The notes below the pieces were generated by a model, which did not search any database, was not told the origin of the DNA, and saw nothing but the letters and a program-made list of their open reading frames with translations. DNA of 64,000 nt from Chytriomyces cf. hyalinus JEL632 (Eukaryota; Chytridiomycota; Chytridiomycetes; Chytridiales; Chytriomycetaceae). A program made the position numbers and the translations under genes. The stretch covers positions 173,378 through 237,377 of the forward strand of contig JAIWWG010000058.1 of the NCBI GenBank assembly GCA_025435555.1, written 5' to 3'. Positions 1 through 64,000 of this stretch are shown here, piece by piece (position 1 is the stretch's first letter; the number at the start of each line of letters is the position of its first letter).

Positions 1-1
1 T

Positions 2-214
2 GCCATTCGCGTTCTTTCAAATCCTTACCTGGCTTCAATGGACGCATCACAGTCTGGGCATGTTATGCTGTACTTGGGATCAATAAGTACGGTGGCAAAG
101 TGTAAAAAAGTAGGTTGGGGAACATGCGCAGAGTTGTATCGGGATTCATCTCAACAGGACAAGACTAGTACCGGGTTCAAGACATTGGTGGATTCATATA
201 AGCAGGAAGCATGA
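2..214 (+). pseudogene. 3' fragment of a 32-residue helical-repeat protein gene
   Basis: The open frame enters from the left edge and ends at TGA (212-214). It reads the last degenerate repeat (AIRVLSNPYLASMDA) and then the family's C-terminal domain with the signature CKKVGWG. Compared with the intact copy at 6464-7594, about 14 residues between the last repeat and YLGS are missing without a frame change, so this copy may be defective. The upstream part lies outside the window, so it cannot be decided whether this is a full gene or a fragment. Confidence 0.7.
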
Positions 215-1031
215 TGATTTGCGTTCTTGATGGGGCTTATCGAACTCTCGTTGAATGCAGGTACATCAAACTCTGGCTACAATAAACCAAGCATTCAGCG
301 AAAACGATGCAAACGAGGGACTTAAAATACTGTCTTGATCCAACCTCAACACATTTTCGTTGATTGCTGGATCAGGGTCATCAAGATCCCAAAGAGTGAC
401 TGACGTCTCCTCCATTAGTGCTCGAACAGACCCAAAACTGGCCGTCTGAATAAACCTGTATTTGCATTGCGTGTACGTGCGTTCATACAGTCAATGGTGA
501 TACATCTCTTCTTGTAAAAGCGTCTCGTTGTAAAGCTGTAAAACGAGTCCCTGTAACGTTGCTCCTTGTAAAAAACATGACGACATATTGGTATGCGCAC
601 GTATATATCGGGCAATAAATGACGCCTTGCATGCGCGGACTGCTCGCTCCCAATTGGTCAGTTGGACGAATGGTCGGGTTTGGATAAATTTTTATTGGGG
701 CAACGGCACGCACGCATTTAAAAATTTGCGCGATTTGATCAATTGGACACGCACAAACTGGGGCCAGTCTCAGCGGCAGTCCTGGATCAGCGGCAGTGCT
801 TGGGTGCTTGGGTGCTTGGGTGTGTGTGTGTGTGTGTGCGTGGGTGTGCGAAGGAGACCGTGTTTGGGAGCATAAACAGTCTAAACACGCGGCATCCTGC
901 TCACCAAGATGTCGGTTTCAAATTAAGAAACCCTCACGCGTGCATGCCCTTCTTTTTAATAAAAAACACCATCTTCCAAAACTGGGGTACTCTCTCGCAA
1001 CACAAAACCTTTCCTCACTACAACCACCGCC
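215..1031. other. Intergenic region upstream of PHO84
   Basis: No convincing coding sequence is seen; the short open frames here have no recognisable domain. The stretch holds a simple TG-rich repeat (797-840) and the promoter of the PHO84-like gene. Confidence 0.6.
797..840. repeat. TGCTTGGG and TG microsatellite
   Basis: Three TGCTTGGG-like units run directly into about nine TG units. Confidence 0.85.
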
Positions 1032-2762
1032 ATGGGCTACGGATACACCGACAGAGGCACAGAGTCTGCCAAACGTGCACAAGCATTCGCACACCTCGAT
1101 GAAGCCCGGCTCGGCTGGTTCCACTTGCGCGCTGTCATTGTGTCAGGAGTCGGTTTCTTTGCCGATGCATACGACATCTTTGTCATTGGTCAGGCCATCC
1201 CCATGGTCTACCAGATCTACTACGGCCCACAATACATCTCTGGCTCGTACCCGGCCAATATCCCCGGTCTCAACAACACCCAACCCATCCCAAAAACACC
1301 ACAAAACACCAAAGTCAACTTTAACGACAACTACCCCAGCGGTGCTCACATGGACGCCTGGCTCAAGGCTTCCACCAACTGGGGAAACTTCTTCGGACAG
1401 ATTGGATTTGGAATCTTGGGGGATCAGTTGGGAAGGAAAAAAATGTACGGTGTGGAACTGATTGTCATGATTGTGTGCACGATTGGATCTGCGATGGCTG
1501 GACCGATGGTGCATGGATTCAATATTCTCGTGATTCTGTCCATTTGGCGATTCTTTTTGGGTGTTGGTATCGGTGGTGACTACCCAATGTCTGCCGTCAT
1601 TACCTCTGAGTTTGCCAACGTGCGATACCGCGGTATGATGCTTTCAGCTGTGTTTGCAATGCAGGGAATCGGAATCATGGTTGGAGGACTTGTGTACATG
1701 GCCACGCTTGCTGCGTTCAAGTCGCAGATCCAAACGGACTACACGACCCTGGACATTGTGTGGCGCATTGCGCTTGGATTCGGAGCCGTGCCTGCTCTGG
1801 GCGCTGTTTACTTCCGAATGACGATTCCCGAAACTCCGCGTTTTACTGTTGATGGTAAACAAAGAAACACGTGTTTTTGTGGGGTGCAGCATTACCAATC
1901 AATTAATTTTTTTTGGACAGTTATCGGAGACACGCACAAGGCCGATTCCGATGTCGCCCGAGTCCTCGCCCTCAACAACGTTGCATCCGTTTCTTCCAGC
2001 TGGGAAGGCGAAGATATCGCAACTGCCAAAGTCGCCGTCAAGAGCAACACGTTTGCAGACTTTCGCGCATACTTTGGACAATGGCGGCACATGAAAACCT
2101 TGATTGGAACCTCGTACACTTGGTTTGCGCTCGATGTTGCTTGGTACGGTCTCGCGTTGAACCAGTCCACGGTGCTGTCGCTCATCAACTTTAACGGACC
2201 GGCGAAAGTGAAAGTAAATGGCACGTCCATCACACCGCCTGCAGATATTGCCGAGCTGTTTTACCAAAACGCACTTGGAAACTTGATTATCGCCTTCTGT
2301 GGAACTGTTCCCGGGTACTGGTTCTGTGTTGCATTTGTAGAAAAACTCGGCCGCAAACCCATCCAATACTGCGGCTTCCTCGTAATCACCATATGTCTGA
2401 CAGTCCTCGCCGTAATGTGGGACACGATCAAAACACAGCAAATCCCATTCCTGGTTGTTTTCACAATCGCGCAATTCTTTTTCCAATTTGGACCCAACAC
2501 GACCACATTTGTGATCCCCGGTGAAGTGTTTCCCACGCGGTTCCGGTCAACTGGACACGGTATTTCTGCCGGATGTGGTAAATTGGGCGCCATTATCGGG
2601 ATTCAGGTTGTTGGACCGTATTTCATTCCGAATGCGCAGATTGTGTTGGCCACATTTGCAGTGATTATGGCGACGGGTGGGATTGCCACGGCGTTAGTTC
2701 CTGAGACTGCAGGAAAGACGCTTGAGGAGCTTTCTGGCGAGGAAGACGTGATTCTGTCTTAG
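1032..2762 (+). CDS. PHO84: PHO84-like high-affinity inorganic phosphate/H+ symporter
   Basis: Plasma-membrane phosphate:H+ symporter of the MFS family (PHS group). Exons are 1032-1854 and 1921-2762, giving 554 residues. The intron (1855-1920, 66 nt) is a multiple of three with no stop, so the frame reads through it; the family alignment (ETPR then a KADSD-like stretch) supports splicing. Visible motifs are the first helix GVGFFADAYDIF, the MFS loop motif GDQLGRKK, the family signature GIGGDYPMSAVITSEFA after helix 4, ALNQSTVL, and the late [21 protein letters not shown]. The extracellular loop around residues 70-110 is long. A deleted paralogue lies downstream at 5606-6371. The start ATG follows a CACCGCC context and matches the usual short N terminus. 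Confidence 0.95.
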   Translation: MGYGYTDRGTESAKRAQAFAHLDEARLGWFHLRAVIVSGVGFFADAYDIFVIGQAIPMVYQIYYGPQYISGSYPANIPGLNNTQPIPKTPQNTKVNFNDNYPSGAHMDAWLKASTNWGNFFGQIGFGILGDQLGRKKMYGVELIVMIVCTIGSAMAGPMVHGFNILVILSIWRFFLGVGIGGDYPMSAVITSEFANVRYRGMMLSAVFAMQGIGIMVGGLVYMATLAAFKSQIQTDYTTLDIVWRIALGFGAVPALGAVYFRMTIPETPRFTVDGKQRNTCFCGVQHYQSINFFWTVIGDTHKADSDVARVLALNNVASVSSSWEGEDIATAKVAVKSNTFADFRAYFGQWRHMKTLIGTSYTWFALDVAWYGLALNQSTVLSLINFNGPAKVKVNGTSITPPADIAELFYQNALGNLIIAFCGTVPGYWFCVAFVEKLGRKPIQYCGFLVITICLTVLAVMWDTIKTQQIPFLVVFTIAQFFFQFGPNTTTFVIPGEVFPTRFRSTGHGISAGCGKLGAIIGIQVVGPYFIPNAQIVLATFAVIMATGGIATALVPETAGKTLEELSGEEDVILS

Positions 2763-3170
2763 AGTCTTTTTTTCTTTTTTTGGTATCCTTGTCGAGATAA
2801 CGGGATCGTTAGAATGCGGTCAACAAATATACTAATATACATGAAATAAACGAGAAGAGAATTTGTGCAGTATTATTATTTTGTTTATTATTATTTTTAT
2901 TTTCTGAAGCACAGCGGCACACCACCCCACACCCCCACACGCCGCCACGCCACAACTGTGACGCACGCAAATCCGTAAGTGCACCCAAAGAGCAGAATTA
3001 GTCTGTGAACTCATTATTTATTAATTGACGATGAAAACGGAAGCTACGAATGAATTAAGCTCTTAATGATTTTGGTCTTCAAAAGGGCGTCATTCCCTTT
3101 TCACAAACAAACCAAACAAACAATAAACTGTACCAAACACAACAACAACAACAAACAACTCCACTCGCAT
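2763..3170. other. Intergenic region between PHO84 and the FAS1 gene
   Basis: AT-rich 3' flank and a CA-rich 5' leader (AACAACAACAAC just before the FAS1 start). No gene is seen. Confidence 0.6.
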
Positions 3171-5135
3171 ATGAACTCGATACTCTCCATATCCCTGCTA
3201 CTCCTCCTCCTCTCAGTCTGCTCAGCACAACCCCTCGTCGAAGTACTCCGCCAAAACAGCGCCACAACACTCCTTCAACTCGCCAAAACTGATTCACAAC
3301 TCTTCAAATCCTTATCCACATTCAAAGGCACCGTATTTGCACCCACAAACGATGCCTTTAGCGCTGCACTGAAAGATGGAGACAGGTTCACGCAGGATTC
3401 AACAACGGATCGGGTGCTCAAGTATCATTTGGTTCCTGATACAATGTTTGCTGGGGATGCTGCGTTTGAGGGGGCAGAGTTTTTGGTTAGTTTGAATGGG
3501 AGTGATGTGAAGGTTTCTAGGAGTGAGAACGGGATTGTGGTTTCATCGGCGTGGAATGCACCGCAGGCTAATGTTGTCAAGATGTTTGCGTTCACTGGGG
3601 GAGTTGTGCACTTTATTGATCAGGTATGTTGTGTATGGATGCTTTTTGCTACCTTGAAAAACTGACGAAATTTTTCAAACAAAACACAGACATTAACACC
3701 ACCGCTTGGGATCGTGGAAGTCGCCAAAGCCGCTGGTCTGACCAGCCTCGTCAGCGCTGTGGTTCAAGCCGGTCTTGCACGCACGATTATAAACCTGAAA
3801 GACGCTACCGTGTTTGCACCTTCGAACGAAGCAATTGCGCAAATCTCGAGCCTTGTCAACACGCTGTCAAAGGAACAGCTGGCACAGGTGCTGCTTCTAC
3901 ACGTGGTTCCGAATCAGCGGCTGCATTCGACTGACTTTGCCACATCGGCGCTGTTGACTTCGAGTACGGAAGCGCGTGTGCAGGTGCAGAAGGATGCTCA
4001 GGGTGTGGCTGTGAGTGGGCCTGGGAATGATGTTGCTGCGAGAGTTGTTACGGCAGATGTGCTTGCGAGTGTTGGTATTGTTATGCATGTTGTTGATAAG
4101 GTGTTGTTGCCGGCTGGGATGCTTGGTGGGATGGAGCCAGCTTCAGAGCCGTCTGCCGATGTTACTGCCATGAAAGGAACACTTAGAGTTGGAAAGCTGG
4201 CGGCTGCAGTCGAGGGTGAAGGGGGCGCTTCGTTGATTGCAGTTTTGAAGGCAAACAAGGCAACCACGCTCCTGAGCCTGGTTCAAAGCGACAAGCCCAT
4301 CCTGAACGCACTGGCTGACTTTAAGGGAACTCTGTTTGCACCCACGGACAAGGCCCTTGCCGCCTCAGTTGCAACTGGTTTCAACCCAAAAAACTTGACT
4401 CTTTTGTCCACGGTTCTAAAGTACCACGCCATCCCAACAACCGTGTTTGCGGAAAAGTCATTCACTGGAATCCAGTTTCTTAAAAGCTTGGAAGGAGATG
4501 AAGTGAAGGCATCCGGGTCCAGCGCCAAAGGCATCACCATCACCAGCGCATTCAACGCAAACACTGCAAACGTGGTTTCAAGCATGGCCTTCAGCGGCGG
4601 TATTGTCCATTTTATCGATGCAACGCTGACACCGCCTACGGACATTGTCACGGTGGCAAAGCAAGCGAAATTGACTGCGCTGTTGAATGCAATCATGTCG
4701 GCGGGTCTTGTGGATACGATTGTGAACCTCAAAACTGCGACCGTGTTTGCACCGTCGGACCAAGCGTTTGCGGCCATTTCGGCGACCGCGGCCAAACTTT
4801 CAAAGGAGCAGCTGAAGCAAGTGCTGCTCATGCATGTGGTTCCTGGGAAGCTGGTTCATTCGACGGAAGCAGCGGAGGCCAAGAATTTACCAAGCGTTGG
4901 CACTGCCGCGTCTGGACAAATGATCAGTGTTCAGTCGGATGGAAAGACTGTGCTGGTGAAGGGGGGCGGCAACATGAACCCTAGTAAGGTTATTGTAGCG
5001 GATGTGGTTGTGATGGGACCTTTAGTTGTGCATGTAATTGACCAGGTGTTGCTGCCTGGGAACCTGTCTGCTGGGGCTGGATCGATTGCAGTTGGGTTGA
5101 ATGTGGCATTCTGGATGGGATTGTTTTTTCTTTGA
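3171..5135 (+). CDS. Secreted four-domain fasciclin (FAS1) protein, probably GPI-anchored
   Basis: Exons are 3171-3623 and 3690-5135 (intron 66 nt, phase 0), giving 632 residues. The chosen ATG starts a clear signal peptide (a leucine-rich core ending SVCSA) and is preferred over the upstream in-frame ATG at 3066. Four FAS1 domains lie at about 19-150, 155-292, 330-462 and 465-610. Each shows a TVFAPT/S-N/D-x-A type H1 motif and a H2-like motif (LKYHLVP, LLHVVP, LKYHAIP, LMHVVP) and ends in VHFID or HVIDQVLLP. Domains 1 and 3, and 2 and 4, resemble each other most, suggesting a doubled pair. A short hydrophobic tail without charges follows, as in GPI signals. FAS1 proteins are usually cell-surface adhesion molecules; the ligand here is unknown. 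Confidence 0.92.
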
Positions 5136-5605
5136 GCATTTTTTACTTGAACATATTTTTGGCATAAAAATGAAGCAGTGAGCATTATAATTATCCATGC
5201 TTGTTGATGCTGACCTGTTTATGCTTCATACTCGCCGCTGTTTGCATTTCATACTCGCCGGTCGCCGCAGTTCAACAAATAACGGAAAAAAATCAATTGG
5301 TTTCATTGTGATCAATTTTTACATCCCAACTGCCAAGAAATGAAAAATTGCCGACAATTTCCAGCGTCCTCTCAAAACATGCTTAAAATTGCTGACAAAA
5401 TATGCGTTGGTGAACTGCGGCGTGCGTGCCCAATTGTTTACGCATACAAAAACAAACACGGGTGGGGTGGGGAGGAACGGGTCCCTTCCATTTTAAATAA
5501 AAACAGTGGCATTTGACAATACCCCAACACACACACATTCAAACGGCAAATGTTTCTCGTTGCTTTCAGACAACTCCAACGACATTGACATTGCAATTGT
5601 CGAGG
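5136..5605. other. Intergenic region before the PHO84 pseudogene
   Basis: AT-rich sequence with short direct repeats (for example CATACTCGCCG twice near 5228 and 5250). No gene is seen. Confidence 0.55.
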
Positions 5606-6371
5606 GTTCCAAGCGTGCTCAAGCATTTGCACATCTCGACGAGGCCAATTCCACTTGCGCGCTGTCATTGTCTCTGGTGTCGGTTTCTTTGCCGATGCGT
5701 ACGTGGGCCGACTTCAAAGGATACTTTGGCCAATGGAAAAACATGAAATTCATCATTGGTACTGCCTATACTTGGTTCGCTCTCGATGTGGCTTGGTCCG
5801 GTCTCTCTCTCAACCAGTCCACCGTCTTGAACTTGATCAACTTTAACGGCCCAAGCAAAGTCGCTGTCAACGGCACAAAGATCACACCACCTGTCGACAT
5901 TGCAGACCTGTTTTACCAGATCGCCGTCGGAAACTTGATCATTGCCTTCTGCGGCACTGTCCGGGCTGCTGGTTCTGTGTCGCTCTGATTGAGAAGCTCG
6001 GTCGTAAACCCATCCAGTACTTTGGGTTTTTTGTCATCACGATCTGTCTCACCATCCTTGCTGTCTTGTGGAGCAACATCAAGAACCAGCAAACACAGTT
6101 TCTCGTCGTGTTTACCATTGCCCAGTTCTTTTTTCCAGTTTGGGCCAAACACAACCACTTTCATCGTTCAAGGGGAAGTCTTCCCAACACGGTTCCGATC
6201 CACAGGTCAAGGAATTTCAGCTGCATGCGGGAAAGTGGGCGCCATTCTTGGTTTGGACCTTACTTTTCAAAGAACGCGCGCATTGTGTTGGCAACTTGGC
6301 TTATTCCGGAGACTGCTGGAAAGACTTTGGAGGAGCTGTCTGGGGAAAATACTGCATTTGAAACTGCATAA
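5606..6371 (+). pseudogene. PHO84-like pseudogene with a large internal deletion
   Basis: Starts with the same KRAQAFAHLDEA stretch as the intact gene at 1032. It then breaks frame, keeps GVGFFADAY in another frame, and jumps at about 5702 straight to WADFKGYFGQW, so roughly 280 residues of the transporter (helices 2-6 and the central loop) are missing. The rest follows the parent (TWFALDVAW, LNQSTVLNLINFNG, the [12 protein letters not shown] region) but across at least three frames. The deletion junction shares ACG with both parental edges, consistent with microhomology. No functional protein is expected. Confidence 0.9.
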
Positions 6372-6463
6372 GTTAAATAAAAAGCCCTCAAGCGCACTGT
6401 TGTTGTATTTAACTTGATGCATGCATTCAAGGAAAGTTATGCGCTCAAAGAAAGAATCCTAAT

Positions 6464-7594
6464 TTACAATGCTTCCTGCAAATATGTGTCCACCAATTGC
6501 TCAAACCCTGCTCTTGTCTTCTCCAGTTGAGATGCATCCCGATACAAATCCGAGCATACTCCCCAACCAACCTTTTTACACTTTGCCACCATCCCTGCTG
6601 ATCCCAAGTACGACGTAGCATCCCCAAGCTGTGCATTTCGAATGAAGCCCATAAATTCTTGCCATTGCACGGCATCCATAGAAGCTAGCGAACTATTTGA
6701 AAGAACACGAACGGCACCCTTTTCGCCCAACACGCTTTGAATCTCAGGAAATTTAGCCATTAGCTCATCCACTCGCGTGCAAAAGCTATCACATGAAAGG
6801 AGACGGACTGCTGATTCAGTTCCAAGTTGACCAGACAAACGACCCAAGACAGGGAGAAGAGTGTCCGTACGAGCACAAAAGCTGCCAGTTGAAAGCAATA
6901 CCACTGCATTTTTGGTTCCAAATGCATTTGAAAGGGTGCCAAATATTGGCATGAGAGCGTCTGCCCGAGCACAAAAACTGTCTGAAGAAAGCAGCCGCAC
7001 TGCAGATTCCGTCCCGACCGTCTCAGAAAGAGATTCCAAATGAGGCAGCAGCGTTTCAACGCGAGCACAAAAGCTGTCTTTCGAAAGCAACATCACTGCT
7101 GATTTCGTTCCAATATTCTCTGACAAGTTATCCAAAATAGGCAGCAAAGTTTCCGCTCGAGCACAAAAGCTGCCTGAAGAAAGCAACATGACTGCCGATT
7201 TCGTTCCCAACTTTTCTGAAAGAGTGTTGACAATAGGAACAAGGGCTTCATGATGAGCGCAAAAGCTGCCTGTGGAGAGCAATCGAACAGCATTCGTCAC
7301 TCCAACTTGATGCGTGAGATGGTCCAGCGTCGGAAGCAGCGGATCAGTCCGAAAAGCAAAGCTTTTGGTCGAAAGCAGCCTGTCCGCTGATGTCTCGCCC
7401 ACGAGTTTTACAAGTGTTTTTAGAGTTTCGCGAGGACTTTTTGAGGCTGTGTGACGTTTGGTCGCTGTTGCAAGATGGCGGTGCAGAGATGGATTGACAC
7501 CTCGACTGAAGACTATCGATAAGTGAGTTCTGCGCAAGTTCATGTTGATGCGCGTGGGTATGGCTGGACGCAGAGCGAAGGATCTCGCGAACAT
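6464..7594 (-). CDS. Intact 32-residue helical-repeat protein with mitochondrial-type presequence (TALE/mTERF-like layout)
   Basis: Single-exon gene of 376 residues, the only undamaged member of the family here. Residues 1-65 form an Arg-rich, acid-poor N terminus beginning MFARSFALRPAIPTR, with R-H-L-A near 40 that fits an R-3 type mitochondrial processing site. Eight repeats follow at a strict 32-residue (96 bp) spacing: 66-97, 98-129, 130-161, 162-193, 194-225, 226-257, 258-289 and a degenerate 290-323. The consensus is G-T-x-x-A-V-x-L-L-S-x-x-S-F-C-A-R-x-[DE]-x-L-L-P-x-L-x-x-L-S. The two residues after LLS vary (TK, TG, SG, KD, SD, TG, CD, NS). Residues 324-376 form a conserved C-terminal domain with CKKVGWG. 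Two-helix repeats with a variable pair recall TAL-effector repeats (33-35 residues); repeat size and organelle targeting also recall mTERF proteins. The function is not known and no family is assigned. Confidence 0.85.
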   Translation of the reverse strand: MFARSFALRPAIPTRINMNLRRTHLSIVFSRGVNPSLHRHLATATKRHTASKSPRETLKTLVKLVGETSADRLLSTKSFAFRTDPLLPTLDHLTHQVGVTNAVRLLSTGSFCAHHEALVPIVNTLSEKLGTKSAVMLLSSGSFCARAETLLPILDNLSENIGTKSAVMLLSKDSFCARVETLLPHLESLSETVGTESAVRLLSSDSFCARADALMPIFGTLSNAFGTKNAVVLLSTGSFCARTDTLLPVLGRLSGQLGTESAVRLLSCDSFCTRVDELMAKFPEIQSVLGEKGAVRVLSNSSLASMDAVQWQEFMGFIRNAQLGDATSYLGSAGMVAKCKKVGWGVCSDLYRDASQLEKTRAGFEQLVDTYLQEAL

Positions 7595-7775
7595 GTTCGT
7601 GCAGTGGCTTTCACTTGTTGTCGGTATATTTTTTTTACTTTTACATTTCTCACTTTCTGTTCACGTTCAACGACGTTTTCGGACTTTCTCGGACATCTTT
7701 GGGGTCTTCCTCCAATATTTGTGTCCAATGTTTGTATTCAGCTCTATGCACGAGGATTCGTGGATTGCGTTTAAA

Positions 7776-7973
7776 ATGGACAAAAGGAGAGAACTGCAGG
7801 ATCTACATTCAGCACGTCGTCAGGCCCTGCTTGCGATGGAAGAACTGAACAAAGAAATTGGCAGTGCTGGAGAGCAAGTAAAAGGCGTGGGCAACCGCAT
7901 CGCGCGAAACAAGAAACGGAGGTGGGTTTTGGTGGGAAATTCGAACACCAGTCGCTATTTATGCCACCTATAA
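7776..7973 (+). CDS. Short charged helical ORF, possible gene remnant
   Basis: ATG at 7776 opens 65 codons. The first 50 residues are highly charged and helical (MDKRRELQDLHSARRQALL, then EELNKEIGSAGEQVKGVGNR) with coiled-coil-like spacing. The tail runs into duplicated non-coding flank of the repeat-protein genes. It could be an exon of a larger lost gene. It is not recognised and there is no supporting neighbour. Confidence 0.25.
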   Translation: MDKRRELQDLHSARRQALLAMEELNKEIGSAGEQVKGVGNRIARNKKRRWVLVGNSNTSRYLCHL

Positions 7974-7992
7974 TCATGTGTACAAATCCAAA

Positions 7993-8143
7993 TCACACTG
8001 CTCCCTGCGCGTATGCATCAACCAATCTCTCAAAACCGACTCTTGTCTTCTCATTCTGCGATGCATGTCGATACAAATCTATGCAATTTCCCCAACCAAC
8101 CTTTTTACACTTTGCCACCATCCCTGCTGATCCCAAGTACGAG
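7993..8143 (-). pseudogene. C-terminal fragment of the helical-repeat protein family
   Basis: Carries only the last 50 codons of the family (YLGSAGMV to the stop), including the CKKVGWG signature. The flanking sequence (GTGGGAAATTCGAA, then TACAAATC) recurs next to the following copy at 8151-8213, so this is a short tandem duplication of that gene's 3' end. Confidence 0.85.
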
Positions 8144-8211
8144 GGTTTAGGTGGGAAATTCGAACCACAAATCGCTTTTTATACACCCATAATCGCGCGT
8201 ACAAATCTAAA

Positions 8212-9533
8212 TTAAAGTGCTTCTTGCGCGTATGCATCCACCAATCCCTCGAACCCGGCTCTTGTCTTCTGATGCTGAGATGCACCCCTGTACAATTCCG
8301 AGCATACCCCCCAACCAACCTTTTTGCACTTTCCCACCAGCCGCACTGTTCCTAAGTACGATGAAGTATCCCCAGGTTGGGCATTTTGGACAAATTTCAT
8401 AAACTCTCCCCATTGTGACGCATCCATGGTAACCAGATAAGGATTTGAAAGAACACGAACGGCACCCTTTTCGCCCAACACGCTTTGAATCTCAGGAAAT
8501 TTAGCCATCAGCTCACCTTCCCGCACACAAAAGCCGTCACATGAAAGGGGGCGGACTGCTGATTCAGTTCCAAGTTGACCAGACAAACGATCCAAGACAG
8601 GGAGAAGAGTGTCGGTACGAGCACAAAAGCTGCCAGTTGAAAGCAATGCCACTGCATTTTTGGTTCCAACTGTATTTGATAGGGTGCCAAATATTGGCAT
8701 GAGAGCGTCTGCCCGAGCACAAAAACTGTCTGAAGAAAGCAGCCGCACTGCAGATTCCGTCCCAATTTTCTCAGAAAGAAAGTTAAAAATGTGCAGCAGA
8801 ATGTCCATGCGGCCGCTAAAGCTGTTTCTCGAAAGCAATTGGACTGCAGATTCCGCCCCCAGTTTCTCTGACAACATGCCCAACACAGGAAGCAGAGCAT
8901 CTGCTCGAGCACAAAAGCTGTCTTTCGAAAGTAACGCAACTGCCGGCTTCGTCCCCAGCGTCTCAGAGAGTTTAACCAAAATAGGGAGGAGAGCCTCATG
9001 ATGTGCGCAAAAACTATTGCTTGACAGCAACGTGACTGCTGATGTCATCCCAATTTCACTGAAAACATGTGCAAAACAGGAAGCAGAGCATCCGCGCGAG
9101 CACAAAAACTGTCCTTCGAAAGTAACGCAACTGCCGGCTTCGTCCCCAATGTCTCAGAGAGATCAACCAAAATAGGGAGGAGAGCCTCATGATTTGCGCA
9201 AAAACTATTGCTTGAGAGCAATCGAACGGCATTCTTTGCCCCAATTTTGTGTGTGAGATGGTCAAGAGTTGGAAGCAGGGCATCAGGTCGACAAATGAAG
9301 CCTCCGGTGGAAAGTAGCCTGTCCGCTGATGTGTTGCCGATGAGTTTAACGATCGCTTTTCGAATGTCGCGAGGACTTTTGGAGGCCGCAGATCGTGTGG
9401 TTGAAGTTGCGAGATGGCGGTGGATGGATGACTTGATATCTGGACTGAAGACAACAGAAATGGGAGTCCTGTACAAGTTGATGCTGATGCGACCGTGGAT
9501 GACTGGATATAGAGCGAAGCATCTTGCGAACAT
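8212..9533 (-). pseudogene. Ten-repeat paralogue of the helical-repeat family, broken by one frameshift
   Basis: Two overlapping frames (9045-9533 and 8212-9105) together match the intact protein from presequence (MFARCFALYPVIHGR, R-H-L-A conserved) to C terminus. The frame is lost at about 9046-9060, within the Gly that starts repeat 4, by one missing base. It would have ten repeats rather than eight. Repeats 2-3 and 4-5 are near-identical, showing a recent 192-bp duplication of a two-repeat unit. The variable pairs in order are TG, SN, KD, SN, KD, RN, SD, TG, CD, NP. Everything else is intact, so an assembly indel is a real alternative to decay. Confidence 0.85.
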
Positions 9534-9869
9534 GCAAACGGTCTTTGGTGCTGTTTATTTGTTGTTGTTTTTACCCCTCGATTTACATTTGATTCTGCTG
9601 CTCTTCGGACAACTTCGGCTTCTCCTTCTAAAGAATGCGTTCATCATAGCGCCTAAATGTCTTTTGCATCGGTGGAGTCTGGTGGCCTGGCCTGCGAGCG
9701 AGAAAATATTGCAACCATTTGCTGTCATTAAGATTTGTGAGTTGCATTTGCGTGCAAGATCACACCAGAAAGCGCAGTGGGTATGCAATTCGCGTGTATC
9801 TCGTTTTCAATTTCAGCCTTTTGTGCGTTGAGCGACATTCTTCGGTGAATCATTTTCTCTTCTGAATGT

Positions 9870-11108
9870 CACATTTTCGCACGAGATATCCCACGTATTC
9901 TTCCACCAATTTCTCGCTTGTCTTCTGATGTTGAGATGCATCCCGATGCAATTCCGCACATTTTCCCTAACAAACCTTTTTCATACTTTGACACCGTTAT
10001 TGCCGATCCCAAGTGCAAATACGACATGACATCATCAACCTGCGCGAATCGAATAGAAATCCATAAATTCTCGCCAATTGCGTTGCGTCCATGAAGCAAG
10101 AGAAGCATTTGACAGGCCTACCCTTTTTCGCCCCAACACGGCTTCAAATCTCTGGAAATTTCGCGCATCAGTTTCATCTACTCGCACACACAAAAAACTG
10201 CCCGCAGGAAAGGAGACGGGACTGCAGATGCTGTTCCAAGTTGCATCAGACAAAACAATCCAACATAGGAAGCAAACGATTCAGTTCGCGAACAAAAAGC
10301 CATCTCTCGAAAAAAAAGGGCCACAGCAGCGCAATTGCAGATTCCATCCCCAATGTCTGTGGAAGACTATCCAAAACAGGAAGCACAGAATCTGCGCGCG
10401 CACAAAAACTGTCGTTTCGAAAGCAACGCGACTGCATTTTTTGTTCCAATCTTCTCTGACACCATGTCCAGAACTGAAAGCAGAGCATCCAAATGCGCAT
10501 AAAGGTGGTCGAAGAAGGCCAAGCTAACTGTAGATTCCGGCCTGAGCTTTTCGCAAAGTGTTGATAACCGGAACCAGAGACTCAGCGCGAGCGCAACATC
10601 TGAATTTTGAAAGTAAGGAAACAGCCACCTTGGCCCCAATTTCTCTGATAAACTGTGAAAAACTGGAAGTAGAGTATCCGCACGAGCACAAAAGCGGACT
10701 TTGGAAAGAAACGCGACTGCAGCTTCCGTTCCGAGTTTCGCCGAAAGAGTTTCGAAAATAGGAAAGAGTGCCTCATGATGAGCACAAAAACCGTGGTTGA
10801 CAGTGACTGAACGGCATTCGTTGCTCCAATTTTGTTTGTGAGATGGTTCAGAGTTGAAGCAGCGCATGAGGCCGGCAAATGAAGCCTTTTTCGACAGTAA
10901 CGTATCCGCCGAGTCTTCGCCCACGAGTTGAACGACCGTAGTTCGAATGGCGGGACGACTTTTTGAGCCCGTATCGCCTGTGGTTGAAGTTGCAAGATGG
11001 CGGTGCGTAGATGACTTGATATCTCGACTGAAAACAATCGTAAGTTAATAAGTTGATGTTGATACGAGCGTGGATTGCTGGACGCAGGGTGCGGCATCTT
11101 GTGAACAT
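9870..11108 (-). pseudogene. Heavily decayed helical-repeat family member
   Basis: Begins with MFTRCRTLRPAIHARINI, a recognisable presequence, and keeps R-H-L-A and the start of repeat 1 (GEDSADTLLS). The body then shifts through all three frames, with repeat traces such as FCARAD and ALFPIFETLSAKLGTE about every 96 bp. The C-terminal domain is also degraded; only its DNA similarity to the other copies remains. Confidence 0.85.
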
Positions 11109-11528
11109 ACTCGTTTTTTTTTTTGTTTTTTTTTCTGTTCTTCCTCTTTCAAACGCGACCGTGCTCACCACAACTCCTGTCTCCCATCATGTCGAAAAAA
11201 AGCAGTCAGGGGAAGATGAATGCAACTCTACGCGTGAAGTGTCATCACTCCCAAAAAAAGGCACTCGCGCAACCTTCTTGCGCACTGGGAGGTTTCGGTC
11301 ACAGTTTGGTCAGGTGCAAGGATATGTGAGCACGGTTCAACGGATGAGTTCAGAAGCTTAATCGCCGCGATCGATCGTTGCGTCCATTTGAAAAAACAAA
11401 AACTTTGGTCGGCGAATAGGACGCATTCGAAATGCATTTCCAATCCCAGATTCCTATAAAAGGAACCCAACCCACCTGTCCACTTTCCAAATATGCACAA
11501 ACAAGTCATTACAAGCTCAACAACAACA
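11109..11528. other. Intergenic region and pirin promoter
   Basis: Divergent space between the decayed repeat gene and the pirin gene. Contains a T-rich run near 11115 and a TATA-like element at 11455-11462. No gene is seen. Confidence 0.55.
11455..11462 (+). promoter_or_regulatory. TATA-like element of the pirin gene
   Basis: TATAAAAG lies 67 bp before the pirin ATG, a plausible core-promoter distance. Only the sequence match supports it. Confidence 0.5.
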
Positions 11529-12750
11529 ATGTCCAAATTCACAATCAGAAGCATCGCAGCTGCGAGACCCATGGTGAGCCCAAACTCGCTCATACACGCT
11601 CAATACCCACTAATCCACCTTCCAACCCTCAGGAAACGCAAGATCCATTCCTCTTTGCCGTATACCACAAGGACCACTACCCAGCCGGCGATGACCAAAT
11701 GCAGGCTCCTCGTCGAGGAAACGGCAGTGACTGGAGCGAAGGAGCTCCGTACCGGATGTACCACGGCGATCGCGTGCCGGGATTCCCTCAACACCCACAC
11801 AGAGGCTTCGAGACTGTCACATGTACGATCGAAGGTCTGATTGACCACACGGATTCAACGGGATGTTCTGGACGGTATGTTCCTCCCTTCCGTGTTGGCA
11901 CAAACCATTTGGCTGAAAACAATCACGGCTTTTACAGATACGGAAACGGAGATTTGCAGTGGATGACGGCAGGAAAGGGTGTCGTGCATGGAGAAATGCT
12001 GCCGCTGATCAAGCAAACACCCGATGGCAATGTCATCAAGTGGTTTCAGATCTGGCTCAATCTGCCCAAAAAATCAAAGATGGTCGATCCCAACCAGAGT
12101 GAGTTTCTTTCTTTCCATTGTCAATACCCTCCGTTTTATGCTAACTCTGGCTATGTTGAACAGTGATGCACTGGGCCGAGAAGATTACAAAATTCACAAC
12201 CCCAGATTCCCTTACAACCGCAACTGTATGGGCTGGATCCCTCCACGGCCACAAAGCATTACCCCCCATCCGCGATTCATGGGCAAACGAAGAATCAAAC
12301 CCGGGAAACGACGTCAACATTTGGTTCCTGCAAATCCAACCCGGCGGCAGCATCACGCTCCCAAAAGCTGCTTCATCTCGCAGCACGCGTAGTCTCTACT
12401 TTGTCGAAGGCACCGCACTTACTCTGAACGGGGTCACAAAAGTGCCTGATTTAAGTCAAGTCGAGTTTTCAGACCCAAGCCAAGAAGAAGTGTTGCTCGA
12501 AAACTTGGGACCCAAGCTGGTTGAAGTGCTTGTTCTGCAAGGAAGAAAGATGGGAGAACCTGTTGCCAAGCATGGACCATTTGTCATGAACACGCAGGAG
12601 GAGATTATGCAGGCGTTCAATGACTACCGAACAACGCAGTTTGGAGGGTGGCCGTGGCCTGAGGATGCCATGGTGTTCCCACGGGAGAAGGGAAGATTTT
12701 TAGCATTGAAGGGAGTCGCCGAAGAGCTGCCACCCAAAAAGCAAGACTGA
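11529..12750 (+). CDS. Pirin-family bicupin protein
   Basis: Exons are 11529-11573, 11633-12098 and 12164-12750 (introns 59 and 65 nt, the second with CTAAC), giving 365 residues. The N-terminal cupin carries the family metal-site motif PQHPHRGFETVT, with further His and Glu in the LQWMTAGKGVVHGEM block. This is followed by the second cupin (IQPGGSITLPKAASSR) and a C-terminal FNDYRTTQFGGWPWP tail typical of pirins. Pirins are iron-binding proteins: some act as quercetin dioxygenases, others as transcription cofactors. No substrate can be told from sequence. A short first exon encodes only 15 residues. A decayed second copy lies downstream past a tRNA. Confidence 0.93.
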
Positions 12751-12906
12751 TGTGAAGTGCGTCAATACCTATTATGAATAAAATGTGCAGTTTAATTGGA
12801 TGTTTCTTCCACCCTCACATTTGATCGCCTGTAATTGAGCTGATGGCGCGTGACGTTACCGCAATGACATTGAAATAAAATGGCAGCAGGAGCGAGAAAA
12901 GGAGAT

Positions 12907-12978
12907 GTTCGCGCCCGGGATCGAACCGGGGACCACAAGTGTGTTAGACTTGTGTGATAACCACTACACCACGCGAAC
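12907..12978 (-). tRNA. tRNA-Val(AAC)
   Basis: 72-nt cloverleaf without intron. The acceptor stem GTTCGCG pairs with CGCGAAC, the anticodon stem CAAGT pairs with ACTTG around loop CTAACAC (anticodon AAC), and the T arm is GGTTCGATCCC. A-box-like GTGTAGTGG is present. It lies between the intact and the decayed pirin copies. Confidence 0.96.
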
Positions 12979-13079
12979 TTGTTAGTTCAGGACTGAATGG
13001 GCTTTTATTAACACAATGTGAGTCTTTTCCATGCGTTTTCTTTTGGGCAGAACGCGCTGTTTGACAGTCTGTTTTCTCT

Positions 13080-13580
13080 TCAGGGATTCACTGGACGGAA
13101 AATATCCCAACCTTAACTTCGAGCGACTCACTCACAATAGCTACCATCTGGGCTGGCTCGTTCGAGAAACAAGAGGCACTTTCTCCACCACCACATTCCT
13201 GGTCGAATCCTGCAACAAACCCTGACAGCAATGTCCACATCTGGTTCCTGCAAATGAAACCAGGAGCGAAATACGCGCTCCCAAAGCCAGCATCATCCCA
13301 TTGTACTTTGTTGAAGGCAACGGAGTCACGCTCCTGGATCCAATCACTCTCACCAAAACACATGTGCCTGTAAACTCGGCAGTCACTTTCGAAACTAACG
13401 CCAACGCAGTCATTATCGAACTTGCAGCATCTTCCGCAGCAGCCGAGATTCTTGTTCTGGAATGAAGTCCCATTGGTGAGCCCATCTCGCGGCATGGCCC
13501 GTCATGAACTCGCGTGAGGAGGTGGTGCAGGCTTTCAATGATTATCGGACAACGCAGTTTGGGGGGTGGGGGATTCTTTT
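13080..13580 (+). pseudogene. Decayed C-terminal half of a second pirin gene
   Basis: Traces of the pirin second cupin appear in shifting frames: a NVHIWFLQMKPGAKYALPK match, a LVLE block, and FNDYRTTQFGGW near 13535-13568. The first cupin is missing and at least two frame breaks and stops are present. It derives from a duplication of the gene at 11529. Confidence 0.85.
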
Positions 13581-13877
13581 GTGTTTACTCGAGAGCAGGA
13601 ACGGTTTCTTCAGTCGTCTAACGGTGACATGATGTATCCTCCATCGTTAGGAACTGATGGCCCACTTTTTGCTGGTTCTGAACAGAATCAACAATAAACA
13701 TACCTCCAACCGTCAATTCTGTATCATCAATAAAGGAAAGCTAAAATGCTCTTACAAAGGTGCGTTATTAAATACTCGAGAAAAGTCCTGGTCTGGTTGC
13801 AAGTTCGGAAAATGAACTTGTGAGAAGATAAACAAAATAGCCATCCAAATCCCTGCTGAGCTTACCACTCCAACAAC

Positions 13878-14840
13878 TTGTCCGAAAATTCGAAGCTGAT
13901 GAAAAAGCTGATAGCTTGGTGCCAGGCTATAATCCAGCACTGTCGAATCTGGGTCAGTCATGCCGTCTTGGCATCGAAGCTTGCAAAGGCATCTTTTGGA
14001 CAACGGGCCAGAGAACGGAGCGCAGCACAGATCAACTTCCTCTCATCCATTAAGATTCATTGGCAGACTCCTTTAACGGAGTCTGCTGAAACTGGTTATT
14101 CTCTCTGTCGTTGCGTGCGCGCCGTTGATTCGATTCATCAATCGTTGGATCCAAATGCGCCGAGGTGTGTGATCAGCGGATGGAACGATGGGTCGTCTCA
14201 TGTTTCAGTTAAGGCGTATATAAATGGAAGTCGGAGCGACAGTGACTGCCCAAGATACTCCGACTGGGATGCAACTGTGATATATTTTGAGAAGGCCAGA
14301 CAGTTGGGGACCATTGTGCCACGTGCTGCCTTGGTTTTTGATGCCTGCGGCGCTCGACCGACGAGGCTTTGACAAAACCTACTGGGATAATAAGGAGGTC
14401 AAGAGTCACTCTTATCCGAGTGATCGGTGCATAAAGTCGTTTGGGGCAAAGGCTCTGCGCTCGACCCCGAACCACGTTTTGCATTATTGCGGGTACTCGA
14501 CTGAGACTCGTGCCATCTGCAATGGTCGATGAACCTTATATCCCTGAACATGAACTGTGCGAAAATGCTGGGATTGTGTCAGACATTGTCGATGGCCTGG
14601 ACTTTTGCCAGTTTCTTGCGCGACCCGTTGCCTGCTTCCAAATTCGCTGCGGTGACTTCAACGGGCGCACAAAGCAAAGCACGGCATCAACGACAGTTTA
14701 CCGACGCTCGCAAAATGGATTCAACTCGCGCATATTCTCCAAACTCAAAATCAAACACGCATTTTGATCATCGCCAACAGCAACGAATCTGAAGCCATTG
14801 AACTCCAAAATGTAATTCCTGGTGCTGTTATTAGGATGTA
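13878..14840 (+). pseudogene. Decayed coding region of unknown function, glycosyltransferase-like end
   Basis: Protein-like stretches follow one another in different frames: 13878-14330 (containing VISGWNDGSSHVSVKAYING), 14330-14530 (KTYWDNKEVKSHSYP), 14526-14680 (VACFQIRCGDF), and 14685-14840 (LPTLAKWIQLAHILQTQN, RILIIANSNESEAIE, then a stop). The IRCGDF block followed by a beta-strand-like LIIANSNE resembles the R-x-GD and S/N-D/N-E arrangement of some GT-B or fucosyltransferase-like enzymes, but this is weak. Introns could join some frames, yet no convincing splice set was found. Confidence 0.35.
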
Positions 14841-15131
14841 AGAAGTCAGGGCACCCCAGCTGCGGACATACAGGTCTTAAAGCAGAGACGGAGCAGGAAT
14901 CTTGCGCTCAGAGCGACTTGTTCTTTGGTACGCGTTTTCGCTGCGCATTAATCGCTTGCGCGCTATCAAGTCGAAATATTTAAGCAACGTTTTTGTTCGC
15001 CACGTTTTCCGCCTTTCTGCCCTATATCCAGCAAAGGGGACTTGATAATAATTTCAAGACAGAATTGATACAATTGTTCGAGGTGTTTATTGCGTTGACT
15101 CGCAAGTAAAATGGTATGAAAAAGTCAGCAC

Positions 15132-15791
15132 TCAGTAGTAGTTCTTGCCAGACTCAACACACCCAGAGAATGCACTGCTCACTGAGCACACAAGTCCATA
15201 TTTGCCGCAGTTATCGCTGTACTGCCAGTGCGCTGTGGGTCCAGCTGGTCCACAGACATAAATCTTGTTGTTTCCCTCGCCGCACGCGTATTGTCCTTGG
15301 TATCCCACGCAGGATGCGCCTTCCTCATATCCACCGTAGTTTGATACACGAATGCGGCTGGATTGTTTGTATTGTTGAGGCGGTGGTGGAGCCTGGTAGT
15401 TTTGCTGAGGAGGTGGTGGAGCCTGGTAGTATTGCTGAGAAGGAGGAGCCGGCTTGTATGGCGTGTCATACGAAGATCCGCTGTCGTAAGAGGAGCCGCT
15501 GCCAGTGCATCCGGCCCAGCTGGCATCTGCAAAACATTGACCAACGGCGCTGCAGTCGGAGCTGAATTGCCAGTGGGCAGTGGGACCGGCTGGACCACAA
15601 GTGAGCATTTTGGTTCCATCACAGCAGAAGTTGAGGTTGTTGTTCTTTTGGTTTGGGTTGCAGGAGGATCCCTTCACGCATGGAGTTTGAGCAGCGTAGT
15701 TTGAAGGGGAGTTGTTGGATTGCTGGAGGTAGTTGCTTGGGGCAGCTGAAGCGATGGCGGCCAAGGCAGAGAAGAGGGCAGTGTATTGCAT
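15132..15791 (-). CDS. Secreted cysteine-rich two-module protein (copy 1)
   Basis: 219 residues, single exon. A signal peptide (MQYTALFSALAAIASAAP) is followed by module 1 (about 38-95, eight Cys, CCDGTKMLTCGPAGPTAHWQ), a Pro/Gln/Tyr linker with three APP(P)xQQ(N)Y units (about 108-140), and module 2 (about 155-215, six Cys, YVCGPAGPTAHWQYSDNC). The shared CGPAGPTAHWQ core shows that the modules are homologous. A carbohydrate-binding or wall role would suit a secreted, disulphide-rich, aromatic module pair, but no known family is recognised. The paralogue at 41371 differs at only a handful of residues. Confidence 0.85.
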   Translation of the reverse strand: MQYTALFSALAAIASAAPSNYLQQSNNSPSNYAAQTPCVKGSSCNPNQKNNNLNFCCDGTKMLTCGPAGPTAHWQFSSDCSAVGQCFADASWAGCTGSGSSYDSGSSYDTPYKPAPPSQQYYQAPPPPQQNYQAPPPPQQYKQSSRIRVSNYGGYEEGASCVGYQGQYACGEGNNKIYVCGPAGPTAHWQYSDNCGKYGLVCSVSSAFSGCVESGKNYY

Positions 15792-15842
15792 TTGTGAGTT
15801 TGAAGTTGTTGTTGTGGGAGGGAAGAGGGAATATCCATGCCG

Positions 15843-15850
15843 TTTATATG
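15843..15850 (-). promoter_or_regulatory. TATA-like element of Cys-rich gene copy 1
   Basis: Reads CATATAAA on the minus strand, about 55 bp upstream of the ATG. It is conserved in the duplicate promoter at 42082. Confidence 0.5.
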
Positions 15851-15935
15851 CGTTTGGGTCAGTCGTGTTCGATTGAACACTTTCAGGATTCGAACCTTGG
15901 GTTGGTTGACAAACTCAAATTTGTCGAACTTTTGT

Positions 15936-16164
15936 TATTTTTGGTGTTCAACATCAAAACAAGCATCCTGAGCAATAACAAAGAACAACGAACGCGGTTT
16001 TGCTTTCATTGCTTCGAAAAGTAGAACGGACAAACCCCAACGCATCCATCCATCACCAAGTGAATGAATGCATGCGCAACTTCAGGCGCGACTGACTTTT
16101 CATTGTCTTTGGATGCACGCCTTCGTGTTTTCTGGCCAGTGTTTTGGGACTCCCGATTCACCAA
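15936..16164. other. Intergenic, no feature seen
   Basis: Unique sequence between the segmental duplication and the duplicated subtilase 3' end. Confidence 0.5.
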
Positions 16165-16450
16165 TGACAAGAAATGATCAATAACGAAATATCAACAAAC
16201 CATCATATTTTTTACTTTCAACTAAAACACAAGAGAAAAAAAAACGACCAACACGTATCCAACCGATAAAACGCACTAAAAATAAAAATAAAAAAAGAGA
16301 AGCGAGAGAGTATAAATTTAAATCTAGAGCAACAGAGCGAGACCGGCAAAAGCGGCAAAAGTGCAAGCAACAGTCGAAACTGTGCTGGACTTGTACAAGT
16401 TGGTTGGCTTGGGGGTGGCGGTGGGTGCTGAGGCATTGATGGTTGGGACA
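16165..16450. repeat. Duplicated subtilase 3' end (copy A)
   Basis: Matches 17215-17500 in direct orientation: the 3' flank (AACAAACCATCATATTTTTT, then an A-rich stretch) and the codons for the subtilase C-terminal GPI-type tail (PKPTNLYKSS). The two copies bracket unrelated sequence at about 16451-17214. Confidence 0.85.
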
Positions 16451-17228
16451 GGTTGGGAGGGGACCGTTTCTAGGGTGGTTCCAGTGGTGGCTGTCTGTTG
16501 AGCAATCTCATCGCGCAATAAAGAACGTACTTCCGCCAGTTCGGTGCGCAGGTTGGCGATCTCGTCGCGCAGGCGATCATGTTCCTCCCGGGTGGCCTTC
16601 CTCTCCGATAGGATTGGCGGCGGGGTCACTTCCACGCGCGCATGCTTTGGAGATGGCGACCCTGCCTGTTCCGAAGCCTCCCGTTTTTCGCCCTTTACAT
16701 CAGCGGCCGTGTATTCCACTAAGAACTGGAACTCAGGCAGTTCCATCTGGTGTCCATTCGTGTTAAGCGACTCCGCAGGGAAGAGGAAGGTAATGGTTGA
16801 GTCGGTGGATGCATGCACGAACTGACTTGTCCTGAAATTGCATGAATAGGTGAGTCATAAGGTGAGTCATCAGGTAATGAAAGCACGAACTGTCTTCCAG
16901 CGACTGCTTGCTCAATCGTCCGTCCTGATCGATTGAGATAGAGGAGCATGCCAAGCATGCGCGAACGGTTGAGCTCCGTGATTTGCTCGGGCGTGATCAC
17001 CCTTTCCGCGGTGACTTTGCGAAACCAGGCATGCATGGGCTGCTCCATCAGTTTGATAGGGAACTACTTCCAGAATTGCGACGCACTGTCACTATCCCAC
17101 AGTACATCTCGATTGCCCGCCCGGCGAGTGGACAGAATTGGGTGATGGGACACGAACGGCATGAATTTATTGGGCAAAGTGGAGCCAAACCCCTGTGCGA
17201 TCATGCGGCCAAGGAAGTGATCAAGAAG
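16324..17228 (-). pseudogene. Chimeric reading frame: unknown coiled-coil gene fragment fused to a subtilase GPI tail
   Basis: On the minus strand an unrecognised coding stretch starts abruptly at the repeat edge (about 17228), is interrupted by a TAG at 17064-17066, resumes at MEQPMHAWFRKVTAERVITP (17048), and can be spliced by a 59-nt intron (16832-16890). It continues into a charged coiled coil (REEHDRLRDEIANLRTELAE) and then, without a frame break, into the subtilase C-terminal tail ending GLALLL. From the ATG at 17048 this gives 221 residues. It has no signal peptide, so the GPI-type tail would be non-functional. Likely a gene fragment captured between two copies of the protease 3' end. 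Confidence 0.6.
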
Positions 17229-17500
17229 CAAATATAAACAAACCATCATATTTTTTACTTTCAACTAAAACACAAGAGAAAAGAAAACGACCAACAAGTA
17301 TCCAACCGATAAAACGCACCAAAAAAAAAGAAAAAAAAAGAGAAGCAAGAGAGTATAAAACGTCTACTTTTTTTTTTTTAAAAAATCTAGAGCATCAAAG
17401 CGAGACCGGCAAAAGCGGCAAAAGCGCTAGCAACAGTCGAAACTGCGCTGGACTTGTACAAGTTGGTTGGCTTGGGGGTAGCGGGTGCTGGTGGGGCAGC
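17215..17500. repeat. Duplicated subtilase 3' end (copy B, in its native place)
   Basis: Direct repeat of 16165-16450; here it forms the true 3' end and C-terminal codons of subtilase 1. Confidence 0.85.
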
Positions 17501-20500
17501 GTAGGTGGGGGAGGCAATGATGACTGGGACGTAGGTTGGTGCAACGCTGGCAGATGCAGATGGGGCAACGCTGGCAGATGCGGATGGGGCAACGCTGGCG
17601 GAGCCACTTGGGTCAGAGACGACTGAGGAAACAGTGGCGGCTGAACCAGTAGCAGCAGAGGCAGTGGCAGCAGAACCAGTAGCGACAACAGTTCCAGTAG
17701 ACGCAGAAGAGCCGACAACAGTTCCAGTGGAAGCAGAAGAACCAGCAGTAGTAGCAACAGAGCTAGCAGAAGAAGCAGTGGCGGTAGTAGCAACAGAAGA
17801 AGCAGTCGAAGCAGAGCTGGATGGCTCAACTTCACCGGTGGAAAGCTTAAACTTTGGGGACAAGATGACGTCAAAGTCGTTTTCGTTTTTGCTGTCGAGA
17901 ATGCAAAAGTTTTTGACGGCAGTGAACTTGACCTTGTACTCTCCCTGGGGGAGGGCGGCAGCGTAACCGCTGGCGTTGTAGGCCTTTCCAAAGAATCCCC
18001 AAACGTTGGGTGGAGCAGCTGGTGCAGCGCCAGCGTAGGAGTGTCTCTGCATGGGGACGAAGAGGGCAGCAGTGACTGGGTTTCCTTCCGTAATCAAATC
18101 GGTAAGTTGAATGTAGATGGGGGCGGAGGTGTTGAAACCAGCGGCCTCAAGGGAGCTGGATCTCTTGGACACGCCTTGGGCAATGATTTCGATAAACGCT
18201 CCACGGGTGGTACTCGAAGCAACAGCCAAAAGACCAGCACCAGTTGTAGCGTTGATGACGGCTCCTTCAGTCAAAGTGTTAAAGTCCATGTCGGCAAAGA
18301 GTCCAGTGGACACAGAGGGAAGACCGGTTGGCTTGCCCCATCTTTCAGCAAGGGAGGCAGATTCGCGAGACCAAATGGCCTTGCTCTTGTAGGATCCAAG
18401 AACTCCTGCGTATGGAACATGGATTGGGTAGTCTGCCTGGTTAGACGCGGAGATATAAATGTATCCAGAGTAGATTGGGAGTGGAGTAAGAGCAGTTTCT
18501 TCGGTAAACTGGACAGTAACCTGCGCAGATGCGCCGGCAGCAATGGTCAGAGAGTTGACGGAGAAGGAAAGCTGGGCGTGCTGGTCCTCAGTGAAGGTGG
18601 TGGTGGTGGCATCCTGGGTAAAGTCATCTCCGGCCAAGTATCCGTTCACAGTGGCAGCATTGAGGTAAGACAACTCGTATGTGACTGGCTCAACATCGTT
18701 GTTTTGGATAGTCAGGACGGTGGAGGGCTTAAAGTTCTCAGTGTCGTTCAGGGCAATGGCAGATGGGAGGACAAGAGACTTGGTGGAAGCGGCAAAGAAG
18801 GCGTTGACCAAACCAGCTCCTTGGTAAGCGACAGAGTTGAAGGATTTGGACTGGTAGATGTTTCTTGGGGAAGCAGTGTTTTGCAGGTATCCACGGACTT
18901 CCTCAAACTTGATTCCACGAGCTTGTCTCTGCTGAAGAAGCAGGGCAGTGACTCCGGCAGAGTACGGGGACGCCATGGAAGTTCCACTGTATGATCCGTA
19001 TGGAACAGCGTAGTTTTCAACCTGGGCAGCGTGGACAGACACAGTGCTGTAAACTTGACCACCGAGACCTCCAAAGTCTGGCTTGATTTCCAAGTCGAGG
19101 GACAAACCGGGGGACGAGAAGGAAGAGATGGTTCCGGCGGTTGGGATTGGGTAAGGCTTCTGCTTGGTGGTGAAGACAAAGTTTGGCTTTCCACCAGCCT
19201 TGATCTTGGCAATCAAGGCAAGACCTCCGGCGCGACTCAAGAACATGCTTGGGAGACCCTTGTTACCAGCGATTCCGACGAGTTCATCGGTGTTTCCGTA
19301 AAGAATACATTGGGCAGCTCCTGCAGCGAGTGCGTAACCGCAACGCTTGGAGCTTCCTCCCTGAGTGGTGCTTCCCCAACGAAGGAGGAGGGCCTTTCCT
19401 TTAGCAGCTGGGTTAAGGTTGGTGGCTCCATCGGTCTGAAGATCAGTGTCATCGGCAGTGAGGTCTAAAAATTTGAAAAGTCAGATACGGGGGCGTGAAT
19501 GAATCAGGTTTACTGGCTTACCGTTGACAACAATGTCCAAGACCTGGCCATCAACGAATGAAGCATTGTTTTGGCCCAAACCGTAGAAGTAGGACTGGTC
19601 ATCAATAGTAGAGTATGGCAAAGGAGTGACGGTGTTGTCGAACGAGGCAACAGAGAGACCACCTTGAGCGTTACTGGGGTTTCCAGTCACTTGAAGACCC
19701 TTGGCACCAGAGTTACCGGCAGATGCAATGACAATGTGTCCGTATTTTCCAACAATGCTAGCGGCAATGGTGTCGGGCTCATCGGAGTAGTCTGGGCCAC
19801 CACCAAGAGACAGGTTGATGATATCAGCACCGGCATCAGCGGCTCTGTAAATGGCAGCAGTGACAATATCGGTTCCAGTGTTGTCAGCTGGGCATCCAAA
19901 GACTCTGAATGCGAGAAGGTTGGCCTCATAGGCGACACCGGTGAATGGAACGGCTGGCTCGAATCCTCCTTCAACAATGTTACGCGCGTCGGCGGCAACG
20001 ATACCGGCGACGTGAGTTCCGTGGGAGTTTCCACTGCAATTGTCGATGGGGTCATCGTCTGGGACTGGCACTGGGTTGGCGGCAGAGTAGTCGTCACCGA
20101 CCAAGTCGTATCCACCAAGGACCTTGAATCCTTTTCCGATACCACCTCCAAGGGCTGGGTGCAAGTAGTAGATACCACTGTCAATGATGGCGACGGTGAT
20201 TCCCTTTCCGGTAAGTCCGAGCTTGTTGCGTGCATCGTTCACACCTAGAATGAGTTACACGATCAGTTTGCACATCGGATCAATCACTTTAAAATACATC
20301 CGTACCAGTGATGGAGTGGTAAGCTTCGTCGCTAATTGGGTGTCCGGCATCGCCTGATGCTACGACTGGCTGTGGGGCAGGTCTCGAAGTGACAACAGAG
20401 AAGGAAGACGCCCTGGGGAGTCCGGCAAAGATGGTATCAGCGTCCTCTGCAAAATCAGGAATGGGATTACAAATACGGTCTCAAGAGATGGGATCATATA

Positions 20501-20769
20501 AGGGGGACAGAAAACTCACGACAGTCTCCGACGAGCTGAACAGAGACAAAGTTGGCGTATTTGTTATTGATGGAGGTACGCTCTGTCCACTGGATACCCT
20601 TTCCGGCGAGGTGCTGGTTCAGGAGGGCATGGCCATCAACGCCTTGCTCAAAGTCGATGAGGAAAGCGCAGGTGAGGGCGTTGGGTGCATCGACCGGGGC
20701 ACCACGTCTAACAAGGGCGAATGTCTGGGAGGCCAGGAGCAGCGAGGAGAGGAGACCCGTCAGCTGCAT
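17387..20769 (-). CDS. Secreted subtilase 1 (S8 family, PA domain, GPI-type tail), frame broken in exon 2
   Basis: Exons 20520-20769, 20306-20447, 19522-20244 and 17387-19464 follow the same four-exon plan as the neighbours. Order: signal peptide, propeptide with NFVSVQLVGDC, S8 core with Asp in VAIIDSGIYY, His in SHGTHVAGIVA, PA domain (LLLRWG, then RCGYALAAGA), Ser in SGTSMASPYSAG, Fn3-like region, a very long Ala/Ser/Thr/Val linker (about 130 residues), and a PKPTNLYKSS...LALML tail as for GPI anchoring. Exon 2 carries one extra base near 20400 relative to the paralogues; it leads to a stop before exon 3. If this is an assembly error the protein has about 1063 residues; otherwise it is a very young pseudogene. 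Probably an extracellular digestive protease. Confidence 0.85.
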
Positions 20770-21598
20770 GTGTGTGTGTTGTCTATTTCTAAGGTGATCT
20801 GAGACGTGTGTGCTGGGAATGCGCTTGGGTTTTTAAGGTACAAGCCCAAAGATTTTCATGTGCATCATGTGACTAATTTAATCAGAGTGTGGCACAGGAG
20901 TCAGCCACTCAAGCGCCACTTCAACTCAAACACCCAAGTGTTGGTGGGGGGGTGAGTTCCATGCGAGTGCAGTGTGTTGATCATTGTCACACGTGTGTTG
21001 CGGCACACTTGCGGCACACGTGCGGCGGCGGCAACAGACATGCGGCGTTAACACGGTTTGGGTCGCCTCACAAGCCTGCAATTGCGCAAGGTGCACAAGC
21101 CCAACCACGTCTAAATTGGACTCCTTCTGGATGTCGCGATATCATGCGAGGTCGTGATGCGCATGGATCAAGTCCCGATCCCATCCATTTATCCATCCAT
21201 CCATTTATCCATCCATCCATCCATCTTCAGGAATCACGCGTTCGTTGATTCTCGTTGGACCCACGCTTATTTTAAATATATTATATCGGGTGTCATTGCT
21301 GATATATCGGATATAAACATGACATCTTTTATTGACAATTTCAAAGGCAACCAACCAACACCTGAGTTTGTAAAACAACAACAACAAATCCACCAGCTTC
21401 TTCCGTCTGAAAATAAAACATTCAACAGCGATTACAAAGACCCGTTAACTCCGCCCCTGCGAGAATCGAAAGAAACAAATGCGGCGCGACCCACAAGTCC
21501 AGAAATCACATTCGCAAAAACTTATTATTATTTTTCAACAACAACACACACGTAAAAGTATAAAACCGATATTAGAAAAGGGCGCGCGTTCACCAACT
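20770..21598. other. Intergenic region between subtilases 1 and 2
   Basis: Holds the subtilase 1 promoter, a (CATC)n/ATTTATC tract (21178-21228) and the 3' flank of subtilase 2. A 78-codon frame from ATG 21318 has no recognisable feature and is not called. Confidence 0.55.
21178..21228. repeat. CCAT microsatellite
   Basis: Runs of CCAT mixed with CCATTTAT over about 50 bp. Confidence 0.85.
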
Positions 21599-24500
21599 TT
21601 AAAACATGAAAGCGGCACCAACAAAGGCAGCAAACACGCTACCAAAGGTAGAAACGGCACCAGCCTTGTACAAGTTGGTTGGGGTAGCTGGTGCTGGGGC
21701 AGCGTACGTTGGGGACGCAACAACCACTGGGACAGAGGTGGAGGCGGCAGCGGATCCAGAAGCACTTGGGGCAACGGATCCAGTGGGCGCAACGGATCCA
21801 GTGGGGGCGACGGATCCAGTGGCGGCAGAAGATCCGGTTGGGACAGAAGCAGATCCGGTGGCAGAAGAAGCAACAGAAGAAGCGGTGGAAGCAGAGCTGG
21901 ATGCAACTGGAGTGGCGCCATCCACAAGACGGAAGGCTGGGGACATGATAATGTCAAAGTCCTCATCCTTGGTGCTGGAAGCAGAAGCAAAGTTTCTGAC
22001 AGCGCTGAACTTCATCTTGTAGTTTCCGGAAGGCAAGAGAGCTGGGTTACCGTTGGCATCGTACGCAACACCGGCGAAAGCCCAGATGGTGGGTGGAGCA
22101 GCTGGTGCGGCGCCAGCGTAAGAGTGTCTCTGCATTGGGACAAAGATTCCAGGGCTGGATGGGTTTCCTTCAGCAACGAGGTCAGTAAGGCGGGCGTAGA
22201 TTGGTGCAGACGTGTTGAATCCGGCAGCCTCGAGATCGCTTGTGGATCTCTTTTCGTTGGATCGGGGAACAGCGGGGAGAATCTCAATGTAACCTCCACG
22301 GGAAGTACTGGAAGCAACAGCCATGACACCGGCACCGATGGTAGCATTGATGACGGCACCTTCAGTCAATGGGTTAAAGTCCAAATCAGCGTAAAGTCCA
22401 GTGGCAACGGTTGCTTCAGTAAGCCCGTAATCAGCTCCCCATCTTTCAGCAAGGGAGGCAGATTTGCGGGACCAGATGGCCTTGTTCTTGTAGGATCCAA
22501 CAACTCCAGCGTATGGGACATGGATTGGGTAGTCTTCCTGGTTGGAGGCAGTGATTTGAAGGTATCCAGAGTAGATTGGGTAAGGGGTGAGGGCTTCGGG
22601 TGCGTTAAACTGGACAGTCACTTCGGCAGATGCACCAGCGGCAACCTTGATGGAAGAGGACGAGAAAGAAACGCCAGCTTGTTGGTCCTGGGTGAAGGTG
22701 GTGGTAGTAGCGTCCAGAGTAAAGTCATCACCGACATTGTAGGCGTTCACAGTGGCGGCGTTGAATGAGTTGAAGCTGTAGCTGACTGCTTCTTTGCCAT
22801 TGTTGCGGATGGTCAAAACGGCAGATGACTTGAAGTTGTCAGTGTCCTTCAAGGCAATGGCAGATGGCGTGACAAGGGTTTGAGCTGAGGCAGCGTAGTA
22901 GGCGTTGAGCAGACCGGCTCCTTGGTAAGCAACAGAGTTGACGGATTCGGTTTTGAAGATTGTCTTTGGGGAAGCAGTGTTCTGGAGGTAGGCACGGAGG
23001 TCTTGGAACGATGGGTTCTCGGCTTTTCTTTGCTGGAGCAAAAGAGCAGTGATTCCGGCAGAGTATGGAGAAGCCATCGAAGTTCCACTGTACGATCCGT
23101 ATGGGAGGGGGAAGTTCTGGTGCTGAGCAGCGTGGACGGAGATGGTGCTGTAAACTTGTCCACCAAGACCACCAAAGTCTGGCTTAATTTCCAAGTCGAG
23201 GGAGAGACCGGGGGAAGAAAAGTCGGAGATGGTTCCAGCAGTTGGGATGTTGAAAGGCTTCTGCTTGGAAGTGAAGACAAAGTTTGGCTTGCCACCAGCC
23301 TTGACTTTGGCGATGAGTGCGAGACCACCTTCACGGCTCAAGAACATGCTTGGGAGACCCGCGTTTCCGGCGATTCCGACGAGTTCTTGAGTGTTTCCGT
23401 ACAAGATGCAGCGGGTTGCACCGGCAGCAAGGGCGTATCCACAACGCTTGGAACTTCCACCTTCAGTAGTGGATCCCCAACGAAGGAGGAGGGCCTTTCC
23501 TTTGGCGGCAGGGTTGATGTTTGTGGCACCATCGTTTTGAATGTTGTTGTCATCAGCAGTGATGTCTGTTCAAAAAATGGTGAGTTCGGTGCCAAGTTCC
23601 ACCAAAAAATCAGTTCAGTGAGAGGAACGTACCATTCACAACAATGTCAAGGGATTCTCCCTCAACAAAGCTTCCGTTGTTACCGCCGAGTCCGTAAAAG
23701 AATGGCTGGTCATCAATCAGCGAGTAAGGCAAAGGAGTGACCGTGTTGTCGAAGGATGCAACAGAAAATCCACCGTTCGAGTTACTTGGGTTTCCAGTAA
23801 CCTGGATACCTTTATCACCAGAGTTTCCGGCAGAGGCCAAGACAAAGTGTCCAGCTTTTCCAACCACCTCGGCGGCAATGGTGTCAACTTCATCAGGGTA
23901 GTCTGGGCCTCCTCCAATGGACAAGTTGATGACATCAGCACCGTCATCGGCGGCTCTGTAAATGGCAGCGGCCATCACATCGGAAGCAGTGCTGTCGGCA
24001 GGGCATCCGAAGACTCTGTAAGCCAGGATGTTGGCCTCGTAGGCAACACCGGTGAAAGGCATGGCAGGGACAAATCCATCAACCTTGATGTCACGAGCAT
24101 CTCCGGCAACGATACCGGCAACGTGGGTTCCGTGGGAGTCGTCACTGCAGTTGTCGATAGGGTCATCATCGGGGGTGATGGTTTGGTCACCGATAGAGTA
24201 AGCGTCTCCGACCAAGTCGTAGCCGCCAACAACCTTGAAGCCTTTTCCGATACCGCCTCCGAGAGCTGGGTGCAGGTAGTAGACACCGGTGTCAATGACG
24301 GCGACAGTGATTCCCTTTCCGGTGAGTCCGAGCTTGTTGCGCGCATCGTTCACACCTGTACGGGATGGATGGGTTGGTTAGAACAAAACTCAAAGGCTGA
24401 GCGCAAAGCGTGGAAGCGTACCAGTGATGGAGTGGTACAGTTCGTCGCTGTGTGGAACGCCGTTGTCGGACTTTGTTGGCTTGGGTCCTGGACGGGAGGT

Positions 24501-24913
24501 GACGGAGGAGAAGGAAGTGGCTCTGGAGAGTCCTTGGAAGATGGTGGCGGCATCCTCTGATTGTTGGGAATGAGAAGTTGCGTCAGTGATGTCATCATTA
24601 TTATTGGTAATCAGGGAGATGAGGGGGGGATTGAAGCCAAGACAAAAATATTGAGCCACTCACGGCAGTCTCCAACGAGCTGGACCGAGACAAAGTTGGC
24701 GTACTTGTTGTTGATGGAGGTACGCTCGGACCACTGGAGACCCTGCAGAGCGAGGTGCTTTGCGAGGATGGCGTGTCCATCAGCGCCCTGCTCAAAGTCA
24801 ATGACAAAGGCGCACTTGAGGGCGGTGGGGGCATCGACGGGAGCACCACGTCTGACGATGGCGAGTGCCTGGGTGGCCAGAAGCAGCGATGCGAGGATGG
24901 GGGTCAGCTGCAT
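21599..24913 (-). CDS. Secreted subtilase 2 (S8 family, PA domain, GPI-type tail)
   Basis: Exons 24664-24913, 24422-24556, 23633-24355 and 21599-23565 join cleanly to 1024 residues. Signal peptide MQLTPILASLLLATQALA; an RRGAP propeptide start; catalytic Asp near 149 (AVIDTGVYY), His near 202 (DDSHGTHVAG) and Ser near 532 (GTSMASPYSAG); oxyanion Asn in ASAGNSGDKG. A PA domain is inserted before the Ser, followed by an Fn3-like C-terminal region. The Ser/Thr/Ala linker holds repeated A-P/T-G-S-V units and ends in a hydrophobic tail (ATPTNLYKAGAV...GAAFMF). Large parts of exon 4 are almost identical in DNA to subtilase 3, pointing to gene conversion or recent duplication. Secreted or surface-bound digestive protease. 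Confidence 0.95.
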
Positions 24914-25488
24914 CTTGTGTCTATTCTAGTTGGGATGTAGTTTAGGTGTGCCTTTGTTGGGCATGTAGGTTTCTTATATAAACTGAATGCACAAGCCCAG
25001 TGAAATTTTTATAATATTTAATCAAACAGAATCAGCCACCCACAAGTGTTTTAATCAAAAGGGATGAGTAATTGCAAGCGGCCATTGTCGCAGGTCCACC
25101 GTCCACCCCCATTTGAAGTTGAAGCGTGTCTGTTGCAAGTCTGCATGTCCGAATAAGATGTCCGGAACCTTCTTGACTGACTGTGCGCGTGGTGGTCGGA
25201 CTTGAGACGGCTGACGGACTTGCATGGAAGGTGATGGAACAATTGCGATATTTACTCTTTGTTGGTGCCGTGGCAGATGCGACTTGCATGGAAGGTGTTA
25301 AAATGCATTCAGACCGTCAATCTTTTCCGGACAAAGTGCATTTGTGCTGTTGGTGCTGTTGGCGTTTATTCTGAATCCAAATCATTTTTCATTTTCGCTT
25401 CGTTAGAAATGTGGCTTGAATCACCAATTGTTGCTTCCTCCACCTGGACTGACATGGTCACCAGATCCTCTTTTTCGTCCATCCCAAA
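24914..25488. other. Intergenic region between subtilase 2 and the seven-helix protein
   Basis: Promoter of subtilase 2 on the left and the 3' flank of the membrane-protein gene on the right. The sequence AATCAGCCACCCACAAGTGTTTTAATCAAAA near 25030 recurs near 30665 upstream of subtilase 3, so the promoter was duplicated with the gene. No gene is seen. Confidence 0.6.
24974..24982 (-). promoter_or_regulatory. TATA-like element of subtilase 2
   Basis: Reads TTTATATAA on the minus strand, about 60 bp upstream of the ATG. Confidence 0.5.
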
Positions 25489-26460
25489 CTAGGACTCCTC
25501 GTCACTGGTTTTGCCGTACTCCTCCAACTTGCCAGTGCCACCACTCAACAGTTTCCCGTGCCCAGCCTCCAACTTGATCTTCATCACCAGCAACACAATC
25601 GACGTCATCGCTGCGCCAGAATAAGCACATACAATCAACAAGTTTGCGTATGCATTCAAAGAAGGAAGCAGTTGATTCCCGACAATGATCCCCAGCGATA
25701 CAACGGAAGCACCACATGAAAACGCCCCATATTTTGCAATAATGCTGGTCCGGTTCCACTGTTTTTTTGCCTCGCTGTTTCCATTGAATTGTCCCGTTGA
25801 TGACAATGGAGCTGCGTTTTTCAAAAGAAAGTAGCAGAAGCAAGACAGCATTCCTGCATCCATCAAAACCATCCCAGCAAGAGTCGCCACGGCAACATCA
25901 TGGTAAAGCTGGATACTTGACAATTGATATTCAAATAAAACTGCTGTGACGAGTTGCGCCATGAATAGGATCGGGTTTAAAATAGCCAATGCCGTGAGGA
26001 TCCAGTAGAGAATGCTCCCACTTTCGCCAATGAGCGATTGGGATCGAGACCAAGTATAGATACAATAGCATGATTCAAACAGCGTTCCACCGATGGATTC
26101 GAGCACTGTCGCACCTTTCACGGTCCCTGGTTTGTGAGACTGAGGAAGCGAAAGCAAGACTGAGGCAAACAGCGCAGCTGATCCCAAAACCATTCCCAAC
26201 AACGATATGTTGAAAACAGTAAACACTGGCCGAAACGCGTGCCGCGTTTTATTCCCTGTGGACTGGCCGCCAGTTGAAGACTGTGTAGTAGTCCTGTTTT
26301 GATTTGTGGACCTGAAAACGACGGTAAGCAGCGTCATCCCCATGACCACCACCATGACGGCTGCGATGCAGAACGCGGCCATGTCAGCGTCAGTCATGTT
26401 TGCTCGCATTGTGGGCAGATTTACATGTTTCTCACCAGACACCGACAAACTTGGTCTCAA
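25489..26460 (-). CDS. Seven-helix membrane protein of unknown function (receptor-like topology)
   Basis: 323 residues (fewer if the ATG at residue 18, 22 or 27 is used), single exon. Seven hydrophobic helices are visible: about 28-50, 80-103, 117-135, 143-170, 180-203, 230-252 and 262-285. A short N terminus is followed by a polar Asn/Thr/Ser loop after helix 1, and a charged C-terminal tail (KLEEYGKTSDEES) that would be cytosolic in a receptor-like orientation. No GPCR-class motif (DRY, NPxxY) is clear, so this is only a topology-based label. Confidence 0.75.
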   Translation of the reverse strand: MRPSLSVSGEKHVNLPTMRANMTDADMAAFCIAAVMVVVMGMTLLTVVFRSTNQNRTTTQSSTGGQSTGNKTRHAFRPVFTVFNISLLGMVLGSAALFASVLLSLPQSHKPGTVKGATVLESIGGTLFESCYCIYTWSRSQSLIGESGSILYWILTALAILNPILFMAQLVTAVLFEYQLSSIQLYHDVAVATLAGMVLMDAGMLSCFCYFLLKNAAPLSSTGQFNGNSEAKKQWNRTSIIAKYGAFSCGASVVSLGIIVGNQLLPSLNAYANLLIVCAYSGAAMTSIVLLVMKIKLEAGHGKLLSGGTGKLEEYGKTSDEES

Positions 26461-27153
26461 CTTTTTATTGCTCCGTTCGAAAATTACTCATGCACTCATG
26501 AATTGACTTTTTTTTTTTTTGGTTCGGATCATGCTTTGGTGAGCCATCAGGCACTTATTCTTCATCTTTCACGCTGGAAATGAAAAACGACGGGGGTTGC
26601 CTTTTGACAGTTCAAGTCAAAAGTTGGGAACACACAAGCAAAAACCGCTTGGGATTAACATTTTTTGGAGAAATCTTTGCGACAACTCTCACACCAAAAC
26701 GCGTGGACATGAGAAGACATTCCACGCAACAAACTACGGAAAAAATAGGCACGCCAGCCCCCCCCCCCCCCCCCCCAACCAGCCAATTCCTACTGCTTTT
26801 CCAAGTTCCTCTCCAAATGTCCCTTCAATCGAAACAACCGTCACAATCCGATGCCAAACAACACGGGATTTTAATAAAATGTTTGTTTCACAAATAAAAT
26901 ATGTAAAAAAGTAAAGATATTTTTGGACGCCGCGTTTTTCAACAGGGACAATCAGGAGCAGAATGCCACGGCCGTGTGAGTGCTGTGTTGTCATCAACTT
27001 GAACAACAGGCCAGCAAAACCAAGACAACAAATCCCGACTTTTCAAAATTTTCAATCGTCTCTTTTTTTTTACTTTTTAAAAAAAACACACTCTTATATC
27101 GCACACAAAACCAAAAAAAGGGAAACCGATATTAGGAAAAAAGGCATCACACC
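26461..27153. other. Intergenic region with a long poly-C run
   Basis: 5' flank of the seven-helix gene and 3' flank of subtilase 3. Contains a T run near 26509, a C19 tract at 26758-26776 and A-rich stretches. No gene is seen. Confidence 0.6.
26758..26776. repeat. Poly-C tract
   Basis: Nineteen consecutive C, unusual in this moderate-GC sequence. Its exact length may be a sequencing artefact. Confidence 0.8.
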
Positions 27154-30100
27154 TTAAAACATGAAAGCGGCACCAACAAAGGCAGCAACGACGCTACCAA
27201 AGGTAGAAACGGCACCAGCCTTGTACAAGTTGGTTGGGGTAGCTGGTGCTGGGGCAGCGTACGTTGGGGACGCAACAACCACTGGGACAGAGGTGGAGGC
27301 GCCAGCGGATCCAGAAGCACTTGGGGCAACGGATCCAGTGGGCGCAACGGAACCGGTTGGGGCAACAGAGCCGGTTGGGGCGACGGATCCAGTGGCGGCA
27401 GAAGATCCGGTGGAAGCAGAGCCAGATGGAACGGCAGATCCACTGGTGACAGCAGATCCAGAAGGAGCAACAGAAGATGCGCTTGACGCAGAAGTAGCAA
27501 CCTGAGTAGAAGTAGCAGTAGACGAAGCGGCAGTAGAAGAAGAGCTGGGAGTCACTGGAACGGCACCGTCCACAAGACGGAAAGTTGGCGACATGATAAT
27601 ATCAAAGTCCTCATCCTTGGTGCTGGAAGCGGAAGCCAAGTTTCTAACAGCGCTAAACTTCATCTTGTAGTTTCCGGAAGGCAGGAGAGCTGGGTTACCG
27701 TTGGCATCGTACGCAACACCGGCGAAAGCCCAGATGGTAGGTGGGACGACTGGGGAAGTTCCAGAGTATCCGTTTCTCTGCATTGGGACAAAGATTCCAG
27801 GGCTGGATGGGTTTCCTTCAGCAACGAGGTCAGTAAGGCGGGCGTAGATTGGAGCAGACGTGTTGAATCCGGCAGCCTCGAGGTCGCTTGTGGATCTCTT
27901 TTCGTTGGATCGGGGAACAGCGGGGAGAATCTCAATGTAACCTCCACGGGAAGTACTGGAAGCAACAGCCATGACACCGGCACCGATGGTAGCGTTGATG
28001 ACGGCACCTTCAGACAATGGGTTAAAGTCCAAATCAGCGTAAAGTCCAGTGGCAACGTTCGCTTCAGTGAGTCCGTACTGCGCTCCCCAACGGGTGGCAA
28101 GGGATGGGGATTTGCGGGACCAGATGGCCTTGCTCTTGTAAGAACCGACGACTCCAGCGTATGGAACGTGGATAGCGTTTTCCTGGTTGGAGGGGATGAT
28201 TTGAAGGTATCCAGAGTAGATTGGGTACGGGGTGAGAGCTTCTGGTGCGTTGAACAGAACAGTCACTTCGGCAGATGCACCCTTGGCAATCTTGATGGAA
28301 GAGGAGGAGAAAGAAACTCCAGCTTGTTGGTCCTCGGTGAAAGTCAGGGTGGTAGCGTCCAGAGTAAAGTCATCACCGACGTTGTAGGCGTTCACAGTGG
28401 CGGCAGAGAATGAACGGAAGCTGTAGGTGACATCTTCAGTGGCATCGTTACGGATGGTCAACACGACAGATGACTTGAAGTTGTCAGTGTCCTTCAAGGC
28501 AATGGCAGATGGTGTAACAACAGTCACAGCTTGGCCGGCGTAGTAGGCGTTGAGCAGACCGGCTCCCTGGTAAGCGACAGAGTTGAAGGATTCGGTTTTG
28601 AAGATTCTTCTTGGGGAAGCCGTGTTCTGGAGGATGGCACGGAGATCTTCAAATGAAGTCTTCTTGTTCTTTCTTTGCTCAAGCAAAAGGGCGGCAACTC
28701 CGGCAGAGTATGGGGACGCCATCGAAGTTCCACTCTTTGTTCCGTAAGAATCTGGGGACTTGGCATGCTGAGCGGCATGGTCAGAAACGGTGCTGTAAAC
28801 TTGTCCACCAAGACCACCAAAGTCTGGCTTAATTTCCAAGTCAAGGGAAAGACCGGGGGAAGAGAAGGAAGAGATGGTTCCAGCAGTTGGGATCTGGTAA
28901 GGCCTCTGCTTGGTGGTGAAGATGAAGGATGGCTTGCCACCAGCCTTGACCTTGGCGATGAGTGCGAGACCACCTTCACGGCTCAAGAACATGCTTGGGA
29001 GACCCTTGTTTCCGGCGATTCCGACCATGTCTTCGGTGTTTCCGTACAAGATGCAGTGGGTTGCACCGGCAGCAAGGGCGTATCCACAACGCTTGGAACT
29101 TCCACCTTCAGTAGTGGATCCCCAACGAAGGAGGAGGGCCTTTCCTTTGGCGTTTGCGTTCAGGTTGGTGGCTCCATCGTTCTGACGATCAGTGTCATCG
29201 GCAGTGAGATCTGTTGTTATAGTTTTGGTTAGTGCCAAGTTCCACCACCAAAAAGTCAATTCAGTGACGTACCGTTCACAACAATGTCAAGGGATTCTCC
29301 CTCAACAAAGTTGGCATTGTTGCTGCCGAGTCCGTAAAAGTATGGCTGTTCATCAATCAGCGAGTAAGGGGATGGGGTAACAGTGCTGTCAAATGAAGCA
29401 ACGGAGAATCCACCGTGCGAGTTACTTGGGTTTCCAGTAACCTGGATACCCTTGGCACCAGAGTTTCCGGCAGACGCCATGACAAAGTGACCGGAACGTC
29501 CAACGACTTCAGCGGCAATGGTGTCAACTTCCTCTGGGTAGTTTGGTCCTCCACCAATGGACAAGTTGATCAAATCAGCACCGTCATCGGCGGCTCTGTA
29601 AATGGCAGCAGCCATCACATCGGAAGCAGTGCTGTCGGCAGGGCATCCGAAGACTCTGTAAGCCAGGATGTTGGCTTCATAGGCGACACCAGTGAATGGA
29701 ACGGCTGGAACGTAACCAGGAGTGGTAATGTTACGGGCATCGGCGGCAACGATACCGGCAACGTGGGTTCCGTGGGAGTCGTCACTGCAGTTGTCGATGG
29801 GGTCATCGTCAGGGGTGATGGTTGGGTCGGCGATGGAGTAAGCGTCTCCGACCAAGTCGTATCCTCCAACAACCTTGAAGCCTTTTCCGATACCGCCTCC
29901 GAGAGCTGGGTGCAGGTAGTAGACACCGGTGTCGATGATGGCGACGGTGACTCCCTTTCCGGTAAGTCCAAGCTTGTTGCGTGCGTCGTTCACACCTGCG
30001 CGTGAATGGACGGACAGTTAGAAAGGAGTTGTAATGATGTTGATCACAAAAAAGCGTTATTGTGTACCAGTGATGGAGTGGTACAATTCATCGCTGAATG

Positions 30101-30555
30101 GCACGTCCTTTCTGTCGGACTTGAGTGGCTGGGGTCCTGGGCGGGAGGTGACGGAGGAGAAGGAAGTAGCTCTGGAGAGTCCTTGGAAGATGGTATCGGC
30201 GTCCTCTGATGGATGGGAATGGTGGGAGCTTGTGTCAGTGGCGTCATCGATGTGGAGATCAGGGGAACCTCGTAAAATAAAAAAAATGAGGGGCAGGCTA
30301 CTCACGACAGTCTCCAACGAGCTGAACCGAGACAAAGTTGGCGAACTTGTTGTTGATGGAGGTACGCTCGGACCACTGGAGACCTTGGAGAGCGAGGTGC
30401 TTTGCGAGGATGGCGTGTCCGTCAGCGCCCTGCTCAAAGTCAATGACAAAGGCGCACTTGAGGGCGGTGGGGGCATCGACGGGAGCACCACGTCTGACAA
30501 TGGCGAGTGCCTGGGTGGCCAGAAGCAGCGATGTGAGGATGGGGGTCAGCTGCAT
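27154..30555 (-). CDS. Secreted subtilase 3 (S8 family, PA domain, GPI-type tail)
   Basis: Exons 30306-30555, 30068-30205, 29273-29995 and 27154-29210 join in frame to 1055 residues. Architecture as in subtilase 2, with Asp in AIIDTGVYY, His in DDSHGTHVAG and Ser in SGTSMASPYSAG. Differences cluster in the 28.1-28.8 kb part of exon 4 (for example a HAKSPDSYGTKSGTS segment around the catalytic Ser), whereas 27.17-27.35 and 27.66-28.06 kb are nearly identical to subtilase 2. The Ser/Thr linker is longer than in gene 2. The intron 4 acceptor (AACAG at 29211-29215) and the phases are the same as in the paralogues. Confidence 0.95.
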
Positions 30556-31696
30556 GTCGGTCTATATTCTATGTGTATGTTCTGGGGGGAGGTGGGTGAG
30601 ATGGGTGAGGGGGCCTTTTAAGGTAAATTGGATCACAAGCCCATTTTAAAATTTTATTTAATATTCAGCCACCCACAAGTGTTTTAATCAAAACGAGGGT
30701 TAGTTCAAATTGAAAGCGCAAGCGGCACAGAGCGTTTTGTGTGATCACGTTAAGTCTTCTTGTTGTGATGACGAACCAAGAACTGGGTGTGTTCCCCTGG
30801 GACAGCGTGACAGCAGCGAGCGGATGCTTCTCCTGGCTGGCTGGCTGGCTGGCTGGCAGACTGTGTACGGATCGGATGGATAGCTGCGAAAGGACAGCGA
30901 GCGTTGTATTTATACGCATTTCCTGCGTATGCAGTGTACTTTCCCCGTCCGTGGCATCACTCGCTGTTCGCTGTTCATGACACTGCTCAAAAGAATCAAA
31001 GTTGTTGCACAACATTGCGGCGTTCATGACAAATGCAAGAAAACGATTGCATGCGTGCTTCGTTCGAAAGAGGAGCCATAAGGCTGACATTGGTCCCTAA
31101 CATGGAATACCACGCACACACGGCGTATTCGCTTTAAGATGTGTGCGTGGCTGCTAATAATCGACAGTGTTTGGATCAAGTGAAATAAATGTATTGAATG
31201 TGTGGTGTCTGTCGCACAACAATGGCTGCACTGCTCAACTGCATTGCATTGCATTGCATTGGCATCAATCAGTATTAATATCATTTTGGAATTACATGCA
31301 CCCACCCACCAGAGAGAGACTGGCTGGAGCAGAAGGAAAGAGGGAGACAGACCAGTAGTGACGTCATGTCACTACTGGCAATGTTTGTGTGTGTGTGGCG
31401 TCATTCGATGTAATAATAATAATAAAAAAGAATTTCACTGGGCAAAGTTTGAGTGAGTGAGAGGAAGCACAAATGCAAATGAATATAAATGCAAATATAA
31501 ATATTAAATATTAAATTGAGATTGGTGGTGGGTGGTTGTGGTGGTGGCACATTTCTTATGTGGCGCTGTGAGCTGTAAAATATTGGATCAACTCACATTT
31601 CTTATGTGGCGCTGTAAGCTGGCTGATCAACAACTCCTCTTGACGGAAAGTGACGGCGGCAGAGAAGAGAAGAAAGTGAGTGGCCTTGCAGAGACT

Positions 31697-31772
31697 TGGG
31701 ATGGGATGGGATGGGATGGGATGGGATGGGATGGATGGGATGGGATGGGATGGATGGATGGATGGATGGAAG
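31697..31772. repeat. GGGAT / GGAT microsatellite
   Basis: Tandem GGGAT units grading into GGAT units. Inverted relative to the CCATC tract at 32090-32169. Confidence 0.9.
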
Positions 31773-31849
31773 ATGGTCAGTGTATCGCTGATGGATGGAT
31801 GAGGCAGGCATTCATGGTCAGCAGTAGAAGCAGCAGAAGGAAGCAGTAG

Positions 31850-31874
31850 AAGCAGCAGCAGCAGCAGCAGCAGC
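31850..31874. repeat. CAG trinucleotide run
   Basis: Eight consecutive AGC/CAG units, preceded by imperfect GAAGCAG units. Confidence 0.85.
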
Positions 31875-32089
31875 ACTAGAACCACCAATGAGAGGATCGC
31901 ATGTTTTATCCTTGTGTAGCATTCGAAACAACACGGGCGCTTTCAAGCCCCCTTCCCAGATGAAAAAATTAATTTGTTTTCAATGACAATGCCACATGTG
32001 CTGCGGTTGATACCAACAGAGGGAGCATAAAAAGGGGGGGACAGAATCACATGGGTTTCTTGTTTCGGAATGGATGTTGCCAGAATATT

Positions 32090-32169
32090 CCATCCATCCA
32101 TCTATCTATCTATCCATCCATCCATCCATCCCATCCCATCCCATCCATCCCATCCATCCTTCCTTCCTT
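32090..32169. repeat. CATC / CCATC / CCTT microsatellite
   Basis: CATC units with CTAT and CCATCC variants, ending in a CCTT run; complementary to the GGGAT tract about 320 bp away. Confidence 0.9.
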
Positions 32170-32602
32170 GCTGCCCAGGTTACCCTCACGACGTGACGTG
32201 ACGTGACGGCCTTGTAGGAACAGCGGACAGAGAAGATGAGGGCAGCACGCCCTACCTGTCAGCCATGACCTCTTGTCAAGTTGAATTGGGTGTCACTCTG
32301 CCCAGGTTGCAAATGAACTCGTGTGGGTGCTGCTTCAACCCGCAATTCAACTACACCACACCCACCCACCACAACATCAGCCCCATCACGGACAGATCAG
32401 CCCTGTGATGCCCAGACCATGTTTATGTAATGCTGTCAAGTAAATAAATAAATGCCGCGATAAACTTGTCAGAAACTAAACTCGCTGCAAACACGCACAC
32501 GCACACGCACCAGCAAAACGATCCCCTCCCCATACCCCAAATACCGCCCACCCGCCCCCATCCAGCACCACAAAACAGCCTCTCACAGCAACCCCCCAAA
32601 AA

Positions 32603-34680
32603 ATGCAAATGCCATCCGTGATCGAATCGAACTCAGCCAAAGTCAAATTGGACCCACGTGCCAAATTCCCAAACCACACCTTCCACTGCGTCGAGAGAAC
32701 AAAGACTGGCAAAACACCCTCGCCGCATACTTGGCCCATGCAAACAGGCAGCGCCCTATCCCAGCATCTGCGACAGCTGTTTGCCCACATTGTCTCGACC
32801 ACTCTGATCATTCTGCTGGTCCTCACGAGCTACATCCAAGACATCTCGACCGTGATCGAAGCATACGTGCCATGGTTCTATAACCTATTCCCACAACCGC
32901 CTGAGCGTTCGCTACCCATCACAGCCATCTCGGACGAACAGAACCGTATCCTTGCCCACTCACATGTCCAGAAACGACACTCGGACCTTGCAAACCCTCG
33001 CAAAGCAATTCGCAGAAACTCGCGCTCGTTTTCCTCAAATTTAACATCAGCGTCAAATTATGCTTCATCTTCAAAAGATTTCGTCTCGTTTGTCGAGCAT
33101 CATGAGGATGTTCAAGTTGTCGATGATGACAAGGAAAAAACGCGCCGTGACCAGCCTCCGCCCCCATCTTTTTTAAAGAGAATTGCGAGTTATACAAATG
33201 AGCAGAGAAAGAGGGTCATTAAGAGCCCGTTGCGTCGGGAACCATCCAGAGCATCGCATTCATTTGATTTGACTCCGCAAAATGATTACCGCAGACCTAA
33301 CCAGAATGTGCGCTATTACATTGAAAAGGAAGGGTTTCAATGTGATAGCTACAATGTCACCACTCGAGATGGTTTTATTTTGAGGCTCGAACGTATTTCA
33401 CCAGGAACTGGCATGGGTGAAAAACCTCTTTTTTGTTTATTTTATTTTTATTTATTTTTATTACTTTTATTTCTGACTCACACACACACACACACACATG
33501 CACAATCACGTTTTTAGATCAAACTATACCACAATCAGAAAAACCTCCAATCATCCTCATGCATGGCATGTTTCAAAGTGCAGGTGTTTGGGTGACAAGC
33601 GGTCGAAAATCGTTTGCATTTTATTTGGCCGAAAACAATTACGACGTCTGGGTGGCAAACAACCGTACCGGTTGTCAAGAAGCCTCTGAACAGCATGCGT
33701 ATTTGAAATCGAGTGAGGCTGCCTTCTGGGATTGGTGTCTCGATGATTTGGCGGGATTTGATGTCCCCGCTGTGATTGAAGCTGTGCGTCGGTTTAGTGG
33801 CTGGCAAAAAGTTGGATACGTGGGTCATTCTCAAGGAAACGCGCAAGTTTGTGGAATTTGTATTTTTTGTTATCAGTTTATTCATTCAAAAAAAAAAAAC
33901 GACAGATGTTCATGGCCCTCAAAATGGATCCATCCCTCAACGAAAAGCTTTCCTGCTTTGTGGCCCTCGCCCCAGCCGTCTACATTGGCTCCTTACTCGA
34001 CGCCTTCCCCGTCAACCAACTCGTCTCCCTCCCCTCCAAAACACATCGCCTAATTTTTGGCACAAACCAATTCCTCCCCATCATGACGTGGGTCCAAAAA
34101 TACATCCCAGCAGCACTCATGGCTGAACTCTCGTACCACATGTTTCATTTCTTGTTTGACTGGAGCGACACGAATTGGAACCGGACCCACAAGACGCATT
34201 TTTTTCAATTCACGCCGCGCCCACAGAGTTCGAAATTGTTGCATCATTGGGGACAGATGGCGAGGGCGCGTGTGATTCGGCCGTTTGCGGATTCTGATGA
34301 AGTTGGGAGAGCCAGAGGGGATGGGGAGTTGTTTGATGTGCAGTGTATTCAGTGTCCATTGGCGTTGTATTATGGAACGAAGGATGCGATTGTGGATGCG
34401 AGAAAGTTGCATTGGCAGTGTTGGGAGACGAGTCAGAAACGTGGCGATGATGATGATGGTGATGGTGTTGGGCATGTTGTTGATTTGGTTGCTGTTGAGG
34501 AAGTGGAAGGTTTGTTTTCCTATTGTCATGTTATTGCTCTTAACCACACTGACACTTTTATATATTTTTTTTTTTTTGATTTCAGGATATGAGCATTTAG
34601 ATTGTTTGTGGGCCACGAATGCTGAAGAAAAAGTGTGGCGTCGTGTATTGCGTGTGTTTGAAGGAGTTGGTTGGGAGTGA
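32603..34680 (+). CDS. Membrane-anchored acid lipase / steryl ester hydrolase-like enzyme
   Basis: Exons 32603-33416, 33518-33846, 33906-34509 and 34586-34680 give 613 residues. Helix at about 58-80 (STTLIILLVLTSYI) anchors the protein; a polar Ser/Arg-rich region (130-250) follows. The acid-lipase start YYIEKEGFQCDSYNVTTRDG leads into an alpha/beta hydrolase with HG oxyanion motif (MHGMFQSAGVW), nucleophile Ser near 376 in GHSQGNAQ, Asp near 541 (YYGTKDAIVD) and His near 586 (GYEHLDCLWA, in the last exon). This order and the N-terminal anchor resemble yeast Tgl1/Yeh1 steryl ester hydrolases, which release sterols and fatty acids from stored esters. The substrate is inferred from the family. 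Confidence 0.93.
33480..33498. repeat. CA microsatellite inside a lipase intron
   Basis: About nine CA units in intron 1 of the lipase gene, making this intron (101 nt) longer than the local norm. Confidence 0.85.
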
Positions 34681-35072
34681 TCAACAAATGTCAAGCGAGG
34701 TGATGAAAAAAATGATGAAAAGGATGAAAAAAAAAAAAAAAAAGAAAAAAGGGGAAGACATTATATTCGTTTTTTGCGTGAGTCTTCTGGGCAGTTTGTT
34801 TTTTCGTGTAGTTTCCGTGAAATTGAATACTACTATTTGCCTTGTACCTGAATGCAACAAAATGAAGAATGATCTTGTGCAGCAAATGTGCTGGCAGTTC
34901 AATTTTGTTATTTTGCAGGAAGCGGTGGCTACAAACTGGCCAAGAGAGGACCCCAGCTGAATAAATCATTCCAACATGCTTTCGTGGAATAAAAAAAAGC
35001 CCCCTACTGTATTTCCCCCCCCCCCCCAAAAAAAAAAAACAACATCAATTCATTTTCGCTTGCTTTCATTCA
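34681..35072. other. Convergent 3' intergenic region
   Basis: Between the 3' ends of the lipase and PRP16 genes. Holds an A-rich run (about 34728-34750) and a C13 run followed by A12 (35015-35039). No gene is seen. Confidence 0.6.
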
Positions 35073-39189
<4,117 letters not shown>

Positions 39190-39417
39190 GAGATATATTT
39201 ATGTTTGAGTTTATTTAAAAGTTAAAATCCCAAGCAATGCAGAAGTCTGATAAAATGCAGCTGCTTGAGGAAACAGATGTGTTCCTCGCATTCATGATTT
39301 GCGCATGGTTCTTAAAGGGCAGAAGTTGCCCCACTTTCATGCAAGTACTTGGAATAGTTTTTTCGATGTCATGTCATACATTCAAAGCCGGAACTATCAG
39401 CCCCGTGAGAATCTGAT

Positions 39418-40615
39418 TTATACTGCTTCCTGCAAGTATTCATCCAACAATCTCTCAATCCGGTTCTTGTCTTTTCATGCTGAGATGCTTGCTGATACAG
39501 ATCCATGCAATTTCCCCAACCAACCTTTTTAAACTTCCCCACCGACCGCCATGTCCCCAAGTACGATATAACATCTCCAAGCTGCGCGCATCGAATAAAC
39601 TCCATGAATTCTTGCCATTGTGTTGCATCCATAGAGGCCAGAGAATCCGTTGAAAGAACTCGAATGGCACCCTTTTGACCCAACACAGCTTGAATTTCTG
39701 GGAATTTAGCCATTAGCTCATCTACTCGCACACAAAAGCTGCCACAGGAAAGAAGACGGACTGCAGATTCTGTTCCAAGTGCATCAGACAAGGAACCCAA
39801 TACTGGAAGCAGAGTGTCGGCTCGAGCACAAAAGCTGGCACTCGAAAGCAACGCCACTGCAGGTTTTGCCCCAATTTCTGTTGAGAGAGAGTTTAATATT
39901 GGCAGGAGGGTCTCAGCTCGAGCACAAAAGCTATTGGTTGAAAGCTTCCGTCCCAACTTTCACGCAAAGAGAGTTCAAAATTGGCAACAGAGAACCGGCC
40001 CGAGTACAAAAACTGCCTGAAGACAGCAGCCTAACAGCCGACTCCGTTCCCAGTTCCACTGAGAGAGAGTTCAAAACAGGCAGCAGAGTCTCAACCCGCG
40101 AAGAAAAACTATCCGTTGAAATAAGCGCAACTGCAAACTTCGTCCCCAGTTTCTCTGATAGCATTTCCATAACAGGAAGTAACGAATCCGCACGAGCACA
40201 AAAGCTGCTTTTCAATAGCATGACTGCCGATGCCATCCGCAACTTTTCTGAAAGAGTTTCGAAAACAGGGAGGAGAGCCTCATGATGTGCCCAAAAACCG
40301 TCGGTTGAAAGTAATCGAACAGCATTCTTCGCTCCAATCTTGTTTGTGAGATGGTCCAGAGTTGGAAGCAGCGCATGAGGCCGGCAAATGAAGCCGCCGG
40401 ACGAAAGCAGTTTGTCCGCTGAGGTCGCGCCCACAAGTTTAAGGAGTGTTTTTCGAAGTTCGCGAGGACTTTTTGAGGCGGCATAATGTGTGATTGATGT
40501 TGCAAGTTGGCGGTGCAGGAATAGTTTGATATCTCGGCTGAGGACAATCGCGACTGGGGTTCTGTACAGGTTGATGTTGATGCGAACGTGGATAGCAGGA
40601 CGCAGAGCGATGCAT
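39418..40615 (-). pseudogene. Helical-repeat family member with frameshifts and lost start
   Basis: Matches the family from the presequence (ALRPAIHVRININLYRTPVA, R-Q-L-A at the processing site) to the C-terminal domain. The normal ATG has been lost and a stop (TGA) precedes the frame. The frame breaks at the repeat 5/6 junction (about 39945) with a few residues missing, one repeat is 31 residues long, and the C terminus shifts after EKTRTG, so the usual LVDEYLQEAV end is read only in another frame. CKKVGWG has become FKKVGWG. Traces of nine repeats remain, with pairs SG, TD, KS, TD, SG, TN, SA, CG, TD. Confidence 0.88.
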
Positions 40616-41370
40616 CATTTATGCTGTCTTTATTTCCTTCTGTTTATTCAACACTTTGTTCCTTCTTTCGGACATTTGCGGACCTTAAACTTCTCTTCGA
40701 CTTGAGGTGCCGGAAGTGTGGAACCATCTATATTCACGGGGATATATCGTCAGTCATACCAACGGAATGATCAAGAAACAAAAATAGTGACAAACGTGCT
40801 GCCATAAAATCTGTGACATAAAACCGTTGGATTGGGCAGACTAGCCCAAGGCAAGCTGAGCTCAAACACCCCGCCGTTGATAATTCAAATATAGAGGAAT
40901 AGATAGATTTAGGTGCGGTAAGAGAAGGCGTCAGGAAATGAGCATACGCTCAGGGACAGGTGCAGGGGCCGAGGGACGGGCAACATGAAAATGCTTGACG
41001 ATGAAGAGCAGGATATGTTGAACTGTCATTTACGCGTAACGTCACGTGTGATGGCAGTGTTCTGCCAAGACATTTTCCCGTCAGCTTCTTGCAACCCCTG
41101 ATCAAATGTGTAAGGACTCACTCTTTGTAGCCGCTGTTTACTCTGCTATGACATCGGCAGCAAGTTCTGCTGCTATTGCCCCCGCCCAATAGAGGTGAAC
41201 AAGCGTTCCTGAAAGATCGGATTGAAACATCCGTTTGTGCACTCGAAGCAGTTACTGTCAAAAACCACTGTTCAACTGCGTATATCTGACTAACAATAGA
41301 GACCATAATCAAGCGAGATTACAGGGTTTATTTATATAGCCGGAATAAAGTGAACAGATCAAGTCAGCGC
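40616..41370. other. Intergenic region
   Basis: No coding sequence is supported; includes the 3' flank of the second Cys-rich gene on the right. Confidence 0.55.
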
Positions 41371-42030
41371 TCAGTGATAGCTCTTGCCAGACTCAACGCA
41401 CCCAGAAAACGCGCTGCTCACTGAGCACACAAGTCCATATTTGCCGCAGTTATCGCTGTACTGCCAGTGCGCTGTGGGTCCAGATGGTCCACAGACATAA
41501 ATCTTGTTGTTTCCCTCGCCGCACGCGTATTGTCCTTGGTGTCCCACACAGGATGCGCCTTCCTCATATCCACCGTAGTTTGCTACTCGAATACGGCTGG
41601 ATTGTTTGTATTGTTGAGGCGGTGGTGGAGCCTGGTAGTTTTGCTGAGGAGGTGGTGGAGCCTGGTAGTATTGCTGAGAAGGAGGAGCCGGCTTGTATGA
41701 CGTGTCATACGAAGATCCGCTGTCGTAAGAGGAGCCGCTGCCAGTGCATCCGGCCCAGCTCGCATCTGCAAAGCATTGACCAACGGCGCTGCAGTCGGAA
41801 CTGAATTGCCAGTGGGCAGTGGGACCGGCTGGACCACAAGTGAGCATTTTGGTTCCATCACAGCAGAAGTTGAGGTTGTTGTTCTTTTGGTTTGGGTTGC
41901 AGGAGGATCCCTTCACGCATGGAGTTTGAGCAGCGTAGTTTGAAGGGGAGTTGTTGGATTGCTGGAGGTAGTTGCTTGGGGCAGCTGAAGCGATGGCGGC
42001 CAAGGCAGAGAAGAGGGCAGTGTATTGCAT
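41371..42030 (-). CDS. Secreted cysteine-rich two-module protein (copy 2)
   Basis: 219 residues with the same signal peptide, two CGPxGPTAHWQ modules and Pro/Gln/Tyr linker as the gene at 15132. Amino-acid changes are few (for example SVSNYGG to RVANYGG, VGYQ to VGHQ, GPAGPT to GPSGPT in module 2, and KSYH at the end). All cysteines are kept, so both copies are probably under constraint or very recently split. Function unknown; secreted. Confidence 0.85.
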   Translation of the reverse strand: MQYTALFSALAAIASAAPSNYLQQSNNSPSNYAAQTPCVKGSSCNPNQKNNNLNFCCDGTKMLTCGPAGPTAHWQFSSDCSAVGQCFADASWAGCTGSGSSYDSGSSYDTSYKPAPPSQQYYQAPPPPQQNYQAPPPPQQYKQSSRIRVANYGGYEEGASCVGHQGQYACGEGNNKIYVCGPSGPTAHWQYSDNCGKYGLVCSVSSAFSGCVESGKSYH

Positions 42031-42081
42031 TTGTGAGTTTGAAGTTGTTGTTGTGGGAGGGAAGAGGGAATATCCATGCCG

Positions 42082-42089
42082 TTTATATG
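42082..42089 (-). promoter_or_regulatory. TATA-like element of Cys-rich gene copy 2
   Basis: Same CATATAAA element and spacing as at 15843. Confidence 0.5.
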
Positions 42090-42173
42090 CGTTTGGGTCG
42101 GTCGTGTTCGATTGAACACTTTCAGGATTCGAACCTTGGGTTGGTTGGCAAACTCAAATTTGTCGAACTTTTT

Positions 42174-42657
42174 TTATGTTGCGACGATAAATATTGTCCG
42201 CATTTAATAAATCAACGTGAGAAACAAGAATCCGTTGTTGCGGAGAGTCGCGTTTCATAGACGCTCACTCTTTGCGGAAATATTTTTATTCTGCGCCGTT
42301 TTCGTTTCCAATATTTTTACTTTATCTTTTTAAGTCGAAATTGTCAGTTTTTGCATTTCGCCTTGTTTGTTTTGATGCCCTTCCTTTTTTTTCTCCTCAC
42401 TGTCCTTTCTCTGAAGGTTATACGCTTCGATCACTTGCTCCTCTTTACTGTTGACTCACGCGCATCCTTTGGGTCGCTTTAAGGTTACAGCTTCGATCGT
42501 TTGCTATTCTCACGATCATCTGTGTCCTGTCACACGATCTACTTGTCGTCACACTATAAGATCGATTACAACTCTCTCTACGCCAATCACCGGTTCCATA
42601 TTGAAATCCGTGCAGGCGTAACACCGTACAATCATAACTTGGCAACAACAAGCACCA
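42174..42657. other. Intergenic region
   Basis: T-rich flank between the duplication edge and the TIM-barrel-like gene. Two short direct repeats (CTTCGATC with TTTGCT or ACTTGCT) occur near 42427 and 42492. No gene is seen. Confidence 0.5.
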
Positions 42658-43521
42658 ATGCGAGGTCTTTATGTTTCTTTGGACAACACCAGTCTTCCAG
42701 AGCCCTTCGTATCTCTTCTGTATCAGCCAGCCAATCAAGATCAATTTTTCAAATTCATCCAAGCTCACGACATAACGACACTAAACTTGTACGACCTGGG
42801 TAAAGTTCTTAGCACGATAGCATGGGCGGCTCTGCTTCCCTCTTTCATGCAAACACTCCGAAAACTTGGTGTCCTCGCGATCAATGCAGTGGCGTCAAGC
42901 CTTGAGGGATTTGAAGCGATACGCACGTACCAACTGGCGCAAACTGGAGCTGAATCTCAGTTCGATGGTCTCCTCACAGAAATCGAGTTCTGGAACAAGT
43001 ACTCACCCGCCAATGATTCAGCGTACACAAAGGCGTTTGAGGAGTTTATTGCTCTTCTTCAGGAGGTGAGGGCTCTGAAGATTACTCATCAATCAATGAA
43101 CGACAGTCTTCCAGTTATGGCGTATCTTGGTTGGCTCCGTCCCAGCAAGTTGTATTCACAGTCAAAGCAGGCAGAACTTCTTGCCAGAAACTTGGATGTG
43201 ATCTACCTCCACGCGTATGTCAAAGACCCAACGACCGCGTGGAATTATGTAGAGGGACGCGTTAGAGCTTTCGCTTCCACGCGTCTCCCATTGAAAATAT
43301 GGTTCATACTCAGCGCAGAAGGAATAGAGAGGAATGATGGTGGTCATTTCATGGGAGACTGGTTGAAGGACCCTGCTAATGGAGGTGATTCTGTCAGCAT
43401 GGCAGAGTCCATTGTTCTGAAGCAAGTTCAAGAGAACCGTTTATTCAATGTCGATATGGCGTTTATGGGTTTCCAATGGTTCACTTATTATTACCTGGAT
43501 CATTCAATGAGAGTTAGTTGA
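42658..43521 (+). CDS. Uncharacterised cytosolic TIM-barrel-like protein
   Basis: 287 residues, single exon, no signal peptide or membrane helix. Beta-strand/helix alternation (GLYVSLD, TTLNLYDLGK, LGVLAINAVA, FDGLLTEIEFWN, ALKITHQSM, DVIYLHAYVKDP, LKIWFILSAEG, VDMAFMGFQWFTYYY) suggests a beta/alpha barrel. The TEIEFWN strand end and the closing GFQWFTYYY recall glycoside-hydrolase-type barrels (GH18-like), with acidic residues at strand ends, but no family motif is complete. The ATG follows a CACCA context. Confidence 0.7.
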   Translation: MRGLYVSLDNTSLPEPFVSLLYQPANQDQFFKFIQAHDITTLNLYDLGKVLSTIAWAALLPSFMQTLRKLGVLAINAVASSLEGFEAIRTYQLAQTGAESQFDGLLTEIEFWNKYSPANDSAYTKAFEEFIALLQEVRALKITHQSMNDSLPVMAYLGWLRPSKLYSQSKQAELLARNLDVIYLHAYVKDPTTAWNYVEGRVRAFASTRLPLKIWFILSAEGIERNDGGHFMGDWLKDPANGGDSVSMAESIVLKQVQENRLFNVDMAFMGFQWFTYYYLDHSMRVS

Positions 43522-43730
43522 GTAAATGAAGCGTCGACGCTGAAAGCCCTTGTTTCTGTGTTCATCAGACACACGCGCATTTCTTGATGTGACAGCTTGC
43601 GGTTGATTGATAAATCCTGATTTTTTCCTATGTGGCTCTCACCAAACCTGGGTTCAGTTGCACAAATTGATTGTGAAGGAATGCGTTTAAAAGACTGAGA
43701 AACTAGGCATGACATTGATTTTATTTCGAA

Positions 43731-46700
43731 ATGAGACTGACTCCCCCGACATACGCGCTTCTCCTCTTAATAAGTCACGTCTCGGCGCTTGTTCGACGCG
43801 GTGCGCCCGCAAATGCGCCCGACGCTCTCAAATGCTCGTTCATCATTGACTTCGACGCGGACGTTGACGGACACGCCGTTCTAAAGACGCACTTTGACGG
43901 CAAGGGCGTGCTTTGGCAGGAACGCACTTCAGTCAGAAACAAGTTTGCCAATTTTGTGTCTGTGCGCATTGTTGGCGATTGCCGTAAATATTTTGATTAA
44001 TTACCTGCGGCATAGTCACGTGACTAATCCATTTAAATCCAACCAACAGAGGATGCTTCCATAATCTTCCACGGCATTCCAGGCGCAAAGACTTTTTCCG
44101 GCGTCACTTCGCGCAAGCTGGCGGCCATCCAAGACTCCAACGCCCCACCCTTGAGTGACGCTGCCTACCACACCAGCACTGGTATTCATACTGACCATCG
44201 CTTATTCACATTATCCCCATCCTAACTATGTTATCTTTTCACCGTTTTCAGGTGTCAATGACGCTCGCCAAAAACTCGGCCTCACCGGCAAAGGCATCAC
44301 TGTGGCCATCATCGATACAGGCGTGTACTACCTGCATCCGGCTTTAGGAGGTGGGATAGGGTCCGAATTTAAGGTTATTGGCGGCTACGACTTGGTCGGC
44401 GACGATTACTCTGATTCGAGCCAAGTGCCTGTGCCAGACGATGACCCGATCGACAATTGCAGTGAAATATCCCATGGAACTCATGTTGCTGGTATCGTTG
44501 CTGGTGATGCGCGAAACATGACGGCAGTTGGCTTTGTGCCAGCGATTCCTTTCACCGGTGTGGCCTATGAAGCGAAGCTACTGGCTTACAGAGTCTTTGG
44601 CTGTTCATCAAAGGCAACTGGCACAGACATTATCGCAGCAGCAATATACAGAGCCGCCGCAGACGGCGCACACGTCATCAACCTATCTCTAGGCACTGTC
44701 GCAAAGTATGCTGATGAACCTGACGAGATTGCAGCAAACATTGTTTCAAAGTTTGGCCATGTTATTGTTTCTGCCGTTGGAAACTCTGGCGCTCAAGGCA
44801 TTCAAATGACTTCGAGTCCAAGTAACGCGAAAGGTGCTCTTGCGGTGGCGTCATTTCAAAGCCCAGTTTCTTTGAACCCCTCAGTTTTTGTTGATGGGGG
44901 CTCTTATCCCTGCTTACTTGGTAATTTGAATGCATTATTCACTGAAGGACAAGTCTTGGACATTGTCGTAAATGGTAACTCGATTCTCTCATCAGCACCA
45001 ACACTATAAACAGGACTGATCCCAATGTTTGCACAGATATCCAAGCAGATGAGAAACGCGTGGAAAACGACGGCCAGACCAACATCAATCCAGAAGCAAA
45101 AGGAAAAGCTCTGCTTCTTCGCTGGGGCAGTGGTGATATCGCGAAGTCAACTGAACGCTGTCGCTGGGCAGTCGCCGCCGGTGCTGCCCAATGTATTCTG
45201 TACGATCCCACGGACAGCGTCTTGTCAATTACCGGGAACAAGGACATACCAAGCATCATGGTGGGGCGCGAAGCAGCGGCAGCTCTTCTTTCGAAAATCG
45301 CGGCTGGAGAAAAACCGCAAGCCGTCATTTCTCTCAAAGAATCGCTTCACCCACTCTCAACGGCTGCATCCATTTCCAACTTTTCTTCACCGGGTCTGTC
45401 CCTCGAGTTGGATATAAAACCAGATTTGGGAGCAATTGGTGGCAATGTGTATAGCACCATTTCTAAACACGCTGCAAAGGCGCTCAACCTGTCGACTGCG
45501 TTCAGAATATCGAGTGGAACATCAATGGCATCTCCGTATGCTGCTGGAGTCATGGCCCTGTTGATGCAGCATCGCGCCTCGGAGATTCCTTCCTTCATTG
45601 AACTCCGTGGGTATCTCATGAACACTGCATCTCCGAAACCAATCTACCAAAAGAATTTGACGCATTCAGTTGCGTATCAAGGTGCAGGGTTGGTCAATGC
45701 GTTTTACGCAGCGTCGAGTAAGTCGCTTGTGCTTCCGGCGGCAATTGCTTTGAACGATACCGACAACTTCAAGTCATCAGTAGCTCTCACTATCCGAAAT
45801 AATGATGATATAACTGTCACGTACTCGTTGTCATACTTTAGCGCAGCGACAGTGAACGCCTACTTGGATGGCGATGACTTTACTCAGGACGCCAACACAA
45901 CCACATTCACGGATGATCAGCACGCCTCAGTTTCATTCAAAAAAGACTTTGTCACGATCATGCCTAAAGCATTCGCCAAAATCGAAGTCACATTTTCTGC
46001 GCCAGTCGCGCGAACGGCGTACCCAATCTACTCTGGATATATCCGCGTTGTCGCATCAAACCAACCTGAACATCCCATCCACGTACCCTACGCTGGAATT
46101 TTGGGTTCTTATAAAAACAAAAGGATTTGGTCTCGCAACTCATCGTCGCTAGCAACCAAATGGGGCGGTCCAATGGGCTACCCACCCTCCATTGTCACAA
46201 CTGGACTTTACTCACCAACAAGCTTAACGCCCGTGCGCGAAGGAGACTTCATCAACGCAACTGTCGGTGTTGGTGTCATGATCCTCGTATCAACCACATC
46301 ACGCTTTGCATCCGTTGAAATTCTCGCACAAGGACAAACAAAGCAAAACAAGGTGCTCGAAGCAGCAGGATTCAACACGTCCGATATTGTGTTGATTCAA
46401 TTAAAGGACGAGACAGATGATGCCGGGTTTCCTGGAATGAGTGTTCCTCTTGTTAGGGACGTTATTCCGGATGGAACTGACGCTACTGAACCTGGTTATC
46501 AGGTCTTTTTTGGACGTGCGTACAATTCTTCGGGGTATGCTGCGGACTTGCCTCCAGGCGAATATGTAATCAAGTTTAGTGCGTTGAGAAACTTTGTCCC
46601 GTTTTGGAGCGCCGATGAGGGCGATATGGATGTGATTGTGTCGCCGATGTTCAAGCTTGTGACTGGAGTTGCTGAATCATCTGCGGTTCGTGGTAGTGTT

Positions 46701-46838
46701 GCGTCTGCTCCGTCGACCAATATTTTGAAGGCTGCTACTGCGCAAAAGTTAGCTTCGCGGCTTTCGTTACTTCTTCAATCCGAGTTTCCGTTAAGTTTAA
46801 ACTCGTGGCGCCGCATCTTGGGATTTACGTCACCTTGA
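43731..46838 (+). CDS. Secreted subtilase 4, divergent, without the Ser/Thr linker
   Basis: Exons 43731-43983, 44050-44181, 44252-44974 and 45037-46838 give 969 residues. Exon phases and the 723-nt third exon are the same as in subtilases 1-3, showing common origin. Signal peptide, RRGAP propeptide start, Asp in AIIDTGVYYLHP, His in EISHGTHVAG, Asn in GNSGAQG, Ser in SGTSMASPYAAG, PA domain and Fn3-like region are present. It lacks the long Ser/Thr/Ala linker and the GPI-type tail, ending instead in a basic segment (KLASRL, then NSWRRILGFTSP), so it is probably fully secreted. The C-terminal part of the substrate-side loops (SPVSLNPSVFVDGGSYP) also differs. Confidence 0.94.
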
Positions 46839-47118
46839 TGTTAAAGCGTGAACCCTTATATATCAATATGGTCTGTAAATAAAAAGCAGTGACAATTCGC
46901 CGAGATTGACGCTATAATTTTTGAACAAAAAATTCAAAATTTACTTCGGTTTAGGTAATTTTTTCAAGTCTGGCGCACAGACAAAGTTTCGTTGAGAATT
47001 CTTCCCGGACGGGCTGCGAGGACAAGAAAATGGATCCAAACCAACAAAGTTGCAGAGAAGAGTGCATTGGGTTTGGTGCCTTAAAGTTGAACAAACGCCC
47101 TCTTAACACACCCCATCT
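46839..47118. other. Convergent 3' intergenic region
   Basis: AT-rich; no feature is seen beyond 3' flanks of the neighbouring genes. Confidence 0.5.
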
Positions 47119-48381
47119 TCACTCCTCCAAATTCATTTCCTCCTGCGCATACACGCCATCCTTCCGTTTAGACTCTTGATCCAACACCGTCTTCAACCCC
47201 TTCCCAAAATTCCACCAACACCTCACCCCACCCAAAAAGCAAGCCACAGACAACCCCATACTCACCACCGCGTAAAACAAGTACGGAATCTTGATCCGCT
47301 GCACCTGATCATATTCTTGCACGAATGCTTCGTATAGCCGTTGGATAATGTATCCCATGATGACGAGCATGAGGGATAGGAATGTGAACAGGGAGATGCG
47401 CAGTTCGTAGCGGATTCCGTAGTATCCTGTGAGCATTGCTGCGATGCCGACAACTGCTCCGAGTGAAGGAATGACAATGATGCCGCGCGCTGAAACACGC
47501 GTGAGCACCAAATCAATGACTGTGAATGCGGACACGAAGAACGCATCGAATTTGAGTAGAAGAAGGGTGACATGATATGCTGAGAAGTCTGTTAAGTTCA
47601 AGTGGTTGGATTAGTCATTGAACTCATTTTATCGAAAGGAGGGTATTCTTACATTTGGTCATGTCGATTTCACCGCCAGTAATTCGATACATTCTCCAAT
47701 CAAAGTCACGATTCAAGTACCGGGTAAACACTGCAAACACGGGCAAAAATATTCCCAACAGTATCGGAAGTAGCAGTAGTGCAGCGAGAAAGATTCCCGT
47801 ATACGTTCCAACACTCCCGTCAAGTAGCGACTGATTCATAATCAGATTCCGGCCTTCCAGTACTTGGAATATCTGGGCAGTGGCGTAGCCGAGCATCCCG
47901 GCGTAGTAAAAGTTTGTTGCAACGATTTCGAGCGTGTTGTGGTTCATGATTCCGTCCCAGGTTACGTACAGGCCGAAAAATATGGATGCAAGAAAAACCG
48001 AGTGATAGCTGTGGATGATTGAGTCATAAATGAATGGTGCTTCGATGGGTAACTTGGTCTCACGTCATTTCTGTCTTCCATTTCTGCCAAATGTCTGCGT
48101 CCGCTTTGCTCCCAGTCGACGCGGCAAGCAACTCCTTCAGTTTTTGTGTTTGGTTGATCATGATCCATGATTGACACGCCGCCTGTTATGCCAGTCCGTG
48201 TTTGTTAGCTTGAGCAACAACGAGGAGTACCACTCACACAGAGAATTGTCACAACAAGGCTCAGAGTCAGAGTTCGACGCGCCCAATGAACTTTCATGTC
48301 ATCCGTTGGGAATCTGTTATGTAGGCATAAGAAATAAGTGGCCATAGTGAGCAGCAAAGCAAACACATAAAACTCAATCAT
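47119..48381 (-). CDS. Polytopic membrane protein of unknown function
   Basis: Four exons (48238-48381, 48064-48182, 47653-48008, 47119-47588; introns 55, 55 and 64 nt) give 362 residues in an unbroken frame. About nine hydrophobic segments are visible, starting with MIEFYVFALLLTMATYFLCL and TLTLSLVVTILC. They include GTYTGIFLAALLLLPILLG and end with YLFYAVVSMGLSVACFLGG before a short charged tail. The small introns each have an acceptable branch-point region (ACTAAT in the last). No family is recognised. The gene is intact, which argues for function. Confidence 0.75.
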
Positions 48382-48609
48382 CAACGAACGGAACTAAGCG
48401 CTGAACAAGAGGTCTTTTCGATGGTACGTTTGAGTTGCTTTCATCACGAGCGTGGTTGGCATTCATCTTTCCTTTTAGCGTTTGTTTAATGCGACATCTT
48501 CTAGAAATGACGCTGGAAAATTTTGAAGGACCTCCGGATTTTTGACCGCAGCCCATAAAGTGCAAGGGGCATGTCTTCATGAACTGCATGCACATTATCA
48601 GAAAAGGTT

Positions 48610-49065
48610 GGGGTTAAATCTGCAGAGACATTGCTTTCGAGAGACAGCTTTTGTGCTCGCGCCGAGTCTCTGCTTCCCGTCTTGGATCGCCTGTCTGATA
48701 AACTTGGAACAGAATCTGCCGTCCGTCTCCTTTCCTGCGACGGATTTTGTGCACGGGTAGATGAACTGATGGCTAAATTTCCTGAGATTCAAACCGTGTT
48801 GGGTGAGAACGGTGCCATTCGTATTCTTTCGAATAATTATCTGGCTTTTATGGATCCGTTACCATGGCAAGAATTCATGGATTTTATTCGATGCGCGCAG
48901 CCTGGAGATGTTCTGTCGTACTTGGGATCAAATATAACGATGTCAAAGTGTAAAAAAGTTGGTTGGGAAAAGTGCACAGATTTATACCGGAATGCATCTC
49001 AACACGAGAAGACAAGAGTGGGGTTCACGAGATTGGTGGATGCATATGTGCAGGAAACAGTATGA
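48610..49065 (+). pseudogene. 5'-truncated helical-repeat family member
   Basis: Begins inside a repeat (LLSRDSFCARAESLLPVLDR) right after unrelated sequence and continues in frame through a CD-type repeat, the ELMAKFPEIQ repeat, the last degenerate repeat and a complete C-terminal domain (CKKVGWE) to a stop at 49063-49065. There is no presequence; an ATG at 48631 is created by chance inside the repeat. It is on the plus strand, unlike the main cluster. Confidence 0.85.
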
Positions 49066-49360
49066 TTATGATTCTCTTGCTGATCTCTCTCCTTGAATGG
49101 ATGACATTCAATCCTGTGGTAAAATGTACCAAACTCAATAAATGATAGCAATCGGGCTCGCGGGCACCAGTTGCTATCGGCGAAATGCAAAAAAGTAAAA
49201 GCGCTTGCACCCAAAATATCGCCCATAACGAATGCGCGCTTAAATCACAGTTGAATACGAGATACACGAATTGCGACCCACTGCGCTTTCTTGTTTGTTG
49301 AGGGATTTGAAATACCGTCACAGCTTTTAGGACGTCGAAGGGAGCTTACGCGCAAATGCG

Positions 49361-50114
49361 CTATTCAGAAATCTTCATGAATGCCCATCTATTTTTTTGC
49401 ACTCTATTGGCGATACAGCTACAGGACGCTCCTCCAAAGACAACTGACACCTCAAATGCAGACAAAGAAGACAAAGACTCCGGCGCCGACAGCAAAGTAT
49501 TTGACCAAGTCAACTGAGGCCAAGTGTCCGGGACGTACTGAATGAGGAAATCCTCCATTTCCAAGTTGTCGCTGTGGAAGCAAAACACGGGCATCCGCGG
49601 GACTCTTTGATTTCCCAAGGCAATCCTTTTTCCTTCCTCTCGAGCATACGGAGACATCAAAGAGAGGGGAAGGGAGAAACTTGTTGATGTCCGAAGGGCT
49701 GTCGGAGGGTGCATTTACTTGCTTGACCACATTGTTGAGCTCCTGGATAGTTGTCCACCCGCCAAGCACGTAGAGTCGGTAAGATATCTTGAACTTGCCA
49801 CTGTCATTCCAAGCGCGGTGGCGTGAAGCGACTGCAATTCGTGTGTTGGACAGCACGGGCACAAAGGCTGAAGCCACAGTGTGCACCAACACCTGGACAA
49901 TTTGATGCTCCTGGTCGACCGATGGAGCGAGATGCTCTGCATCAGACTTCAGGTCAACGTCAAAGTACGCTTTGACCTTTGTTGCTGCGCGATCGGGGGC
50001 GGCCAAGTCCTCGCAGAGATGCGGGTATATCAAATGCGATTGGCTGAACTGGTCGAGGGACCATTCGAGAGGGCCATTCGCGATGGCATGAGCGAACTGT
50101 GGGACGAAGAGCAT
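49361..50114 (-). pseudogene. Probable decayed gene, possibly primase/polymerase (AEP)-like
   Basis: The frame 49452-50114 reads a plausible protein (HLIYPHLCEDLAAPDRAATK, YFDVDLKSDAE, SRHRAWNDSGKFKISYRLYV). The neighbouring frame 49361-49630 then looks like its continuation (EEGKRIALGNQRVPRMPVF, DFLIQYVPDTWPQL). An 82-nt GT-AG intron (about 49645-49726) could join them. The order D-x-D, then S-R-x-R...K-I-S-Y-R, then R-x-x-LGN resembles the catalytic and K-S-Y-H-like region of archaeo-eukaryotic primases, often found in selfish elements. This is a weak pattern-based guess. Confidence 0.35.
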
Positions 50115-50189
50115 GCTGAGTTGACAAAACCCGAGTTGGGGCCATCACGCACCTGTTATATACCGCTGCCGCAGTTTTCTCGAAAATAA

Positions 50190-50900
50190 AATTAAAATAA
50201 AAAACTTGGAAAAAAAAACAAACCATGTGACCCCCAAAATGGACCCCGACACAGCACATGGACGATGGTCGATTTATTTCCACACAGACACGGCGATCAC
50301 GAGTCCTCTGTATAAGGGTTGCAATGATCCACACCTGCTTTGTTTCTCCAACTCGAGAGCCAGAGTGGGTGCAGTCTCCTCTCCATGACTGACTGACTGA
50401 CAAGACCGTGGCATCAATCACGTAGACAGGACAAGTGTCTCAGAAGAAGTTGACCTGATCGGGCGACTGACTGTGACCTTCTGGCACGTGGTCCTTTGGG
50501 ATTGGATTGCGGAACACTTAAAAATTTGCCACACTTAAAAAGTTTGGACAGGTGTCAAGTGTCAAGGGTTGTTGACCCATTGCCATTGAAACTGGATATG
50601 GGATGGTTGGCACTTGGCACTTGGCACTTGGTGTGGGCACTTGGTGTGGGGGTGTGGGGGTATGGGGGTCACATTGCGCACCAGAAAGACGTGCGTCAAC
50701 ACCGAGCGTTGTCTTCACAACGAACGCATCATTGGGCCCTGTGTAACACACGCAGTCCCCTTCCAACAAAAAAACCAATAAAACGCGAGGGCACGTGGAC
50801 CAAAGTGGCCACGCATGTCTGATTACTTCCCAAGCCTCAAGCATAAAATTGAATGCACACCAGTCCACAAGTCACTAAACTACCAGGACAAAAACTAAAC
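50190..50900. other. Intergenic region before the MFS gene
   Basis: Contains A-rich sequence near 50210, CACTTGG/GTGTGGGG repeats (50609-50668) and the MFS promoter. No gene is seen. Confidence 0.55.
50609..50668. repeat. GGCACTT and GTGTGGGG tandem repeats
   Basis: Three GGCACTT units followed by alternating GGTGTGGG units. Confidence 0.85.
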
Positions 50901-51113
50901 ATGGCCACAACCGTCGAGAAGCTGTTCCCCGGCTTCACCGCCGAGCAGAAACGCAACCTCCTTTTCTACACTATCGGAATCATGTGCTACAAGCTCGGCC
51001 TGGAGTCTGCACTCGGTGCCGTCAAGACGATGATGACTGAACGTTTCAACTCAAACCCAGCCACGTCCGCCAACGCCTTTTGGTAAGTATTCGATTCGAT
51101 TGGTTTACGTGTT

Positions 51114-51218
51114 CTGCACACGTTAACGTTAAAGTGTTGTTTAGCCGTTCAACTTTATTAAAGGAAGGAAAGGGCACCGCACCTGCACACGTTAACGTTA
51201 AAGTGTTGTTTAGCCGTT
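51114..51218. repeat. 36-bp direct repeat inside the MFS intron
   Basis: CTGCACACGTTAACGTTAAA and its following 16 bases occur exactly at 51114-51149 and 51183-51218. The core ACGTTAACGT is palindromic, and GGGCACC / GGGTGCC flank the second copy as a short inverted pair. Confidence 0.85.
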
Positions 51219-52301
51219 AACGGGTGCCTCCCAAAAAAACTCCCGCTTATATACCCTCTTAGTAATAAATTCCACATCATAAAATTATAATGAAAATTTA
51301 TCCCTGTCTCCCATCCACCATCACGCGCTGCTGCTTTGGATTGGTCGAGACCTTCTCACCTTTGCCACCATTGGTCTGCTTGAGGGTCTTAACCAGCTGA
51401 TGCAGTCTCTTGGTTCAATTGCCGTTGCTCCTCTCATCTTCCGCTTCAAAACTCCTCATGTCCTGTCAGCTGCCATCACCTTCTTCGCTGCTCTCTCGGT
51501 CGTTTTCCTCATTTTGGAGCCTGCCACAGGAGGACAGATTGTATCGTACATTGTTAAGAACGGAAAGGACGTTCCCGACCCATCCACTTACGGAAACTGG
51601 TCTCCATACCTCCTGTTTCCACTCTTCCTTCTGATTGGAGGAGCCTACGGTATCATTGAGCTCATTCGCCGTGTTATTCCCCGTGACATTGTCGGAGGAG
51701 ACGTCGCCAAGCTCAAGAAGATGGACGCAACTGTGCACATCTGGTACGAAGTTGCAGGAACTGGCGGTGCCTTCTTCTCAGCGTTCATGATCCAGAAGCT
51801 GGGGCACGTGTATGCAATGTGTGTTGTTCCTCCCTTGTTCATTGCCGCCGCCTTCTCCTGGTGGCAGGTCAGATCGCCGGAACGCAACCTGTCCAAGCTC
51901 GCAGACGCACCAAAGCGTTCTTTCCTTGCCTCCATCGGACATTACACCGTAGTATACTTCTCCTCCATTGTCACTGGTGCACGCATCATCTTCAGTTCCC
52001 GCCGATTCCTCTGGCTCATTCCCGGATACTCCCTCGGACTTGTGTACCACCGATACCTGGAGAATGGAGTGGCACCCAACTTTTCCAAGATTGTTTTCGG
52101 TGACGCATCGTTCTCTCAGATCATGGTTGGAGGATCCAACTTTGGTGAGCTCATTGGTGCCCTCACCGTGTTCATCTTCAACACCCAAATCAAGACTCCC
52201 ATCCCATGGGTCCGCTGGGACGCGCTTGTGCTCAACATGCTGTGGTTGGTTCCATGCCTCGCGTACCAGTTCCTCTCGACCGGAACATCTCCAATGACTT
52301 T

Positions 52302-52495
52302 TATTGAGTTTTTTTGGTGAAAGAGTATTCTTTATTTGTCTGAACATGCCGTGTTAAATACTTAGAATAAAGTCCGATAGAAATGTAATAAAGAAAACCG
52401 GTGGCTAATGAAAGACAATAAAACAATCTCATGAACCACCCAAGTGCCTCCCCAACAATCTCATGAGCGGTGGCTCTCAGCCGGGGACTTCAACA
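52302..52495 (-). repeat. Copia 3' LTR
   Basis: 194 bp; differs from the 5' LTR at one base (CTGAAC versus CCGAAC near 52344 / 57026). Confidence 0.95.
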
Positions 52496-52507
52496 CTCCC
52501 CCTACCC
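52496..52507 (-). promoter_or_regulatory. Copia polypurine tract
   Basis: On the minus strand GGGTAGGGGGAG directly abuts the 3' LTR, the expected plus-strand primer site. Confidence 0.75.
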
Positions 52508-54604
52508 GGCGACGCTGGTCTCTAACCCCATCCCGGCCCTGAACCGTTCAAACTCGCTTGGTCCCTTTGCTTTGGTAAGTCCATCTGCTTTCTGATCCTT
52601 TGTTGGGATGAATGCTGACTCTATGTTGCACTCCTTAATAGCCTCTCTGACGAACGTAGTCTTGCCGAGCATATGTCTGGTCCGGTCGTTGACGATGGCG
52701 TTCTTGCTCGATGCTATGGCTGCCTGGTTGTCCTCGTAGATGACGGTCTTGATGCCTGAAACACCCAGGTCAGTGAGCAACTCCCTTAACCACATTACTT
52801 CCTTCACAACATCCACTAACGCATTTACTTCTGCTTCCATTGATGACAGTGCTACCGTCCTCTGCTTCCGAGATCTCCAGCTCACCAAGTTCCCTGCGAT
52901 GAACACCGCATGTCCGCTTATCCCGTACGCTCCTTCGCTCAAGTGACTTGCGTCAACCCATGCCTCAATCAGGTTCGCCTTTCCGGTTGTGTATTTGAGT
53001 TCCATCCTGCTTGTGTTAATCAAGTATCCTGTCAATCGCTTCAGTGCCGTCCAGTGCGCGTCTGTTGCTTTCGATGCGAATCGTCCAAGGTAAGATGTTG
53101 CGTATGCTACGTCAGGTCTTGTTGAAACTGACGCATACATCACTGCTCCTAGCAGACTCCTGTAGTGTTCTACCGTTGACTCTTCATCATCCTCTGGTAG
53201 CTTGATCCCTGCTTCCAGTGGTGTCCGGTATTTGGTGTTTTGTAGCTGGAATCGTGCTCCAATCGACTCCAAGTAGCTGGACTGCTGAAAGCTTGCTCTT
53301 CCGCCCTTCATGTCGTATTTGATGACTGATCCAAGTAAGGTATGTATCTCCCCCATGAACTTGACTTTGTACCTTTTTACTAACTCGCTTTCTACCCGCT
53401 TCCGCAGATCCTCGTTGTCTGTTGCGATCAGGATGTCGTCCACATACAAGGTAATTAACAATTCTCTCCCGTTTCTTTGAATCCTGAATAAACCCGGGTC
53501 CGATACTGATTGTTTGAATCCAATACTGACTAATGTGCCTTTGAACTCCTCGTTCCACAGGTAGCCGCCTTGTTTGGTACCGTACAGTCCCTTCAAAATT
53601 CTCAACGCGTACTGCTTTCGATCAATTGTTGGGTCCAGTAGCTCGTAACCGTCTGGGATTCGAATTACAACGTTGAAATCCATTTTCGAGTTTAGGTATG
53701 CCGTTACTACGTCCATTTGTGTGATCCGATATTCCTTTGCTAACGAAACGCTGATTAATACCTTGATTGTCGTAGACCTTACCACAGGCGCGAATGTCTC
53801 GTCGTAGTCCACTCCTTCCACCTGGGTGAAACACCGAACAACCAATCGTGATTTATACTTTTCGAATACTCCCGCTGCGTCCTGTTTTCGCTTATGTACC
53901 CACTTGGTGTCTGCTATGTTTGCGGTAGGTTCCTTTCTTAAGTTGATTACTTCCCAGGTTCCATTCTCAACTAACGAATTTAATTCATCCAGAATGGCAT
54001 CCTTCCATTTCACGCCGTCGTCCCTTTCCAGTGCTTCGGCAATTGACTTTGGCTCCTCAGTTATTGCTGAAAATGCGTAAGCTGCATTCCTCCTTCTCCC
54101 TCCTTCAATGATGTTTGACTGATCGACTGCTGACCTAATATCCCTTATCGCCACTTTATCTCTGGGTTCAAGTACGGTCTGCGTTCGCTCTGGCACGGCT
54201 GTCTTCTGCCTGTTTGCTGGTAGGATACGGATTGGTGATGGGCTTCTCGGGTCGTCTCCCTCCGGGTCTTGCTCCTCTCTTTCTGGTGTTTGGGGTCTCT
54301 CCTGTTGATGTGCTTGGGTTCTTTGCTGCTGTTGTGCTTGATGATGTGTTCTCGGCATCCTTGTTCTTTCTGGTTCCTCTTTGCCTTCTGAGTCTGAGAG
54401 TAGTTCTGGTGGCTCATCTCTTGGTTCTCCAGTTTCCGACTCAGGTTCTTGCTTGGGGAACGTCACGTGAACTGACTGGAAGACCCTGCCGCTGTCAACT
54501 TCAACTAGTAAGTATCCTTTTTCTTTGATTCCTAGGACTCTGCATTTAACTCCCTTGCTGTCCAGCTTCCCGCGTTTGTGCCCATGCCACGCAGTGCTCG
54601 CCAA
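52502..54604 (-). CDS. Copia reverse transcriptase and RNase H part of pol
   Basis: 700-codon frame. RT: WKDAILDELNSLVENGTWEV start, KYKSRLVVRCFTQVEG, and YVDDILIATDN with the catalytic YVDD. RNase H: AWVDASHL, SSMEAEVNAL and EDNQAAIASSKNAI carry the expected Asp/Glu residues. The frame overlaps the integrase frame by 59 bp with a frame change; copia elements normally encode one polyprotein, so this is a probable one-base lesion. Confidence 0.93.
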   Translation of the reverse strand: MASTAWHGHKRGKLDSKGVKCRVLGIKEKGYLLVEVDSGRVFQSVHVTFPKQEPESETGEPRDEPPELLSDSEGKEEPERTRMPRTHHQAQQQQRTQAHQQERPQTPEREEQDPEGDDPRSPSPIRILPANRQKTAVPERTQTVLEPRDKVAIRDIRSAVDQSNIIEGGRRRNAAYAFSAITEEPKSIAEALERDDGVKWKDAILDELNSLVENGTWEVINLRKEPTANIADTKWVHKRKQDAAGVFEKYKSRLVVRCFTQVEGVDYDETFAPVVRSTTIKVLISVSLAKEYRITQMDVVTAYLNSKMDFNVVIRIPDGYELLDPTIDRKQYALRILKGLYGTKQGGYLWNEEFKGTLVSIGFKQSVSDPGLFRIQRNGRELLITLYVDDILIATDNEDLRKRVESELVKRYKVKFMGEIHTLLGSVIKYDMKGGRASFQQSSYLESIGARFQLQNTKYRTPLEAGIKLPEDDEESTVEHYRSLLGAVMYASVSTRPDVAYATSYLGRFASKATDAHWTALKRLTGYLINTSRMELKYTTGKANLIEAWVDASHLSEGAYGISGHAVFIAGNLVSWRSRKQRTVALSSMEAEVNALVDVVKEVMWLRELLTDLGVSGIKTVIYEDNQAAIASSKNAIVNDRTRHMLGKTTFVREAIKECNIESAFIPTKDQKADGLTKAKGPSEFERFRAGMGLETSVAG

Positions 54605-55578
54605 ATCTGCGCATGTACTTCAGGTTTGGTTTCTTTCCTGTCATTGCTTCGATTGGCGTCTTGTTCCCTGTGATTGCTTTTGTTGGGCATCTGTTCCTGA
54701 TGAAAACAGCCATCTCAAGTGCATATATCCAGTACTTTTTCTTGTCCAGTTTTGCATCTGCTAACATTGTTCTGCACATTTCTATCACGGTACGGTTCTT
54801 TCTTTCGGCAATTCCATTCTGCTCCGGTGTGTATGGTGTCGACACATTGTGCTTGATCCCGTTTGCGTCGCACCATTTCGTAAACTTGTGATTGATGAAT
54901 TCGCCTCCCCTGTCGGATACAATGGCCTTTAATTTGTGGTTAAACTGTGTTTCGATTAATTTGATGATGTCGAGGATTCCTTGGAGTGCGTCGCTTTTCT
55001 TTCCGAGTATCTTTGCAAACGTGCATCCACTTCCGGTGTCAGATACCATTAGAATTGGCGTTCCCTCTACAAAGGTAAGATCCAAATTTAGTTCCTCGCC
55101 TGGCTTTTCGACTCGGTCTGATTTCCCTTTTCCCACGCTTCTTGTGGTTTTTGATTCCATGCACATGCTGCAGTCTCCGAGTTCTCCGTCCTTGATGTTG
55201 ATGCCGTCAGCTTGTTCATTTAGCTTTCTTAGATCCTTTGCGTTCAAGTGTCCCATGAATCGGTGAGCTTCCTTCAATGTGATCACCCTTGTTGTTACAT
55301 GTGTTGTTAATCCCGCTTTGTTCTCCTTCAGAGTGTATAGTCCTTCGCGAATGTCTGTGGCGCGGAGGATGATTTTGTCCTTCATTGAAACTGACACGCC
55401 TTTTTCGTCGAAGTTGACGGTCGCTCCTTTTACACTGAGCGCTGAGATTGATAATAGGTTCACTGATAATTCCGGTACGTACAGGACTCCAGTGATTGTG
55501 ACTGTCCCCTCCTCACCCTTTAGCTCCACAGATCCGACTCCCATTATTTCGAACTGGTCGCCGCTTGCTACCGTTACG
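54546..55578 (-). CDS. Copia integrase part of pol (protease C-terminal remnant included)
   Basis: Open from the solo-LTR edge. Starts with the region after the protease (LYVPELSVNLLSISAL), then the HHCC zinc domain (HRFMGHLNAKDLR ... CSMCMESK) and the DDE core (LDLTFVEG, VSDRGGEFIN, NGIAERKNRTVIE). It ends near 54590, where the frame shifts into the RT frame. Confidence 0.9.
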
Positions 55579-56036
55579 TGTTGAATTCAGTCGTAGGACG
55601 CGTAATTCTTTATTTACACATTGCCAATCTTAATTATTTCTTTACAATCACTCATCTTTCTTCTGGATGTTTTTCAGTCTCTGTCTTTTCATCCAATCAT
55701 TTTATTCGATAGTTGTTTTACAAGCTACCTCTTTGTTCTGTTTTTTTTGATTCACACAATGGGTCACTTGACCATTGTTCATAGTGTTTCGTATTTGACA
55801 TCTGCTTCTCCCTTGAGAACAGATCTTTATCTTCTACTATTTGCTCTCTGTTGCAGTATTGTTCTTATCGACTGCGTATATCCTTAGGTTAGCCAGTTAT
55901 GATACTTCTTCTTTCTTACGCTAATAGTTGTATGATTCCTCAGTTGATATATTAAAGAGTAGTAACTATCGATACAAGCTTTAAGAACTTCACGAAGATC
56001 GCTATATAGTCGTGTTCCAGCGCCTATATTTCTACA
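55579..56036 (+). mobile_element. Nested solo LTR inside the copia protease/integrase junction
   Basis: 458 bp, begins TGTTGAATTC and ends TTTCTACA (TG...CA) and is flanked by TTACG duplicates (55574-55578 and 56037-56041). It is AT-rich and lacks coding sequence. The two copia coding edges are in the same frame once this segment and one TTACG are ignored. Its sequence differs from the host element's LTR, so it comes from another LTR family; orientation is uncertain. Confidence 0.88.
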
Positions 56037-56937
56037 TTACGTCTCCGAGTTCGTTCGTGTTTGTTAGGTTTTTGATGATTTCCTTGTTGCCTGTCATGTG
56101 GTTGCTTACTCCAGAATCCAGGATCCAGTCGCCATCTGTTGACTTGATTTTTGCTGAGGTAAGTACATGGTTTCTTGATTGGTTCACTTGGTTCGCTCTC
56201 TTCTCATTGTTTCTTTTTTCTCTTTGCTTGGGTCCTTGGCCTTCCTTGTCTCCACCCTTGGTCCAACAATCGGCCTTTTTGTGTCCCATTTTTCCGCAAT
56301 TGTTGCATTCTCCTTTGAATTTTTGTGTGCCACTTTGTTTTGCCTGCATGGCTACTCCTCTGTTGCTTGATGGTTTCTTTTTGTTTTCGCCTCTCCAATC
56401 GTGTTCCGCGTAGATTGACGTTTTGAATTTCGTGTAGCTTTCCATGATGTCCGCCTGAGTTCTCAGTCCCTGCAAGAAGGAATCCCATGATTCAGGTAAG
56501 CTACTCATGACTTGGATGACCATTTCCTTGTCTTTCACTTCCGAGTCGCTTTTCAGCTGTCTTCGGTAGCGTTCCATGTCCCCAATGAACTTTTCGAAGT
56601 TGTCTCCATCTGAGTACTTCGTGTTCGTGAACGCGCGACGTGCTCTTATCGCCAGGTTCACCGAGCTTGCCTCAGCCAGTGCTTTGACTTCGTCAAATAG
56701 CCCCTTTGCTGTTTTTGCTTCTCTCAGTTGCTCGTGAAACACAAGCATGACTCTTTCTCCTATCTTGCCAAAAGCTTGGTCATCGATCTTGGTCCATTCC
56801 TTCAGCTCCACGGGGTCCGTCGGTGCTGGTGCGTGCAAAGTCGTGGCTAACCCTTTTCCTTTCAGGAAGTAGAGTAGCGCGGTCTCCCAGTCATGGAAGT
56901 CGGTTCCGTCGAACATGACAATCTCGAGCTTGTTCAT
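56032..56937 (-). CDS. Copia gag and protease start
   Basis: ATG at 56937 lies about 30 bp inside the 5' LTR boundary and starts MNKLEIVMFDGTDFHDWETA, a typical copia capsid start. CCHC knuckle CNNCGKMGHKKADC at about 215-228 and the protease active site WILDSGVSNHMTG (DSG) near 275. Translation stops at a TAG provided by the nested solo LTR. The apparent upstream start at 57114 lies in the LTR and is not used. Confidence 0.92.
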   Translation of the reverse strand: MNKLEIVMFDGTDFHDWETALLYFLKGKGLATTLHAPAPTDPVELKEWTKIDDQAFGKIGERVMLVFHEQLREAKTAKGLFDEVKALAEASSVNLAIRARRAFTNTKYSDGDNFEKFIGDMERYRRQLKSDSEVKDKEMVIQVMSSLPESWDSFLQGLRTQADIMESYTKFKTSIYAEHDWRGENKKKPSSNRGVAMQAKQSGTQKFKGECNNCGKMGHKKADCWTKGGDKEGQGPKQREKRNNEKRANQVNQSRNHVLTSAKIKSTDGDWILDSGVSNHMTGNKEIIKNLTNTNELGDVM

Positions 56938-56968
56938 GGTAGGTCTTTGTTTTTGCTTAGTTGGTTGG

Positions 56969-56983
56969 CTGGTGCTGATAACG
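56969..56983 (-). promoter_or_regulatory. Copia primer-binding site, anticodon-arm (half-tRNA) type
   Basis: The bases next to the 5' LTR are complementary to GGTGCTGATAACG, which matches the anticodon arm of eukaryotic tRNA-Ile rather than any tRNA 3' end. Internal priming by a half-tRNA is known for Drosophila copia. Confidence 0.6.
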
Positions 56984-57177
56984 TATTGAGTTTTTTTGGT
57001 GAAAGAGTATTCTTTATTTGTCCGAACATGCCGTGTTAAATACTTAGAATAAAGTCCGATAGAAATGTAATAAAGAAAACCGGTGGCTAATGAAAGACAA
57101 TAAAACAATCTCATGAACCACCCAAGTGCCTCCCCAACAATCTCATGAGCGGTGGCTCTCAGCCGGGGACTTCAACA
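56984..57177 (-). repeat. Copia 5' LTR
   Basis: 194 bp, next to the PBS and the ACTTT target duplicate at 57178. Confidence 0.95.
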
Positions 57178-57661
57178 ACTTTTGCGTGGATGTTGGCGGG
57201 TCTGTTCATGTTCATTTCGATGGGATGGGCCGCCGGAGATGTGTCCCTTGCCGCGTACGTGCAGTCCCAGCTCGAGCACAACGAGGAGGAGGAGCTCACT
57301 GGTGAAGTGTCCCCACTTGGAGCTGTAATGGCATTCCTGTACTCTTCGTACATTGCCATTTACTTTGGACTCAATTACGGACTCGGAAAGTACCTGGACG
57401 TGTATGCCAACAAAGGTCAAGGCCATCAAGAACGACAAGAACCTCGCGTACCAAACGGGTATTGAACCATTCTACATGATTGCAGGAGTTATGTTCTCTG
57501 TTGGCTGCGTCATCATTTTTGCTGGTACCTTTATTCCGAGGGGATCGTTTGCCATCAACCCCGAGATTCTTGCTGGAGACAACTCCCCGGACGAGGAGAA
57601 GCCAGCCACAAACGTCATTGCCTCCGAAGTCACTGAAGCCAAGGTGGTCAAGGCTCAATAG

Positions 57662-57984
57662 AGAGAGACTGGATTAGAGATGAGTGGGAGGCCAGTTCAA
57701 ATAAACTTTTTTAAATTCTTCCATCCACATTACGTCAAAATCTTCAAATTCTAATTTAAATTCTTCCATCAATATCCACATCGTGTGGAAGCGCCGGCCA
57801 AGGAACGGGACGGGCCGGCCCGTCGCCGTCCCCGGCCCCCGGGTTTCATTCAAGTCTCGTTCAAAGAAATTGACTGAGCCGCCGCTCGCGTTCGAAAAAC
57901 AAACAGAGGGACGACCTTCTGGCTTTGTCGCGGTTCTGGTGAATTTTTTTTCCCTGTTTCTTCACATTCGAACAAGTCAACATG
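57662..57984. other. Intergenic region with a GC-rich island
   Basis: AT-rich 3' flank of the MFS gene, then a 60-bp GC-rich block at 57783-57846 (GGGCCGGCCCGTCGCCGTCC). No gene is supported. Confidence 0.5.
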
Positions 57985-58718
57985 AGCACCCATACGGTAT
58001 TGAATTGCACAGAATATTGAATTGCTTCAGGTGATTGCATGCGGCTATGAAGTCCCGCGACAACGTTGTGGGCCCTTTCATTGAACTTGCCATCAGTCAA
58101 TTGCTGGCGGAGTTTGCTGCAGGTGTCGCAGACACCCTTGATGGCTTGAGTGGCCACTTGTTCGTGGCTCATGCCCGGAAATTTGGCAGCAATAGAGAAA
58201 CAGCTCTGGACGAGGGTAGCACTGACAAAGTTCGGGTCAGACGGGCAAAAGCAATCCGCCAAGACATTGATTTGGAAATGTCATTGAACGCAACGCTGGA
58301 AGAGCAGTCGTTCAACCCCACAAAAGTGGCAAATAAGTTCTTGGCCCTCTCAGAACGTTCCAGTAGACCTTCTGAGCGCTTCACCATGAGCGCCAATTGG
58401 GTAGCCGACAACGCCACGGACCCAACTGCTCTAATCACTAAAGTAAACGGGATAGCAGCTGGAATATTTGTAGCCATGGCACCGCTTGATACGCCACATA
58501 TTTCAATGCTCTTGGATCGAAGAACTCGTTGGAGTTGACAAAGTGCTCTCGTAGTTCGTCATAGCGAGACCTGAGAAGTTCTATGTCGGCATTAATGAGA
58601 GTGACCTCCAGCTGTGAGAAGCCTTTATCAACTCAGGACCGATCTTCTCATCATTGATGAATTCTTGCAGATGCGTTATGACTCTGTTGGCCATTCGTAC
58701 AAGTTGTTCGGCTTTCAT
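57985..58718 (-). pseudogene. Decayed helical protein gene of unknown family
   Basis: From ATG 58718 the minus strand reads MKAEQLVRMANRVITHLQEF. It then changes frame near 58625 to FSQLEVTLINADIELLRSRY and HFVNSNEFFDPRALKYVAYQ, changes again near 58490 (MATNIPAAIPFTLVIRAVGS, KRSEGLLERSERAKNLFATF), and once more near 58260 (MSHEQVATQAIKGVCDTCSK). All parts are helix-rich. At least three frame changes without good splice sites suggest a pseudogene. The plus-strand frame 58035-58538 is treated as its shadow. The family is not recognised. Confidence 0.45.
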
Positions 58719-59002
58719 GGCAACAGTTGAATATTATGAGAAACATGATGGCTTTTCTCCCGCTCTTGAACACAATTGAAGGCCAGCTGAGGGCAGCTGA
58801 GGCAGCTGTGGAACTTAGTAAAAACAAAGCCGTCATAAGTCCTGGGATCCCCCCACAGCTTGCCTTCCAGCAAGGTTGAGTGTCTGATCATCGTTCCTTT
58901 CTGATTTAGACGGCGTAGCATCTCCCTCTGCTTGACACTGAAGCAGCACACACAAAAAACAAACTTTATTCACCCAACACTTTCCTGCGATCGCTCCACC
59001 AA

Positions 59003-59875
59003 TCACTTAACACTATAAGAAACACGCACCCCATTCTTTCCATTCTTTGACACCTTCGTAACAAAAACCCTCCCAATCTCACCCAAACTCCCAACATGCG
59101 TCCCCCCACACTCACATCCATCATACGTCCCAAACCTTACAGACCTCCGCATAGTCCCCTCATCCAACTCAACCGTCACCCCAACATTCTCACCCCGCAA
59201 CCGTTCATCCACAACCCCTTGCAACGCCTCCCTGACAGCACTCCTCTCCCCAGCATCCAAATCACCCGTATAATTCACCCACGACATTCCGGGGGCATGA
59301 TTTCCACTTGCAGCAACAAGATCGGGACGCACAAGTTTCATCATGGAATCAAGAAAATGGCCAGCACTGTGTAAACGGCAATGCATTCGTCGCAGAGGTT
59401 CATCAATCGAGAGGTTCACTACATTTCCTACTTCAAATCGCTTTGCGTCATGGTGCGATGAGTCCACTGTTGTTGATGCGTAACTGCCAATATGCTCAAT
59501 CACGCCCGTCTCGCGATCGCTGTGCATGCTGTCCACATTAAACACAATCCCGTTGAACTCAATCGTCCCTTTATCGCTTGGTTGCCCTCCGCCTTGTGGG
59601 TGGAATATAGTGCGGTCCAGAACAATCCGGCGTCGATCAGGATCAGCCGCATCCGTCTCGGCTGCGAGCACAACGGCCCCTGAGAGAGAGAACAGGTAAC
59701 TATCTGAAAAGTAGACTCGGGTGGTTGCGGGCAGAGAAGCGCCCTCGCTGTTGGTCATCCGGTCAAGTGGCTGTTTTTTATTATCCGGTTGTTTATTTTT
59801 TGATTTTCGAAATCCCCGCACAAGCTCGGGCATCTCCCATGCAAAGAACCGGTCTTTCCCGTCGGAGAACTTCAA
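59003..59875 (-). CDS. AlaX-type alanyl-tRNA editing protein
   Basis: 290 residues from the first ATG, or 251 from the second (residue 40, MTNSEG), which matches the usual AlaX start better. A tRNA-synthetase-type editing fold hydrolyses Ser (or Gly) mischarged on tRNA-Ala. Visible: FHPQGGGQPSD (about 91-101), zinc-site HSAGH (His169, His173) and CECGGTH (Cys256, His260), and the closing KVSKNGKNGVRVSYSV. No synthetase catalytic domain is present, so it is a free-standing editor. A proline/lysine-rich N-terminal extension would be unusual and may be 5' leader. Confidence 0.92.
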   Translation of the reverse strand: MKFSDGKDRFFAWEMPELVRGFRKSKNKQPDNKKQPLDRMTNSEGASLPATTRVYFSDSYLFSLSGAVVLAAETDAADPDRRRIVLDRTIFHPQGGGQPSDKGTIEFNGIVFNVDSMHSDRETGVIEHIGSYASTTVDSSHHDAKRFEVGNVVNLSIDEPLRRMHCRLHSAGHFLDSMMKLVRPDLVAASGNHAPGMSWVNYTGDLDAGERSAVREALQGVVDERLRGENVGVTVELDEGTMRRSVRFGTYDGCECGGTHVGSLGEIGRVFVTKVSKNGKNGVRVSYSVK

Positions 59876-60034
59876 ACAGGATACCGAGCCAGGGTTTGTA
59901 AATAAGGCGATCGCAAATATTCCATCAACAAAACGTTTTTATTGACATGAACCAGAGATTCGAGGGAAAAGAGGAGTGCAATTTGCAAGGAAAAATGGTT
60001 TAAAAAAAAGTCTAGCAGTTAAGAGTCTAAAAAA

Positions 60035-61783
60035 TCAGGCGGTGGGGTAGTTGAAAGATGGTCCACGGGTGAGGATGGTGTACAGGATACCAGCAGATAG
60101 ACCGGCAATTGGCAGGGTAAGGATCCAGGAGAACATGGTCCATGACACCATTCTCCAGTTGACAGCCTTCAAGCTTCCGTTCATGAGACCGACACCAATG
60201 GTGGCACCGACGATACATTGAGTGGTGGAAACTGGGAGGGCAAAGAAGGTGGCAGTGATAACGGCAAGTGGCGGGCACCAAGTTCCATGGCGAATCCACG
60301 GGATGGGGAGTGGTAGGTAAGGTTGTTTTCCGAGGTTGACCATGATTCTCCATCCCCAAAGAACAAGACCCAAGTCGATGGAGAGGACCCCCGAGGACAA
60401 ACATCCAGAGCTCAACGTTGGCGTTCTTGGCGACTTTACCAGTGGACCACAAGTCGTAGACGGCAGCGAGAGGACCAATAGCGTTGGCAGTGTCGTTGGC
60501 TCCGTGGGAGAAGGAAGCAAAGGAAGCGGTCATAACTTGAAGGAAGGAGAACAGGTACTCGACCTTGTTGTCGTAAAGAGTAGCGTGGTGGTGAGCTTCC
60601 TTGGCAGACGCAGACTGCTCAGCGGCAATGTCCATGGTGAGACCCTTGGTAGCAGCAGCGTAGATGCCGGAGAAGGCACCTTTGAAGGTGTCGACAATGG
60701 TCTTGTCGGTCTCGTCATTCTTGGTAACAACAGCGGTAGTGGTGGCAGTGCCTTCAACAACGACAGTATCTTTCTTGGCTTGGTCGACAACAACAAAGTC
60801 TTTGCCCTCTTCAACAAGATGGGGAGTAAACTGGCGGGAAAGCTCCAATTCAAGGTTTTCGTTTCTTGGCTGGGTTGGGACGAGGAAGATGTAGAACAGG
60901 TGGTACCACTTGATGTCCTCTTCCTTCTCGAGCTTACGGATGAAGAATGGAACAGCAAACAGAGTGGTGAAGAGAAGCATGGCACCAGTGATACCTCCGA
61001 TAATTCCCATACCAAGGGCAACATCACCAGTGACAGCGATGGGCTGACCAAGACTGGGGGAGGAGATCTTGAAGGGGGATCTACCGTTCTTGGTCACGAC
61101 AAAGAAGGTGACAATGAAGGTGGTGACGGTGAAGTAGACTGGCAGGGCAAAGATACCGGCACGGAGAGGGTTCTTGGCCTTGAAGACGAACTGGGCAGTC
61201 AGACCGTAGATGATGGCAGCGAGGACACCGGCAAGAGCTGGGGCAACGAACCATCCGGCAATGACAAAGGGACACCCCTTCCTTCCCAGTTCCAGTTGAC
61301 AGCTGAAGGTCCGAAAGCAGAAATACCGACTCCGATGAGAGCACCAATGATGGAGTGAGTGGTGGAAACGGGCCAACCAAGACGGGTGGCAATCATGACC
61401 CAGGTGGAAGAACCAATCAGGGCGCACATGAAGGCGGCCATGAGCAAATCTTGACGGGCATCAAATCGTCCGAGCTGGATGATTCCATCCTTGATGGTTC
61501 CAGTGGTGACACCACCGAGAAGAAGAGCACCACCCAATTCAGTAAAGACGGCGATGGAACATGCTTGCCACAGCTTCAATGAGCGGGAACCAACGGAGGT
61601 GGCGAACGAGTTGGCAACGTCGTTGGCACCTGAGAAGCGCGTATGGGTTAGATGGATGGATGAGATGGATGAGATGGAGTGATAAGATGGTTTACCGATG
61701 GCATAAGCATCCAGGATGGCAAAGGCGACGGTGACACCAAAGATCCAGGTGAAGGAGTTGACAGGCATTGGAACGACCGGCAT
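60035..61783 (-). CDS. PHO89: PHO89-type phosphate permease (PiT family), frame broken at several points
   Basis: Na+/Pi symporter family PiT (SLC20). Exon 1 61696-61783 begins MPVVPMPVNSFTWIF; a 66-nt intron (61630-61695), again stop-free, precedes GANDVANSFATSVGS, the first PiT signature. The inverted second signature FSHGANDTANAIGPLAAVY is near 60490, followed by VSTTQCIVGATIGVG. The upstream in-frame ATG at 61852 is rejected because a TATA-like element overlaps it. Single-base frame changes occur near 61268, and three or more cluster at 60285-60400. Conserved sequence continues through all of them, so either recent inactivation or assembly indels are possible. Intact length would be about 560 residues. 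Confidence 0.85.
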
Positions 61784-61839
61784 GTTGAGTTGTTGGTTGG
61801 CTGTGATGGCTGGGGTGTGATGTGGGGCATGTCTGTTTC

Positions 61840-61846
61840 TTATATA
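61840..61846 (-). promoter_or_regulatory. TATA-like element of the PHO89 gene
   Basis: TATATAA on the minus strand, 57 bp upstream of the chosen start; it supports the downstream ATG. Confidence 0.5.
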
Positions 61847-62121
61847 CGCCAACGCGAATGGGACAGATTAAAGAGGCACGCACTCGGGGCACGCGTGACT
61901 TTTTTGGGTGTAATTTTGGAACAAATTTTGTAAAAGAGGGGAGGGCATGCGCGTGAATTGGACATGCGTTGGACGTTTACGTTGCGTTGGTTTACGTTGC
62001 GTTGGTTGGCTGTTCCCAAATAAAGCGGACATGATCCTGAACGATGCGATGCGATGCTCGTGACTGCGAATGCATCCATGACATTGACTGCCTTTGCATG
62101 ACTGGCGATGCGATATCCATC

Positions 62122-62158
62122 CATCTCTTTGCATCTCTTTGCATCTCTTGCATCTCTT
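62122..62158. repeat. CATCTCTTTG tandem repeat
   Basis: Three to four 10-bp units followed by shorter CATCTCTT units. Confidence 0.85.
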
Positions 62159-62535
62159 ACCATCTCAACTCAGTCATCACACACACACACACACGCATGT
62201 CGCGCTTCTCTCGCAGTCGTTTGCATCCCAGCTTTACTTCACTCCAAGATGCTCCTCAATCACAAAAAACGCGTGCCCTCCCTCGTTCATGTCAAATTTT
62301 AAAGCATCCCATGCGAATCGCCCCGTTCTTATTATTATTCAAAGCGTGGCCTTTGTCTTTCTCTTTGCCGCTCCTGCTGCGCGCATCAATCCTGACCAAC
62401 TAACCAACCACAATACCAATGAGAACATCTTGCACAAACAACAACAACAAACACGGTTACGTAATCCCACTCAAATTTAAAGTACACCAACCTGCCGCCA
62501 AGCCAGCATCCACTTCACGCACTGAAAACACGGCA

Positions 62536-64000
62536 TCAGACACACACACAAATGCACAAGGGGCGCGGCGATCCAAATACATTTTTACTGTTTTTATTCA
62601 GCAAGATACGCAACTGCATTTCAAACGCTTCAACAGCGGACTTTACCCGATCCTCCAACGCATCAAAAATTCTTTATTACACACCTCCGCATTCCGTTTA
62701 ATCCCCTTATCCACCACCTGCCAACACATACCTCTACACTCCCCAACCGATCCACACTCAACATATGCGCCGCTCTGATTCCAATCACCGCATCACTCAA
62801 CTGCGCTGCCCGCGTATGCAGTCCCACCAACGAATCCAACCGATTCACAATCGCAGGTATACTTGCAACAAGCCTATCCATAGGCTGCGACGCTTCATGC
62901 AACTGTATAAATGCGTTGACTTGTTGCACTCAACGGTGGAAGCGTTTGGTTTCGCCTTGTTTCGCAGGTTAGGTGTCGTTACAACTTGTTTGGGATGGGC
63001 GTTTCTTTGACCTCTTTTTGAATCGCAAGCAGGTTTTCCATCGATTGTTGAACGGGATCAATGTTTGGTGGATCGTGCACTTGGCGATTCAAGAGTATAA
63101 AGCAGCCGCTGCAACCCCATCGTTGATTCTTCCATCGTGAGAAGCAAACTATCTGAAGAAGCGCCTTAACAGCTACAACAGGCACAGCAGAGACAGATGC
63201 ATTAGGCGGGGGGTAACGGCAATGCCGGCGGCAAAGGCGGTAAAGATGCTTGAATAATGCTAGACGTCAAACAATGCTTACTCGACATGGAGCCAACCCA
63301 CTCTCGCGAATGCGCTTCATGTTTCGGTTGCAAAATAGGCAGTGACGCGCCAATCGTTACCTCAAGAGCCGTGATTCGAAAATCGAGCATCGTCAGATCC
63401 ACCAAAGGTCCAGCAGATTCATCCACTTTCGAGTAAAACAAATCATACGACACGGATCCGTACATGTCCTCCCTCGCATCCGCCAAGCTTGATTCTTTTG
63501 CTCAGGAGAATGCCGCGCCGCGGCCGCTGGTTTCGATGGAATCCCAATCGCCGTGTTAATGTGTTGATCCTGTTGATGCCCCGCCCGTGAAAACGCATGC
63601 AGTTTCGCAATCAGTTCTTCTCCAGGGGACAACTTGTGTCTCGAGGCACGGGGCAAACTTTTTGCTTTCACATTGGACTCTAGTTTCTGAGAAAGTTCTT
63701 CGAGTTGTGTTTGGATCGAGTTGATGTGCGCGACTATGCCTTCATCGTCGAAGCGAGTATGACTTCATCGTCGAAGCGGACAGTGTGTGCGAGAGGAAAT
63801 GCCCCCTTTCTGCCGGTTCCAGGTAAGAGTCCCAGCGCCCAGTCATCTGAAACGAGCGAGTTTTTTTTGAGAATCCTTAGGCTGAAGGGACAAAAAACCT
63901 TCAAACGCGTCCAACACAACAATATTCTCCCCGACAACCAAATCAAGTTCATCGGGCTGTATTGCCATACGAGTGCACAACTCGAACAATAGCAGCTGGC
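62536..64000 (-). CDS. SH3-domain protein with dynamitin (dynactin p50)-like C-terminal part, 5' end outside window
   Basis: An SH3 domain enters at the right edge (IQPDELDLVVGENIVVLDAFE), is split by a 52-nt intron (63847-63898) and finishes DDWALGLLPGTGRKGAFPL. Downstream on the same strand come coiled-coil stretches (HINSIQTQLEELSQKLES), YDLFYSKVDE...LDFRITALEVTIGASLP, AFIQLHEASQPMDRLVASIP and a last LEDRVKSAVEAFEMQLRILL, in an order reminiscent of dynamitin. Frame changes lie at a 23-bp tandem duplication (63740-63778), near 63500, and in the 63.0-63.3 kb part, where more introns are likely. Whether this is one fused gene or two neighbours is open. Confidence 0.5.

Follow-up and report, generated by a model that had tools for sequence, protein, structure and literature searches.

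Does the nuclear genome of a chytrid fungus encode a helical-repeat protein built like a TAL effector? The question is raised by one gene in a 64,000-nucleotide stretch of the Chytriomyces cf. hyalinus JEL632 genome (hereafter the window, carried on contig C197). An earlier note on this DNA read its product as a possibly undescribed modular nucleic-acid-binding protein encoded in a fungal nuclear genome. The source of the DNA bears out the genomic setting, and the interpretation as a whole is partly supported by the analysis described here.

The product (Table 1) has a strict repeat structure, as the note had claimed from its 96-bp periodicity. Over residues 65–320 the identity at a lag of 32 residues is 0.51, the best of 10,000 shuffles reaching 0.15, and the highest identity at any other lag between 20 and 44 is 0.10 (lag 39). 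The eight repeats originally counted resolve into seven regular ones (residues 65–288), with not one insertion or deletion among them, and a divergent eighth (residues 289–320). Among the sequence blocks singled out as near-invariant, LLS is present in all seven repeats and SFCAR is exact in only four; the LLPVL motif assigned to the second half of the repeat is exact in only one. Residues 1–54 contain no Asp or Glu, 10 Lys or Arg and 4 His, with the motif RHLAT near their end, and paralogues also carry RHLAT or something close to it. This basic, acid-free composition is like that of mitochondrial presequences, and suggests that the family products are probably imported into mitochondria. The repeats are slightly acidic (pI 5.7) and the C-terminal domain has a pI of 5.25, unlike most nucleic-acid binders.

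Table 1 Repeat-family features in the window
Feature	Position in window	Strand	Basis and remarks
Intact repeat gene	6464–7594	−	376 aa, stop included; ORF, 96-bp tandem array inside it, lag-32 test
Presequence-like N terminus, residues 1–54	7433–7594	−	Composition; pLDDT below 50 for residues 1–50
Seven gapless 32-aa repeats, residues 65–288	6731–7402	−	Repeat alignment
Eighth repeat (divergent) and helical domain at the C terminus, residues 289–376	6467–6730	−	Alignment and structure model
C-terminal fragment of a further copy, isolated	7999–8148 (C197:181376-181525)	−	Query residues 326–375, 78% identity
Second copy, two frames	8212–9533	−	9045–9533 N-terminal part, 8212–9048 rest; ORF list and genome search
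Third copy, decayed, in-frame stops	9892–11053	−	Genome search, comparison with contig C28
Further copy, two frames, one with in-frame stop	39453–40611	−	Genome search
C-terminal fragment of a further copy	48589–49059 (C197:221966-222436)	+	Query residues 219–375
End of a decayed copy beginning before the window	1–211 (C197:172944-173588)	+	Genome search

A single search of the 37.8-Mb genome with the 376-aa product as query returned 86 matches, spread over nine contigs. Because 22 of the matches begin within the first 24 query residues, we estimate about 22 gene starts. Seven copies are in a single frame from presequence to C-terminal domain and have 7, 12, 10, 10, 10, 8 and 7 repeats, every array being an exact multiple of 32 residues. 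Two of these seven are flawed, one by an early TAG inside the C-terminal domain and one by the lack of a Met at the start of the presequence. The remaining gene starts have split frames or internal stops, and assembly errors or introns may lie behind some of the frameshifts in the split copies. The two opening repeats and the two closing ones can each be recognised from gene to gene; the middle repeats differ in number. A subtelomeric site for the family is not supported, because exact (TTAGGG)4 occurs in the genome only on contigs C94, C111, C193 and C209, and is absent from all contigs that carry the family.

Other genes lie among the repeat genes. A gene for a pirin-like protein and one for a secreted protein, identified by eye (window 11400–12984 and 15100–15950), recur as a pair at C14:22966-28767 (97 and 99% DNA identity) with a repeat-family copy in between, and also at C169:17654-20674 (86–91%). 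Several subtilisin-like protease genes, likewise identified by eye, adjoin repeat genes at window 17387–29028 and 45258–46838, and the best six of 15 genome matches to such proteases are all on C197 or C28. On the minus strand at 52502–57114, ORFs recognised by eye encode integrase and reverse transcriptase parts of a Copia-type retrotransposon.

The seven single-frame genes supply 64 repeats, every one of them exactly 32 residues long, for position counts, and 50 inner repeats for entropies. The two residues proposed to vary at positions 12 and 13 do so across the family (2.39 and 2.15 bits), but they are not alone: positions 28 (2.94 bits) and 8 (2.47 bits) exceed them, and 27 (2.28), 31 (2.11) and 32 (2.04) vary too. 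TALE repeats have Gly14 and Gly15 in the turn that follows the variable pair. This Gly-rich turn is not found in the chytrid repeats, where position 14 is mostly Ser (47 of 64, with 15 Gly and 2 Arg) and Phe occupies position 15 in every one of the 64. Position 13 is Asp, Gly or Asn in 50 of the 64 repeats; these are also ordinary turn residues, which explain the pattern as well as base reading does.

Structure prediction suggests that the fold of the family is most like the TALE/BurrH DNA-binding solenoid. Among the matches listed for model 1 of the 376-aa product, the one confident model, TALE/BurrH proteins are the best, far better than any protein-binding solenoid in the 50 listed, and mTERF/pTERF is the second-best natural fold. 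The structural alignments show 11–15% sequence identity for the first 38 matches listed, and Foldseek gave no match to model 1 at E ≤ 0.001. In repeats 1–6 the model has a helix at residues 3–10, a short helix at about 13–17 and a long helix at 19–33: three helical segments per repeat, in a predicted shape closest to the TALE fold. Residues 1–50 have pLDDT below 50, and two of the five models from the first modelling job had pLDDT 56–61. For the model of a 12-repeat paralogue (pLDDT 58.3, low confidence), the 50 matches listed were all to other α-solenoids and none to a TALE.

The repeats are under purifying selection. When the seven single-frame copies are compared with one another, all 21 pairs have a repeat w of 0.17–0.35 (mean about 0.25), an estimate in which some repeat pairs are not genuine counterparts because pairing was by alignment. 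A set of 119 core repeats, broken copies included, gives 189 close pairs with DNA identity of 80% or more; across these pairs pN/pS is 0.37, and pN is highest at positions 17, 13, 12, 1, 3, 32 and 31. The 33 close pairs that are independent contain 122 amino-acid changes, of which 16 lie at positions 12–13, above their 2/32 share (p 0.004), and 19 at 31–32, outnumbering them. Positions 12–13 are thus free to vary, but diversifying selection on them is not demonstrated, because pN(12,13)/pS is 0.86 in the independent pairs (bootstrap 0.44–1.47) and 31–32 change more.

Turnover can be followed where contig C28 (46000–79984) and the window (770–39231, about 0.8 to 39.2 kb) are colinear. Compared in pieces over more than 30 kb, the two are mostly 80–88% identical in DNA, and the C28 stretch may be a haplotype or homeologue, or else a large duplication. 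For two neighbouring genes, and for a third compared over its first half, dS is 0.22–0.28 and w 0.06–0.10; the repeat genes at the same place have dS of 0.77 and 68% amino-acid identity. Three copies on C197 are represented by one on C28, the N-terminal half of which is closest to the third, decayed copy (82%) and the C-terminal half to the first (77%, flank included). The differences between C197 and C28 therefore show that, in the region compared, copies of the family have come, gone and altered in length at a faster pace than the DNA around them. The copy at 39453–40611 was not seen on C28, where homology stops at window position 39231 with 2.1 kb of contig left.

Relatives outside the genome are few. 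Searches of 5.8 billion proteins, in which scoring is limited to proteins sharing exact words of 5 residues and to 8,000 such proteins at most, returned in the widest of three runs 21 proteins at E ≤ 10, comprising 15 from Chytriomyces (the window's own included) and 6 from metagenomes. Two of the metagenome proteins (P0007 and P0009) have the repeats and the C-terminal domain in common with the family and a different N-terminal half; the first two repeats found in P0009 are 33 residues apart. P0008 has the repeats in common, P0018 and P0020 by eye only the N-terminal half of P0007 and P0009, and P0021 a single repeat whose match (E 3.5) is not significant. The N-terminal domain seen in P0007, P0009, P0018 and P0020, about 230 residues long, stands before the repeats in metagenome relatives and is also found without them; a guess, from the look of P0020, that this domain is uracil-DNA-glycosylase-like was dropped for lack of library support. 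No relatives were found in viral contigs with P0007 or a two-repeat alignment as query, the repeats matched no Pfam or NCBIfam family at or above its cut-off, and a PDB sequence search gave no match below E 0.4. Matches to HHH_5, XylR_N, DUF7260 and C12orf66_like fall below cut-off and were set aside; those to HHH_5 (PF14520) occur in 4 of 22 members, the best at 22 bits and E 0.00023, all four below the 27-bit cut-off and covering pieces of 18 to 41 residues. In the literature on the Chytriomyces hyalinus genome, TALE-likes, mTERF and OPR/restorer proteins we found no description of this 32-aa repeat family.

Three Chytriomyces gene sets (P0005, P0010 and P0011, P0010 being on C169) annotate a Methyltransf_25-like domain in one protein with a divergent family member. 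This different domain lies just below the 27-bit cut-off in both proteins scanned (26.7 bits in P0005, 26.3 in P0010). The C169 repeat frame has a basic start of its own as well, and the arrangement may be a real fusion or a merged gene model.

We tentatively favour the reading that the family consists of mitochondrial modular nucleic-acid binders with a TALE-like α-solenoid, probably convergent, forming a gene family that follows its target. The proteins, encoded in the Chytriomyces nucleus, would be imported into mitochondria, each as an α-solenoid of modules exactly 32 residues long, in which the end repeats are recognisable and the C-terminal domain is conserved, and the TALE/BurrH-like fold would probably have been reached by convergence. 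We infer that the solenoid would wrap mtDNA or a transcript, with repeat number setting the length of the binding site and residues 12–13 (the turn after helix 1) together with 8 and 27–28 (helix faces) setting its sequence. Gain, loss and re-lengthening of genes would then follow a fast-changing mitochondrial target, much as plant and algal restorer-like PPR/OPR families follow changing organellar targets. Against this reading count the acidic pI, Phe15, the Foldseek result, the low-pLDDT models and the substitution pattern, in which changes at 31–32 outnumber those at 12–13 and diversifying selection is not demonstrated. A narrower proposal, that these are eukaryotic, nuclear-encoded mitochondrial analogues of TAL effectors, an independently evolved and diversified family of one-module-one-base readers following mtDNA or its transcripts, is quite unlikely; position 13 would read the base if the TALE comparison is taken literally.

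The acidity of the repeats is the main reason for keeping close a somewhat unlikely rival, in which a protein-binding α-solenoid, used like HEAT, ARM or TPR proteins, would serve as a mitochondrial scaffold or assembly factor and hold a protein on its concave face. Model 1 argues against it by lying far closer to TALE/BurrH among the 50 matches listed, as does turnover with changing repeat number, which fits an arms-race target, though that target could itself be a protein. Three helices per module and a mitochondrial setting would suit an mTERF-type or pTERF-type family acting on mtDNA or rRNA, which we consider unlikely. The same fold class in model 1 would also be expected if the genes truly descended from TALE-like genes of bacteria, taken up by way of an endosymbiont and retargeted to mitochondria, and TALE-likes are reportedly found in endofungal Mycetohabitans too. 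We consider such descent very unlikely: the module is 32 residues long with Phe at 15, structural alignments show low identity, the TAL_effector profile PF03377 has no match at E ≤ 10 in the window protein nor any in the genome (a search without positive control), and no intermediate sequence emerged from the 5.8-billion-protein searches. It has in its favour that a fungal TALE-like, AspSTAR1 of Apophysomyces, has been reported (PMC11417379). Least probable of all is a decaying, largely functionless expansion carried by segmental duplication, which would explain why no more than 7 of the roughly 22 gene starts lead in a single frame through the C-terminal domain, two of these being flawed; the low w of single-frame copies, the pN/pS of close pairs and the perfect register of the arrays speak against it.

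Were both the predicted fold and import true, the family would be a eukaryotic TALE counterpart whose destination is already the mitochondrion, a compartment poorly served by guide-RNA tools; it would also parallel, in a fungus, the restorer-like repeat families of plants. Gapless 32-residue modules in natural arrays of 7 to 12 would make its putative code directly testable.

Among known systems, restorer-like PPR and OPR genes form nuclear clusters encoding organelle-targeted helical-repeat proteins, with many broken copies. The chytrid genes resemble them in their clustering and broken copies and differ in module length (32 residues against 35 for PPR and 38–40 for OPR); PPR and TPR are absent from the Pfam families listed for family members. 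The likeness to mTERF/pTERF lies in the size of the module, about 30 residues, in its three helical segments and, with the animal mTERFs, in the probable mitochondrial location. mTERF proteins stack three-helix units into a left-handed superhelix, and TALE-likes stack two-helix hairpins into a right-handed solenoid. The mTERF motif has Pro at position 8 and hydrophobic residues at 11, 18 and 25 (PMC11417379), and in 118 selected chytrid repeats the corresponding frequencies are 79% Pro and then 5%, 0% and 99% hydrophobic, so that two of the three hydrophobic positions of the heptad rule are missed. The mTERF profile PF02536 has no match at E ≤ 10 in the window protein, and neither it nor PF03377 appears in the list of 21 families obtained for 22 members, a comparison in which HMMER filters drop most weak matches.

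The TALE-likes (TAL effectors, RipTALs, BurrH/BAT and STAR proteins) have modules of 33–35 residues folded as two-helix hairpins and a secretion signal, whereas the chytrid proteins have modules of exactly 32 residues with three helical segments by DSSP in the model, and a mitochondrial-type presequence. The chytrid 12–13 pairs, which include TD, TN, SD, CD, KD and TG, are unlike those of TALE-likes, and variability, in TALEs largely confined to 12–13, is here higher at 28 and 8; in Bat proteins, too, variability is not limited to 12–13 (PMC4066763). A screen inspired by TALEs and covering about 47 million proteins makes no mention of chytrids in the text available (PMC5472282). A 2024 survey, whose main text mentions neither chytrids nor fungi, reports STAR proteins and bacterial pTERF, the STARs having largely canonical variable pairs and 34 positions, neither of which is found in the chytrid family (PMC11417379). 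In it AspSTAR1 is presented as the first TALE-like to come from a eukaryotic species (PMC11417379), and a TALE-like in a fungus would therefore not be a first claim. The TAL-effector-like layout described in the earlier note thus stands as a likeness in layout and, in one model, in predicted fold; by the tests run the family is not a TALE member, given the missing profile match, the 32-residue module, Phe15 and the spread variability. Because these tests and the mTERF rule fail, we regard the family as a new one among solenoids, its predicted shape being nearest to that of the TALE-likes.
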